From contig JBBHKE010000720.1 of NCBI GenBank assembly GCA_037447655.1, forward strand, positions 62,001-126,000: a DNA stretch of 64,000 nucleotides, read 5' to 3'. Below the pieces are notes generated by a model. It had not been told where the DNA came from. It ran no database searches and was given only the letters and a program-made list of their open reading frames with translations. A program made the position numbers and the translations under genes. Positions 1-64,000 of this stretch are shown in pieces; positions within the stretch are counted from its first letter, which is position 1, and every line of letters begins with the position of its first letter. The stretch comes from Zygnema cylindricum. Lineage: Eukaryota > Streptophyta > Zygnematophyceae > Zygnematales > Zygnemataceae.

Positions 1-272
1 CTACTGGCTACGTCCTTTATTTTTTACGTTGCAAGGTAATTGCACTTTCTTATCGGGCTGGGAAGAGCATGAACATGTAGTCCGACATTAAAGGTTGAAC
101 AATGTGTATGAAAACCATGGACATTGGTTTTCCGAGTTTCATGAACCCAATGTAATTATGAATGCTAATCCTCTTGCCCAAAATTATGCGCTTGACAATT
201 CATCCAATGACTCATCGTTATACAAAAGCATTCTACGCCATTGCTATGAGTCCAACCTGTGAACTTAGCCCT

Positions 273-857
273 TCAGTATTGGTAAGTCGCAATGTCAAAT
301 AGCGTGAGTTCCTTACAACACTGCTCAAGTTCTTTGAACTCAGTGAATGTAACTCGTTCACAGCAAGTCGCATATCCGGAAACTGCAATTTGAAAGTTGC
401 GCGCAGCAGAAAAAAAAAGAAGGCCATGTCAACCAACAAAAAAAAACCCATTACAAACCTGCTTAGAATTGCCCCTAAAACCTAGGGAATCAGCTAAGCT
501 ATAAAATGTAACATAGGCAGAATTCAGAAGGCCAAGCTTACAGTGTCTGGAATAAAAACAAAAAAAAAACGAAAAAAAATAGTAAACAGCGGATTTTGAG
601 AATGCAAAAGTTGTCTCGGGACTCTGACAATACCAAACTTCAACAAAGGTTTTCCTTCGCACGTCATATCCTTGTAAAACTATTACGCTAGCAACATTGT
701 TTTGACAACCACATTTCCACAGAATAAATTTTTTGCTTGTTATGCATAGGACAGGCAGGCCTGATAAAAGGTGAGGAAAGTTAAGCCTACCTCTCCTTGA
801 CCAGTGTTCGCCATACTGAGCATGATAATAGCGACAATAGCAGAGATGGGGCACAAT
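273..857 (-). other. Possible 3' exons of an unidentified minus-strand gene
   Basis: On the minus strand a segment ending near 791 reads as a short hydrophobic peptide finishing NTGQGE, followed by a GTAGGC donor-like site. Further along, after a TTGCAG acceptor preceded by a T-rich tract, 382-273 reads GYATCCERVTFTEFKELEQ followed by about 16 more residues and a TGA stop. The second segment has a helix-turn-helix feel, like the winged-helix ends of ORC/CDC6 proteins. The phases of the two segments do not join directly, so an intermediate exon would be needed, and the gene would begin outside or be very small. I do not recognise the protein. The evidence is composition and splice-like signals only. 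Confidence 0.15.
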
Positions 858-1090
858 ACGTAAATTTGTGGTCAGAAATCCTTGAATAATTCTAAAAGTA
901 GCATATTTTTCAATTGTTTATTGACCAGCGAAGAAAAACCGGGGAGAGGCTTAGTAGATGACCAAAGCCGAGGAACCTTTTACCACATGAGGGAAACAAA
1001 AATGGTTAAGAAAATTTGACTACTATCCTTATAGTCGTTTGCTTCAAAGAGATGAGGATTCCAAGCATCAACATGTGTCGCAAAACACAT

Positions 1091-1250
1091 GCTGATTTAC
1101 CATACAGCATGTAGACTCGTGACAGAGCACAGCTTTTGCAAGCAGTGTGCAAGAGAAGCTTGCAGTTTGAGCAGAAAGTGCAAAACGTTACTGTACTTTG
1201 CTGTACTGTCCTGCCGTACTATGACATAAAGTGCGTATGTATGTACAGTA
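1091..1250 (+). repeat. Direct repeat, copy 1 (about 160 bp)
   Basis: This segment recurs at 1829-2010 with only scattered substitutions; the shared core includes GACAGAGCACAGCTTTTGCA. The two copies flank the MITE at 1251-1792. Copy 2 has gained extra CAGTA/TACTG units. The short open frames seen in both copies are shared because the DNA is duplicated, not because they are known genes. Confidence 0.8.
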
Positions 1251-1792
1251 CACCGCCAATCGCTATTAGAGTATATAACGCTAATTCGGTGCCCTTTTTT
1301 CAAAAAAAAAAACCTGAAATACAATTAATAACGCTATTTAAGTAGGTGGACCATAATCTGCCACGTCTCAGGTACTAAATTAGAATCAATAACGCTAAAT
1401 TTTTTTTGACGCTATTTAATCCTTGACTCCGTACAAAATCTGACAAATCGTACACAAATCGTACATTCACACGTCGTCGAAACGCGGCTGTCGGACGAAT
1501 ATGTGCGAGCGGGATTTTTTACGACCTGGGTTTTTTTCCTTTTTAGAACACACATTATCATGCGTCCGCGGTTACTAAAACTAATTTATTGTAATTTTTA
1601 CCGCCCAAAAAGGTACAGTTTATGTACGGTCTCGACACTGACCGTACACCACTCTATTTAAGAGTACAATGTACTGAATATAACCCTAAATAGAATAAAG
1701 AAAAAAATAGAATAAACTACGCTATTTGAGAATAAAACAAAAAAAAAGCGGGACGGGATTAGCGTACACAACGCTAATAGCGATTGGCGGTG
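1251..1792. mobile_element. MITE copy 1 (long form, 542 bp)
   Basis: The ends form a perfect 19-bp terminal inverted repeat: CACCGCCAATCGCTATTAG at the left and its reverse complement at the right. The left end is preceded by TA; the right flank reads TTA. It carries the family core ATAATCTGCCACGTCTC near 1351. Most copies in this window are 165-215 bp; this one is longer because of an extra internal segment (about 1430-1740). No transposase is encoded, so it would be a non-autonomous DNA element. Confidence 0.8.
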
Positions 1793-1828
1793 TTATCGCG
1801 ATAAGTTTTTTACCGATACACAACACTA

Positions 1829-2010
1829 TGATTTACCATAAAGTGTGTAGACTGTAGACTCGTGACAGAGCACAGCTTTTGCAAGCAGTGTGCAAGAGAA
1901 GCTTGCAGTTTGAGCAGAAAGTACAAAACGTTACTGTACTCTGCTGTACAGTACAGTACTGTACTGTCTTGCCGTACTATGACATAAAGTGCGTATATAT
2001 GAACAGTACA
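1829..2010 (+). repeat. Direct repeat, copy 2 (about 180 bp)
   Basis: Near-identical to 1091-1250, but expanded near its end by alternating CAGTA and TACTG units. It leads into a GTAC-rich stretch upstream of SEC24. Confidence 0.8.
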
Positions 2011-2320
2011 GTACTGTACTATACTGTACTATACCATTTTATAATTTATAATTTTATATCCATATCGTACTGTTGTAGTTCCTACTTACTAGGCATCTAC
2101 AGTACAGTACTGTACCACTGTACCATTTCTTACCGTGCGTACGGCATGCTTCTTGCGTACTGCATGGTGATATGAGCGTACTACTGTACAGTATTTCCTA
2201 CTGTACTGTGCTGTACCATACCATTCCATATAATTTATAATTTTATAGCCACCAGCCTGCTGTAGTTCAGTACAGTACAGTACAGTACAGTACAGTACAG
2301 TTACGGTAGTAGCCTCGCCG
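1930..2320. repeat. CAGTA/GTAC simple-repeat region upstream of SEC24
   Basis: The stretch is dense in GTAC palindromes. A run of CAGTA units lies at about 2267-2310, with clusters of TACAGTACTGTA around 1947-1970, 2005-2035 and 2098-2125. It lies within 150-500 bases of the SEC24 start, so it may overlap the promoter. No TATA box could be singled out. Confidence 0.7.
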
Positions 2321-2458
2321 GACTGCAACTTGAACACGGCTTTGTCTGCAGCACGCCTCTGTTGGTCAACTCGCGTCTACCTATACAAACACATCCATCT
2401 CCTTCTCATCCACACTGCCCCCTCTTCGACCCCTCTCTCCCCCCCCCATCAGAACGCC

Positions 2459-3501
2459 ATGCGGCCCCAGCCTCCTCGCCCGGGCGGCCCCCCCCCCCTT
2501 CGGCCCCCCCCCCTCGATGGCCAATCGCGGGCCTCCTGGACGTCCCTCTCCCCCCCCCCCAAACCAGGGGGGTCCCTCCGCGCCCCCCCCGGGATGGCAA
2601 GGGGGAGGGGGAGGGGGAGGAGTGCCCCGTCCCTCTGGCCCTCCTCCAGGTGTCTCTCCCCCGGGTCCTTTTCGTCCAGCTGGCGCCCCCCCCCCCCCAA
2701 GTGACACGTGGCCCTCCTGGACCCCCTCCTGGTGTCAGACCCCCAGGCCCTCCACGTGGCAATCCCTCTCCCCCCCCTCCCTCTGGTCCCGGTGGACCTC
2801 CGGGTCGTCCGGGGGGGCCCGTGGGATTGCCACCTGGCACTGTTTTGTCGTCTTCTCCCTCTCTCTCTGCCACGTCAGCAATGCCAGCTGGCGCTTCTGT
2901 AAGACCTGGGCCTCCTCTTTCTAGCCCCGGGGGGCCCTCCTCCTCTCCCTTTGCCTCTCCCTTCCCCCCTGTGGCGTCTTCCGCCCCATCTTTTCCTCCC
3001 CAGCCTCTCTCTTCTGTCTCGCCCTCTCCCTCTCCCCTCTCTCAACAGTCTCTCCCTCCACCCCAGATGGGACCCTTTGGACAAGCCACTCCCTCTCCTG
3101 CCCAGATCCAAACGAGAGCCCCTTCCCTTCCTTCCTCCATGGCTCCCTCTACAGCCCCCGTTTTTCCTCCATCGGCTCCTTCCTCGGCTCCTCCCTCCAC
3201 CCCTCTTAACATGTACTCCAACAGCCCTCTCCCTCCTCCCCTAACTGCCGGACCCCCGCCCTTCATGGGCCAGCCCCCTCCTCCCCTCCCCCCCCAAACC
3301 TACCCTCAAAGTGGACTACCTCCTACCACAGAGTTGGGACAGCTCTCTCTCTCTGGTCCCCCTTTGGGCTCTCAGCCTCTCCCTCCTCCTGGAGCTCCTT
3401 ACCCTCCTCTCTCTGCCCTCCCCCCTCCTACTGGGATGTACCCTCCACCCCCCCCCCATCAGACTCGGAGAGTGTACCCCAATGCCTTCCCAGGTTCTGG
3501 A
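2459..3501 (+). CDS. SEC24: SEC24 exon 1, proline-rich N-terminus with two apparent frame slips
   Basis: The exon encodes a Pro/Gly/Ser-rich, presumably disordered N-terminus typical of SEC24. The sensible reading changes frame twice. From ATG 2459 it reads MRPQPPRPGGPPPLRPPP. After the C-runs around 2488-2512 the same style continues in the next frame as MANRGPPGRPSPPPPNQGG. After the 13-C run at 2686-2698 it continues as VTRGPPGPPPGVRPPG in the third frame, to the GTAAGT donor at 3502. Each switch fits one surplus C, and removing two bases makes the whole CDS divisible by three. A homopolymer sequencing or assembly error is the simplest explanation. If the real start is 2517, only one slip is needed. 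Confidence 0.75.
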
Positions 3502-6500
3502 GTAAGTGGATCTCTCTCTTTCCCTCTCCCTCCTCCCTCCTCTGTGCTCTCCCCCCTCTTGTTCTCCCTCTTCTCTCTTCTCTCTTTCTGTCCCCACTTC
3601 CTTCATTCTTGTCTCTCTCTCTTTCTCACACACCTCTCTCTCTCTTTCCCCCCACTCCCCTCTTTCTTTCTCCCCCCATCCCTCTCTCCCTCCCATCTCA
3701 TTCTCTCTCTCTCTCCCTCTGTCTCTCTCGTTCCCCTATGGCAAAGTGGCATCGGATGCTCGCTACTTCCCCCCCACTCTTTCTTTTTTAAAGCCAAAGA
3801 CTCCCCCCTTTCCCATCTTGCTATTGCTACTAGCACTAGTGCTATTATTACTGTTCTTGTTAATGTTAATGTTATTACCATATTATTCTTGCTCCTGTTA
3901 TTGTTATGGTCATTATCACACTATTTATTGTTAAAATTACTATCAACATATTATTATTGTTGTTATTGTCATCCATATGATTATTACTGCTAGGATTAGT
4001 GAGGCAAGGGCTCTGAAGTAGGACTAGCTGTCCGGCATTTTGCCACTTTCTAGAGCTTTTCTCCGTGCACACTTAGTCAGATTTTGGATGGGAGACCGGC
4101 AATCGTAAGGTGAGAATCTTACCGTTCAATGACACGAAGAAAAGATATCTTAAGTGGCAAAAAAAAACATTAACACTAATAGCGATACAGGGTGGAGTGA
4201 CCCCTCCTTTCCATTTTTTTGCTGGTTGGTTGAGCAAGAGATCTGAACCTAAAGGTTACGCATGAGATTTGATATTAGGGTTGAAGGAAATGGACTTTCT
4301 CTTCTGTTTTTGGTTACGAGTGTTGATCAACCATTTAGATTAAACAACTCTTTTCAACTTTTTTTTTCTTTGTTTGTTGGTTTTTTTTTTTGGTTGGGTA
4401 AGCCTAAAGAGCTTTTTTGGAGTTGAAACATTTGGTCGAGTGAATAATAGGGCGTATGTCCAAAAGGCTTTATTAAAAATGTTATGTTTCCGCTTTTACT
4501 TTCTCATTTTATTTTTTCTTTTCGGGAGAACCAGATTTTTCTTTGATTCATGCCTCACTGAAATCCACTTCCAAACCCAAATAAACCACCTAAAACCCTA
4601 AACAACCACATTGGAAACCCTAAAAATAGTTCTCAGTTGAATCGGCTCGTTTCACTGTCTGTAACATGCAACGGTGTAAGGAATCTTGACCTTTTTATGT
4701 TCCAAGGCGTTGTAAATTTCAGACGTATCACATGCAAAAAACTCGCATGATATGCGAAAAACTCATGTTTTGCAGAAAAAACTCGTATAATAAGGATATA
4801 GTATGGGTTCTCAAGATATAGTCTTTCCACACGTTTTCGCACTTTTGATGTCAGACGAGGTTTGACAAGCATGTCTACCCCACACTACTAGAATAAGTTG
4901 AAGAATATTGCTATAATTATTTAGTAATTGTTTTTTGTTATGAAAATTGAAGTGATTTAGGGTTCCTAGTTGACCGGCGTCTCTGATGTTCAAATGTGTA
5001 AAGAATCGAGTTATGTGGGGTATTATAGAGGTTGGGCTAAATAGGTTATATCCACTCTTAATTTTGTGTGTCAACAAGGTAGTATAGCTGTTCAGAAAAT
5101 TTGTTGCGAAAAAAAAAATCAAAGTCAAAACGTATCTGATAGGTAAATGGAAAGTGTGTAGGATTAATTTCACTTCATGTAATATTTCTCATGTCTTTCT
5201 GATATTGACACATTTAGAAAGATTATTTAAACAATATATAAAAAAGCATCACAATCTTTCAAGTGTTACTGTTTTCCATCTCAAACTGGGTACATCGCCC
5301 ATTGCTATTTCTGAGTTAATAACAGTAATTTGGCCATGAATTTCTTTTGGCCGAAAATCGTAAAATAGTGTTAATAAGAGTATTTAAGGGAGTGGACTAC
5401 AATCTGCCGCGTATCTCTACATTCGCGTTTACAGGAATTATTCTTTTACTCTAATAGCGATGGGCAGTGTAGTGGATAGAAATGGGTCGATAGCAGATTT
5501 CTTTGATCATTTTCTTAAAAGAAAAGCCTTTCTGATATGTCTACGTCATTGAATCCTCCAGGAAATGATGAAATTTTAAAACCATTTAAAATTGGACAAC
5601 GGTTGGATATCGAGACCTCTTGCCAAATTTCATGTACTGCTTGAAGCTAGCAAGTAAAGAGCTTGCTTTTAGTTTCTCTTTTTTGTTGTTTTTGGGTTCT
5701 TTTTCTGAATTGAAATCAGAGTTCTGCCTTTCAATTTGGCACAGAAACTTTAATTTTTTTTTTATGTGGATTTGATATTATCACACTACCTGTAATTTTT
5801 TAATATCCTTTTTGGGGCACCTGTCAAAGAAGCTGTCCATCAGCTTTGGGAGGGTGGTCAAGTAAGGAAAGCAACTTCTTCTTACTTCTCCAGATTTTTC
5901 ATTGATCTTTACAAGGTCGTTAAGTCTTTTATGCAAAGGTTAACCGTTTGTTTTCACCTGCAGCAACCAGATTATTTGCTTTTGGGCTTGGATCCACACT
6001 ATTTTTTAAGTGCATGTAGTATGCTTCACTAATTTATCGTATGTTCAAAATCAAAGCGTGATTTGTTTAATTAATTTATGTTTTAGGATTAGATTAGCAT
6101 TTGCGAAACGGGGTTTGATTCCTTCAAGCGAGTGCCATTGACGATTCAATTGCTATTTGATTTCTGAAGTTTTTGCAAAAACTGAAACTGAAACTTGATA
6201 GCAAAGTCCTGCCCCATCCACATTCTGCAACCTTTTTCCCTTTTTTTTTCCCTTGGTATTTGTCATCCTGTATTCACCCCATGCACACTATCTTTCTTGT
6301 CATCTTTAGCTTCTTATCTGTATCCTCCAGAGCTAGACAGCCTTATTGAACAAAACAAGCGTTACCCCGAAGTTGAAAGTCTAAAACATGTCACTCTTGC
6401 ACAGCACTAGACTTGCAAACTGTTTTGATTACAGGGAAAATATATGTACGCGGTTACTGCCGATACCGGCCAGTAATCATTACAGAAAATGTACTTAAAA

Positions 6501-9500
6501 AAAAAACTATACAGTTTTCTATACAAATAGTATGATTACTTCACCAGTAACGCCAGTTACAAGGCCCGCATTATTCCCCTATAGCTGAAAGCAAGGAAAC
6601 TGTGGCGTTATGACTCTGCGATGTAACCTATATCTTAAACTTCACTGGTTTTTGCAGAATGCAGGACTTGCCCCGCCACCTGTCTCCCATACGCCAGGTG
6701 GCATGCCCCCAGCCCCCACAATCCTGCCCGGTCCCATGCAGCCTCCCCAGCCACAGACGCCCTCGGTCTCGCGCATTGACCCCAATCAGATTCCACGCCC
6801 GCAAACGCCCTCCGCCGCCCGGCCCTTCGAGACCAGAGTGGACGGAGCAGCAAATCTTCCACCGGTGAGGAAATAAAGCGACAGGGAGAGAGGGAGAGAG
6901 TGGAGAGAGGAGAGGGGAGAGTGGAGAGGGAGAGATTGGGAGCGGGAGAGGGAGGAGGAGAGGGAGAGGGAGGAGGAGAGGGAGAGGGAGGAGAGGGAGA
7001 GCGAGAGAGCGACAAGCAGATGTGAAGAGGGAGAGAGAGACAGACAGAAAGGGAAAAGAGGGAGAGGGAGGGCGGATGAGGCATGGCGAAAATATTGCAG
7101 ACGGACATATAGAGAAATATACACAGGAATAGATAGTTAAAGGCAGAGACCGTGACAGTGACATGCTGACAGCTGCCGCAATAGCGACAGGGAGGCAGAT
7201 AGACAGCAGAACACAGAGACAGACATAAATCTTGGGGGGCATACAAACAGAAAAAGACGGAGGGAAGAAGCAAAAGTTAGGTAGACATGTGAAGTACTCT
7301 AATAAGGTCAAAAACGGAATCCTATCAACAATGTGTACAGGTTAATTATACAGAACCTCATGCGTATGTCCATCGTTTGGAGACTTAATAAACCAAGGGT
7401 TCCATCTTAATAGAACCAGGGGCCGTACCTATTAGAACTAAATATGTAGATGTCAAATACTGATGATAAAGGATTGGAGCTTCGACTTTGTTTTGACTCT
7501 TATACGCCAAGACCTTGCCAATGAAATCCACGTTAGTTTAGTGAGTCAAACAAGGGACAAAGTTTTCAGTCAGCTCATTTCAGGCGGTTTAGTACCTGGG
7601 AATTGAGAAGTATTTGGAATTTAGAGTCGCATATTGAGGCTAGAAAGCAATATCCGATACAGGGTCAAAATGATCTTGATATTTTATTATTCAAAAATGT
7701 GATACTTTAGATAAATATTGAAAATGCTAGGTTACAGAAGTACAACATCGACCACAATCTCGCTGAATCATAGCATTTCCTTTGAATTCGGTTATAATGT
7801 TCACAAGCCAATTTTCTGCAGATAAATACCGGAAATGTATGATATGGAAAAAAATGGAATGTAGTGTATGAAATATACATGCAACGGAATGGAGGGAGGG
7901 GAGGGAGGGTGGAGGCAGGGAAAGGAAACTTCTAATGGAGCCAACCAGCACCACTCAGATGGGCGACAAGGAACGAAAACAGAAAACGGAATTGAAGTGG
8001 GACTGAACTGAAAGAAATTTAGACAGGCAACAGAAAGGAGAGCGTTGGAATTTGAGAATTGGTTTCCATACAGACAGAGGCCAAGCTTTTGGCCTGCAAA
8101 AATAGAGAAGAGAAAGGCATTGAGCAAGAGAAGGGAGGAATAAAAGAAATGGACATGAAAGATGGATGAAGGGAGAGAGACACAACGGAGGGAGTGAGGA
8201 GAGAGAGGAGATAGAGGGAGGGAGAGACAGAGCGACAGATGGAGAGGCGGGAGGGGAGGCTGGGAGAGAGGGGAGTAGCAGAAGGTCCTGTTTTGTCGTT
8301 TGAGTCAAAGGGATGTATTTTCCCGCAGAACCCACCTGATGAAGGACAGTTGTCGAGTTGTAAAGTGGTATTGTCATAAAGTCCAGAGTTCTCAACACTC
8401 AGTTGCTAATTAGGAAAGGAGAAAAACGCTGACTCAGCTTCAGGCTGTCCATGGATCAGAGACAGGCTGGAAGGCCCTATACCCTATTGGACTCCAATGG
8501 AATTACTGCTGCGAGATTGATGATGTCAGAGGGTGTGTCTTGTTGTCCCTTTTGACTGACCTGTCCGTCTCCTTTTAGGGTTCAAAACAGTCTGACTCAA
8601 GTAGGTTCTGAGTCTTCAAGTCCAAGGAGGTTTGCGTCGACTAGTGTAGGTCTCAATTAGGTTCTTATTATTATTTCGAGGTTTCACTCGAATAGCCTCC
8701 GAGATTTCTACTGGGTGTCTTCAACCAGAAGTGAGAGACTGAAAGGATGAATTTGAACCCAGTAAGTTAAGGTTTCTTGTTTTGACTATGAACTAAGGGT
8801 TGCAATTGTGGGTTTTTTTTTTTTCTTGTCTTTTTGGGAGATTTCAGCCTGCAACAACACAGTTTGTGGTGAAGGATACCGGAAACTGCAGTCCACGGTT
8901 TATGCGATCCACGCTAAATCAGGTGCTTCCGGGAAACTTTCTGCGATCAGAATTTTGGGGCAAACCTTTTGAAAATGTAACCTCATTGCGGTGGTAAAGA
9001 GAATGAATATCCATGGTGTGCTTGCAGTGGGCTCCCTTAGAGAAGGAAAAATATATATAAGTGCTCATATAGAGAAGACCTTCAAGGCTATTCCGAGACA
9101 TAATAGCCTATAACCTATCATGACCCCCCTTTTTTTTTTCTTTTGCATCGATGGCGATTTACTGTGTAGTATTTGCTAGATTGTTTCGAGTAATTGTTTC
9201 CGGCTCCTCATGTGGTTGTCCTGTTGGTACTTTATTATATTCCTGGGCGGTTTCGGTAGTCCCACACTAGTTTGTGTACAGGTTTTGTGTCGCCATTTTT
9301 GACCTAAGCTTTCTCGCCATTAGTGTGAACCACAAATTGTATTTGTAGGCATTAGGTCTGGTCCAGCGGGGATAAACAAAAGTATTGGAAATATCTCTGA
9401 TTTTGGAACACTAAAATATAAATCTGGGTATACTTTTATCTTAGACTCAATAGTCACCCAATGTGTGACTTTCAACCAGAATTGCCCAGCATTTAGCTGT

Positions 9501-12500
9501 ATTCAAACCTTCGTCCTGACATTGAATATCTGTACAAATTTTCGTTTGAGGTTGAACTTTCTACTCACATTTATAGTCTTCGGGTCCATGGAACTATGTT
9601 CTGTTCAGGGGTTGTTTGGCAAAAAATAAAGTCGGTGGTCTTTGGTCGAGTTCATTTCACACTCACAGCTGTCTAATGAATATTCTTTATCAAAGATTGT
9701 TTGTAGAGAATTTCTGGCAGGACTTATGCATTGAAGTAGAAAACTTAAAATCTAGCGGTATGTTTGACCCTTGCGAAAAGACATGAGTATCAGTGGGTAC
9801 TCAAATGAATTCGCTACCTCATGATGAAGTACAACTACGTCGTCTTTCTAACTTGAAACGAGATGGTTGTGGTTTAGGCGGACTGTTATATTACTGACTA
9901 TTCGTTGCCATTACCATTTTGCTGATCATTACCATATGGCATATGACATTGCCATTACCATATTGCCATTAACATTGCCATATTGCTGACGATACATTGA
10001 CTTCAGAGCAAACACATTGCGGTGTTAGTTCCTGCAGAAGCTTTTTGCAAATTTATTGAATCTTGTTATCTTTAATTGATGTTCCTTGTTTTCAGAAAAT
10101 GGGCGATCAAATGATTGTTGTTACTGCTAACAGCGATCAGCACTGAATGTGTTTATTTGTCATGTTTATGTGGAATCTTTCTATGATGGTTTCTCATATC
10201 AAACAGTGAGAGTTTTTTTTGTTGTGTTGTAGTTTTTGCATCAGCGTGAAAATGCCTTGTCTTCTAAACTGATGCCACGTTGTAATATATTTTCAACGGA
10301 GGGTGCAGATTCCTTGTTCCGGGGATCTGTTAAGCACATCTTCCATGCCATTTGCTCTTATGGTCCAACCAATGGCTCTTCAAGATCCCTCAGAGGAACC
10401 TATTCAGGTGAGGTGGAAAAAAAAAGGGGCAATAAATGGGGAAAAAGGGGAAAAAGGGGGCAAAAGCGAGGAAGTACACGAGACTATTCAGATGAGGGAG
10501 GAAACAGAAAAGGAAATTCTGTCAATGGGAAATTGAAAAGGTCAATGCAGTGGGACTAGCTCTATTTTATGCAAGAGTTGAATTGTCTTTGTCTGATTGT
10601 TTGGAAAAAAATGTTGAATTATTGTAGAATTGAAGTTAAGGTGCAAAACTGAGTTAAGTTGAACCGAGGAAGGTAAAGTTAAATGTATTTGTGCTTGTTT
10701 TTCTGGCAGGTGGTGGATTTCAAGGAATCTGGGCCAGTCAGATGTGCTCGTTGCAAAGCTTATATTAATGCTTTTATGAAATTTGTGGACCAAGGACGAC
10801 GATTTATTTGCAATCTGTGCGGTATGTAACATGCATTCTTTATGGAGTGCCGGTTTCTTCAAATAAATCTTTGTAAATTACTAGTGATTCGAGTCAAGAA
10901 ATGATCAGTCTGGAGTTTATGTTAGTATTATCAATTCTAATTTAGTTTCGAATGATGTGGCTGAACTGATAAAAGAACAATCGTTAAGAATAAAACAATT
11001 AGTGCTGTTGATACTATTTTAGGTTCGAGGGGTAAATTTAGGGGCACCGATATAATGTCAATAAAATAATGTCAGCTGGGCTGTAATGGTTTTTTTCTAC
11101 AACACTCACTTTTTCCAAGCTGTAGAGAAGTCTAATGGTTTCTCTGTGCATTATCGACTATTTAAACAATCAGCTGCCTTCATGTTTTGTCAAGAATGTC
11201 TTTTTAAAACTTTTTTAATTCCGGTATGAGCTGTAAAAAAAACTGTTAGGTGTTGCATTCGCAAGTTATTAGCAAGTTTTATAAACCTTTTTTCCTGACA
11301 GTGCGAAGTTTATCATCCATTGTAGGCTCTTTCGAATCCGTATTTTATTGCAGTTTATTGCTGGGTCTTGAAAAGGAATCTTCACATAAAGTTCTGTTTT
11401 TTGTCGTGGAAAGGGAGTAACATTTTTTGTTAGGGATTTTGAGTGTTCAGTAGACTTTATGACTCGGTAATGAATTGTAAAACTGAGGGGTAGAGTTCGA
11501 CATTCTTTCAATGCCCTGTCTATCGTACTTTTTTTAATCATAGGGTTTTTTCTGAGCCTTATTTTCTTCTGGACTGAAATTGTTAAGAAATGAAAGACCC
11601 CTATTGTTGTGTGAAACATTTCCTTATGCTGGGAAAGGGAAGTTTAATATGTATATTTAGGTTTTCTCTAACTTTTTATTGGATTTAATTGCTGGGAAAT
11701 GGAAAACAGCTTTTACAAATGAGACTCCTCGAGATTATTTATGCAACTTAGGCCCGGATGGGCGGAGAAGAGATGCCGATGAAAGACCAGAACTTTCCCG
11801 AGGGACAGTGGAATTTGTGGCACCAAATGACTACATGGTAAGGTTTAGCTCTCCAATTTACAAGATACATTCGATATTGTCTACACTTGATTTGTTTGGT
11901 TGCTAGGTGTTTTTATCGTATTAAGCACTTGCAGAGAAAATATATCTTTTCTGTTTGAGATTTACATAGAATTTGACAACTTTTCAGCGCCCTACATTTT
12001 CTACTACTTCACCGCCCATCGCGATTAGAGTTAATAACACTAATTCGACCGCGACTTTTTTTGACCGAACGATAACGGTATTTAATGTAGTGGACTATAA
12101 TCAGCCACGTCTCCCTACACTAAATTAGTACTATACCTTTCGCATTTACACTAATAATTCCTTTAATAGCAATGGGTACTACAGTGGTCTTAACTTGCAT
12201 TCTTAACAGTGGTCTTAAAACTTTCCATCGAGGGTTGATATAGCATTTATGTGTTAAACATTCACTCTGTAAATTTCTGCTTTCCAATAATAGCACAGTA
12301 GTACCTGCCTATATGGAGACTAGATGAGATCAGGCAAGATCCTCATTAGCTCACATGTCATATGTATAGGAGGTCTACTGTTCTTTCTTAATAAGACTTT
12401 TACTTTTACTTTTTACAAGGATAACTGCAGTCACATTAGAAGTATTGAACAGTATATGAACAAGTATTTTTTTTGGCTTCTTTCTCTTGTGTCACAGCCT

Positions 12501-15500
12501 TGTAGGTTTAAGCAGTCCATGTTAATCAGTCTGGATGACACTATTTTTGAATTGAGTCTATTTGACGGTTTTAGTGAAATCAAGCAGCAGATTGGATCTG
12601 GGTACTTGGTATGAAAATCACTCATGAAACAATGCGGATACTGAAACCATGCTAGTAAAAAACTTGCCAATGAAGTCCATACTACTTACAGTGAGCAGTG
12701 TAATGGAGTATGCATGCAGCCTACTAACAATGCGGAGGAAGATCAACTGAAATGGCAATTCCATTTTTTAGCCTTTTGCATTGGAAACATGCTATTTAAT
12801 TTGAATTTCTTAACTCAACCATATTTTTGAAAGCCTTTTTTTATGAAGACTTAATTTCTATGCTTACTATATGTAAGCCAAACCAGATTGATCATCCTTC
12901 TAACCTTCTGCCTTCTCCTTCTCCTTCTACTCTCCTCGTCCTCCTCCTCCTCTCTCACCCTCACCCTCACCCTCACCCTCCTCCTCCTCCTCCTCCTCCT
13001 CCTCCTGCTCTCCTCCTCTTTCTCCCCTGCCCCTTTACAGGTTCGGGAACCCATGCCCGCGGTGTTTTTCTTTCTAGTGGACGTGTCCGTGAATGCGGTG
13101 GCCACCGGAGCCACAGCAGCAGCTTGCAGTGCCATTCAGCGAGTGTTAAGCGAACTTCCGGTCAGTGAAAAGAAAAACAAAACATCTGCCACAATGGTTC
13201 GAGAAATTTTAAAAGGACATTGTGATTCTCATCTCGAGCGTAGTTATCAGCCTTGTTTATTTCACTTAGAGCAATTCAGCGAGTGTCCTATGGACTTTAG
13301 TTCAGCACATAAAACACAGCAGAAGCATTAGTTTACCAAGGTTGAAAGCGGCAAAGACGGTTTAAGACACTCTGATTTCCTTCTACCAGAAGTACCGGTA
13401 TTGTTATTCCCTATTTTTGTGGTGCTTGTGGAGGATGATGGTTACAGTATTTGATGTGTTTCTGTTGCTGTCTTTGGTTCAAATTCCTTTTTTTTTTCTT
13501 GAACTGGTCATGGTTTTGCAAAAACCCAGGAAACCCTAATGGATCGGAAAACCTAAGACCCTTTTGAACTCGTTTGAAAGTTTCAGAAATTTGGAAAGCT
13601 CCTGAAAAACGTAAACAAACACTTATGTGTCCGACAATAAGGAGAAGAATTCACATATTTTTTTTCACATGCTGTTTCTTTGTTGTTTGGGAGGAGAGGG
13701 CTACAGGCAGGTGACAGGACTTATGTTGGGTTTGCCACTTATAACTCCACTATTCAGTTTTATAGCCTCAATCCTCGCCTTCAACAGGTAAATCGCTTGA
13801 TTTTGTTTAAAAACAAATTTGAAAATGATTGTTCCCAATCGCTTTTATTGAACAGTTTAAGACAAAAATAAACATTGTTTGTCTGGGAGTTATTGTTTTC
13901 TATCGCTTATATTGGACAGAGAAGCAAAACAGACTAGTTGTCGCCTTTGGAAATCGCATCTGATGGGGGAAGTAAAATTTACTCATGGGAAGAAGTCTAC
14001 AGTATTTCTATGTTGTAATGTGTGTTTTTGGCATGAGACTAAGGTTCTGGAAGTCTTGGCAAGGAAACTGTCGGTTTTAATGTTGAAACTGATTTGTTTT
14101 GTAAATACTTGTTGTCGTTTTTGCTCTCTGTACCTCCCTCCCCTCCACACCTTTTGTTTTTTCAGCCTACCATGTTGGTTGTACCCGATGTTCAAGATGT
14201 GTACACTCCCCTCCCATCAGATCTGGTGGTGAAATTATCGGAGGTGAGAGAGAAAGAGTAACAAACTCTGATATTCAATAAATTGGTACCATTTTCATAT
14301 TAATAGCCCTGAAGTTCTTTAAAATATCCTCAATGACGCCTAAAAAACCTGAAAGACGTTCTCTGCATCTGTATGTGTATTTGTAAAGCCGTATGAAAAA
14401 TTGTGGATTGTATGATGTGAAGATAAACGTCTATTTCAAAACTTACCCCTTTTTGTTTGAGAAGTCTTTGGGGTGTTTGAAAATCCGCCCTAAGTTCTAG
14501 TGTTGAGATCTTTTGGGTGTATTTGTCTTTATTCCCTTTTAATCAACCTCTTTCTTTTCCTTTTGTGTGACCTGATCCCCTTATGTAGTCCTTTTTTATC
14601 GCATATTTTGTTGATTCTTAGCTCTTTGTACTGTATTCTTCCCTCATGTTTTCGTCTTTTTTTGTCTTTCAGATGTTCTCTCAACAAGTCCATCTTGAAC
14701 CCTAAAGAACCCTTGTTGACTATCATTCTCCGTAGGATTCGTAATCGTCCATTGTTTATTATGATAGTTCCATTGTGTCTTTCGTCTTTTCCCGTTTTTT
14801 ACCGAGTTTTTTGGTCTTACAGGCAAAAGAGAGACTTGAGCAGTTAGTGGAGAGTATCCCCACAATGTTTCAAAATGTTCGTGTCGCAGATTCTGCATTT
14901 GGAGCAGCTTTGAAGGTAAATTATCTTCTCTCGCTCTCCCTCTCTCTTTTTCTCGTTTTCTCTTTTCTTCTCATTCACTTTCTCTTCTTCCCTTTTTCTC
15001 ACTTCCTCTCTTTTTCTCTCGCCGCTTCTCTTTCTCTCTCTCTTCTTCTCTTTCTCTTTCATTTCTTCTCTTTCTCTCTCTTTTTCTCTTCTCTCTCTTC
15101 TTTCCTTTTTTTCTTTTCACTTTCTCCCCTTTCCCTTCATTTTCTCTCTCCTCTTCCCTTTTACTCTGTTCTCTCTCGCTCTCTTCTCTTTTCTCCCTCT
15201 TTCTTCTTCTCTTTCTCTCTTCTCTATCTCTCTTTCTTCTCTCTCCCTCTCTTTTCTTCTCTTTCTCTCTCTCCTCTTTCTCTCTTTCATTCTCTTTCTC
15301 TTTTTCTTTCCTTCTCTTTCTCTCTCCTCTCTTTTTCTTTCTATTCTTTCTTTGTCTTTGCTTCTCTCTGCCTCTCTCTTTTTCTCTTTCTCTCTCTCTC
15401 TGCTCTTTTTTTTTCTATCCTTTCTCTTAGATTGAAATCATCTTAGAAAACTCTGAGAGGAAACTGCAAAATTTTATCTAGTGTTCAAGGGCTGTGTTAA

Positions 15501-18500
15501 CAAAGTCTATAGTGGATGTTTGGTGAAAATGAGAACTCGTTTCGAGAAAATTCATACTGGAGAAACCTGTGGTCTGGTTTTGGATAAACTTCAGGGTGCG
15601 TATTTGGCAATGAAGGCCACAGGAGGAAAAATTCTTGCCTTTCAGTCAGGTAATTTGTCAACTCTTTTCTTTTTCTTTTTCCATTCTTTTCTTTTTAAAG
15701 CAACAATATTCAGATTCTACTACTCTGCCCATCATTATTAGTGTTAAGGATTTATTAGTGTTAATACCAAATAAGAATATATGATACTAATTTGGTGCAA
15801 GGAGACATGGCAGATTGTAGCCCATTACCTTAAATGGTGTTATTAACCCTATTTCATGATCTTCGGCCAAAAAAGTCGGGACCGAATTAGTGTTATTAAC
15901 TCTAATAACGATGCGCACCTTTGAAAATTTCATTTTTGTGGCAGTTGCTGTTTTAGTTGCCTTCTTTTTGTTTCACTCGATTGTCTGTGTTAAAATCACA
16001 ATACAATTCAACAGCATTTGTCACTATCTGTCTGAGTTTCACTAGCAAGTCTACAGTAGTGTCAGTATTGTCAATTAACACTAATGTTTGTGGAAGTTTC
16101 CCCAATAGTGATATTTAGGTGATTCAGTCTGTAAAAATATAGATCGACCGAGTGTATAACTTCTGCTCATCGCTATTAGTGTAAGGATTTTTAATAAGTG
16201 TGATTGCGGAATTAGCATCTATTAGTGTAGGGAGATGTGGCAGATTGTAGTCAATTCCCTTAAATAGTGACATTAACACTATTTTGTCATTTTCAGCCGA
16301 AAACAGTTGCGACTGAAGTAGTGTTACTAACACTAATAGCGATGGGGGGTATAGTTGGGGGGCACACTAATGGTGGTGAATTGAGTAGGATCGTTCAATG
16401 CTTCAGAGGAATGAATTAATATGAAACCAACCATGACCTAATATCGACTCTAATATATCTATATTCCTTGTGTATCGACTAACCCGATATTCCTTTTTTG
16501 GAGAATGGCAGTATTACCATCTTTGGGAACAAGTTCTTTGGCATCACGGGAGGCCCTGGGGAGGTCGGGGACCATTGGAAACGAGAAGGTGAGGTTTTTT
16601 TGCTGAGGGGAGGAGCATAATACACTGAATGTTTTATTGCAAGAAGGGTATATAGCGGTTGTACATGGACATAGGATTTGTGTGTAAGCTCATTGTTACC
16701 CAGTCACAATTTGTCTATCTTTTGTGTTATGCTTGTTTTATGTTATTTTTTTTAAATATACGAATGTAAATAAAAACAGTATGTCCTTATAAGCAATTTA
16801 ATGTAGTCATGAGATTCTTTAAAAAGGAAATCTAACCTGGGGAGGTTGAAAGATTGGCTCTTGTAAAGCTTTTTTTTTTGTTTCCAAAATTTCTTCCGAA
16901 AATCCCATAATGGCTTGTTTTTTGGGTCCTATTAAGCAAAACTGCCTATTTCATGGCTAATTTTTTCGTAATCATCAATTTAACGATGCCGTTTTCCCCA
17001 TTTCGACAACTTGCACCAACAGAACTGAATTCAATGTCACTTGCATGTATCCATTCCAAAATTTTAATATATGGTAGGGATTTTTAAAGTTTCAATACAA
17101 GCGTTTTTGGGATGTAGAACCAAATTGTATCATAAAACGTGATGTACTTTACAGAGGGTTAAAAAAGACTCACGATGCCTAGAATTACAGATTTAGTCCA
17201 GAAAAAGCAGAGCATCAGATATTGACCACTTTGAGTAGTGTCCAAGGGGTCAGTTTCCCGGTGGAGACGCGACATTTGTTAGTTGAAAATGTAGTCACTG
17301 GTCAGCAGCAGAAGACTATAGTACATAGTATGTACTTTCGGCCGTATCTGCCATCGTGTATTTCGAAGTGTGGCTATGTTACGAGATGTTTCTCGGGGAA
17401 CAATCTCGATATTGGATTGGGAGTCAAAAGGACCTTTGACATTTGAAGGACAAAACAATTCTCACAAAACTGGTTTGCATGTCTTTGTACGAGAGACAGC
17501 TCATGAACACTCGAAAGAATGAACTTGATTTTGTAAAGTTCTGCGAATTTGATGAACTATATCTGCCCGAAGTAAAGGCTGTAAAGACTATATTTGCGTC
17601 ACTCCTACGATTCTAATACCCCAGAAATTTATCTCGTAAACAGAAAGGATAAACAAAAAAGTTTATAACATGTGCTTTAGACAATCGTACATCATGTACT
17701 GTTAAAACTTGTAATGTAATACAAATTTTATTTTCTTTGACGGAGGTGTAGGATATCGAAAATCATTGAGAATTCTTTGATATGTTGGGTGAGTTCACGT
17801 TTATTGTAAAACTTGTGGTGTCACGCAGTTTAGTTATTTTCGGTGCATTACAAACCTTTATGTTCCGAGGATTTTAGGATATTCTATACATCTCTTACTT
17901 ATACAGTCCCAAGAACAAACTTTTCATATCCGGAAAAACTTCTGACTATTGACTTCTTATGCCGGATGAATGGGACCTGAGTAAATTGGTAGCTGAGGGA
18001 AATGTATCTTGTTTCTTCTGTCAATTTATGGGCGAGAAAATCAAGTCTACGATTTCAAACATAGATTCTTGTCTGTAAATTGCTGCTTTAATTTTTCATC
18101 ATGTACGTGAAAGAAAACGAGCCATGTTAAATAAGAAATGTTCGGTTCTCTCCATAAATAGGGGCTACCCTTGTGGTACAGTAAATCTTGTGGATAGCAA
18201 GTACGTTTTACATTTCTGGATGCCTTTTTTGCCCATAAGAGACAATAAACGTATCAAAAAGGAGTGGAAAATCGTCAAATGTTTCTGTCAGATGCGTTTA
18301 TTCTGTCAACTTTCATTGGTAAGCCGTGCAAAATATGAGGGAGAAGAAGAGTGGCGGGAGCAGTCAAACATCGATGTTATTTCTACTGTTATGTTGTCAT
18401 TTATTGTTATTTTGGCTTTGTTTTTATTTTCCCTTCCTTTTGTGTTGTGATTACAGGAGTCCTTGAAAATGCTTCAGCCTGCGGACAAAACCCTTAAGAC

Positions 18501-21500
18501 TCTGGCAGTGGAGTTTGCAGATTTTCAGGTGAGGATTTTGCATAGAATTTGAAAATTATCGAATCAATGTCACATTTGGGTTTACATTGGAAGGATCATA
18601 TTGGGTTAAGTTTAGGGTGAAATAGGCTATGTATCATTATTAAGCTCAGAGGTTCAAAATGGGTTAATATTGGGTTCAAATGTGGAGTCGAATCGGTTTA
18701 AACCTTAGGTGGATATTTCACTTGAACCACATTTAGAGCGAGGAGAACATTTTTCTTACCTGTAGTTATGTCTCTGGTAACAATGAAATTCTTGATACCT
18801 TTTTCCTTGTTCATTTTCATACAGGTTTCAGTGGATATTTTTCTTACTGCTCAAAGCTATGTGGATATAGCATCATTGTCGGTTATTCCTCGAACTACAG
18901 GGGGACAGGTAGGCTCCAAGAAAAAGGGATAGAAGACCAACAGTGCCGTACGTAAAGAAAGATGTTCAACAAAGGTAGAGGTGTTTGTTTTTATGTCGTT
19001 GGGACTTATAGGGAATTGGATGTTGGGGGAGAGCAAAATGATTGTTTTAGTGTTTCGAAAACGTTCGAGAAAAATCTGAAGCTTTTTTATAAGTAATAGT
19101 CCAGAGATTATCTTAGAACTGTTTATATGCATTTCTGTGCTTGTCACAATTGATGCGGGAAAAGTGACTTTGGTTCCCATTTTTCGAGGCTTACACAGCA
19201 ATTGGTGTACCGAACCTTTTAAAATTGTTAAAAAGGTGTTGGACTGGAACAGTCCAAGTAGGTTTACATAAAAGAGGGTGGTCTGTCTCATCCATACTTT
19301 TAACTGGTTCACACTAATTACTGCGAGTGATGTCTCTAGGTTTCTGGAAATCTTGTCCAGTTTTATTCCATATTTTACAGATGGTCACACAAATAACTGA
19401 ACGAGTAACGTTCGTATTTTGCTGTAAATTTTTTTGAAAACAATTGTCTTGTTACGGGAAGTAAAGCTCGGTGTGATTTGTGTGGTGGACAAAGTATTCC
19501 CCCAATTGGAGGGAATAGGGTGTGATTCCCTAGACCTTTTTCTAACTAAGGTTCGTTGTTTTCACGGTATTGCGAAACCAAAAAAAATGTTCAATACAAA
19601 ACATGCGTTTATGTTGAATAAGACACTTAATCTGTAAACGTCACATGCGTCAACAAATTAATGTCTCCTGAGATCTACAGAAATTACACTGGTTTGTACT
19701 ATTGTGTGTGCAGTTCGGATGCTCGACAAAATTGATATTTGCTTTCAAATTTTTTGTATATTTATAGTTAAGAAAGCTAAGAAAACTGAAGTAATACTGC
19801 AGACAAAAACAGATGAGGCTTACTATCTCTGGTGGCTAAATCCTTAAAAAACCTCCAGTAAACTCTTGTAGTAGACTCTGCAAATCCTTGGGGACTTCCA
19901 TAAAGCCCTAAACTTTTGTAAACCCCAAAAAGCTTTTTTAAGTTCCCAAAAACCTTCAGGACGTGAAGATTCGTTTTAAATCTCTGAAAATCCCAGACTC
20001 GTTTTGTGCAAAAATGAGTGTGCATGGTTGTGAATGGCAACGGGTTGACTAGGCGGAGGAGGGGAAATGGGAATCTCTTTTTTGTGTTTCAGATTTATTT
20101 TTACCACCCCTTCAGTGCCCAATATGACAGTGCAAAACTCTATAACGACCTTCGATGGAATGTGATTCGCCCAACCGGATTGGAAGGAGTTATGAAATTG
20201 CGATGCAGTACGGTAGGATTTTGTCGCTCATTTTTAGGACATTCAGCTTTTTCTTAACAGTATACGGTGTGATCAGTTTCAGTCCCTATCTAACCTTTCT
20301 GTTTGTGCGATCACTGTGGATCGCTCACTTAGTTTGTTTGTTTGACTCTGTTTGTTGACCTCACGTCATCCGAAGAATCTCCGTTTCCTCTCCTGCTCCC
20401 TCCCCCTCTCCCTCTCCCTCGCCCTCTCCCTCTCTTTCTCCGCTCCCCTTTCCCTGTCCCTCTCCCTCTTCCTGTCTCTCTCTCCCTCTCCTGCTCTCCT
20501 TCTCTTCCTCTCTCTTTTAAACTCTCTTAAACCCGACCCTGTTCTCAGTACACAAGGAGATTATGTCACGATTTCATATTTTTAACAAAAAACTTATTGA
20601 AAAGACAACGAGGATGCATATAATTTCTCCAAAGTAAACTTCCTATTAGTGCTTCCTTTTTTGTGTGACCGAGGCTTCAATTTCTCCGCGTTCCAGTCCG
20701 GTGTCTCCTGTCCGGTAAAATTTTGACATAGAAAATACATATGGGTGGGTTTTGCCAAAACAGGGGTTGACAGTCATCGATTACTTCGGGAATTTCCATC
20801 GGGTGAATCCCGCAGAAATATATTTGCCTTCAGTTGATTGTGATAAAAGTATTATGGTAACTTTCAAACACGAGGAAAAACTACCGGACAACTCAGAGGC
20901 CTGCTTTCAGGTGAATGATTGGTCTCTTTCTTTCTTCTATTTTGGGGTTCTTTTTTGTGCTTGTTTTTTTAGGTACTGCTTGATTATTTTTCTATTTAAT
21001 TTGTATGGTCTGTGCTGATGGATTTTCTTTCCAGTGTTAATCTTATCTTTTCTTTAAATTGTCTCAGTACTAAGATTTTTTGTGGTTGTAATGACTTTTT
21101 TTCTCCCTGGGAATGAATCCACGATAAACACTGTGGTGACTGCTTATTTTGCAATTCTTTTTTTTTGTCTTTTCAATGTGGTCATAAGTTTTTTTTTTTT
21201 CTTCTGGCCATAAGTTGGTTTCTCAAAACTTCGGAACTCTCTGTCCTTTCAAGGTCCAAAGAGAGTACTGAACTGTGAAAGGTTGACTGATACTGGTCCA
21301 TCTTGTTGTTAGGTTTATTAATAAAAGGCTCTACACGGCTAGAGAATGTCTTTCAGTTAGATTGTAATAAGAGCGGGTTCTATGATAATATATAGAGTAT
21401 GTCTTTTGAATAGTTTTAATAAGAGTGGGTTCTTCGGTACTTTGTAGTGGATGTCTTCGTGTTAAGCGGATGCTTTGCGTTGATCCTTGCACCAGAGTGC

Positions 21501-24500
21501 CATACTGTACACCACAATTGATGGGCAACGGAGAGTACGGGTCCACACCCTTTCGCTGCCCACCACCACCGTTCTCTCCAACCTGTTCCGTGCTGCGGAC
21601 CTCGACGCACAGTTCTCCTATCTGCTCAAGCACGGTGAGTGGCCACGCCAGGCTCCACACTAAAAAAGAGTAAGTCGTCGAATGAGTGGATGAATGGGTC
21701 GTCTGGTTTTTAAAGGTGAATTGGGTGAATCTGATTAACTTCTCATTCATTGTAAAAGTTAAAGGATTTTTGCTGGATCCCTGCTTGTGCAACACCTTCG
21801 TTGTGGTTTACACTATTTATGAACCAAGTGCATTAGGCGATTTAAGGCGATTTAGGTGAATTTGCTAGACACCAGGATGGGTTGATTTAGGAGAATTGCA
21901 CCAACACTGGTGTGGGTTTGCTTTGCAAGCTCATTATTAGACACTTTTTTGGAACTCTGTGGGCAGTTTTCTTCCTTCTCTGACTGCTTTCCTTCTTTTC
22001 CTTTTTCTCCTCTTTTCTTTTTTGTTTGGAGACGGGTACAAAAACAGCCGCCACGGAGGTTCCCCAGCAGCCCCTTCTCTCTGTACGTGACAGTTCCGTT
22101 CAACAGTGCGTGAACATTCTGTACACATACCGGAAATACTGTGCTACGGCCAGTTCCAGCGGACAGCTTATTTTGCCCGAGGCTTTGAAGTTGCTGCCGC
22201 TCTACACTCTCGGTGAGTCGGGTCCAGAAAATATGGGGTATGGGCCGTATCTTTTATTCTCACACCTGGATCTAATCTTGTTAGCCTAACCGACGAGGCT
22301 AGCCTTGTTTGACTTGGTTTAATGTAGTTGACCTAAGATAAGTCTCTTTGTTTAACCTATTTTGTTATGTTGGGAGGACTGGACAAGGATTGTTATTGAT
22401 GCTGTTCGATGGTATTTTGTGAACCTTTTGTGTTTGTCAATGGATCCTGGTGGTGGTGGTGTTGGTTGGTGGCGGTCAAATCGGTGGTTGGCGGTTATTT
22501 TAGGTGGTTTGTTTATAGAAACCAGGAATGGACACAATTTAATTTGGCAGAAAGTACGGAATTGTGTGGATTAGTAGTGGTAACACAATTGTATACTTGG
22601 TAAAACACACAGGAGATAGTGTGTATGCTACATTTTTGGCAGTTTACCATGTATTCATTGTAGTTCTGGTACCTGTCTGTCGTTGTGTCCTGAGGACTGG
22701 ATATGTTTCTGGATATGTTTTTTGAGCAACACCTATTTCGGCTGTTGTTTCCTAAATCGCCTCGCTCTAGACTGGCACCAGGGCTTGCATCCACACTTGT
22801 TCTGGTAGTTTTTTTTTTCAGCGGATGTCTTGTAGCGGTTTGGCCTTGAGAGTGGGCGTGGGCTTGCACCGGGGCTTTTATCCACACTAGCTGCAGTAGT
22901 CGGTATTTGATGGCGGTCTGACCTTGAGAGTGGGCATGGTCGGGGCAGCGCTGAACAAGAGCGGCGGACTGAAAAGCGAGGCCGCGGTGGACGAGAGGGC
23001 CTACTGGCTGGCCCGGGCACACTCGCTGGCGGCGGCAAGGGCTGTGCCGCTCGTGTACCCGCGCATGTTCAGCCTGCACCAAGCACTGCAGGACCAGGTA
23101 GCCAACCACCCACGGACAGCTGGCCAAAATACAGACTGGCAGACAGGCTGGCAGACAAATTGGCAGACAGACTGGCAGGCAGGCAGACATGCTGATTGGC
23201 GGACTTGATTGGAAGACACAAAAATAGGCAGAAATACAGGCAGACTGATAGGCTGATAGCCAGTAAGATTGGCAGACGAAGAGGCAGACTGGCAGACTGT
23301 CTGACAGGCAGACGGAGACTGACATGGCAACCATTATTGCACCACTTGTGCTTTACTGATATGCAGGTTAGAGGACAAAACTGTTTGGGAAGTGTAAACT
23401 CTCATGTGGAACTCAGTTTTCTCACGTGGAACTTTTTCTAGTTGGGGAATGACACCTTCCTTTCCCCTCCTTGTCCTCCTCTTTTTACTCCTCTGTTTTA
23501 CCTTTTGTTTCTTTCTCCTCTCAATCTCTCTCTCTCCCCTGCCCTCCTGCTCCCCCACTGAAAAATGCCAACCGATGCCCTCCCTCTCCCCCACTCATCC
23601 ACCCTCCCTCCCTCCTATTATTAATGAACTGTTTTGGATAAGTTTGGTGTCTAAATGATTGAGCATATAAAAAAAAAAGGTTCAATGATATAGACCAAGG
23701 CAACATTTATTACCTGCAAAATGGCCTCCCACCCACCATCCCTCCCTCCCTGCTCCCTCCCTCCCTCCCTCCCTCCCTCCCTCCCTTCTCCTCACTCTCT
23801 AAGTCCTCTCAGACGTTCAATGATAGAAACCCTAAGAGGAACCCCAAGAAAACAAACCACAAGACCTTGATCCCAAGAACTCCTTAGAAACCCTAAAAAA
23901 ACCCTAGAAACTCGAAAAACAGTAAAATAGCCCCAAAATCCCAAAAAATCCCAAAAAATCCCAAAAACCCCGGAGGTTTTGCATGGCACGTGTGGACAGG
24001 CGGCAGGGGAGTGGCCGTCAGACGGGCTGCCTCCAACCGTCAGTCTGTCGAGTGAAAAGTTGGAGGAGGGAGGGATCTTTCTGTTGGAAAACGGGGAAGA
24101 AGCGTACTTGTTAGTGGGAAAAACTGCCTCTGTGGAACTTGTGCAACAGCTTTTGGGAGTCCCCTCGGTGGAGGCAATTGTACCCGGTCCTGTAAGCGCA
24201 TTTTTTTAATCATTGGTGGTCTTCGGTTTGATGAACATCTCGTGGTTAAGAATCGAAAACATGTTTTTTGGTTCGTTCATCCTGATGGAGTTTCTTGTGA
24301 AAAGTGAGTTGATGTGGGAGGAGCCTTAGACTGAGAGGATTGTGATGGTATCGATACAATTTGGAGTTGGAAATCCGTTTTAAACCGTTTCTCCAAATCT
24401 TAAATGTGAAGAAGGGGCGGTTTTTCGTGTTTCGCTGAAACTTAGGCTGTTGTAATTCTGTACGGTAAACAGCAGTGGTTGTTTCAAAGGGCAGAGAGAG

Positions 24501-25624
24501 AGTGTACTTTTGTTTTGCTGGAAATAACTTTTTTCTTTCTTTTGATTTCCTGTGACAGTATGTTTTGCAAGAGTTCGACAATCAAGCCTCGATACGACTA
24601 AATGCACTTCTCAACACTATTCGGGGACAGCGGTGTTCATACCTTCGGTAAGGTTCCGGGAACAGATACCAAATGTACGAAATGCGGAATCCATAAATAT
24701 GAATATTGAATCCGTCGGTCTTTGACCCAATAAACAATGAGGTTGTGGTCTGATGTATTTGACGCTATGCGAATCTGGGCATTATCGTCTGAGAGGAGAT
24801 AGATAGGGAGTGATGGAGGGCGAGAGGGGGAAAGGGAATGAGAGGAAGAGAGAGATAATGAGAGGAGGCTGACGTGGCGTGGGTGGTACATCCATGGCTT
24901 TGTTTGCAGATTACGGTTGCTTAAGAGAGGAGACCCTTCAGGTGAGCCGTTATCCATACACACACTTCTATTGTCTCATATTGGTGGTGATGGAGTTCAG
25001 ACAGCTTTTGGAGAGGTCAATAGAGTGTTTTGTTGGTGAAGAAGATATTCAAAATGAAGAAGATCCAGAGTCTCTGGGCATTTATTTCATAGAACAAAAG
25101 TACGATAGTACTGTACTCTGTACTAACCACTGACTTAAGTATGTACAGTTCGTACTTTGTACTGCACCGCACTTGACAACTGGTGCCAACATGCCTCTAC
25201 CATACGTCACACTCTTTACACATTATAGCGCCTCTCTATGGGATGTCCCTTTTGGTTGGAGAAACTGTCTGCGCTTCTAAAAAATCAAAAGAAATGTTAA
25301 AAGTTTTGGTGAATTTTTGGCGGACCGATGAACCATAATGACCCGAATATCAATTAGGTCGTGCCAAAGTTGGTGTTTTGACCTGTATTAAGTACGTACT
25401 TCAAACTGTATGTACTCGAAGTACTTGCAGTATGAAATCGAGTTCGTACAGTAAGTACTATTTGTTCTCGGTTTTGTTCTTTATCCTGACATTGTTTGTG
25501 GGGTTTGGGAGGTACAGAGAACTTGTTCCTACAGCAGTTGGTGGAGGACAGGGGACTGAGTGGGATGTCGTATGTGGAGTTTCTTGTCCATGTACATCGA
25601 CAAATTCAAAACAAAATGGGTTGA
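2459..25624 (+). CDS. SEC24: SEC24, COPII coat cargo-binding subunit (23 exons)
   Basis: SEC24 pairs with SEC23 in the inner COPII coat and binds cargo export signals at ER exit sites. Exons: 2459-3501, 6658-6864, 8848-8922, 10309-10407, 10710-10821, 11710-11837, 13041-13160, 13707-13787, 14166-14243, 14823-14915, 15595-15649, 16512-16588, 18457-18528, 18825-18908, 20093-20212, 20764-20910, 21496-21634, 22048-22212, 22931-23097, 24000-24191, 24559-24647, 24910-24941, 25518-25624. All introns are GT-AG and all phases agree after two 1-base slips in exon 1, giving about 1159 residues, a usual length. Domain order: Pro-rich N-terminus (1-~416), DTGNCSPRFMRST region, zinc finger (~475-512), trunk (~555-745), beta-sandwich (~747-900), helical region (~900-1020), gelsolin-like region (~1035-1115) and a tail ending VHRQIQNKMG. 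The tail and the RWNVIRP...GLEGVMKLRCS block resemble land-plant SEC24A most. The start is the ATG at 2459; 2517 is the alternative. Confidence 0.93.
3502..6657 (+). other. SEC24 intron 1 (3.16 kb)
   Basis: This is the longest intron of the gene, running from the GTAAGT donor to a TTTTTGCAG acceptor. It begins with a CT-rich tract (about 3510-3760), continues with an AT-rich stretch of TTATTA units (3830-3990), and carries a MITE at 5293-5469. No convincing exon is seen inside; the open frames there are low-complexity or short. Confidence 0.7.
5293..5469. mobile_element. MITE copy 2, in SEC24 intron 1
   Basis: The left end CATCGCCCATTGCTATT and the right end TAGCGATGGGCAGTG form an imperfect inverted repeat, flanked by TA on both sides. 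The core GTGGACTACAATCTGCC lies near 5392. It is 177 bp with no coding content. Confidence 0.75.
6880..7085. repeat. Homopurine (GA-rich) tract after SEC24 exon 2
   Basis: About 200 bases of nearly pure GAGAGG/GGGAGA run on the plus strand just after the exon 2 donor. A similar GA-rich block lies at 7890-8275. Most other tracts of this gene are pyrimidine-rich on the plus strand, so these two have the opposite strand bias. Confidence 0.8.
9905..9995. repeat. Degenerate TTGCCATTACCATA repeat in SEC24 intron 3
   Basis: Units of roughly 12-20 bases built from CATTGCCATTACCATA recur five or six times. No coding content. Confidence 0.55.
10710..11837 (+). CDS. SEC24: SEC24 exons 5-6: zinc-finger and trunk entry
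   Basis: Exon 5 (10710-10821) reads VVDFKESGPVRCARCKAYIN and then FICNLCG, giving the CX2C-X18-CX2C zinc finger that binds one zinc in SEC23/SEC24 proteins. Exon 6 (11710-11837) continues with NETPRDYLCNLGPDG, the conserved linker after the finger, and joins in phase through a split codon. This pair of exons is the clearest family signature in the gene. Confidence 0.93.
12010..12186. mobile_element. MITE copy 3, in SEC24 intron 6
   Basis: The left end CACCGCCCATCGCGATTAG and the core ATAATCAGCCACGTCTC match the family. The right end (AATAGCAATGGGTACTACAGTG) is decayed or carries a small insertion, so the right border is approximate. Confidence 0.65.
12900..13040. repeat. CT-rich acceptor tract with CCCTCA and CTC microsatellites
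   Basis: A pyrimidine tract runs straight into the acceptor of SEC24 exon 7. It contains a CACCCT run at about 12957-12980 followed by CTC triplets, and so forms an unusually long polypyrimidine tract for splicing. Confidence 0.75.
14925..15430. repeat. 500-bp homopyrimidine tract in SEC24 intron 10
   Basis: Nearly pure TCTCTTTC on the plus strand from just after the exon 10 donor. The apparent Ser/Leu/Phe-rich open frame through it is a by-product of the tract, not a protein. Confidence 0.85.
15723..15918. mobile_element. MITE copy 4, in SEC24 intron 11 (inverted orientation)
   Basis: Ends CTGCCCATCATTATTAGTG and TCTAATAACGATGCGCA are imperfect inverted repeats. The core appears as its reverse complement (GAGACATGGCAGATTGTAG), so this copy is inverted relative to copies 1-3. 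Borders are approximate. Confidence 0.65.
16161..16349. mobile_element. MITE copy 5, in SEC24 intron 11 (inverted orientation)
   Basis: Starts near TGCTCATCGCTATTAGTG, ends CACTAATAGCGATGGGG before TATAG, and carries the reverse-complement core GGCAGATTGTAGTC. It lies only about 240 bp from copy 4 in the same intron. Confidence 0.7.
20385..20520. repeat. CCCTCT-rich pyrimidine tract in SEC24 intron 15
   Basis: Units of CTCTCC/CCCTCT run on the plus strand with no coding content beyond the low-complexity bias. Confidence 0.75.
23120..23325. repeat. GGCAGACA minisatellite in SEC24 intron 19
   Basis: Degenerate units of TGGCAGACA / GGCAGGCAGACA repeat many times, starting about 20 bases after the exon 19 donor. 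Confidence 0.8.
23455..23810. repeat. Pyrimidine tracts in SEC24 intron 19, with a CCCT run
   Basis: A CT-rich block at 23455-23620 is followed by a second at about 23728-23810 that includes a CCCTCCCT microsatellite. Non-coding. Confidence 0.75.
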
Positions 25625-25628
25625 TTTG

Positions 25629-25819
25629 AGAACTCTAATTCTTAAGGAAATCAAGTATCGGTTTTCGAGACTCTAATTTTTAATGAGATCGCGTTTCGGT
25701 TTTCGAGACTATGATTCTTGAGGGAATCAAGTATTTGTTTTTGAGACTCTTGTGTTTAAGGGGATCAAGTATCGGTTTTCGAATCTACAATTCTGAAGGA
25801 AAACAAATGTCAGTTTTTA
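25629..25819 (+). repeat. 38-bp minisatellite directly after the SEC24 stop
   Basis: The unit TTTTCGAGACTCTAATTCTT plus a following GGAATCAAGTATCGG recurs at 38-base spacing (unit starts near 25629, 25667, 25705, 25743 and 25781), giving five degenerate copies. The array begins five bases after the TGA at 25622-25624, so it probably forms part of the 3' untranslated region. Confidence 0.8.
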
Positions 25820-25829
25820 GAATTGAGGG

Positions 25830-27030
25830 CAAAAGCGGAAAATGTGACAGCTTGTAGATGAGGAAATTATAAGTGATTTTGTCCTTTTTGGAGATAGCGA
25901 CGAGCGAGAAACCCGGGTGGTAAGCTTGTTTGAGCTTAAAGAGGAATACTTTTTCGCGGAAAAGATTGGGAAGGTGTCAGGAATAGGACTCCATTTTATG
26001 TCGATTGTGGATGGGAAGGAGTAGTAATCTTGTAGTAATATCTGAAGTAGGTCAATTTTGTGACGTTGTATCAAGGGGTAAATATTTCATATCAAGCACT
26101 AATTACAATTTTTTTCTTTCTCTCTTGTGATGCCCTTTTTTTCTCTCTACTGTTTCAGTGCGTTAGTCTCTCTCTTTAAAACCGTCCTATTGTTATACAA
26201 TTGTTCTGTGGCTATTGGTTTCTTTGAACTTGGGAGCCACATTGCTTAGGCTTTGAAACTGACAGCCAACCAAAGAAGAGATAAAGAAATTTCACTATAA
26301 AGTGTACGCTTGTTCTGAGGGTAAATCGCGCAGTTTGTACTTTTTTTGTAATAGTCCGTACGGTTCACTCTAAAACTGTAAGATTCATTCCAACTTTGGG
26401 GCAAGATTTTTCAGTGTACTTACCCTATGACTGGGAACATCAGAGTGATGCTTAGTTGAAATGGATGAGAGCTACATTGCCCATCGCTATTAGAGTTAAT
26501 AATTCTAATTCGGTAGCGAATTTTATTGATGAGATCACAAAATAATGTTTGTAACACTATTTATCGCCTCAAGGTAGTGATGTATATTGATTGTCTGACA
26601 AAACCGATGTGCCTACCCGATATGACCATTATCCGTCAGTCCAGATACCGTTACCTGGCGCTCGTTTGTATATCGCCACTAAGTGTTCCTATACCGTATG
26701 TTTATGTGCTGTTTTGTGTAATTTAGCATCTTTAGCCGCTCTACAGCGTGTTTAGCTCCTCTATATGCAGCGAAAACATCCGCATGTCAGATTTACAGTA
26801 GTCATCTGTACGGAATTTGCAATCTTCTTTACATTGATGTGTTTGTATGATTTTCCGTTCTGCGATGGGCAAGATTTACATACTATTTCGCCTCAGTCTT
26901 TGTTAGTATGGAGAAAATCAGTGTGCGCATTCCCACAGTTTACGTAGGGATTGGCACATTTCGTACAGTGTACCATATAAATACCTACTGATATAGAGTA
27001 ACACTAGTTAAATCCAACTTTGGCCGACTT
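25830..27030. other. Intergenic stretch downstream of SEC24
   Basis: AT-rich DNA with no recognisable gene. It contains a truncated MITE at 26475-26565. Several short open frames here match no family I know. Confidence 0.5.
26475..26565. mobile_element. MITE copy 6, truncated
   Basis: Left end CATTGCCCATCGCTATTAG preceded by TA, then AGTTAATAATTCTAATTCGG as in other copies. The similarity fades after about 90 bp and there is no matching right end. Confidence 0.6.
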
Positions 27031-27031
27031 T

Positions 27032-27187
27032 ATTAAAAAGCGCGATGGTAAACCATCAGAGTCTATAAGAACAAAAAGAAGTAGCATTGCTAAAACTGAA
27101 AAACAACATATTAAAAAGCGCGATGGTAAACCATCAGAGTCTATAAGAACAAAAGGAAGTAGCATTGCTAAAACTGAAAAACAACAT
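27032..27187 (-). repeat. Tandem 78-bp repeat matching the 3' tail of the non-LTR element at 36.4-38.8 kb
   Basis: Two 78-bp copies differ by about one base. On the minus strand each contains GATGGTTTACCATCGCGCTT, which matches the plus-strand tail at about 38707-38792 (including GATGGTTTACCATCGTGC). Translated, both share the pattern VLAM...L...DGLPS.FLI. I read this as duplicated 3' ends of a related LINE on the minus strand. A third, weaker relative lies at 38920-38995. Confidence 0.65.
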
Positions 27188-27539
27188 AACAAGGGAATAA
27201 ACAGAAGGGAAATTCAAGGCAAAAACTACAAAAATACGAAAGGATGGCAGGGAAGTCGAAAACACCCAAAAAAGCAAAATCCAACAAACAAAACATCAAA
27301 GAAAAAAGCTTGCTCCTACGTCGTACATTATTGCAGAGAGCTAATTATGTATTTAATACAGTGTTTCCAAAAATACATCAAATTATTATGTCAATTTCAC
27401 GCGACATGTAGTAATTATTGGTTAATAAATCAGTAGAAGTCAAAGTAGAAACCTTCTTTATTGATCATGGTTAGTAATTGTATGATGTTTTCTTATTGTT
27501 TTTTCTTTCCCAAGTTTTCAAGCATTTTGTCAAGCATTG

Positions 27540-28505
27540 TTTGATGTTCGTGTTTCGTCCAACAAAAGTGTTGACATCGACCAACTACTCCCGTCCGTCA
27601 ATAGAGTAAAAAACTACAATATATCTTTTGCCAAATACATCTGTAGTTTGATCATCTAGCAATATTTTCGTCGCATTTCCGACCGATCTCTAGACCGAGA
27701 CAATAAAAAGAACCCCATTCATGTCAATACTCGCTCATTTTATTGAAAAGGAATTTAAAATTCATGCACGGACGCTTCAAGTCGATCAATTTCCAGCGGA
27801 AAAACATACTGCGGAAAATGTTTTGACGGCTTTCAAAAATTGTTTGACCAAATTTGAAATGTCCAATTTTGACGTTTTAGAAAATCAATGCGTTGTTGTG
27901 ATCGATAGTGGCTCTAACATGGGTGCGGTTGAAGGTCTACCGAGTATGTTTACTTGGATACTTTGCGCGGACCATAAAATTGCTACAATTGTGACAACGA
28001 TTTTGAATAAGAGCGGAACTTCCAAAAAAAATACAAATAAGATGTGGAAGTTCTTGAATTGTTTGATCTAATTGAAGCTTGTAAATATTTGGTCACATTT
28101 TTCAAACAGCGTAATTTACAAAATCTTTTGAAAAACATCTTAAAACAAGAAAACGCAACGCGGTGGAATTCTTTGCTTTGAATGCTTAAGAGTATTTATG
28201 GTGCATTCAATGAGATAGGATCAATCACTTAGGCAAAAAATAAATTGATACTTTTTCTTTGTATCGATAAGACTCATCTTACCGAACTTATACGATTTTT
28301 GGAAAGGTTTCAAGAAGCGACCCTACAGTTGGCAAAATTCAAAGAACCAACTTTACATTTAGTTGTGTTTAAACTATCGTCTCCCCATAACCACTGTAAT
28401 ATAAGAATAACATCTAACAATGATGATGAAAAAGAATGCCTTACCGATTCCCCAAACTTGCAAAAATTGAAAGATTTTTTAAAAAAATTTGCACTACCGA
28501 ATTAG
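27540..28505 (+). pseudogene. Decayed hAT-superfamily transposase
   Basis: An intact stretch at 27721-28071 reads like the middle of an RNase H-fold hAT (ZBED-type) transposase. It has a histidine-containing PAEKHTAENVLTAF block, VVVIDSGSNMGAVEG (catalytic Asp region) and a cysteine/histidine block WILCADHKIA. After a stop, the frame continues with CKYLVTFFKQ, the hallmark TRWNS near 28160, and a final helix-rich part FLERFQEATLQLAKFKEPTL. The N-terminal BED finger and the C-terminal dimerisation domain are not visible, and stops break the frame at several places. It is probably a dead copy. Terminal inverted repeats were not located. Confidence 0.7.
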
Positions 28506-28509
28506 TTTT

Positions 28510-29165
28510 GTCTTGTTTTGTTTTGTTTTTAATTATTGTTATTTTTTCACTAGTAGTTTTTTTTTTTTTTTTGAAATTTTTGTTGTATTTCACAATTTTT
28601 CTAGTGTTTATCTTTTTTTTTTGTTAAATCGGAATGCTATTTTTTAAAAGCGTAGTATTTATACCAAAATTAGATTTATAGATTTTGTGTAGTTTTTAAG
28701 TTTGAGGTTGAGAATTCTATAATACAGTCGAAAATAGGACGAGGATTTCTTTGATGTGATTTTTTTTATTTCTATATTTGATATTACAAAAGAATTCTTG
28801 TTTTTTTTGCCCACCACAATGTGTTTATTGCCAATGGATTTTCCATGTGAAAAACTAAGATTTTATTTTTTAAGCATACATAATAAAAACTTTACCTTTT
28901 TTGCATAATTCATAGCATAGTATTGCAGTCGAAAGAAAAACCTTCCAAAAAATGTAGCGAAATATTTAGATTTGCGAGAGAATAAACATTAACATAAAAT
29001 TATAAACATTAATCGAAGAGTTACATGCAAAATTAGGAAAAAATCTCTTGAGGGAGGTGATTGTCGAGGAAAAGAAATATTCGTCAAGAGAGATTGCAAA
29101 AAGACAAAATAGTAAAAAGAAGAGGTACACGAACTGGTTTTTTTGCAAAGGAAGATGTACCACTA
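28510..29165. other. AT-rich intergenic DNA
   Basis: T- and A-runs with no gene or repeat that I can name. It may include the remainder of the hAT element. Confidence 0.4.
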
Positions 29166-29353
29166 CGCCGCTCATTGTTATTAGTGTTAATAAGTCGCTA
29201 CTATTTATAGCCAAAAATCACAAAATAGAGTTAACAACGTTGATTAAAGACGTGGAGTACAACCTGCCACGTCTCCTTGCATTAAATAGTATTATTAAAC
29301 ATAATTTTTCATTAACACTAATAAATGCTTAACGCTAATAACAATAAGCGTTG
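29166..29353. mobile_element. MITE copy 7
   Basis: Left end CGCCGCTCATTGTTATTAG and right end CTAATAACAATAAGCGTTG are flanked by TA on both sides. The core ACAACCTGCCACGTCTCC lies near 29256. Length 188 bp. Confidence 0.75.
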
Positions 29354-29364
29354 TACATTTGTAC

Positions 29365-29680
29365 TTTTTCGGGTACAGGCGGGTACGGGTAGTCGCGAGA
29401 AAACTAGTTTCGGTTAACTTTTGTTTTCGTAAACGCGTATCGGTTAAAAGGGTAACAATTTAAGGAGCGTGACATAACCCGGTCGAGCGACGGGTACTCA
29501 GATTTTGAAAAAAAAAAATTGTCGGTTTCGGTCACCTAAAATTTAGACTTTGTCTCAGACCGCAACCGCCCGGCCCCCAAAATTTGGCAACCGAATCTGT
29601 TCCGGATCCGGCGCGGGCGGTCGGTTAACGGTCGGTCACGGTTTCGGTTGACCGTTTGCGACCTCTGCTGTGCTCACATA
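29365..29680. other. CGGTTAAC/CGGTC-rich intergenic stretch
   Basis: Repeated short words such as CGGTTAAC, CGGTCGG and TTTCGGTT occur here with higher GC than the surroundings. It is non-coding and the function is unknown. Confidence 0.4.
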
Positions 29681-29881
29681 TCCAATTTTCGATTGGAGAC
29701 TATAGTACCAATCGAAACGTGAGAATCTTGAACGATATACACATATCAATATCTCAATATCAACCGTCAGATTAACAATCTGTCAGACGGAAAATATGTT
29801 TAAAGTGGCGGGAAAACACATTGATAATACACTTTGTAGTTCGTTAAATCAACTGTGCTGCCACACCTATCCTGACCAGTA

Positions 29882-30079
29882 CACCGCGAATCGTTATTAG
29901 CGTTATGAACTCTATATCGGCGCCCCAAAATTTTGACATCAATACCTTAATAGAATAAACTTCAATATTTAAGGACGTGGACCATAATCTGCCACGTCTC
30001 CCGGTACTAATTTAGAATAAATGACGCTAATTTTTTCTTTACACTAATAATTTCTCAACGCTAATAACGATTCGCGGTG
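29882..30079. mobile_element. MITE copy 8 (best-preserved short copy)
   Basis: The 19-base ends CACCGCGAATCGTTATTAG and their exact reverse complement are flanked by TA on both sides. The core ATAATCTGCCACGTCTC is present. It is 198 bp and lies about 180 bp upstream of the mL46 start codon. Confidence 0.85.
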
Positions 30080-30262
30080 TACTCGCTATACTGAATGTAT
30101 TGATTCTAAAGTGCTCACAATTTTAAAGGCACATTCCCATTTAACTATTTACACTATGGTTCCAGGAGCAACGCAAGCTGCCAGGACCCTAATCAGTCAA
30201 CTTTCGAGTTGTGCTGCCTCCCTCTTTGCAGCTCCTCTCCCTGTCTGCCATACATAGCCGGC

Positions 30263-33200
30263 ATGGCACGCGGCAGCCTCGCTGCCGGCCGTCATTTTTT
30301 CCGCCGCTTTTCCTCGCAGGCGTCCGACGGCAACTCCTCCGCGATGTTCGCCTCCACCGTGTTGGAACGCCTCCCTGTGGTTCTACCGGAACTGCCAGCT
30401 TGGGAGGTCGATTACCGGATTTTTAGGTGACCAATCCCGAACTCTTCTCACACGTGTGTGAGGATCAGTGATACTCTGTCCATATTTGTGATTTTGGATG
30501 CCGGGAGGGCGATAGTTGTCTTTTTATGAATGATTGGCAGAAGTACTGAAATAGTGAATGTATTGTCGATATTCTTTTTGCAAGTGGAAATAAACGCCAG
30601 AGTGTGAAAATTTTGTGAAGATTTTCAAAATTTGCAGTGCTCTCAGGTCTGATTAGTGTGAGAGAGGGAAAATTAAAGTGGATACAGTGGTTTGGTGCTT
30701 ACCGCATTTCCGTTGCTTTTAGAAACAAAGTCTATACTTGTGTTAACAATACTAAATTACACTATGCAATGTAACTCTTCTACACCAGCTGTTTTGCAAC
30801 AGTAGCTCACATTCTAGCTGACAAATTGGCCTAATTCACCGATCTGATTACCATATACTCTTAGTCCATTAGATAGTTTAGGCCACGTGGAGGGCAGTGA
30901 GCAGTGCAGTGACAAGCGTGACGAGTCTGAGAAATGTGAGTATGTGGAGAGAGTTGCCGGTAGGGCGAGAATTGCAAAAGTTAGAGCTAAAAGGCTTCAC
31001 TCTTTGACGGGTTTTAGTGTACTGACTCTCCTTTCAGATGTTCCCCATGGCACCGTACGATGCTTGTACGGAAGCAGTTTCGAACGGCGCCAGCTTTATC
31101 GGAAGGAGTATCCGAAGGAGTTTTTGGATATGGGGTCCTCTAACAGGTACTTGTTCCTTCCTTCGCTAGAATCGGCCAATCAATAGCTTCTAAGTCATTT
31201 GGAACTGTAGTTAGAGTTGAAAACCTTCGAAATTTCTTAAACCTTCGGAGAAATTGTGACATGGCAACACATTTCTGACCTTCGAACTTTCAGTTTTGTT
31301 CAATTTTTGTACATTGTTGGTACGATTGTGAACATCGATGGCTTCCATGATTGACGTTTTGGACTCTGATGGAGGTTTTCCATCATTGGCCCGTTGTAGA
31401 ATTTGTCTTATTCGTGTTCTCTCCTCTCTCCCTTTCCTGTCTTTCTCTCTCTCTCCCTCTCCTCCTCTCTCTCTCTCCCTCTCTGGCATCTGACGATTCC
31501 ACTCCCTCCCTCCTCCCTCTCCTGATTTCAATTCAGTCCAGGTCCAGTCTTCATGAATAATAATAACGGCTGTTCTTCTCATCTGTATCAACTGAATGCT
31601 TCCTCTTCAGTTTACTCTGGTTTTGGACACTTTCTCGCGTTCCAATCGGATGGGTCAGTTGTGACAAAAGGTGTTCTGATGTCCGGATTTCTCTGGTCAT
31701 GTAAGGGCGTTGAACTCCCAAGTTTTTTTTTGTCTTTTGGCAAAGAATATGCCAAGAATGAAGCGGTTTGTGATAACACCATTCAAATTAATTCTGCAAG
31801 AGTGCATCGCATGCTTTTGAAATGGCATGGAAGTCCACACCTTTTTTGACCCGACAACGCTTTGAGCTGTATGGTCTGGTCATTGGGTTTCCTTTTTATA
31901 ACAATGTGACGTAATTTTACAGAGGGGAGGAGGGCGACATAGTATTTGAGCCCGCGCCAAGTGTAACTGAGGCAGATCGTACCAATGATATCCGGTATTT
32001 CCCATTCATCATCTTTTCTGTCTAACCACTTTGACTTTTTCTTTCGCTTATGCTGATCGTTGGCTTTTGTTCATTTTTGGTGCTCTATGAATCAGTGTTG
32101 CACTTTTGTGATTGGGAGCATTTATGTTTTTTTTCATTCCTTTCTACCAGGGTGGTACTTTTTTGCATGTATGATTCACAACTTGTTTAATCATGTGCTT
32201 TCTTCTTTCGGATCTGTTTGAACTTGTTCTTTAGGTCATTGCAGCGTGCTCTGGACAAGAGGCTCTTCCTTATTGTCCATGGACAGCCAGAAAACAGCCA
32301 ATTTCAGGAGCCCAGGTGGCACTTTCCTGAAAAAATTTACGAAAATGAGGATACTATGCGTCAGGTAAGTCTGTGGATACACAGTCAATAGCAATGAGCT
32401 ACACTGCCTATCGCTACTAGTGTTAGTGAATTATTAGCCTTTACATTTAATTAGAATTAACTACACTATGTTCTGCGACGTGGCTCATTATGGCCACTTA
32501 GCTAAATAGTGTTAAAAAACACTCACTTTGCCAAGAGCGATTAACTCAAATATTCACGGGCAGTGTACCTTCACGTTCCTGACCCTTCTCAGTGGTTTTC
32601 ATTGGTTCATAAAAAACCAACTTGAGAAATTCATACTTTAAAGGCACCTGGTTTCTGGCCACTACAAGTGTTTGAATTTAAGTTTGTTAGCCAAAGTTTG
32701 ATTGATAGTCATTGGTTATTTTGCTCTCTGGTTTCAGATGAATGCCGTTATTGTTCTTCGGCATTGTGGACCTTCGTTTCGCATGTTTTTCAATTGCAGC
32801 CTTGGGTTCATTCAACTTTTGGGAGCTTCACTGCGCTTCCTCTACACCTCTGATCTCTTCTCTCTTCTCTTCTCTTCAATTTGACAGTGCGCAGAGAAGG
32901 CTTTGGCAGGAAATTTAGGAACCTTAATGGAGACTTACTTTGTGGGAAATGCCCCTTGTGGCCACCTCCCGACACCTTCTCAACCCAACCTGGTGGTAAG
33001 AGCACCAACTCTACATTTTGTGAGGACATTCAGTTGAATGTGTGGAGTGTTATTTCTTCATGTCTTGTCTTCATTTCCTTGTAAATGCCATTATCCTTGT
33101 CCTTCCATCCATTTTCTAGGCTTTCCTCTTATATGGCCGAATAAATTTGGAACATCTAAACCGTGAATCGTTATTAGCTTAATCATAGATATTTGGTGCC

Positions 33201-33583
33201 GGTATTTTTTTGGGCCCTTGAACATAGAATAGTGTTGATAAGACTTATTAGTTTATTCTTAACGCTCATTTAGTGAGCGGTTGAAACTCGTCCACGTCAC
33301 TCGTGCCTAAAATAGAATTGATAACACTACTCCAGACTATATATTTCTCAATGCTAACAGCGATTCCCAGTGTAGTTAAGTGTTTTGTTTTTCACTTATT
33401 GTCTGTATTGGGCCTTGGTTTTCTCCTTGGTTTCAGCGTTTCTTCTTTCGTTCGCAGTTCCTGGGTGGGAATATAACACTTGCAAATAAAAGACTGGGAG
33501 ATTATGCATGGGTCACAAAAGAAGAGCTTGTGAATTATGTCGATCCTCAAGAATACGAATTCTATGCGAAACTGCTCATATGA
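30263..33583 (+). CDS. MRPL46: Mitochondrial large-subunit ribosomal protein mL46 (7 exons)
   Basis: mL46 is a Nudix-fold protein of the mitochondrial large ribosomal subunit. Exons: 30263-30426, 30910-30935, 31038-31146, 31923-31994, 32235-32364, 32888-32995, 33437-33583; phases agree and give 251 residues, normal for the family. The N-terminus MARGSLAAGRHFFRRFSSQ is Arg/Ser-rich without acidic residues, as in a mitochondrial presequence. Next comes VLERLPVVLPELPAWE, the conserved start of the mature protein. The Nudix part includes EADRTNDIRSLQRALDKRLF, WHFPEKIYENEDTMRQCAEK and YFVGNAPCGHLP, ending with YAWVTKEELVNYV and a TGA at 33581. The 26-base exon 2 is inferred from phase and continuity; its acceptor lacks a good pyrimidine tract and is the least certain piece. 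MITEs lie in two introns. Confidence 0.88.
31395..31525. repeat. CT-rich tract in an mL46 intron
   Basis: TCTCTCTC/CCCTCTCC-rich stretch on the plus strand in the intron between exons 3 and 4, like the tracts in SEC24 introns. Confidence 0.7.
32402..32565. mobile_element. MITE copy 9, in an mL46 intron
   Basis: Left end CACTGCCTATCGCTACTAG and right end CACGGGCAGTG are flanked by TA on both sides. The core is degenerate and inverted. Length 164 bp. Confidence 0.65.
33159..33372. mobile_element. MITE copy 10, in the last mL46 intron
   Basis: Left end AACCGTGAATCGTTATTAG and right end AACAGCGATTCCCAGTG form an imperfect inverted repeat flanked by TA. The core is decayed. Length 214 bp. Confidence 0.6.
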
Positions 33584-33966
33584 AACGCACTCGATGCTGT
33601 TTCGGTCCACTGGAAACTGTAATCTGTACGGTAAAGAACTGTTCTTTGACTGTTTTTAATCATCTACATTTGTATCTCTGGGCTCCATTAACATTTCATA
33701 GTCAACAATTCATAGTCAATGATTTTTAGTCAATGGTTCCTAGGTACAGTGTCCAATTTGAACCGTCCGTCCTCAAAGTTGAGCTTCGTTTTAGATCAGT
33801 TGGTTAAGTTGTTCATAGGATCCACATAGTTTGAAACTTTTTCGCAATTGTGGTTCCCATTTTTGGTCTTTAATAAATAGAGTACATGGGTTTAACACTC
33901 ACTAATTTTTGTTGTTTTTTGCTGTCAGCATGGGCTGCTCCTATGTACTGTCTTGGGCTTCTAGAG

Positions 33967-34080
33967 GTGGTATTTTGGCATTATCGTTGGTGGTATTTTG
34001 GCATTATCGTTGGTGGTATTTTGGCATTATCGTTGGTGGTATTTTTGCATTATCGTTGGTGGTATTTTGATATTTTTGTT
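33967..34080 (+). repeat. 23-bp minisatellite, about five copies
   Basis: The unit GTGGTATTTTGGCATTATCG plus TTG repeats three times exactly and then twice with changes. Non-coding. Confidence 0.9.
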
Positions 34081-35069
34081 CTTTCTTATGTTTGATAATA
34101 GTCGCGCTTATGGAGGTGATTGGTTATATATTTTATTGATCCGGTTTCAAACCAACCTTCCATAGTATTCGGAGGTAAGGATAGCTGGATTGGACATCAA
34201 GTTTTCAGTACCCCTTTATGGCATAATTTTGGTAACAATGCACTTTCTTGATGTCTTCTCAAATATAAAAGGTCGAGGTACTGAGATTTGCGATCATGCT
34301 TTCGATGCCCATCTATTAAGTGGTTTTGGTAATGTTACACGCACTTGATGGTTTGTTCAAATAAAAACCACCAAATCTGGGCTTATCTTCTAGATGTGTG
34401 ACTTGGGCATTGTATATTTGTAGTTTATGGGGGTCTTGGTTTGAATGTGTTGAGGTTTATAAAACATTTTGAAGTTTCTTTACCAAGAGCATTGACTTGG
34501 CTTTCTACTGCATGTAAACCTTTCATGACGTTATCATCTCCATCATCATAAAAATTGAAATTTTTAGATAGAAAGCATAATCAGGCTTATGGAAAGAGCA
34601 TAAGTGAGAGATGTGCAACAATATAGAAAAACACACAAGGCAATCTTACTCGCAGTTGGGTAATGTTCAATTAGGTGGATACAACGAACAACTTCACCAA
34701 ATCTAGAAGCCGGGAAGGTCTCATTCTTAGTATGTTTACTTTCCATGTATGTTTTTTCTCTTTCATTTTGGCTGTTGTTTCTTTTGTTCTTATGGTTTAC
34801 CACCTTCACTTCTTAGTAAAGCTCATCACACTAAGTAAAACATAAAATATTGCACATCCTCTTGAATAGGACATCTACCATTGCCACAAAACAATAGGGG
34901 TGTGTGCATTGAAGTTTTACAAGTGTCTTCTCTTTTTACCATCCCAAAGGTTTGGTTCCACATGAAGAACACTTGAAGCAAGTTGAGTTGATATTCGCTT
35001 CAAAGTTTAATGCACAGACCATCGCCCTGTGTTAACACGATTTTGACTACACTAGAATATCAATTTTGA

Positions 35070-35163
35070 CCCACCTAACAATGTTGTTGACACTAATATC
35101 TGATATTGATTTGGAAAAACACATTCATATCGGAGTGAGTAACACCCATAGTGATGGGCGGTG
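35070..35163. mobile_element. MITE fragment (copy 11, right half)
   Basis: The right end ATAGTGATGGGCGGTG matches the family, and GACACTAATATCTGATA occurs upstream. No left end was found and the left border is a guess. Confidence 0.4.
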
Positions 35164-35446
35164 TCTAACTTGTTAGAATGGGCTTTTCAGATTTTCCCGC
35201 AGGTTCATCCACTTGAGCAACACCCAAGTCCGTCAACATTGGAATCATAACATTTGGAACTAGTTGTTCAAAAACTAGTCGTTCCACGAGAATAGATGTT
35301 CACCGTGGTGCATAAAAAGTAATTGTGCTCATTTTCTGGTAATAGTAAACAGATATCACTTTGTTGATGGAGGAATGGGTGGTAGCGGGGGGCCCTTCGG
35401 GCACAGTGTATGAGTTGTTTCGCGATGTTTTGCCCCCTGAATCGAA

Positions 35447-36385
35447 TGTTGAAAAAGGTATTTTATAGTCTTGTCTTTTTTGGTCTTCCAGCATCCCTCA
35501 TACTTGTCGTAGTCATTGAAGACTTGCAAGGCAGCCATGGCTGTCTCATGCAGGTAAGGAGACAAAGCAGAAGCTTTAGTTTCATGCAAAAGTTAGGCGG
35601 TCACTACTAGGACTTGATCTGGTGACCTCTGTGTAATAGCCGTACGGCGCAGCCGTTAGCCTTATCCAATAGGTCGACGAAACGATATACTAATTGGGTT
35701 TGGTACAAATTTATATTGTAACACGTCGGCATACTTCATTTAACATATTACGGGACGAAGTGAACATGAAACGTGTGGGACTGTACGAAATAAAGTACCG
35801 CAGGAAACGACATCGAATTTCGACTGACGAAATTGAAAGTCGTTCGCGATCGACGACTCGCGGAGGAGCCGGAATTCCGGAGTGGTTTTTTGGCGGTTTG
35901 CTGAGCATATGTAGGCAGGTGACACGTGGCGAGGGATGATTGGAGCAGGTATCACGGAGGGAGCAACTTCGGTTCAGGAACAGACACGCGTCAGCGGAGC
36001 GGCCATGCCGTACAATGGCCGTACAAGAAGTACAGCGGTACCCGTACCTTCTTGTACCTTACTGTCTTTTGATTGGATAGGTACACTAGTAGTAGGCTTA
36101 GAGAGGTAGTTTAAGACTTAGAATTTTTCTTGGGTTTTAGCCTCTCTCCCACAGTGCTTCTATATTTATAGGCCATCTTTGGCCGGCCATAATGCTTGGG
36201 TGAGCAATTTCAGTGATTCTTTTTGCTGCGGTCTCAGGGGAGTCCACGCTACACAGGGGTGTAGTCAGCTAGAGTTTTTGCGTGTCGGGGTGGCACTTAT
36301 TCATTGTCAAAGTCAAAAGTGCAAATATTATCCTTGAGACTTTATATAAGCTGGACATTCTGTGGACCAATGGAGGTCACAGAAT
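35447..36385 (+). mobile_element. Solo LTR related to the family G LTR
   Basis: It starts TGTTGAAA like the family G LTR (44188-45380) and shares blocks in the same order: TCATTGAAGACTTG, the tRNA-like module at 35607-35672, GACACGTGGCG, the GGCCGTACA...AGTACA segment, the TATAAATA-like element before GGCCAGCCATAA, CAGGGGAGTCCACGCTACAC, and a final CCAATGGAGGTC. It is about 250 bp shorter than the 1193-bp family G LTR. No internal region of the family follows; a non-LTR element begins right after it. Confidence 0.7.
35607..35672 (-). other. tRNA-like module inside the solo LTR
   Basis: Read on the minus strand, it resembles a tRNA from the D-arm (GACCTATTGGATAAGGC) to the T-arm (ACCAGATCAAGTCCTAG). 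The B-box-like AGATCAAGTCC matches the GWTCRANNC pattern at its core. The acceptor stem is not well formed. It lies at the same place and orientation as the modules in the family G LTRs. Confidence 0.5.
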
Positions 36386-36389
36386 TAAA

Positions 36390-38795
36390 TCGGGTGCCCG
36401 AGGGTTAGATGTGTTTTTTCGAGTATGTTCTCTTATTGCTAGTGGGGATGTTCCCCCTCAAATTTGTGATCTTCTCACGGCGCCCCGCCTTGTGGTAGTC
36501 GCTGAACCTAATGGTGGAATCTGCCATATTGTCGTGGAAAAGGTTTTATATAGATTGGTGGCTCGTGTGACACGTCTCCAGCTCTGACCAGCTTTCTATG
36601 ATATTTTCCATCCTCATCAGTTTGGAGTGGCTACGAGACTAGGTTGTGAGGCCGTGGTTCATGGGATTCAGGCTTTGTTGGATGTACAACCGGATTGGCT
36701 GGTCCTTCAGGTCGACGTTTCCAATGCCTTTAATACGGTAGATCGGAACGTGATTCTTTTAGAGCTTATGGCGGCTCCATCTCCGATTGTCCAATTATTC
36801 CCCTTTGTGAGGGCTTTCTATCCTTTGACAAGCAACCTTTCCTTCTCGGACGATGGTGATCTCATTCCTTTCTCCTCTGCGACGGCACTCGCCTAGGCGA
36901 CCCTCTCGGCGGACCTTTGTTCACTCTCGCCCATTACCGGGCCTTTCGTGCTTGCGCAGTCGCCTTCCCTTCTTGCCTTTCGCCTTCGGTTGCAGATGAT
37001 AAGCACATTATTGGGCCTAGAAAACAAGTCGTGTTGGCATATGATTTTTTCAAAGAACGTTTAGCCGAACTCAACCTTTAAATTTAGCATTCGAAGTGTG
37101 TTATTTGGTCTCCTTAGGATATCCCACTTTCCTTTACTGCCCCTTTTCGTTTTCAAACCCCTTCTCCCTCCGATAGCATTCGTGTGCTTGGTTACCCCCT
37201 TGCTTCAGATACTTTCGTGACCCAATTCCCTCATGATGATTTACAAATAGATCTAGCCCAAGTGGACGACCTTCCTCACCTTCCCGATCCCCAAGTGGCT
37301 TTTGCTATATTAACCAGGTGTTTTCCCCACCTCATTTCTTACCTTACTTGTACTTCCCCTCCCACCTTGACGTTTGTCTCCTCTCTCCCGACTTTTGATG
37401 ATCGCCTCGTGGATGTCCTCCACACTCTGTTAGGTCGTGGGGCATTCGATCGCGAGTCTGGGCCATCGGTCCGCATGAGGAATCCCTCCATGACTTTACT
37501 AGGGGGTTGGGTCTATTATTGACTGCTCGTGTTGCTCTCGCTGCCTATTTGGGAAGTTGGTGTCTTATTGCCTCTACTCTTGTTTCCTGGTTTTTGGCTC
37601 GAGACACCACCGTTTTAGCTACCGTTGTCCCCCGGGTTTTAGACGGTGTGTTCGCCTTCCAGCAGTCTCTATTAGACGCGTCCGGTTCTCTTCCTCCCTA
37701 TGCCCTAGTGGATGTGCCGATTTTCTCCACGCTTGTTACATAATCCGTTGAGCGTGTCCAAGAATCGATTTCAGATCGCGTTGTCGCCTTCATTAAATCC
37801 GAGCTTCTCAAGGCGCTTACCTCTGATTCTTCGCGTGCCCGTCTTCTCTCTTGTGGTGGATCTGGTTCTGGGTCTTGGCTTTTCGCTATTCCAAATTTGT
37901 CCACCCTCCGATTTTCACCTGCTAAGTTCACCACTGCCCTTTGGTTTCGCCTTGGCCTCCCCCATCCTCCTTTACTGGGCTCTCTTGTTTCTGCATGTGG
38001 TGGTGTCTTGGGGCTTGATGGTGTCCATTTGCTTTGTTGCTCCCATACGAGATATTTGATCCAGGCGCACGACACTATTTGCGACGGCGTTGCGACAATC
38101 GCTTCGAAAGGGGGCGTTTTGTGCGTCGAAAGGTTTGTTATGTTATTCCCTCGCGTCGGATCGATGTTGTTTTGGTTGATGGTGCCCGTCGCATCTTCGG
38201 TGATATGGTTTTGGCGAACCATACTTCAACTACAGTCGTTGGTCAGGCGGCTCGACATGCTGGGTGGCAGCTCGTGAAGTCGCTAAGGCGAAGGAGCATG
38301 ATTATGCCCACTGGAACTCATGGATGAATTTATTCCGATAGCGGTTTAGATCTTTGGTTTTTAGGGGTGTTGCAGTGGACGAGTTTGTCCGTACTTGTGC
38401 TCGACGTGCTTTCGAGCGCCGAGCACCTGGGAGCCCTCCTCCTTCGGTCCTTACTTATTTTTATCTTCAACGCTTATCTGTGGCTTTACCGCGAGTGCAA
38501 GCTTATATTCTCCTCCGATCGGCTGTTGCGGTTATGGATCGTCGTTGTGTTCCGGCACTCCCTCAACGTGCCCCCTGTGGTTGGGGTTGGGGTTGGGGAT
38601 GTAGTTTTTGTTTTGTGAGTTGTCGTGCTTTTCATTTTGAGTTTGGGTGCTTTTATTTTCCTTATTGTTGTTTCTTTTTTTTTGTGTTTCCGTCGCTCTC
38701 TTTGCTTTTTATTGTAGTTTTACAGTTTTGGCCATGACATCCTTTTTGTTACTCCCAGACTTAGATGGTTTACCATCGTGCTTTTTAATTTATCC
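36390..38795 (+). pseudogene. Broken non-LTR (LINE-type) retrotransposon: RT and C-terminal nuclease-like domain
   Basis: The reverse transcriptase is seen in pieces: APRLVVVAEPNGGICHIVV, HQFGVATRLGCEAVVHGIQ, VLQVDVSNAFNTVD (first catalytic Asp), GDPLGGPLFTLAHYRAF, and SVADDKHIIGP, where the usual YADD box is VADD. Downstream, RFSPAKFTTALWFRLGL and a block with HDTICDGVATIASKGG and RIDVVLVDGARRIFGD resemble the C-terminal nuclease-like domain of reverse transcriptases found in mosses, lycophytes and charophytes. Frames change and stops occur, so it is dead. The 3' tail ends near 38795; tail relatives occur at 27032-27187 and 38920-38995. The 5' end appears truncated at the solo LTR. Confidence 0.75.
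38579..38598 (+). other. G-rich TTGGGG run (possible G-quadruplex)
   Basis: GGTTGGGG repeats give four G-runs in 20 bases near the 3' end of the non-LTR element. It resembles some telomere-type repeats but is too short to be one. Confidence 0.6.
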
Positions 38796-38799
38796 TGCT

Positions 38800-39330
38800 T
38801 TTTTTATTTATTTGAGAAGTGACCACATCCAATACGAAAAAAACTTGATGAGTTTTTTCAAAGTACGATAAATACCAACAATCTCTAATATCTATACGTC
38901 AAGAAAGGCTCACATGTTTAGTAAAAGAGCGAAATGGCAAACGATCTGAAGAGATGAGAGCCGAGGGGACAAACAACTAAATACGAAAAATAACAGACAC
39001 CGAGGGAGAAAACCTATAGCACAAACATCGCCAGCATTGAATTGACACCATTTCCTTGTTTCAACAACATACACAATCTTTAAGCTATAACTAAAGAAAC
39101 TCCCATTCAAACACGCATTCAAAGCTTGTTGTAAGTGATACATTTCCAATTGACCACCAAAACAGGATGGAATCGCTGCCTAAAGTTCACGATAAAACTA
39201 ACAAATTGCAAGAATTCTCCACACCGTAACTTCTAAGTACGAGGTGCCATCAAAATGAATGCTAAATTTCAACCAAATAAATGATCATTCTATCCACCAT
39301 CTAAAGGCGGATTAACAAAGAGTGGCCATG
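38800..39330. other. Intergenic DNA with a weak LINE-tail relative
   Basis: Apart from the weak tail match on the minus strand at about 38920-38995, I see nothing recognisable. Confidence 0.35.
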
Positions 39331-39334
39331 AACA

Positions 39335-40112
39335 TTTGGCAAAGTATCGAAGCCCACAAGCTCGCATGAAGAGGTTGACTCGCATCAAGTGGTGGACTCA
39401 TACAATGAGGCAGACTTGCATAAGGAGGCGGACTTGTATCAAGAGGCCTCAATATATGGCTAAGTATCGAAGTCCATGGACTCGCACCAAAAGACAAACT
39501 CGCACAAGAGAGCCTAAAATTTTTGGGTAGATACAAGAGACAAGGATTCGCACCAAGAAAAAGACTTGCACTAAGACGAGGATTCATTACAGCAAACGAA
39601 ATTACACTAAAATGCCTCAAGAATATAGCCAAGTTTTGAGGCGCGTAGACTCGCACCAAGAGGCGGACTTGCATAAGGAAGCAGACTCGCACGACGAGGC
39701 CTCAAAAATCTGGTTAAGTACTAAAGCCAAAAGACTTGCACTGAGGGAGACTTGCACTAAAAAACAAACTCACACCACGAGGCCACGAAAATTTTGCTAA
39801 GTACCAAAGCCCACGGACTCGCAACACGAGAAAGATACGTAGTAAGGGGCGGACTAGCACCAAGAGGACTCGAAAATTTGGCCAAGTATTGACGCCCACA
39901 TACTCGCACAAGGTGGTGGACTCGCACCAAGTGGTGGATTTGCGAAGGAGGCGGACTTACAACTAGAGGCCTCAAAAATTAGACTAAGTATCAATGCCCA
40001 CGATCTCGCACTAGGAGATGGTCTAGAATTAGGAGGAGGACACACAATAAGAGACAAACTCAAACCAAGTGGCCTCAAAAAGTTGGCTAACTACTAAAGC
40101 CCAAGACATAAT
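39335..40112. repeat. Satellite-like array with nested periods (about 84-150 bp, sub-unit about 18-21 bp)
   Basis: The phrase AAGTATCGAAGCCCAC and its variants recur at about 39343, 39462, 39714, 39798, 39882, 39984 and 40087. Between them lie variable numbers of a sub-unit like GACTCGCACCAAGAGGCG. Minus-strand open frames through it share WA.ILSQIFEAS-type motifs, but these follow from the repeat and do not indicate a known protein. Confidence 0.8.
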
Positions 40113-40117
40113 AAAAC

Positions 40118-40386
40118 CAATAATAATAATAATAATAATAATGACTATAATAATGATGATAATGATAATGACAATAATGATGATGATGATAATGATGATG
40201 ATGATAATGATGGTGATGACAATGATGATGATGATGATGATAATGATGGTGATAATGATAATGATGATGATGATGATAATGATGATAATGATGATGATAA
40301 TAATGATGATGATGATGATGATAATAATGCTGATGATAATGATGATGATGATGATGATGATAATGCTGATGAAGATAATGATAAAA
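40118..40386. repeat. Trinucleotide microsatellite (AAT/GAT)
   Basis: About 270 bases of AATAAT followed by interrupted ATGATGATAATG units. It gives poly-Ile or poly-Met open frames on the two strands that are artefacts. Confidence 0.95.
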
Positions 40387-40389
40387 AAA

Positions 40390-41375
40390 TGTGTTGCAAA
40401 CATAGTTTAGGGTTTTTGTTTATTGTTTTTGTTAGCGTGGTAATGAACGTTGTTTATTGCAAGAAATTATAACTAGAGCAAACACAAATTTGAGTAATAA
40501 ACATGGTTGAGAGTTTTTTTTAACTAATTTTCTCAGCTCTAACTGAATAAAGTGAGAATAAAGTGTTTGTTACCAGTATTGTTGTTAACGCAAAGAAAAT
40601 ATTGTGTTACAAACATGGTTCGGAGTTTATTTTACCTCTTTTTTTACGAGTTTTTATTTATTTTTTTTTGTTTGCATTAACAATAAACTTTGTTCGTTAA
40701 GATTCTTGTTGTTAACGCAAACACAAATTTGTGTTGCAAAAATTGTTTAGGGTTTTTTTTTACTATTTTTGTTAGCATAATGATGAACGTTGTTCATTAC
40801 AAGAAATTATTTTTAGCGCAAACACAAATTTGAGTTAAAAACATGGTTTAGAGTTTTTTTTCATCATTTTGTGAGTGCTAACAATATTAAGTATTTGTTT
40901 CCAATATTGTTGTTATCACAAACAAAAAATTGTGTTACCAATATGGTTCGGAGTTTATTTTACCTCTTTTTTTACGAGTTTTTTTTAAATCTTTTTGTTT
41001 ACATTAACAATAAACTTTGTTCGTTAAGATTCTTGTTGATTCCGCAAACCCAAATTTGTGTTACAAACATGGTTCGGAGTATATTTTACCTCTTTTTGTG
41101 AGCGCAAACAGTAAACGTTGTTTGTTACAAATATATTTATTAGCACAAACCTTGTGTTAGAAACATGGGTTAGGTTTTTTTTTATATCTCTTTGTTTGTG
41201 TTAAAAAAAAAATATGTTTTTAATATTGTTGTTGTTAACGCAAATACAAATGTGAGCAATAAACAAGGTTCAGAGTTTTTATTAAGTATTTTTATGAACC
41301 CTAACATTGTAGAGTGTTTGTTACCACTAATTTTGTCACCGCAAACACAAAGCTGTGTTACAAACAATTGGTTTT
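40390..41375. repeat. AT-rich satellite-like array, about 110-bp units in a 328-bp higher order
   Basis: Units combine ACAAACATGGTTCGGAGTTT, a T-rich stretch, CATTAACAATAAACTTTGTT and AACGCAAACACAAATTTGTG. Clear copies of GGTTCGGAGTTTATTTTACC sit at about 40617 and 40945 (328 apart), with a variant at 41070. Intervening units carry GGTTTAGAG or GGGTTTAGG variants. No coding content. Confidence 0.8.
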
Positions 41376-42136
41376 AAAAAGCTTTAGTCCTCTCTATATT
41401 CTGTGGATGGAAAACTCCAGGTCTTATAAACATTTTTAGAATTGTTTTAAACTATGTATCAAAATTAGTGTACTTTGACAATCTGGACTGTACGAAATGA
41501 AGGAGATCACATCGGAAAGCTCCTAAGTAAAAGAAGATTAGGAAATGGTGCGCATGACCAAATTTTGACATACCGCCTGATAGATATGATCGGATCGATA
41601 AAGATTTACATGTGGACCACTATGACGGGACGGATCTCGTCACGTATAAAGTTTCAATGTCGGTGATAACGTTGTGGAAACGAGAGTTTGTTTTTATGTG
41701 TACTTGTTTATTAATGTGTTCAGTTAATAAAGGTCGTTCGTAGAAAATTAGGGTTTGGCTGTTTAAACGGAATAGAAGACGTACCGTTGCCTAATTTAAC
41801 GTACATCACGTACTTGGTCAAATTACTTTAGAGTATGGTTAGGGAGTACCGTAAGATTGTTTATAGTGATAAGATCGACTAGATAGGCAGTAGTGAAATT
41901 TATTTATATAAATTCCAAGACTTCGTGATTTTCATCAAATCCTTTCATGAGGCTTCAAGGAGAACATGTGTGCATTATAAATGATATTCTTAGGGTTATA
42001 TCTCTTGGTTTAATTGGACGTTTTGCTTGAAACTTTGTGAGTTGTCAACACACGCGGTAGAATATAATCTTGTACGGTTTAGGGCCATTTGGCCATATTG
42101 ACTGCTTTATGCAATGGGTCAAAGTTGGTATCTTGA
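41376..42136. other. Unassigned stretch before the first family A gag, possibly a diverged LTR/leader
   Basis: It lies where a 5' LTR and leader would be expected for the gag remnant at 42137. It has a TTATATAAATTCC TATA-like element at about 41904 but no clear match to the family A LTR. No gene recognised. Confidence 0.3.
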
Positions 42137-42938
42137 GTGCTTCTTTTCTTTCGTTTTCTTCTAACTACTACTTCAGCAATAGCTGGTGCTACATTGACAC
42201 TCATAGAACAATACGTTACGGGCCCTCCCTTACGCAATTCTATGTTTGACAGCAAAGACTATATCAATTGGGAGGATATGGTGAAAATTTATTTTTTTAA
42301 TTTTAATCTAATGGAAGTGGTAGACCGATCTCTGACAGAATCAAACGCTAGCTCGAAAATGAAAAACTTACATTGTCTTCACACTATCAAAATACATATT
42401 TCAAATGAGTTTGATATGGTGCATATTCACATAAAAAAGGCATCAAAAATTTAGGATTCACTGAAAAATATTCACACAAAAACTAATGTGGAACACCAAA
42501 TGATTACGATTAGCGAAATTTGGGAGTATAACAACATTATCTGTACTATGGCTCAGTATTGTTACGGCTTAAAAACATTCATAGTAGAAAATTCTTGCTA
42601 ATGTGGTACATATTTTAATGACCTACAAGCCTCGTTATTAATGAGATGGATTTGTAGTGAATATAAAATAACCATTGACAATTTGAAAAAACTACCACAT
42701 GCTGACTACATCTAGCGATAGCAATTCAGTATGTCATAGATAAAAAAATATCTAAGAGTCTGGATTTTTTTTTTTAAAGGTTATGGAAATGAAGAAGCTT
42801 TTAACACACAAACTTTAAGAAAAGAGCAGCTTCAAAATACTCAGAATCAATATCCTCGCAAACCTGACCTGTGTTATTATTTGAATGAGAAAGGTCATAC
42901 GTATAGGAGCTGCACAGAATATGTAAAAGCGTCTAAAA
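42137..42938 (+). pseudogene. Copia gag remnant A0, abutting an LTR without pol
   Basis: Reads FDSKDYINWEDMVKIYFFNF, the typical gag N-terminal motif of Copia elements. Several stops follow, then a zinc-knuckle relic at 42872-42913 with CYYLNEKGHTYRSC, in which the second Cys of CX2CX4HX4C is Leu. The sequence runs straight into the TGTTG start of the family A LTR at 42939. No protease, integrase, reverse transcriptase or RNase H lies between. Confidence 0.7.
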
Positions 42939-43774
42939 TGTTGTAATTTAAAAAGCTATATCCTCAGTAGATAGAGCTATGAGGGGAGAAATAACACTTA
43001 GAATATTTTTGGAAATGTTAAATATAATACTTACCTTGAATAGTGTGATAGTAAAGTATTACTCTAAGAGTATTCTGTACGGTCTTATGAGACACGCGTT
43101 GGCATTTGAGACAAACGCAAGAAATACGGAATGGTCCCGTACACATGGCGCCTATCGAACAAGTAAATTTGGCAAATCAGGCGGACACGAAATGAACCGG
43201 ACACCTGGGAACACAATTGTGAAGAGTAAACGTCGCACATCAATCTCTATCATGCTGACGGTTGACATTTCAGTGGGGACCACAGGTGACGAGATGTACC
43301 GTAAGTTTTTCAAATATTCGTACTAGTTTTCAATAACAGGTTGAACATATTATACACTTCTTGACTCAGCAAGCAACATTATGAATACGGCTCCAGATTA
43401 GGAAAACTTGACGAAACATTTATCTGTAGCGAGGTGTATTATAAGATAGTGTTTCACTGTTTAGTTTATAGGCTACTTACAATTAGGTTTTTGGAAATAC
43501 ATTAGCGTATCTTGTCGTACTACAGTACAGTACCACTATTCCAGGTGTAGTCATCTGATTGGTCAGTGAGCAGTAGATACTCACTCGGTGTATAAAGTTT
43601 TAGGACTTAGAATTATTTTGCATTCAGTTTTGAGATATTGGGAATTTAAAAGGCAGTTTTTGGGAAACTTGAAGGTATTATATCTTATGGTTAACTGAGT
43701 ACATTTGTTTGTAACTTTGGGAGTTTTACATTGTGTATGGTGATTATCTTGTTTGCGGAATTCTGAGTAGATTT
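42939..43774 (+). mobile_element. Family A (Copia) LTR, 5' copy, interrupted by the TRIM
   Basis: Matches 53136-54051 over nearly its whole length, starting TGTTGT and sharing blocks such as TTTTTGGAAATGTTA, ACACTTCTTGACTCA and GTTTCACTGTTTAGTTTATA. The match breaks off shortly before the LTR end because the TRIM is inserted at 43775. The remaining end and leader resume at 48646 with AATTTGACC and TGTGAGTCAG. The 3' copy carries an extra 74-bp tandem duplication near its end. Confidence 0.8.
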
Positions 43775-44001
43775 TGTTGGATTGGCACGTGAAGCCGGTC
43801 CAATACGGGGTAGAATATGGAATATTCATACTCGAGCCACCCGTAATAAATGGGTACGGACCCGCCAATCTCTACATCGAGCTGATGGCAGAGTGGTAGT
43901 GCGTTCGTAGCTGAAGTGAAAGGTCTCAGGATTGAACCCTGGCCGGCTCAATTTTTCAAAGTGTGGGACATGCCGAATTTGGATTTCTAGGAAATCTAAC
44001 A
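43775..44001 (+). repeat. TRIM LTR1
   Basis: Complete 227-bp LTR with TG...CA ends and a short terminal inverted repeat (TGTTGGATT / AATCTAACA, one mismatch). It contains the tRNA-like sequence at 43879-43949. Confidence 0.85.
43879..43949 (+). other. tRNA-like sequence with A and B boxes inside TRIM LTR1
   Basis: The 71-nt segment folds like a tRNA on paper. The acceptor stem GAGCTGA pairs with CCGGCTC at the other end (six pairs if G-U is allowed). A perfect A-box type TGGCAGAGTGG follows in the D-arm. A five-pair anticodon-type stem (TTCGT/GTGAA, wobbles included) has a loop AGCTGAA. The T-arm carries GGATTGAACCC. In LTR2 the B box is closer to consensus (AGTTCGAACCC). The base before the would-be anticodon is G, not the usual U, so it is unlikely to be a working tRNA. 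A tRNA-derived Pol III promoter is the inferred role. Confidence 0.65.
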
Positions 44002-44017
44002 TGGTATTGGAGCCAGC
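44002..44017 (+). promoter_or_regulatory. TRIM primer-binding site (tRNA-iMet type)
   Basis: TGGTATTGGAGCCA starts at the first base after LTR1 and differs from the common plant initiator-Met primer site TGGTATCAGAGCC at two positions. Confidence 0.75.
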
Positions 44018-44058
44018 GGGATTGCGGATGGTTTGACCGGCTTTCTCGTGAGGGGGGG

Positions 44059-44187
44059 TGTTAGATTGGCACGTGAAGCAGGTCCAATACAGGGTAGAAT
44101 ATGGAATATCCATATTCGAGCCGCCCGTAATAAATGGGTACAGACCCACCAGTCTCTACATCGAGCTGATGGCACAGTGGTAGTGCG
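44059..44187 (+). repeat. TRIM LTR2, left part
   Basis: Begins TGTTAGATTGGCACGTGAAG right after the G-run polypurine tract. It matches LTR1 up to the GTGCG at 44183-44187, inside the tRNA-like region, where family G element G1 is inserted. Confidence 0.85.
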
Positions 44188-45380
44188 TGTCAAAATTTAA
44201 GTATTTTCTAGGTCTAGAGATTGTAAAATAAAAAGGCAAAAAGGGGACACTGACAACCTACCTCTAACTCTTCACTCAAGTCCCCACACTTGTCGCAGTC
44301 ACTGAAGACTTGAAGAGGAGGTTAGATCCATGGCTGCCTAGGCTGTCCAAAGTGGACAGGAAGACAATTCTTAATAGAGTTATCTAAAATGTGCGACGGA
44401 CCCAGGATTTGATCCTGGTACCTGCCGTCCGTCAAACTAGCCGTTCGCTTTAACCAACAAGTCTCAATACAGTGCTAGAGTACAATAGGTTTGACAAATA
44501 TTTATATTTTTACACGTAGACTAGTTCGTCTAATGGGAATAGATACGTAATGCATAGATACAGTTTTGTATAGTACGGAGTACGATTTAATGTATTTTAT
44601 GAAACGGATACCGCGCATTTTTTTCGAACGCGAAATAAATATCGCACGTATATTTTCAACGGCTACAATTGTATCCGGTTTGATCGGACGGCCACGATAG
44701 GCGCCGCGATCACGGATTATGTACTTTTGGCGTTTTTCAGTCATCGCCACATCATGTGACACGTGGCGCGACAATGTTGGATTGCGGCGACTCCGGAGAT
44801 TGCGGTAACAAATCCGGTTATGACACGTGTCGACATTTTGGCCATGTTGTAGAATGGCCGTACAGAAAGTACACCGGCACCTATACTTTTATGTACGACA
44901 CACTAATTTGATTGGTGCCGTACTTCAGTAGATACAGTTTTAGAGAGGGAATAGGACTTAGAAAATTTTGGGTAAGTAGTTGCCTCTCCTTGAGAGCACC
45001 TTGTATAAATGGCAAACTTTGGCCAGCCATAACTATCAATTTACTTGACCATTTTCAGTGATTTTTTTTGCTCCGGACTCAGGGGAGTCCAAGCTACACA
45101 AGGGTGTAGTCGGTCAGAGTTTTTGTCTGCGATGGTGGCGATATTTCTAAGGGAAAGTCAAAGTGGGTGAATGTGTCCAAATCTCATATTCTAACTTTGC
45201 ATTCTGTGGTGGAACTGACCACACAGAAAGTGTTATTTCACAGGGGTGAATCTATATTTGGGTTTTGATTGTCAAAGGGTCAGTCATTTGGGTTTATATC
45301 AACTTGGAGTCGGCACTATCTAGATAAGCTTCTTTTTGGATCTGCTTACTCTGAGGGCCAATGGAGGTCTCAGAGTTTCA
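44188..45380 (+). repeat. G1 5' LTR
   Basis: TG...CA bounded and matched to 47351-48541 with few substitutions. It contains an antisense tRNA-like module (44395-44468) and a TATAAATGG element at about 45004 before GGCCAGCCATAAC, which probably sets the transcription start. The gag-like open frame begins at an ATG (45361) inside the LTR end. Confidence 0.88.
44395..44468 (-). other. Antisense tRNA-like module in the G1 5' LTR
   Basis: On the minus strand, TTGTTGGTTAAAGCGAACGG resembles a tRNA D-arm. A perfect five-pair T-arm CCAGG...CCTGG encloses the loop ATCAAAT, so the B-box-like word is GGATCAAATCC. The anticodon and acceptor stems are not convincing. The same module occurs in the 3' LTR near 47565-47625, in the solo LTR at 35607-35672 and, in the opposite genomic orientation, at about 63950-64000. 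Confidence 0.55.
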
Positions 45381-46724
45381 GGTTATGGGCCCACCATCTA
45401 GGGTGCCTATGTTTGATGGGACACGCTTCACTTATTGGGCGTTTACAATGGAGGGATTGCTTATCGAGAAGCACTTATGGGGAATTGTTGCGGGACAAGT
45501 GAGATGTCCGCCACCTGGCTTTGGAGGAGCTTACTATGGAGATTCATCTGAGGCTGCCCAAAATATCAACCGGAGTTCAAATGCAGCGGAAGGTGAAGGG
45601 AAAAAGCTTTGCGTGGATGGGGAAATAGGGGAGAAGGAAAAAGTGACACCTATGGTGAGGGTAGGCTCTCAGCTATGGTACAACATGTAGGAATTAAAAC
45701 TGAAGAAAATGACAGAAAAATATGGGAATACAAAAACAATATAGGAAAACATCTCATACTTAGATATGTGTCTAAGTCGATAGCTATCACTCTTTTATGT
45801 CTAACCAAGTCTTCAGAGATATGGGAAGCACTAATTCAGATTTATAAGAGTGAGACTATCCAGAGACAGCAATTAGTAAAACAGGAAATAGAGGCCTACG
45901 TTTATATAGGCGGTAGCACGATAAAGATTTGCAATGATATTGCTGCGTTATATGTTGAGCTTACTAGTGCGGGATATGTAGAATCTGAGGAGAGTAAGAT
46001 TAATACATTACTTATGAAACTCCCAAATGAGTACGAAAACATCATTTGTCGTATGCAGGCAATGGATGGCTCCTCATGGACTAGAAGCTTTACCATGGGG
46101 ATAATTTTTGTGAGGGAAAGCACTTTGGAGCTTCGTAGGGGAAGAGACAAGGTCATTGCATTTTCAGCTGGTGGTGATTGGCGGAAGCGTGATGAGAGGA
46201 ACGGCGGTGACGAGCAGAAGCGTGACGAGAGGAACGGTGGTGACGAGCGGAAGCGTGATGAGAGGAACGGTGGTGACGAGCGGAAGCGTGATGAGAGAAA
46301 GAAAAACAAAGGTAAACCTTATCGGAACTTTGGTGGAAAGAGAGGGAGAGGAAAAGAAAGTGGAGCTTTGAAAAAGGGGGTTTGCTTCTTTTGTAGGGAA
46401 CCGGGTTATTATATGGAGGAATGCCCTTGTTTGGAAAAACTTAGAAGTTGGAATGTGGATAATGAGGAAGAAGGGGAAGAGGAGAAAGAGGATGAAGATA
46501 TTTTAGAGCTTCTCCGGATTAGTAGTATGTGGAAGAGAGAAAAGCACACAAAAATTCCACGAAAGCAACAGTGTGCTTTTGGAGGTATAAGGGAAGTAAA
46601 GAGAGAGGAGATACTTGAGGGAGTTCAAAATATTGATGATAGTTTCATACATATTTTGGAAACAGAAGACTGGTCGGAAAGGGAGACTTCAACAGATTCT
46701 GAGGAAAGGGGAGAATTAATTTAG
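45361..46724 (+). CDS. Gag of G1, frame-shifted, with an 11-residue repeat and zinc knuckle
   Basis: Open frame 45361-45690 reads MFDGTRFTYWAFTMEGLL, the usual Copia gag opening. The second frame, 45609-46724, carries the rest, including KTEENDRKIWEYKNNIGK, SSEIWEALIQIYK and KINTLLMKLPNEYENI. The two frames overlap and differ by one base step, either a mutation or a programmed shift. At about 46190-46290 an 11-residue unit (KRDERNGGDER) repeats four times. The nucleocapsid knuckle at 46383-46424 is CFFCREPGYYMEEC, where the zinc-binding His is Tyr. A Glu-rich stretch and an acidic tail follow, to the stop at 46724. No aspartic protease motif is present. Confidence 0.75.
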
Positions 46725-46909
46725 AGGGGGTTTTAAAGGATAGGGGAAAAGGGAAATATTTGATTAAAGGTTTAGGGGAGAAAAAATATTTATTGGGAAT
46801 TAAAATAGAAAGTGATAGTGGAAAGAATTCCGTGGGAGAGAGTGAGGGAAGTTCAGAAAATGGGGTAATTATCATGGATGAAAATATGAGTACGTAAGAT
46901 GTAGATCTT

Positions 46910-47160
46910 ATGAAGAACTTAGTGGGGACTAGTGTTTTTTGGGAATATTTGGGGGTGGATGGATTTGACATCACTACTTGGTGTGATGTCGCTTGTGAAG
47001 ATGTGCCTGTAAAAGGGTTATCATCCGGATATGTGTTGCAAGTTGGGGATAGGGCTGACTGTTGGAAATGCAAAAGGGAAAGTAAATTCTGGTTGGATAA
47101 AAAGGGGAGAAGGTGGATAAAATCTTTGATCAGATTTATGATAAGTGGCATGCAAAATAA
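46910..47160 (+). pseudogene. RNase H relic in G1
   Basis: TWCDVACEDVPVKGLSSGYV lines up with TWSDVSYGDVPSRRSTTRYV of the minus-strand Copia RNase H at 57.6-58.1 kb. It is the only trace of pol in the element, which suggests that an internal deletion removed the protease-to-RT region. Confidence 0.65.
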
Positions 47161-47266
47161 AATGTATGATCAACAAGATGAAATTATTTTTGGTCATCTA
47201 ATACACTTTCTTAAATATAAAAGTATTCGCTTGAAGCTTCATGAAGGAAAAATGAAAAATGAAAGG

Positions 47267-47307
<41 letters not shown>

Positions 47308-47350
47308 TTTGATGGGAGTTGAAAGTAAGTAGACTAGAAAATAAGGGGAG

Positions 47351-48541
47351 TGTTGAAATTTAAGTATTATCTAGGTCTAGAGATTGTAAAATAAAAAGGC
47401 AAAAAGGGGACACTGACAACCTACCTCTAACTCTTCACTCAAGTCCCCACACTTTTCGCAGTCATTGAAGACTTGAAGAGGAGTTAGATCCATGGCTGCC
47501 TAGGCTGTCCAAAGTGGACACGAAGGCAATTCTTAATACAGTTATCTAAAGGTGCGACGGACCCAGGATTTGATCCTGTACCTGCCGTCCGTCAAACTAG
47601 CCGTTCGCTTTAACCAACAAGTCTAAATACAGTGCTAGAGTACAATAGGTTTGACAAATATTTATATTTTTACACGTAGACTAGTTCGTCTAACGGAAAT
47701 AGATACGTAATGCATAGATACAGTTTTGTATAGTACGGAGTACGATTTAATGTATTTTATGAAACGGATACCGCGCATTTCTTTCGAACGCGAAACAAAT
47801 ATCGCACGTATATTTTCAACGGCTACAATTGTATTCGGTTTGATCGGACGGCCACGATAAGCGCCGCGATCACGGATTATCTACTTTTGGCGTTTTTCAG
47901 TCATCGCCACATCATGTGACACGTGGCGCGACAATGTTGGATTGCGGCGACTCCGGAGATTGCGGTAACAAATCCGGTTATGACACGTGTCGACATTTTG
48001 GCCATGTTGTAGAATGGCCGTACAGAAAGTACACCGGCACCTATACTTTTATGTACGACACACTAATTTGATTGGTGTCGTACTTCAGTAGATACAATTT
48101 TAGAGAGGGAATAGGACTTAGAAAATTTTGGGTAAGTAGTTGCCTCTCCGAGAGAGCACCTTATATAAATGGCAAACTTTGGCCAGCCATAACTATCAAT
48201 TTACTTGACCATTTTCAGTGATTCTTTTTGCTGCGGACTCAGGGGAGTCCACGCTACACAAGGGTGTAGTCGGTCAGAGTTTTTGTCTGCCAGGGTGGCG
48301 ATATTTCTAAGGGAAAGTCAAAGTGGGTGAATGTGTCCAAACCTCATATTCTAACTTTGCATTCTGTGGTGGAACTGACCACACAGAAAGTGTTATTTCA
48401 AAAGGGTGAATCTATATTTGGGTTCTGATTGTCAAAGGGTCAGTCATTTGGGTTTATATCAACTTGGAGTCGGCAATATCTAGATAAGCTTCTTTTCAGG
48501 ATCTGCTTACTCTGAGGGCCAATGGAGGTCTCAGAGTTTCA
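47351..48541 (+). repeat. G1 3' LTR
   Basis: Starts TGTTGAAATTTAAGTATT after the polypurine tract and ends GAGTTTCA. A near-identical copy of 44188-45380. The tRNA-like module lies near 47565-47625 on the minus strand. Confidence 0.88.
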
Positions 48542-48546
48542 GTGCG

Positions 48547-48645
48547 TTCGCAGCTGACGTGAAAGGTCCCAAGTTCGAACCCTGGCCAGCTCAATTTTCC
48601 CAAGTGTGGGATATGCCGAATCCTGGATTTCTAGGAAACCTAACA
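48547..48645 (+). repeat. TRIM LTR2, right part
   Basis: Resumes LTR1 similarity exactly after the duplicated GTGCG at 48542-48546. It carries the anticodon arm, the B box AGTTCGAACCC and the acceptor half CCAGCTC (48586-48592), then ends CCTAACA. Confidence 0.85.
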
Positions 48646-49749
48646 AATTTGACCTGTGAGTCAGTTTTTATAGTGTGATAAAGATCAGTGTTTGATATGA
48701 TTTCTTGTTAGCTTCTGCTGAAGTATGTCTACTTCTACAACTAATGTTGCAGCTCCACCTGCACCAGTTGTCATAGAACAACAAGTTATGGGCTTGTCTC
48801 CAAAATTCTTGTCTTTAATGGCCAGAAGTATGCTTACTGGGTAGATATGGTCGAGTATTATTTTGAAACTGCAGGCTTATTTTAGATTTTGGATGGATCA
48901 CTTGATGAAGCTGATCTGACTTGGGTGAAAAAGAAATTGTAGGCTCGGAACACTCTAAAATTGTGTCTCTCGGAGAATATGGTTATATCGAGAATCAATA
49001 TGAAGAAAGAGATTGACATCTGGAAATCGCTAAAAGCGTCTTATAAAAAAGCGAATGTTCAAAAAGAACTTGTGTTGGCAGAAAAAAATCTGGACCTACA
49101 AATACTCGGGGGAACAATGGCCAATTATACAGATAACTTTCGAGCTCTCATTGACTCTTATGCTTGTGTTGGTGGGAGTTTTCCCGAGTTTCAGCAAGCT
49201 GCTCTGATTATTAGAGGTCTTCTAAGCAGTATGAAAGATGCGTGTGCTGAATTGAAAAAACATGATAAGGCTAACTGGACTCTTCAACTAGCTATCAATA
49301 TTATCTTAGAAAAAGTGTCTACGTCAAAGATGCTTAATGGAGAAAAAGCAGGTAGAAGCTTTTAACACAGACTATGACAAAAAAGATCAGTTTAATCCGT
49401 AGAGGAATCAGTTTAATCAGCAAAAAAATTAGTTTAACCAAAACCGGGGTCAGTTTAAACAGTTTAATCAAGGGCAGAATAGTAGATTTTCACTGTTTGT
49501 TTTTATTGTTCAGAAAAGGGTCATGGATATAGGTATTGTCCTAAGCTCAAAAAAGGCAAATGAAACATGTTTATATAGGCCAGGATGGCAGCAAAGTCAG
49601 TTTAATCGGAGCTTTTCTGGTAATCAGCAACAAAACAACTCTTTGCTTTCTTCATCTGTAATTCACGAGGATGAGTCTATAACTTCAATGAGCATGATGA
49701 TTCAGAGTTATTTGCAATGGCGACAGCAATGGAAGGCTCAAAGGACACA

Positions 49750-49858
49750 GGTTGGATCATGGAAACTGGGGAATCGACCCACATGTGTTGGAACAAATGA
49801 CTCTTTACAAATCTCAAGTCCACACTTGCAAGGAAAATCTACTATGCATGTGGCATGA
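49750..49858 (+). pseudogene. A1 protease remnant with altered active site
   Basis: Reads GWIMETGESTHMCWN, where the family has a DSG or DTG triad start in the same context. The catalytic Asp is Glu, so this copy should be inactive as an aspartic protease. Confidence 0.7.
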
Positions 49859-52459
49859 GTGTTCAAACTTCTGCTCAAGGTGATGTGTCTTTGCTGGTAG
49901 ATATAGGAGGAAAGTCAGTTGAAAGGACTCTTCACAATGACTTATATGTACCGGATTTCAAAAAGAGTATATTTTCTACTTCTCTAGTTGAGAGCAAAGG
50001 ATTTGAGGTCAGCCTTAAGGGCGGTTTGCAGGTTGTAAGCAGGCTGAGGAAGGTGGCAGTCACATGAACTAGATATGCAAGCAAAATGTATCGTATAGAT
50101 ATGGCTAATACAAAAAAAAACGATTTTCTGTACTTCAGTGTTGATTCTGAAAATGGGTTGTGGTATAAAAGACTAGGTCATGTTCACTATGACAGCTTGC
50201 AGAAAATGGTTAATTCTGGTAAAATAGATGGATTTTCTCTTACTAATCAGCTAGTTAAAACATGTGATGACTGCTCACTAGGAAAGATTCACAAGTTACC
50301 TTTTCCTCAAGAATCGGAACATCTGTCTGCAAAAGTTTTGCAGCTTTTATTCTCTGATGTTTTGGGACCAACTTAGGTGCCATCTACTGGGGGGGTCAGG
50401 TTTATGGTGACGTTTATAGATAATTTCTCAGGTTCAAGAAGGTGTATTTCACGAAAGAATAGAGTGAAGTGTTTGGCCACTTCAAACACTACAAGGCTTG
50501 GGCGGAAAAACTGCATAATGCTCCGAATTGGAGCTCAGATCGGACAATGGAGGAGAGTACATATCAAAAGAGTTTGACAAATTTTTTCTGGATGAGGGTA
50601 TCAGTCGCCAGCTCACGGTCGCTTACACACCACAACAAAATGGCGTCTCAGAGAGACTAAATAGAAATATTGCAGAAAATGCTAGATCTATGTTAGCAGA
50701 AAAAAATGTTGATATAAAATTCTGGGCTGAAGCCCTCAATTGTGCAGTTTACATTAAAAATAGGATCGTTTCTTGGTTAGTTAGCACTACACCTTTTGAG
50801 ATATGGACAGGTAGATAACGAGATGATAGTCATTTCAGAGTATTCGGATGTAAATGCTTTATTTTGGACACTTCACCGAATCCTTGGAAATTTGAACCGA
50901 AAGGTTTGCCAGGTATTCTAGTTGGGTATGATGAAAATTCTAAGGGATATAGAGTATATGTTTTAGCCAAAAAAAGGATAGTAGTTTCTAGAAATATAAT
51001 TTTGAAAGATGAAAATGAATCTACAGATCGTTTTACATTGACAGAAAATCAGGTAGAAGATAAATCACAAGAATATGTTATATTTGACACTCAGAAGACT
51101 CTATATTTTCTTGCTATTCAACACCAGATTGCAAAAAAACTTTCTTCTGATCATCAGACGCCTGTTACAACTCACATGGAGCAAACTCAAGAGCTCCAAG
51201 ACGAAACAGAACATGTGACCAGACCAACTAAGAATGCGAGACATCCTTCGATCTCCGCCTCAGAATTTCCAAGGGGAAGGAGATCTAGCAGCCGCCTTCA
51301 ATCAAGTTCCCACTTTGCTTATTTTGCTAACCCGAGTTAACCTCAGGCTATTAAGGAAGCATTCTCCTCACGTGAAAGAAATCAGTGGATAGAGATGGCA
51401 AACGACGAAATAAAGTCAATAATGCAAGCTCAAACTTGGGAGCTGGTTGATCTCCCTTCATACCGGAAAGCCATCGGCAGCAAATAGGTATTCAAACGAA
51501 AGCTGAACGCGGATGGCACCATTGAAAGATACAAGGCCAAACTGGTGGCCAAAGGCTACAATCAGAAAGAAGGAATCGACTTTGAAGAGACCTCTCCAGT
51601 GGTAAGATTTTCTACTTTCAGGATTCTTTTAAGTTTAGCAGCATTTGAAAATATGGAAGTGCATCAAATGGATGTAAAAACAACTTTCTTTCCTGAAGAG
51701 CTGGAAGAAACTATTTATATGCAGCAACCAGAGATGTATGTAGAAAAAATTAATGAAAAACTAGTATGTAAAATGATGAAATCCTTGTATGGGATAAAAC
51801 AGGCCCTTAGACAGTGGAACCTAAAACATGATGAGTTCCTCACAAAATTAGGCTTTAAAATGATGAGTTCAGATCACTCTGTGTATTTTTGCAAGGGGAG
51901 GATGGTGTACTGTATATTGCTATGTATGTAGATGATTTGCTACTTATCAGCAAATCTATTGATGAAATAAATCGTATCAAAAGGGCTTTGAAGTTCAGAT
52001 TTGAGATGAAAGACCTCGGCGAGGCCAAATACATCTTAAGCATACAAGTAGAGAGAAACACAAATGGGAGACAGATCATGCTAACTTAAAAGGAGGCTAT
52101 AAGCTCAATGCTTGAAAAATTTGATATGAAAGAAGCTAAAAGGTGTGTCACTCTTATATAATACAGACAGAAGTTAGAGGGAGTTGATTCAGATTTTGGC
52201 ATTTTCGTGACGATAGTCTAAAGTCAAGGGAGGAAGAATTCATGGCCTCAAAACCATTTGGACAAGTAGTTGGCAGTCTCATCTATTTTATGAAGTGCAC
52301 GAGGCTGGTTGTGGCAGCTGCTGTTGGAGCTCTGAGTACGAGTCTGCAGAATAAAAAAAGGTTAGACTATCAAGCGACAAAGAGGGTTCTGAGGTATTTG
52401 GCAGGGACCCGGAATCTCAAACTTGTCCTCAAAAGAGGAGAAATACTTGTCGGCTAAGT

Positions 52460-52795
52460 CACTTGTGATACTCTTATGAATCTCGTCCGTTGACTAGATT
52501 CATATCAATCGCAGCTGCGTTGTCCCGTACCGGATCACATTTATATCACCCGCGGCTGCGGTGTCCTACACCAAATCATATCCAAGATAGTAGCAGCTGC
52601 GTTGTCTGTACGGATCTTATCCAAAGTGACCGCAGCTGCGTTTGTCTTGTCTGTATCGCAGCTTCGCTGCTGCGCTGCTCTGCTGCTGCGCAGCTCTGCT
52701 GTATAGCAGCTGCGCTGCTCTTCCGTATAGCAGCTGCGCTGCTGTCTGTATAGTTGCTGCGCTGCTGCGCTGCTCTGAGACTGAGAGCTTTCCAA
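52460..52795. repeat. GCAGCTGCG palindromic repeat array inside A1 RNase H
   Basis: At least eight occurrences of GCAGCTGC or GCTGCGCTGCTC-type words appear between the LKRGEI end of one RNase H block and the ELLWVKAILQELG start of the next. Spacing shrinks from about 50 bases to about 20 towards the right. It is GC-richer than its surroundings and replaces about 60 residues of RNase H. Confidence 0.8.
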
Positions 52796-53135
52796 AAGAC
52801 AACAAAGACATGGCAGCAAGTTTTGCTTAGAAGGAACTCCTATGGGTAAAGGCAATTTTGCAGGAACTGGGACACATGCAAACTGGTCCTCCACCATCTG
52901 GTGTGACAACCAGGTAGCTATTGCCATCGACTCCAATCCCAGCCACTAAGCACATGGATGTCAAACTGCATTTTGTCCTGGAAAAGGTGCTGGCAAAGGT
53001 CATCAAATTTTGTTATGTACGAGATGAAAACATGGTTGCAGACATGCTGACTCAAGCTCTACCTGCACCTAAATTACAGTTTTGCAGACAGGCTGTTGGA
53101 CTAAGTGAGTAACTGAGTCTAAAGCTTTAGGGGAG

Positions 53136-54051
53136 TGTTGTTTTTGAAAAAGCTTTATCCTCCATAGATAGAGCCGTAAAGGGAGAAATAACACTTAAAA
53201 TATTTTTGGAAATGTTAGATTTAATACTTATCTTGAATAGTGTGACAATAAATTATAACTCTAACAGTATTTTGTATGGTCTTATGAGACATGTGTCGGC
53301 ATTTCGGACAAACGCTGGAAATACAGAATGGTCTCATACTCATGGCGCATATCGAACAAGTAACTTCGGCAAATCGGGCGAACGGGAAATCAATCGGGCA
53401 TCTGGGAACACAATTGAGAAGAACAAACATCGGACATCAATCTCTATCAGGCTGACGGTTGAGATTTGAGTGGGGACCACAGGTGACGAGATGTACCGTA
53501 AGCAATTCAAATATTCGTACTAGTCTCCAGCGACAAGTTGGACAAATTATACACTTCTTGACTCAACAAGCAACATTATGAGTACGGCTCCAAATTAGGA
53601 AAACTTGACGAAACATATATATCTGTAGCGTAGTGTATTATAAAATAGTGTTTCACTGTTTAGTTTATAAGCTAGTTACAATTAAGTTTTTGGAAGTACA
53701 TTTGCGTACCTTGTCGTACTACAGTAGAGTACCACTATTCCAAGTGTAGTAATCTGATTGGTCTGTGAGCAGTAGATACTCACTCAAAATATTAAGTTTT
53801 GGGACTTAGGATTATTTTGTATTCAATTTTGGGATATTTGAAATCTAAAAGGCAGTTTTTGGGAAACTTGCAGGTCTTATATCTTATGGTTAACTAAGTG
53901 AATTTGTTTGTAACTTTGGGAATTTTATAGTGTGTATGGTGATTATCTTGAATGCTAAAATTTGGGTAAATTTGACATTGTCTGTAACTTTGGTAATTTT
54001 ACAGTGTGTATAGTGATTATCTTGAATGCTAAATTTTGGCTAAATTTGACA
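53136..54051 (+). mobile_element. Family A LTR shared between A1 and A2
   Basis: Starts TGTTGTTTTTGAAAAAGC after the A1 polypurine tract and ends TTGACA at about 54051, just before the A2 leader TGTGAGTCAG. It contains a 74-bp tandem duplication near the end (TGTAACTTTGG... at about 53911 and 53985). It is the 3' LTR of A1 and at the same time the 5' LTR of A2. Confidence 0.8.
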
Positions 54052-56285
54052 TGTGAGTCAGTTTTTACAGTGTGATAAAGATCATTATTTGATAGGATTT
54101 CTTGTTAGCCTCTGCTTAAGTATGTCTACTTCTACAACTACTGCTACAACACCACCTGCACCAGTTGTCATACGAAATAATACAACAGGTGTGTTGCGAC
54201 AAAGATGGTTCATCAGAAAAACCGAAATTTTGACAACCTCCAAAAACGTCAATTTTTTTTTCGGAGACAAATTAAAACGAGGAGGAAGTCGTCAATTTTT
54301 TCGAAGCATATGACAATGAACTATTCGCACTGAAGAACGCTAATGATTGAGATAGAGACTATGGGTGGATTATAGATACCAGTACGTCTGAACATATGTG
54401 TTAGAATAAAGCTTATTTTGACAATCTTCACCCAATATCTCCAAAAAAAAATTATCATGCGGACGGACGATTTAACATCTTTATTGCCAAAGGCGCGGCA
54501 ACACTCAAAGTTCTCATCGACGGTAAACAAGTTGAAAAAATACTCAATGATGTTCTCTATGTCCTTGACTTCCAAAAAAACTTTTCTCCACTTTGCTTGT
54601 AGAAAACAAAGGCATTGAAGTGTTTTATAAAACTGGAAAGCAATTAGTCGATAAACAAGGTAGAGTAGCAGTAGGAACATGAGGGCCAAATCTGATTTTT
54701 ATTCTTGATCTTGCCAATATAAATGATAAAGATGTTTTGTGTTCGGTTGTCCTATGTGACACTGATTTATGGCACGAAAGACTTGGTAATGTCTATTGTG
54801 AAAGTCTTGACAGAATGGTAAAACAAGGTATGATTACAAGTGTACAGATTAATAGTAACGAGGAACATTTTTGCGATGGATGCGCTCTCAAAAAGATTCA
54901 AAAAAATCATTTTTCTTTCGAAAGCAACCATAGAACAACTAATTGTTAGAATTAATTTATCTTCATTTATGGGGGCCGGCTCTGATATCATCACTTTGTG
55001 GAATAAGATACATGGTGACATTTACAAATGGCTTTTCTAGTCTCACAAAAATCCACTTTATGAGAGAGAAGAGTGAAGTATTTTCTCATGAATTCAAGGT
55101 GTGGAGCGAGTAAATTCCTAGGGTTGATATCTTAAAATTGAGACCAGACAATGGCGGGGAGTATTTATCACGGAACTTCATCATCTATCTGAAAGAAAAC
55201 GGATTTTTTCAATAGTTGACGGTCCCATATTCTCCAAAAAAGAATGGTGTAGTTGAAGAAGTAAACAGAACCCTAACGGATATTGCGCGTTCAATGCTAA
55301 CGGACAGAAATATAAATGCGAAATTATGGGCTGAAGCCATCAATTGTGCGACATACATTAAAAATAATATAGAATCAAGAGCAGTTAAAGGGAAAACGCT
55401 ATATAAATTATGGACGGGAACTAACCCGGAAGTGTCAGTTAAGAGTATTTCGAAGTAATGTTGTCATGTTTGATAATTCTCCAAATAAATGGAAAATGGA
55501 GCCAAAAGGTAAAGTTGGAACCTTACAAGGCTACGATGACCAATCAAAAGGGTACAAAGTATAATTACATGATAAAAATAAGATTTTTGTCACCAGAACT
55601 ATAAGAATAAATGATAAAGAGAAGTCAGTTGATGTTTTTTAAATGACCGCAGACAAAAAGGCTGAAAAAATTGCCAAATATGTGATTCTAGAATACAAAC
55701 TGTGGCAGACCTCGAGTATTTAAGAGACACCAAACACGTGCTGCGATAGAAATGTCCTATTGTTGAACCAACAACAAGATGGGGCTCGTCGGTGGCCCTT
55801 CAAGAGTGAGAGCTGGAGACATCAACACAACACGAAACAAAACTAGCCTGTCTTTAAACCAACGATGAATTCATCTAGTTGATGAACAAAAAATCGACAA
55901 AAATACACGAATTAGCGACAAAAAAACCATATCGTTAAACAAGGGAAGAGATCATGTTACGTGTGACTTACCAAATTGGAACACAGATGGATAGAGAGTC
56001 ACACTGAAACGAGTTGGTGCAAGGGTTCTATCAATTTCAACTCAAAATTTTCGGGGGAAGAAGAACAAGCGGTTGACCTAATGCAAGTGCAAACCATTAT
56101 GCGTTCACTGCAAATTCACAAGAGCCTCTTATTATTCAGCAAATGTTTTTTGTACCAGAAAAGGAACACTGGATAGCAGCAGCAAATGACGAAATAAAAT
56201 CAATTATGGAGGCACAAACGTGGCAACACATAAAACTTCTTTTGATCGTAAAGCAACTGGAGGCGGATGCTTGAATTAAAAGATA
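54052..56285 (+). pseudogene. Copia family A element A2, internal region, truncated
   Basis: The gag start at 54122 repeats the A1 opening (STSTTTATTPPAPVVI) but most of gag is missing. A protease remnant WIIDTSTSEHMC (DTG changed to DTS) follows near 54366, then LWHERLGNVYCESLD, CDGCALKKIQKNHF, an integrase piece RPDNGGEYLSRNF and KKNGVVEEVNRTLTD, and WKMEPKGKVGTLQGYDD. The end is IAAANDEIKSIMEAQTW, the first RT motif, after which it stops near 56285. Stops and frame changes are frequent. Confidence 0.8.
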
Positions 56286-56339
56286 ATCCCACTAATACCC
56301 CGAAAGTTGCAAACTAGCCATTTTTATCTTCTGGCCATT

Positions 56340-56716
56340 TTTATTCGGGTTTGCTTCCGCTAACATGTCTTATATTGGCTCAGCTTTTGTTGCAAGTGCT
56401 CCTATTGGCCCTAGTGCTCCACCTACTCCTCCAAGGACGAATATCCCGGCTGGTGCAAGTGTGACTCCTAGTGGGAGTGGATCACTGCCGAGTTTAAATG
56501 CCCATGACGTGAAACAGATTATGGGCTCACCGCCCAAACTGCCTATTTTTGACGGAAGTGACTACTTATATTGGGAAAATATGTTGAGCTCATTATTCGA
56601 GGAGAGGGATTGTCACCCATTGTGGAAGGAACAGCGGATATCACTGCGCTGGATTGGAGAAAGAAGAATCTGCATTGCCTCAACGTCTTAAAGCAGTCTA
56701 TGACAATATTGTCGTT
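56340..56716 (+). pseudogene. Family C Copia gag head, plus strand
   Basis: ATG at 56365; reads ASVTPSGSGSLPSLNAHDVK and then PPKLPIFDGSDYLYWENM, matching the gag at 60429. It breaks off at about 56716 and abuts an inverted copy of the same gag start. Confidence 0.75.
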
Positions 56717-56734
56717 TATGTTCATTTAGACTCG

Positions 56735-56872
56735 GTTGTGATCCACTCCCACTAGGAGTCACACTTGCACCAGCCGGGATATTCGTCCTTGGAGGAGCAC
56801 TGGGGCTAATAGGAGCCGTTGCAACACGAGCTGAACCATTATTAGACATGTTAGCGGAAGCAAACCCAAAGA
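56735..56872 (-). pseudogene. Family C gag head, minus strand (inverted partner)
   Basis: On the minus strand it starts from an ATG at about 56850 and reads a Ser/Pro/Ala-rich gag N-terminus up to GSGSQPSLN. With 56340-56500 it forms an inverted repeat of about 140-155 bp with a spacer of about 235 bp. A 12-base palindrome GACAATATTGTC lies at 56702-56713 in the spacer. Confidence 0.75.
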
Positions 56873-56885
56873 GATATGCCTAAAA

Positions 56886-57402
56886 GACTAGATCTATTGT
56901 GTAAGATATGTAACGCCAAATAAAAGAGGTCTTTCAACCAAACAAACGTGTACAACAAGCAAATCAAAGACAATAGAGCATAAAACACCTTAAACTGCAC
57001 TCAGTGCTCTCATTTTCTTAACTCTTTTGTAGAATGTACATTCTGTATTAAATTGATCAATCCTAATTGAACTAAATACTCAAAAGATCTAGAAAACATC
57101 TCAAATATCTAAAAAACATCAAAAACGTATGTACAGGGTTCACCTAAATATCTACTTACAAAAATCTAAGTACTTGGACCAAAATTGTCAAGTAACAATA
57201 TCTAGACCCTAAAAATCCGGAAGATATGTTTCACGTCTACATTCATAGGTGGCTGTACACACTAATCAACTCAAAGATAACTATTCAAAAAGATATTACA
57301 AATCCACACTAATTTTATCTAATATTGAATAGTTGGTGGTCGTTAAATATTCTAAGTCCTAGACTCAAATTCCTAAGACTTACTAAAGCTTATTTTTCAA
57401 TA
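56886..57402 (-). mobile_element. Family C LTR, minus strand
   Basis: Reverse complement of 59875-60400. On its own strand it starts TATTGAAAAATAAGC after a polypurine tract AAGGGGAG. RNase H lies upstream of it and a gag start downstream, on the same minus strand. Confidence 0.75.
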
Positions 57403-57589
57403 CTCCCCTTAAGCTTTAGAAGACTTACTCACTTATACCACATGCTTTTCTGCAGTACTCCAACTTAGGAGATGGAAGGGCTTTTGTCAATACGTCCGCA
57501 ACCATTTTCTCATTAGGCAAATAACAAAGTTTGACAACTTTTGCAAATACTTCCTCTTGTACCTAATGTAGCCGAATGTCCATATGCTA

Positions 57590-58095
57590 TTTTTTAAAAT
57601 GGTGCCTTGGGTTTGTAGCCACAGAAATGGCAGCCTGATTGTCGCACCACATTATTTGTGTTACGTGTTGTGTAAACCCCAATTCTTGAAAAAATGCCTT
57701 AATCCAAAGTAGCTCTTTTAACGCTGCGCTCGCAGCCATGTATTCGGGTTCCATAGTCGATTGTGACTTTTTGAAGTTTACTACTCCAACTACAAGTTTC
57801 ACTTCCAATTTGAATAACATATCTAGTTGTAGACCTCCTACTAGGCACATCACCATAGCTAACATCACTCCAAGTATTAATGCAAACCTTGTCCCTTCCC
57901 AAAGTAAGCCAAAGATTTCTAGTCCCAACAAGATACCTTAACACCCTTTTTGCTGCCTCCCAGTCTCTCTTTCGTGGATTTTGCAGACTTTTGCTCAATA
58001 CACCAACAGCTGCAGCTATATCGGGCCTAGTGCAATTCATGAAGTAAATCAAACTTCCTACTACTTGTCTGTAAGGTACTTGTGATATAAATTTT
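57590..58095 (-). pseudogene. Family C RNase H / end of pol, minus strand
   Basis: Reads MIYFMNCTRPDIAAAVGVLS, DWEAAKRVLRYLVGTRNLW, TWSDVSYGDVPSRRSTTRYV, then in another frame EPEYMAASAALKELLWIKAF and MWCDNQAAISVATNPRHH. This is the Copia-type RNase H end. One frame change separates the halves. The reverse transcriptase that should precede it, at higher coordinates, is missing beyond about 58100. Confidence 0.8.
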
Positions 58096-58139
58096 TGCTC
58101 TTCTGGACTAAGTGTTGTCCATAGCCTATTTCAGCCATG

Positions 58140-59870
58140 GAAGACACCCACAAACTACCACAAATCTGTTGTGTTTCAGACAGCACAGATTACTCCACAA
58201 ATAACAAAATCACCTCAAACTACAGCAATATGCAGTATACTATAGGAACTGTAAACTCCCAAAGTTACAGCCAAATCCACTTAGGTAATTAGAAGATACA
58301 AGTTTCAGAGTTTCCCAAAAACAACTGACAGCTTCTCAAACTAACCAAGTAGACTTCCCACATAAATCTACAGAATTGACAAAACAGAATGAAACTATAC
58401 ACACATATATTTTGTAGGTCAGCAAATATCTTTATAAAGTTTCATACAAAAAAATCAATCAGGGTGATCACACCATCAGGTCAAAGTTGCAAAAAACAGT
58501 GCCATGGCTTTGATAAACTTAACTGTGATACTAAAATAAACTAAGTCCTACAAGTTTATACTCAGGTTCACTACTAAGTTTATGGTGGCATACCAGCAGT
58601 ACGTAATCTATCATCTACTTAAATTAATGTGAGTATACCCGAATAATTCAAGGTATGTCAGAATAAAAAAATCTACACTATTAACTAATACAAAAAAAGA
58701 CAAACCACTGTTGTTACAAATATATACAATTACACACAATCTCACAAAATCGTATGCTGAGTCACTCAACGAAACTCGTTGAATTTCGTCAAGCAATCCG
58801 GGACGTCCAAAATGTACATTTTGTGATTTGACGCGATTTCGCGTCCCCACTCCATGAAAATTATGGCTGCCTTTGTCCGCCGTCCGTAGCTTTTTTCGGC
58901 ACCCTCGATGTCACGCCACGTGGTCCCAAAGTCTACTTCACGAAACGACGTCAAACCATCCAAAGTTGTCCGCACCACAATTACTTACTTTGCCATAATA
59001 CTGTCAGATAAAAAGTACACCTGTCAAATAAGATTCTTTGTATCGTCGCGTCGTTTTCCATAAATGCCACCGTCACATTATGTTTCGTACGTGTGATGTA
59101 CCATTTCAACCTTTTCGAATATCTTACGTCGGATCGCTTCGCGATCCGCCGTCCATTTCTCGTGGGATCGCTTTGTGATCCGCCGTCCATTTCTCTAACG
59201 CATTCCATAAATTACGTGCGTTGGTTCGCGTCATTCAAATTATTATTTCGTACGTCGAACTTCAATTAATTTCACTTCTCCCCCAACCCAAGAATCCATT
59301 CGTACAACCACATTAAATTCATTTAATAAATTACGCAAGAAACGTCGCGTGCGCACAAAGTGTGTCGTACGCACGAAACTAACATTTCTAAAACAACACT
59401 CCCGAAATTATAGTTTCGTGCACCCAGAATGAAATATGCAGCGTGTAATTGTACCATTTTGTACCTCCAAATTTACTCCTCTTCTCCTTTCGTTCAAACG
59501 TCACCACTGTTTTCCCTGACGCCACCACTGCTTCCGCTGACGTCACCACTGCTTCTGCTAACGTCACCACTGCTTTAGCTCACGTCACCACTGCTCCAAC
59601 TGCCTTCTGCCACATCTTCTAAAATTTGTCTTTCCTAAACACACCATTGCTTTCACTACCTCTTTCTTGGTTTTTAAAAGTAAAACTTTCCTTCTCAAAC
59701 AATTTAAAAAATTCAAAGTGCTAAATCCGAAATTCCTCAAAAGATTATTGAATGTCAAAATCATTACCTACCTAAAATTATTTTTCACGATGCTTTGTTT
59801 TGACCTCTTTCTACACATGTTTAATTCGACTGCTTATTCTTTGACTTTTACTTCTTTTCTTTGTTTAAGG
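58140..59870. other. Unassigned stretch between the two inverted family C LTRs
   Basis: No gene recognised. It contains a tandem of a roughly 30-bp unit (GATCCGCCGTCCATTTCTC, at 59141 and 59177) and a 24-bp minisatellite at 59495-59605. It ends in TTTAAGGGGAG, a polypurine tract, before the plus-strand LTR. Confidence 0.4.
59495..59605 (-). repeat. 24-bp minisatellite, about five copies
   Basis: Units of GACGTCACCACTGCTTCCGC and variants. On the minus strand they give an eight-residue pattern such as SAEAVVTS. A coding role is unproven. Confidence 0.85.
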
Positions 59871-59874
59871 GGAG

Positions 59875-60400
59875 TATTGAAAAGTAAGCTTTAGTAAGCC
59901 TTAAGAATTCGTGCCTAGGACTTAAAATATTTTTGGACCACCAACTATTCAATATTGACTATATTTAGTGTGGATTTTTAGTATCTTCTTGAATAGTTAT
60001 CTTTGAGTTTTTTAGTGTTTACGGCCGCCTATGAATGTAGACATGAAAAATATCTTCCGAATTTTTAGGGTCTAGATATTTTTACTTGATAATTTTGGTC
60101 CAAATACTTAGATTTTTTTAGTAGATATTTAGGTGAACCCTGTACATACGTTTTTGATGTTTTGTAGATATTTTAGATGTTTTCTATATTTTTTGAGTAT
60201 TTTATTGTAATTACGATTGATCAATTCTATACAGAATGCACATTCTACATATGAGTTAAGGAAATGAGAGCATTGAGTGCAGTTTTAGGTGATTTATGCT
60301 CTATTATCTTTGATCTGCTTGTTGTACACGTTTGTGTGGTTGATAGACCTCTTTCATTTGGAGTTACATATCTTACACTATAGATCTAGTCTTTTAGGCA
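59875..60400 (+). mobile_element. Family C LTR, plus strand
   Basis: Starts TATTGAAAAGTAAGC after AAGGGGAG and matches the inverted LTR at 56886-57402. The right end is approximate, before the leader ending CTTCCGCTAACATG. The usual TG start is TA here and in the inverted copy. Confidence 0.75.
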
Positions 60401-60428
60401 TTTCTCATTTGGTTTGCTTCCGCTAACA

Positions 60429-61309
60429 TGTCTGATAATGGTTGAGCTCCAGTTGCAAGTGCTCCTATTAGCCTTAGTGCTCCACCTACTCCTCCAGGGA
60501 CGAATATCCCAGCTGGTGCAAGTGTGACTCTTAGTGGGAGTGGATCACAGCCGAGTCTAAATGCCCATGACCTTCAACAGGTTATGGGCCCACCGCCCAA
60601 ATTGCCTATCTTTGATGGATCGGACTACTTGTACTGGGAAGATATGTTGAGCTCCTATTTTGAAGAGAGGGACTTGTCATCCATTGTGGATAGGACTGCT
60701 GATGAGACTACACCGGATTGGAGAAAGAAGAATCCCCACTGCCTCAATGTCTTGAAGCAGTCTATGACAAAGGAGTTGGTAATGTCTTACCTTGATATGA
60801 AAAAGGCTTCTCAAATCTCGTTTAGTGTACATGCTATGTATGTTCAGCTTGATGTCACTGTTCAGACTAATAAAGCAACATAAATCTTTGAATTTAGATA
60901 TTCTGGAGGTAGTATATCAGATCATTGCCATGCTATGAAAAGGTTGTTTGTTCAGAGTACAAGTGCAGGTGGGGACTTTTCACCACCTCAGCAGGCTATG
61001 TTATTGATGAGAACTTTACCCAATGAGTATAAGGGAGCCATGGATAGGCTTAGGGCTCTTCCACAACGTCAATGGAACATAGCATTAGCAATTCAACTTA
61101 TTTTGAGTGAAGAAGCTAACCAGATTTCACAAAGAGGTAGTAGTAAGTCTGTTCAGACACTAGCTAACCAGTTTTCAGATTCTAAGATTGGTAGTGGCAG
61201 TGGTAGAGGTAGTGGTCCTAGAAGGTCACCTTTAACCTGCTATTACTGTGATGAAAAAGGGCATGTGTTCAGAATGTGTAATGCATATAAGAGAGCGAAA
61301 GCCACATGA
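60429..61309 (+). pseudogene. Family C gag with intact zinc knuckle but early stop
   Basis: The ATG at 60429 is followed after five codons by TGA, where the sister copy has TCA. Open frame 60524-60883 contains PPKLPIFDGSDYLYWEDM, and 60935-61309 contains RTLPNEYKGAMDRLRALPQR. The knuckle CYYCDEKGHVFRMC at 61238-61279 has all CX2CX4HX4C ligands. At least one frame break (about 60883-60935) separates the pieces. Confidence 0.78.
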
Positions 61310-61399
61310 AATTTTTGCTCTGGATGGGACGAAAGTCGGGTTCCTTCTCAATCAGGTGGTCGACCAACTGCTCTCTTCAACGAACTTAAGGAGGAGGAC

Positions 61400-61714
61400 G
61401 TGAGCAGCTTTCCCACCAACAGCGAAAAGAAATACTTTGCGATGGCACAAGCAACAGAAGGCGTGGAGGAAGACGAGTGGATAATGGATTCCAGAGCATC
61501 TGCACACATGTGCCGCAATCGCCATCTGTTTGAAAGTATTCAATCTATTTCACCCATCAAAAAATATTTTAGTGATGATACCTTTGTTGAGTCGAAAGCA
61601 AAGGGGAGGGTGTCACTTATGTTGAACATAGAGGGAAAACCTGTGGAAAGGGTCTTGGAAGATGTGTTGCATGTCCTAGCTTTTAAAATAATTTTTTTCC
61701 TAGCGCAAGTGTGA
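61400..61714 (+). pseudogene. Family C protease remnant
   Basis: Reads EWIMDSRASAHMCRNRHLF, with the protease triad DSG changed to DSR. The Gly loss probably kills it. It ends abruptly near 61700 at a join to a second piece of gag. Confidence 0.7.
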
Positions 61715-61775
61715 CTCCTAGTGGGAGTGGATCCTATGAGTCTAAATGCCCATGACCTTCAACAAAGCATGCGTT
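61700..61775 (+). repeat. Duplicated gag fragment at the broken end of the family C element
   Basis: GCAAGTGTGACTCCTAGTGG to CATGACCTTCAACA repeats the gag start region (60513-60575) with a small internal deletion. It marks a rearrangement junction. Confidence 0.75.
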
Positions 61776-61779
61776 GTTC

Positions 61780-63029
61780 ATTTCGTGTTAAAAAACCGTC
61801 AAAATATTTAAAGCGGACAAACCCTACACGGAAATATATTTTGCATTATATTAAATTTGTTCAAGCGTACTGTCTCATTGTACACTGTACGATATGTGAG
61901 GTACATTAATGTTTTAAATCTAAAATCTAAAAGCGCGGCAAACCACGAAGGGAAACGACGGCAAAATAGAATGATATCTTGAGGCAAATATTTTTTGCAG
62001 ATTTTGTTGGATTTGCGTTTACCGAATGCACATGGCTTATGTGTCGTGTATGGAACCCAATGATCGAAAAGCGAGGGGTTCTGGCTGATTTGAATTTTGG
62101 ACTAATCGGGCGTACGGGGTATCTTTCGTCGTCTTGCAGGATTGAAACAGAAGTCGCTTGAATTCTTGCGCGAATGACATATGCTCCACAATCGACAAAA
62201 ATTGAGAACTCACACGTGCCTTAGCAAGTCGTCATTGGGACCCTGCTGCCTTGCAACATTTTGCACATCGTGCGGACAAACTGCAGACGTAATTATTGAC
62301 TATGACAATGATGATGTGAAGTGTCGGGGTATGTCTCCATGTGGCAAATTGATGGTTTTTCTTGTCGTTTTATTTTATAACGTAGCGAAGTACCACTTGA
62401 GTTACAACCGTACAAAAATATCGAAAAAAGTAGAAGTCCATTCTGCGTCATCGTCGAACTTGGACTGTACTGCATGTTATCGTCTTGCGTTGTGTCCAAC
62501 GCTCATTTTAACAGATTAAGGGTGCGTCTCTATGTACTTCAAACTTAGGGTGGCAATCCATCAGACGAAAAGTGAGGTTGTTTACACAAATCCGCACCTA
62601 TCCGTACTACGCCGTACCTCTTATTTTGTTTTTATAAGCGAACAATATTACAAAAATCTTGCCAATATTCTCCAAAGTTCTACGAGGTAACAATGACTGT
62701 TGGAGGTTTTTTCGCGAAGCATTCGCTTCGAAAGTTTTTGTAAATGGCGATGTACCTCGAGGAGGTACATCACCATTTACAAAAAGAATTGAGTCGCGAC
62801 AAGTTGGATAATGAATGTATGTGTCACGACGACAAACCAAAGGAAATCGAGAAATCTCGCACATGATATATGCATTAAAAAATTCGACGGAAATCACGAA
62901 AGTGATCTCGTAACGAGCTTTCGTCGCGCTATTTTTCTTACTAGCCATTCGTCACACTATTTGTGGAAGCGCTCATTCGTCAAGCAAAAAAGCAGGAACC
63001 CTAAAAATAACGAGCTGGCATGTGATAAG
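61780..63029. other. Unassigned stretch, including a Cys-rich open frame
   Basis: The frame 62181-62519 (112 codons) holds paired cysteines (CTSCGQ, CRGMSPCG, CTACYRLALC), which suggests a zinc-binding or secreted protein, but it matches no family I know and lacks neighbours that would explain it. A hairpin lies at 62736-62786. Otherwise nothing recognisable. Confidence 0.3.
62736..62786. repeat. Near-perfect hairpin (24-base arms)
   Basis: Arms TTTTTGTAAATGGCGATGTA (continuing CCTC) and its reverse complement differ at one base and are separated by GAG. It is strong enough to form a stem in RNA or a cruciform in DNA. Confidence 0.85.
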
Positions 63030-64000
63030 TGAAACTCTGTGTGCTCCATTTCCCACAGAAATCACAGATCCAAAAGAATCTTATCTAGATAGTGCCGACT
63101 CCAAGTTGATATAAACCCAAATGAGTGACCCTTTGACAATCACAAACCCATTATAACTTCACCCCTGTGAAATAAGACTTTATGTGTGCTCAGTTCCACC
63201 ACAGAATGCAAAGTTAGAATATGAGTTTTTGACACATTCACCCACTCTGACTTTCCCTTAGAAATGCAGCCTCCCTAGCAAGCCAAAACTCTGACCGACT
63301 ACACCCCTGTGTAGCGTGGACTCCCTTGAGTCCGCCGCAAGAACAATCACTGAAAATGGTCAAGTAAATTGATAGATATTAATGGTCAAAGATGACCCTT
63401 TTGTAGAGGAGCTCTCTCGGAGAGAGGCTGCTACCTACTAAATTTTTCTAAGTCTTATCTCTCTCTAAAACTCTATCTACTGATGTACGGCACCAATCAA
63501 ATTACTGTGTCGTACTGAAAAGTACAGGTGTCGGTGTACTTTCTGTACGGCCATTGTACGACATGGCCAAAATGTCGACACATGTCATCTCCAGGTTCGT
63601 TCACGTAATCCCCGGAGATGCCGCGATCTAATGTCATTTTTGCACGTGTCATCCTATGTGGCGATGACCGCAAACAGCCAAAATCTTCTTCCGCGATCTC
63701 GGCATCCTTTCCAGCCGTCCGATCGAAACCAGGTTTTGATCGGTGCCGTCATAAATACGTGCGCGGTATTTGTTTCGTGTTCGAAACAAATGCGAGGTAT
63801 CCGTTTCATATAGTACATTAAAATCGTACAAAAATTGTATCTATGCATTACGTATCTATAATATGTTAAATGAACTAGTCTACGTGTAACGTAATAAATA
63901 TTTATCAAACCTAATACATCTTATCATTAATCCTAGACTTATAGGCTAAGGCTACCGGCTAATTTGACCGACGTCAGGTACCCGGATCAAATCCTGGGAC
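63030..64000 (-). mobile_element. Family G LTR, minus strand, cut by the window end
   Basis: The reverse complement matches 44188-45380: it starts here with TGAAACTCTG (the LTR end), then CAACTTGGAGTCGGCACTATC, CAGGGGTGTAGTCGGTCAGA and the tRNA-like module at about 63950-64000. About 220 bases of its 5' end lie beyond the window. No family G interior is seen at lower coordinates, so it is a 3' or solo LTR. Confidence 0.8.

Follow-up and report, generated by a model that had tools for sequence, protein, structure and literature searches.

The genome searched here holds three families of TRIMs, F1, F2 and F3, which are new and whose long terminal repeats (LTRs) carry a tRNA-like module. The cloverleaf is conserved between families with LTRs that are otherwise 55–60% alike. 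In all three the tRNA fold persists although a large part of the LTR sequence differs, which suggests that the fold may have a function of its own. A member of F1 lies at nt 43,775–48,645 of the window (the whole 64,000-nucleotide stretch of DNA that was analysed). The element is best explained as a non-autonomous, tRNA-bearing LTR retrotransposon of a streptophyte, probably a zygnematophycean alga.

The window copy and its relatives

The TRIM in the window has two LTRs and an interior, a primer-binding site (PBS), a polypurine tract (PPT) and one tRNA-like module per LTR (Table 1). A sequence-only reading of this DNA had described a non-coding TRIM with 227-bp LTRs, a 57-bp interior, PBS and PPT, and the anatomy of the LTRs and interior bears this out. 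The primer is presumably initiator tRNA-Met, as the PBS resembles the 3′ end of that tRNA in plants. The target duplication reads GATTT/AATTT (4/5 match), and the copy is old and decayed. A nested Copia element, with a target duplication of GTGCG, splits its 3′ LTR within the tRNA-like module. Relatives of the Copia gag ORF were searched for and none scored, while words resembling A and B boxes, antisense in the Copia LTR, were dropped as they had no Rfam match at E ≤ 10.

Table 1. Features of the TRIM copy in the window and of the element nested in it
Feature	Position (nt)	Strand	Details
5′ LTR, family F1	43775–44001	+	227 bp, TGTTGG...CTAACA
tRNA-like module, decayed	43879–43950	+	72 nt including discriminator base; intact relatives elsewhere in genome
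Box A	43886–43896	+	TGGCAGAGTGG
Box B, decayed	43929–43939	+	GGATTGAACCC; most copies GGTTCGAACCC
T5 run, possible Pol III terminator	43952–43956	+	Sole T4+ run in 5′ LTR (43775–44001)
Interior	44002–44058	+	57 bp; starts TGGTATTGGAGCCAG, finishes GAGGGGGGG
Primer-binding site	44002–44016	+	Like 3′ end of plant initiator tRNA-Met
Polypurine tract	44050–44058	+	GAGGGGGGG
3′ LTR, piece 1	44059–44187	+	
3′ LTR module, first 25 nt	44163–44187	+	
Nested Copia element, separate from TRIM	44188–48541	+	LTRs 96.9% identical; gag-like ORF 45609–46724
3′ LTR module, other 47 nt	48547–48593	+	
3′ LTR, piece 2	48547–48645	+	

Of the 71-nt, sense-strand tRNA-like sequence with A and B boxes proposed in that reading, the orientation, boxes and tRNA-like character stand, and the length becomes 72 nt with the discriminator base. 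Taken alone, the window module is only modestly above chance: the A+B box score of the window LTR was reached by 21 of 1000 dinucleotide shuffles, ARAGORN found no tRNA over the window, and the covariance-model check that had been suggested came back negative (Rfam, no tRNA match at E ≤ 10 on nt 43,700–48,700). Nor was there a 5S rRNA match in the window at gathering. The tRNA-like nature of the module is nevertheless certain because of its family. The further copies that had been foreseen were found, a similarity search of the same genome giving 96 matches in 40 places (the best 40 of 840 candidates scored). A strict A+B-box pattern hit the genome 214 times, the reversed pattern 0 times. With the Rfam tRNA model (RF00005, gathering score 29), the seven matches in L010, L014 and L043 scored 53.6 bits in five cases and 43.8–48.2 bits in the other two; the F2 copy L096 scored 56.3 bits and the F3 copy L132 54.6 bits. 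The box score of one L010 copy was reached by 0 of 1000 shuffles. Only L137, an F1-like variant, was without a tRNA match at gathering among these.

Intact modules form a complete cloverleaf; for an intact module of F1 and one of F2 this is also the fold of minimum energy. Boxes A and B are perfect in intact copies. ARAGORN reported a tRNA in 16/20 places of one set of relatives and 16/17 of another; its calls for intact modules are tRNA-Gln, -Lys, -Glu or a tRNA with anticodon cta, so that tRNA genes can be overcounted in genomes with such elements. Matches to 5S rRNA were absent from L010, L014 and L043 (E ≤ 1) and from L096, L132 and L137 (at gathering). The relatives are TRIMs by structure: non-coding, shorter than 1000 bp, with two LTRs, a PBS after the 5′ LTR and a PPT before the 3′ LTR. 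LTR, interior and LTR measure about 229 + 57 + 229 bp in F1, 222 + 66 + 222 bp in F2 and 229 + 57 + 229 bp in F3, and tandem LTR–interior arrays also occur (for example, the F1 array L023). Target duplications matched at 5/5 bases in 28 of 37 full-ended F1 places, at 4/5 in three and at fewer in six; in F2 they were read in L089, L091, L096 and L107.

No progenitor of the module was found among the 31 distinct tRNA sequences of the genome, which cover few isotypes; the best match of the F1 module was 51/72, whereas different isotypes within that set match one another at a median of 43 and at most 68 positions. An autonomous partner was sought through an exact match to the 22 bases adjoining the PBS and none was found; the five hits with a different next base were four TRIM copies and a sequence within array L023. 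A candidate fourth family (same D arm, different anticodon arm) was rejected, its single hit being a TRIM copy, and the two hits with an altered box-A base plus box B were F3-like by sequence.

Conservation within and between families

Dead copies decay evenly (bases differing from the majority across 88 LTRs: U3 1.31%, module 1.30%, U5 1.14%), so that box conservation within a family is uninformative and the informative test is comparison between families. One real copy each of F1 and F2 gave identities of 69/72 in the module, 53/95 in U3 and 30/52 in U5 (U3+U5 83/147; Fisher test of module against U3+U5, p = 1.2e-10). The 50 module positions outside boxes A and B are conserved equally to the boxes, with differences at 1/50 against 64/147 for U3+U5 (p = 2.0e-9). 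Fixed differences across 157 LTRs were 2/70 (module), 36/79 (U3) and 27/53 (U5) for F1/F2, and 9/71, 38/78 and 24/45 for F2/F3. For F1/F3 they were 8/73, 15/92 and 3/42, the module here being no more conserved than its flanks. Boxes A and B follow the same pattern, exceeding the rest of the LTR in conservation for F1/F2 and F2/F3 though not for F1/F3. Given the even decay of dead copies, the refuting condition set in the sequence-only reading, boxes that decay neutrally among copies, is uninformative.

The anticodon stem of F3 has five changed bases with all pairs kept, through two double compensatory pairs and one G-U to A-U change; this covariation is modest, being reached by 17 of 500 shuffles for five sequences. 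The anticodon loop, AGCTNAA, lacks U33 (position 33 is G) and is otherwise fixed apart from position 36, which is G in F1, mostly T in F2 and C in F3.

Proposed life cycle and competing explanations

The hypothesis that suggests itself for these TRIMs is transcription by Pol III, which we infer from their sequence. The best explanation, in which we have reasonable but qualified confidence, is a Helenus-type TRIM with an RNA running from module to module, the module being R and its cloverleaf kept also at the RNA level. Driven by boxes A and B, and aided by a TATA-like sequence roughly 30 nt further upstream, the RNA would start where the module of the 5′ LTR begins, continue across U5, the PBS, the interior and U3, and stop just 3′ of the module in the 3′ LTR, at T4 in F1 and F3. 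An RNA with such ends would make the module its R repeat, which could then serve in strand transfer. The first T4 would stop most transcripts, giving a short tRNA-like RNA, while leaky termination would yield the copyable RNA; the enzymes would come from a Copia-type element. Exactly one T4+ run is present in 106/109 F1 and 25/26 F3 LTRs, and T4 lies directly 3′ of the module in 98/99 F1 LTRs (those with the module end found) and 25/26 of F3. T4 is absent from 22/22 F2 LTRs, so the terminator half of the proposal is not valid for all families. The cloverleaf is probably maintained for RNA-level reasons and not for its promoter role alone, with candidate roles in protecting or processing RNA ends, export and packaging. 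More tentatively, and at rather less than even chances, the tRNA-like RNA may be a selected, folded tRNA mimic in the R region that acts in the life cycle beyond the promoter.

The strongest rival, although we think it unlikely, is that template switching spread the module between families, its likeness then reflecting recency and not selection. Relations by LTR are (F1,F3),F2 and by module (F1,F2),F3, with diverged LTRs holding the same short module, and because of this disagreement inter-family exchange could explain part of the module conservation. However, module differences are fixed by family, the flanks and the PBS/PPT layout are likewise homologous and diverged in place, and F3 retains the unusual AGCTNAA loop despite its rewritten stem.

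Somewhat less probable is that the module is kept just for its boxes and that the cloverleaf is a leftover, the view of Kojima 2024 and of the sequence-only reading. The perfect boxes of intact copies are consistent with this, as are the G at loop position 33, which makes decoding unlikely, and the conservation around the boxes found, in the portion of that paper used here, by Kojima (PMC10886601). Against it stand the near identity of F1 and F2 at non-box positions and the survival of all pairs through the stem changes of F3.

We give equally little credence to a Pol II element, with a TATA-box start at about the same place and the tRNA-like part a folded segment of Pol II RNA. The sequence TATATAAA, found 32 nt upstream of the module in 21/22 F2 LTRs, suits Pol II equally, and at the corresponding place F1 has either AATAAA or a TATA-like sequence. 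AATAAA is, however, present in 91/109 F1 LTRs but only 6/26 of F3, and T4 adjoins the 3′ end of the module in F1 and F3. TATA, CAA and poly(T) motifs, moreover, also serve plant tRNA genes, as Yukawa reportedly described in 2000. Chance resemblance, to which the shuffles and the lack of Rfam and ARAGORN hits might point in the window copy, is already refuted by the family, with intact members far above the tRNA cut-off and pattern hits at 214 against 0.

The three families provide a natural comparison that can separate a promoter-only module from a structured RNA. A single genome also offers more than 200 copies with perfect boxes, in which the R region, the part played by the cloverleaf and any use of Pol III could be measured.

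Comparison with known elements

Short, non-coding elements with a tRNA-like head containing boxes A and B are familiar as tRNA-derived SINEs, and the TRIMs described here share these features. SINEs are not known to have LTRs, PBS, PPT or fixed 5-bp target duplications, all of which are present here.

Closer in structure is the plant TRIM Cassandra which, in the parts of the literature drawn on (PMC7215508, PMC10886601), likewise has a small-RNA gene in each LTR with a Pol III promoter and terminator, forms tandem arrays, and starts and ends its RNA within the small-RNA module, as proposed here. Its module is 5S rRNA, in contrast to the tRNA-like module of F1, F2 and F3, which is without a 5S match in the copies screened.

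The sequence-only reading knew of no earlier description of tRNA-bearing TRIMs, but Helenus had been named in 2024 for TRIMs with tRNA-like LTR sequences, for which Pol III transcription was proposed (Kojima 2024, PMC10886601). In the sections of that paper considered here, Helenus is judged to have arisen several times, and its only reported plant family is Helenus-1_SMo from Selaginella moellendorffii, with a 120-bp LTR and an 85-bp interior (PMC10886601). Like the present elements, Helenus places a tRNA-like sequence containing boxes A and B in both LTRs and has a PBS and a PPT; 5-bp target duplications are shared with its plant and fungal families, and tandem arrays with one zebrafish family. 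Its defining trait, an LTR tRNA-like sequence seen by a tRNA model, is found in F1, F2 and F3 copies, though not in the window copy or L137. The present elements differ in having LTRs of 222–229 bp and interiors of 57–66 bp, and in forming three families, probably in a streptophyte alga; the known range of tRNA-bearing TRIMs in plants, so far a lycophyte, probably now takes in algae related to land plants. They also keep the whole cloverleaf, whereas the structures predicted by Kojima, as far as that part of the account goes, mostly lend no support to tRNA function, the capacity to encode a tRNA being noted for seven bivalve and 15 fungal families (PMC10886601).

The TRIM and its nesting in the window

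The TRIM sits inside an older pair of Copia repeats and is itself interrupted by a younger Copia, so that three elements are nested, and three layers (old Copia, TRIM, younger Copia in the TRIM 3' LTR) can be followed over window positions 42939–54172. The order of nesting is the one predicted by their divergence: the older repeats are 86.9% identical over 42939–43774 versus 53136–53973 and 90.8% over a second stretch (48645–48775 versus 54042–54172), and the LTRs of the nested Copia are 96.9% identical. The latter element has a GTGCG target duplication and a gag-like ORF matching PF14223. The LTR and interior lengths reported by the sequence-only reading were seen again (table below).

Coordinates of the TRIM and the element inserted in it
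Feature	Window position	Details
TRIM 5' LTR	43775–44001	227 bp, TGTTGG...CTAACA
TRIM interior	44002–44058	57 bp
TRIM second LTR	begins 44059, broken after 44187, resumes 48547–48645	
Nested Copia element	44188–48541	splits the TRIM second LTR

Most of the nested Copia LTR recurs as another copy on the minus strand at 63030–63998 (about 80% identical). In antisense (44396–44475, minus strand), the LTR also carries two words similar to box A and box B, TGGTTAAAGCG and GGATCAAATCC, for which Rfam returned no match at E ≤ 10. Elsewhere in the window (2362–15446), an ORF rich in proline is followed by an exon-like stretch, and the two together resemble a Sec24-type gene.

Each TRIM LTR contains a 72-nt tRNA-like module with boxes A and B, between U3 and U5. 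Taken alone, the window copy is weak evidence for it: ARAGORN found 0 tRNAs, Rfam gave no tRNA match at E ≤ 10, and the box score was equalled or exceeded in 21 of 1000 shuffles. That the resemblance is beyond chance is settled by the family of copies. Compared with the current majority of this family (F1), 23 positions of the window element differ in one LTR only and 3 in both, from which it follows that the inserted element was nearly the current F1 sequence and that the F1 source lineage has changed little since.

Genomic copies and the intact module

The further copies expected by the sequence-only reading exist: in a genome of 352.8 Mb and 2689 contigs, a search that scored only the top 40 among 840 candidates returned 96 matches in 40 places. 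The host is likely a zygnematophycean alga: a uL4 gene lying close to a tRNA gene at L073 is 85% identical, over 100% of its length, to a protein with the label Mesen1 (presumably Mesotaenium endlicherianum). Among the best 120 of 7994 matches, another four sequences, which carry no species name, reach 85–86%, and the named ones that come next, from ferns, a liverwort and mosses, reach 81–82%. In the 39 places besides the window, whole or partial LTR matches numbered two in 30, three in 4, four in 3 and five in 2, and tandem LTR–interior arrays were present. Where the element's ends are complete (37 places, counting the window), the 5-bp target duplication is perfect in 28, 4/5 in three and lower in six; perfect cases include seven places with at least three LTRs (L009, L014, L016, L023, L025, L036, L043). 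The interior is 57 bp in 49/54. A strict pattern over both boxes matched the genome 214 times and its reverse 0 times, and all 10 variant places fetched from these matches were the LTR of this TRIM, one partial. Two F1 arrays, L078 and L079, show module spacings of 243 and 269 bp versus the usual 286, and in L078 the LTRs abut without a full interior. In L104, an F1-type copy, the PBS TGGTATCAGAGC directly joins the module, as if by deletion at a common GAGC. PBS bases 7–9 differ among copies (e.g. CGG, CAG, CAA, TTG), both within and between F1 and two further families, F2 and F3.

The tRNA-likeness claimed for the module, which Rfam did not recover in the window copy, does hold in intact copies. 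The commonest module (51/89 LTRs) has a full cloverleaf as its minimum-energy fold (acceptor stem 7 bp, D 4, anticodon 5, T 5), matches box A TGGCACAGTGG and box B GGTTCGAACCC with 0 mismatches, and was called tRNA-Gln(ctg) by ARAGORN in 6/6 places submitted. Rfam RF00005 scored 53.6 bits (E 7e-10) in 5/7 matches from three places, 56.3 bits for both modules of an F2 copy (L096) and 54.6 bits for both of an F3 copy (L132); an F1-like variant, L137, had no Rfam match at gathering. The box score of one copy at L010 was reached by 0/1000 shuffles. U33 is the rule in tRNAs. The module has G at position 33, which makes decoding unlikely. The anticodon loop is AGCTGAA in 94/109 F1 LTRs, AGCTTAA in 16/22 F2 LTRs (AGCTAAA in 3) and AGCTCAA in 25/26 F3 LTRs.

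Exactly one run of at least four T occurs in 106/109 F1 LTRs, directly after the module in 98/99 where the end motif was found (10 others were unscorable), and likewise in 25/26 F3 LTRs; T4 is absent from F2 (0/22 LTRs). Upstream of the module by 32 nt, 21/22 F2 LTRs carry TATATAAA, and the matching site reads AATAAA in 91/109 F1 and 6/26 F3 LTRs. By the title of Yukawa 2000 (cited in PMC12308677), TATA, CAA and poly(T) motifs reportedly serve plant tRNA genes too. A short hairpin lies 3' of the module, its sequence differing by family (one copy each of F1, F2 and F3).

Conservation between families

Conservation of the boxes among copies had been proposed as a test; in F1 the module decays at 1.30% and the flanks at 1.31% and 1.14%, equal rates being the expectation for dead copies. 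F2 emerged from a pattern made to exclude the F1 upstream context (≤2 mismatches), which gave 540 matches, 75 of the 100 listed having 0 mismatches; 17 of 20 places fetched were F2 and 3 F1-type. F2 has a 222-bp LTR, a 66-bp interior, the PBS and PPT layout of F1, and 5-bp target duplications of its own (L089, L091, L096, L107). Between genuine copies of F1 (L011) and F2 (L096), identity is 69/72 in the module, 53/95 in U3, 30/52 in U5 and 40/57 in the interior (Fisher, module versus U3+U5, p = 1.2e-10; restricted to the 50 non-box positions of the module, p = 2.0e-9).

F3, found by another exclusion pattern (20 places fetched, some F1-like), is near F1 outside the module (U3 84/104, U5 47/51). 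Its module has one more T in the D loop, and the anticodon stem is rewritten (CTGAC/GTCAG versus TTCGC/GTGAA), with 5/5 stem changes preserving pairing, by two double compensatory pairs and a G-U to A-U change. The covariation score was reached by 17/500 shuffles of five sequences, and slid controls had no double-changed pair; covariation across the three families is suggestive rather than proof.

Fixed differences were counted over 157 LTRs, each covering no less than 95% of a family member. In module, U3 and U5 they were 2/70, 36/79 and 27/53 for F1/F2, 9/71, 38/78 and 24/45 for F2/F3, and 8/73, 15/92 and 3/42 for F1/F3; on these counts, the F1/F3 module is conserved no more than its flanks. 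Relationships conflict, the module giving (F1,F2),F3 and the LTR (F1,F3),F2, so exchange of the module between families is possible, although the family-fixed module differences oppose a very recent exchange.

Proposed cycle and relation to Helenus

Beyond the observed anatomy, retrotransposition scars, intact cloverleaf and conservation between families, we propose that Pol III would start the RNA at the module, read through the first T4 and end at the second module, so that R would be the module itself. Copia enzymes may act in trans, and the cloverleaf could have a role at the RNA level.

The tRNA-like LTR module had been noted as not known to be described, but in Kojima 2024 (PMC10886601), TRIMs with tRNA-derived LTR sequences from fungi, animals and one plant (Selaginella) are already defined as Helenus, grouped with Cassandra and Ajax as TRIMp3; a literature search judged by titles and the openings of abstracts showed no second paper on tRNA-bearing TRIMs. 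Like Helenus, the TRIM here has a tRNA-like LTR sequence and is Helenus by Kojima's definition.
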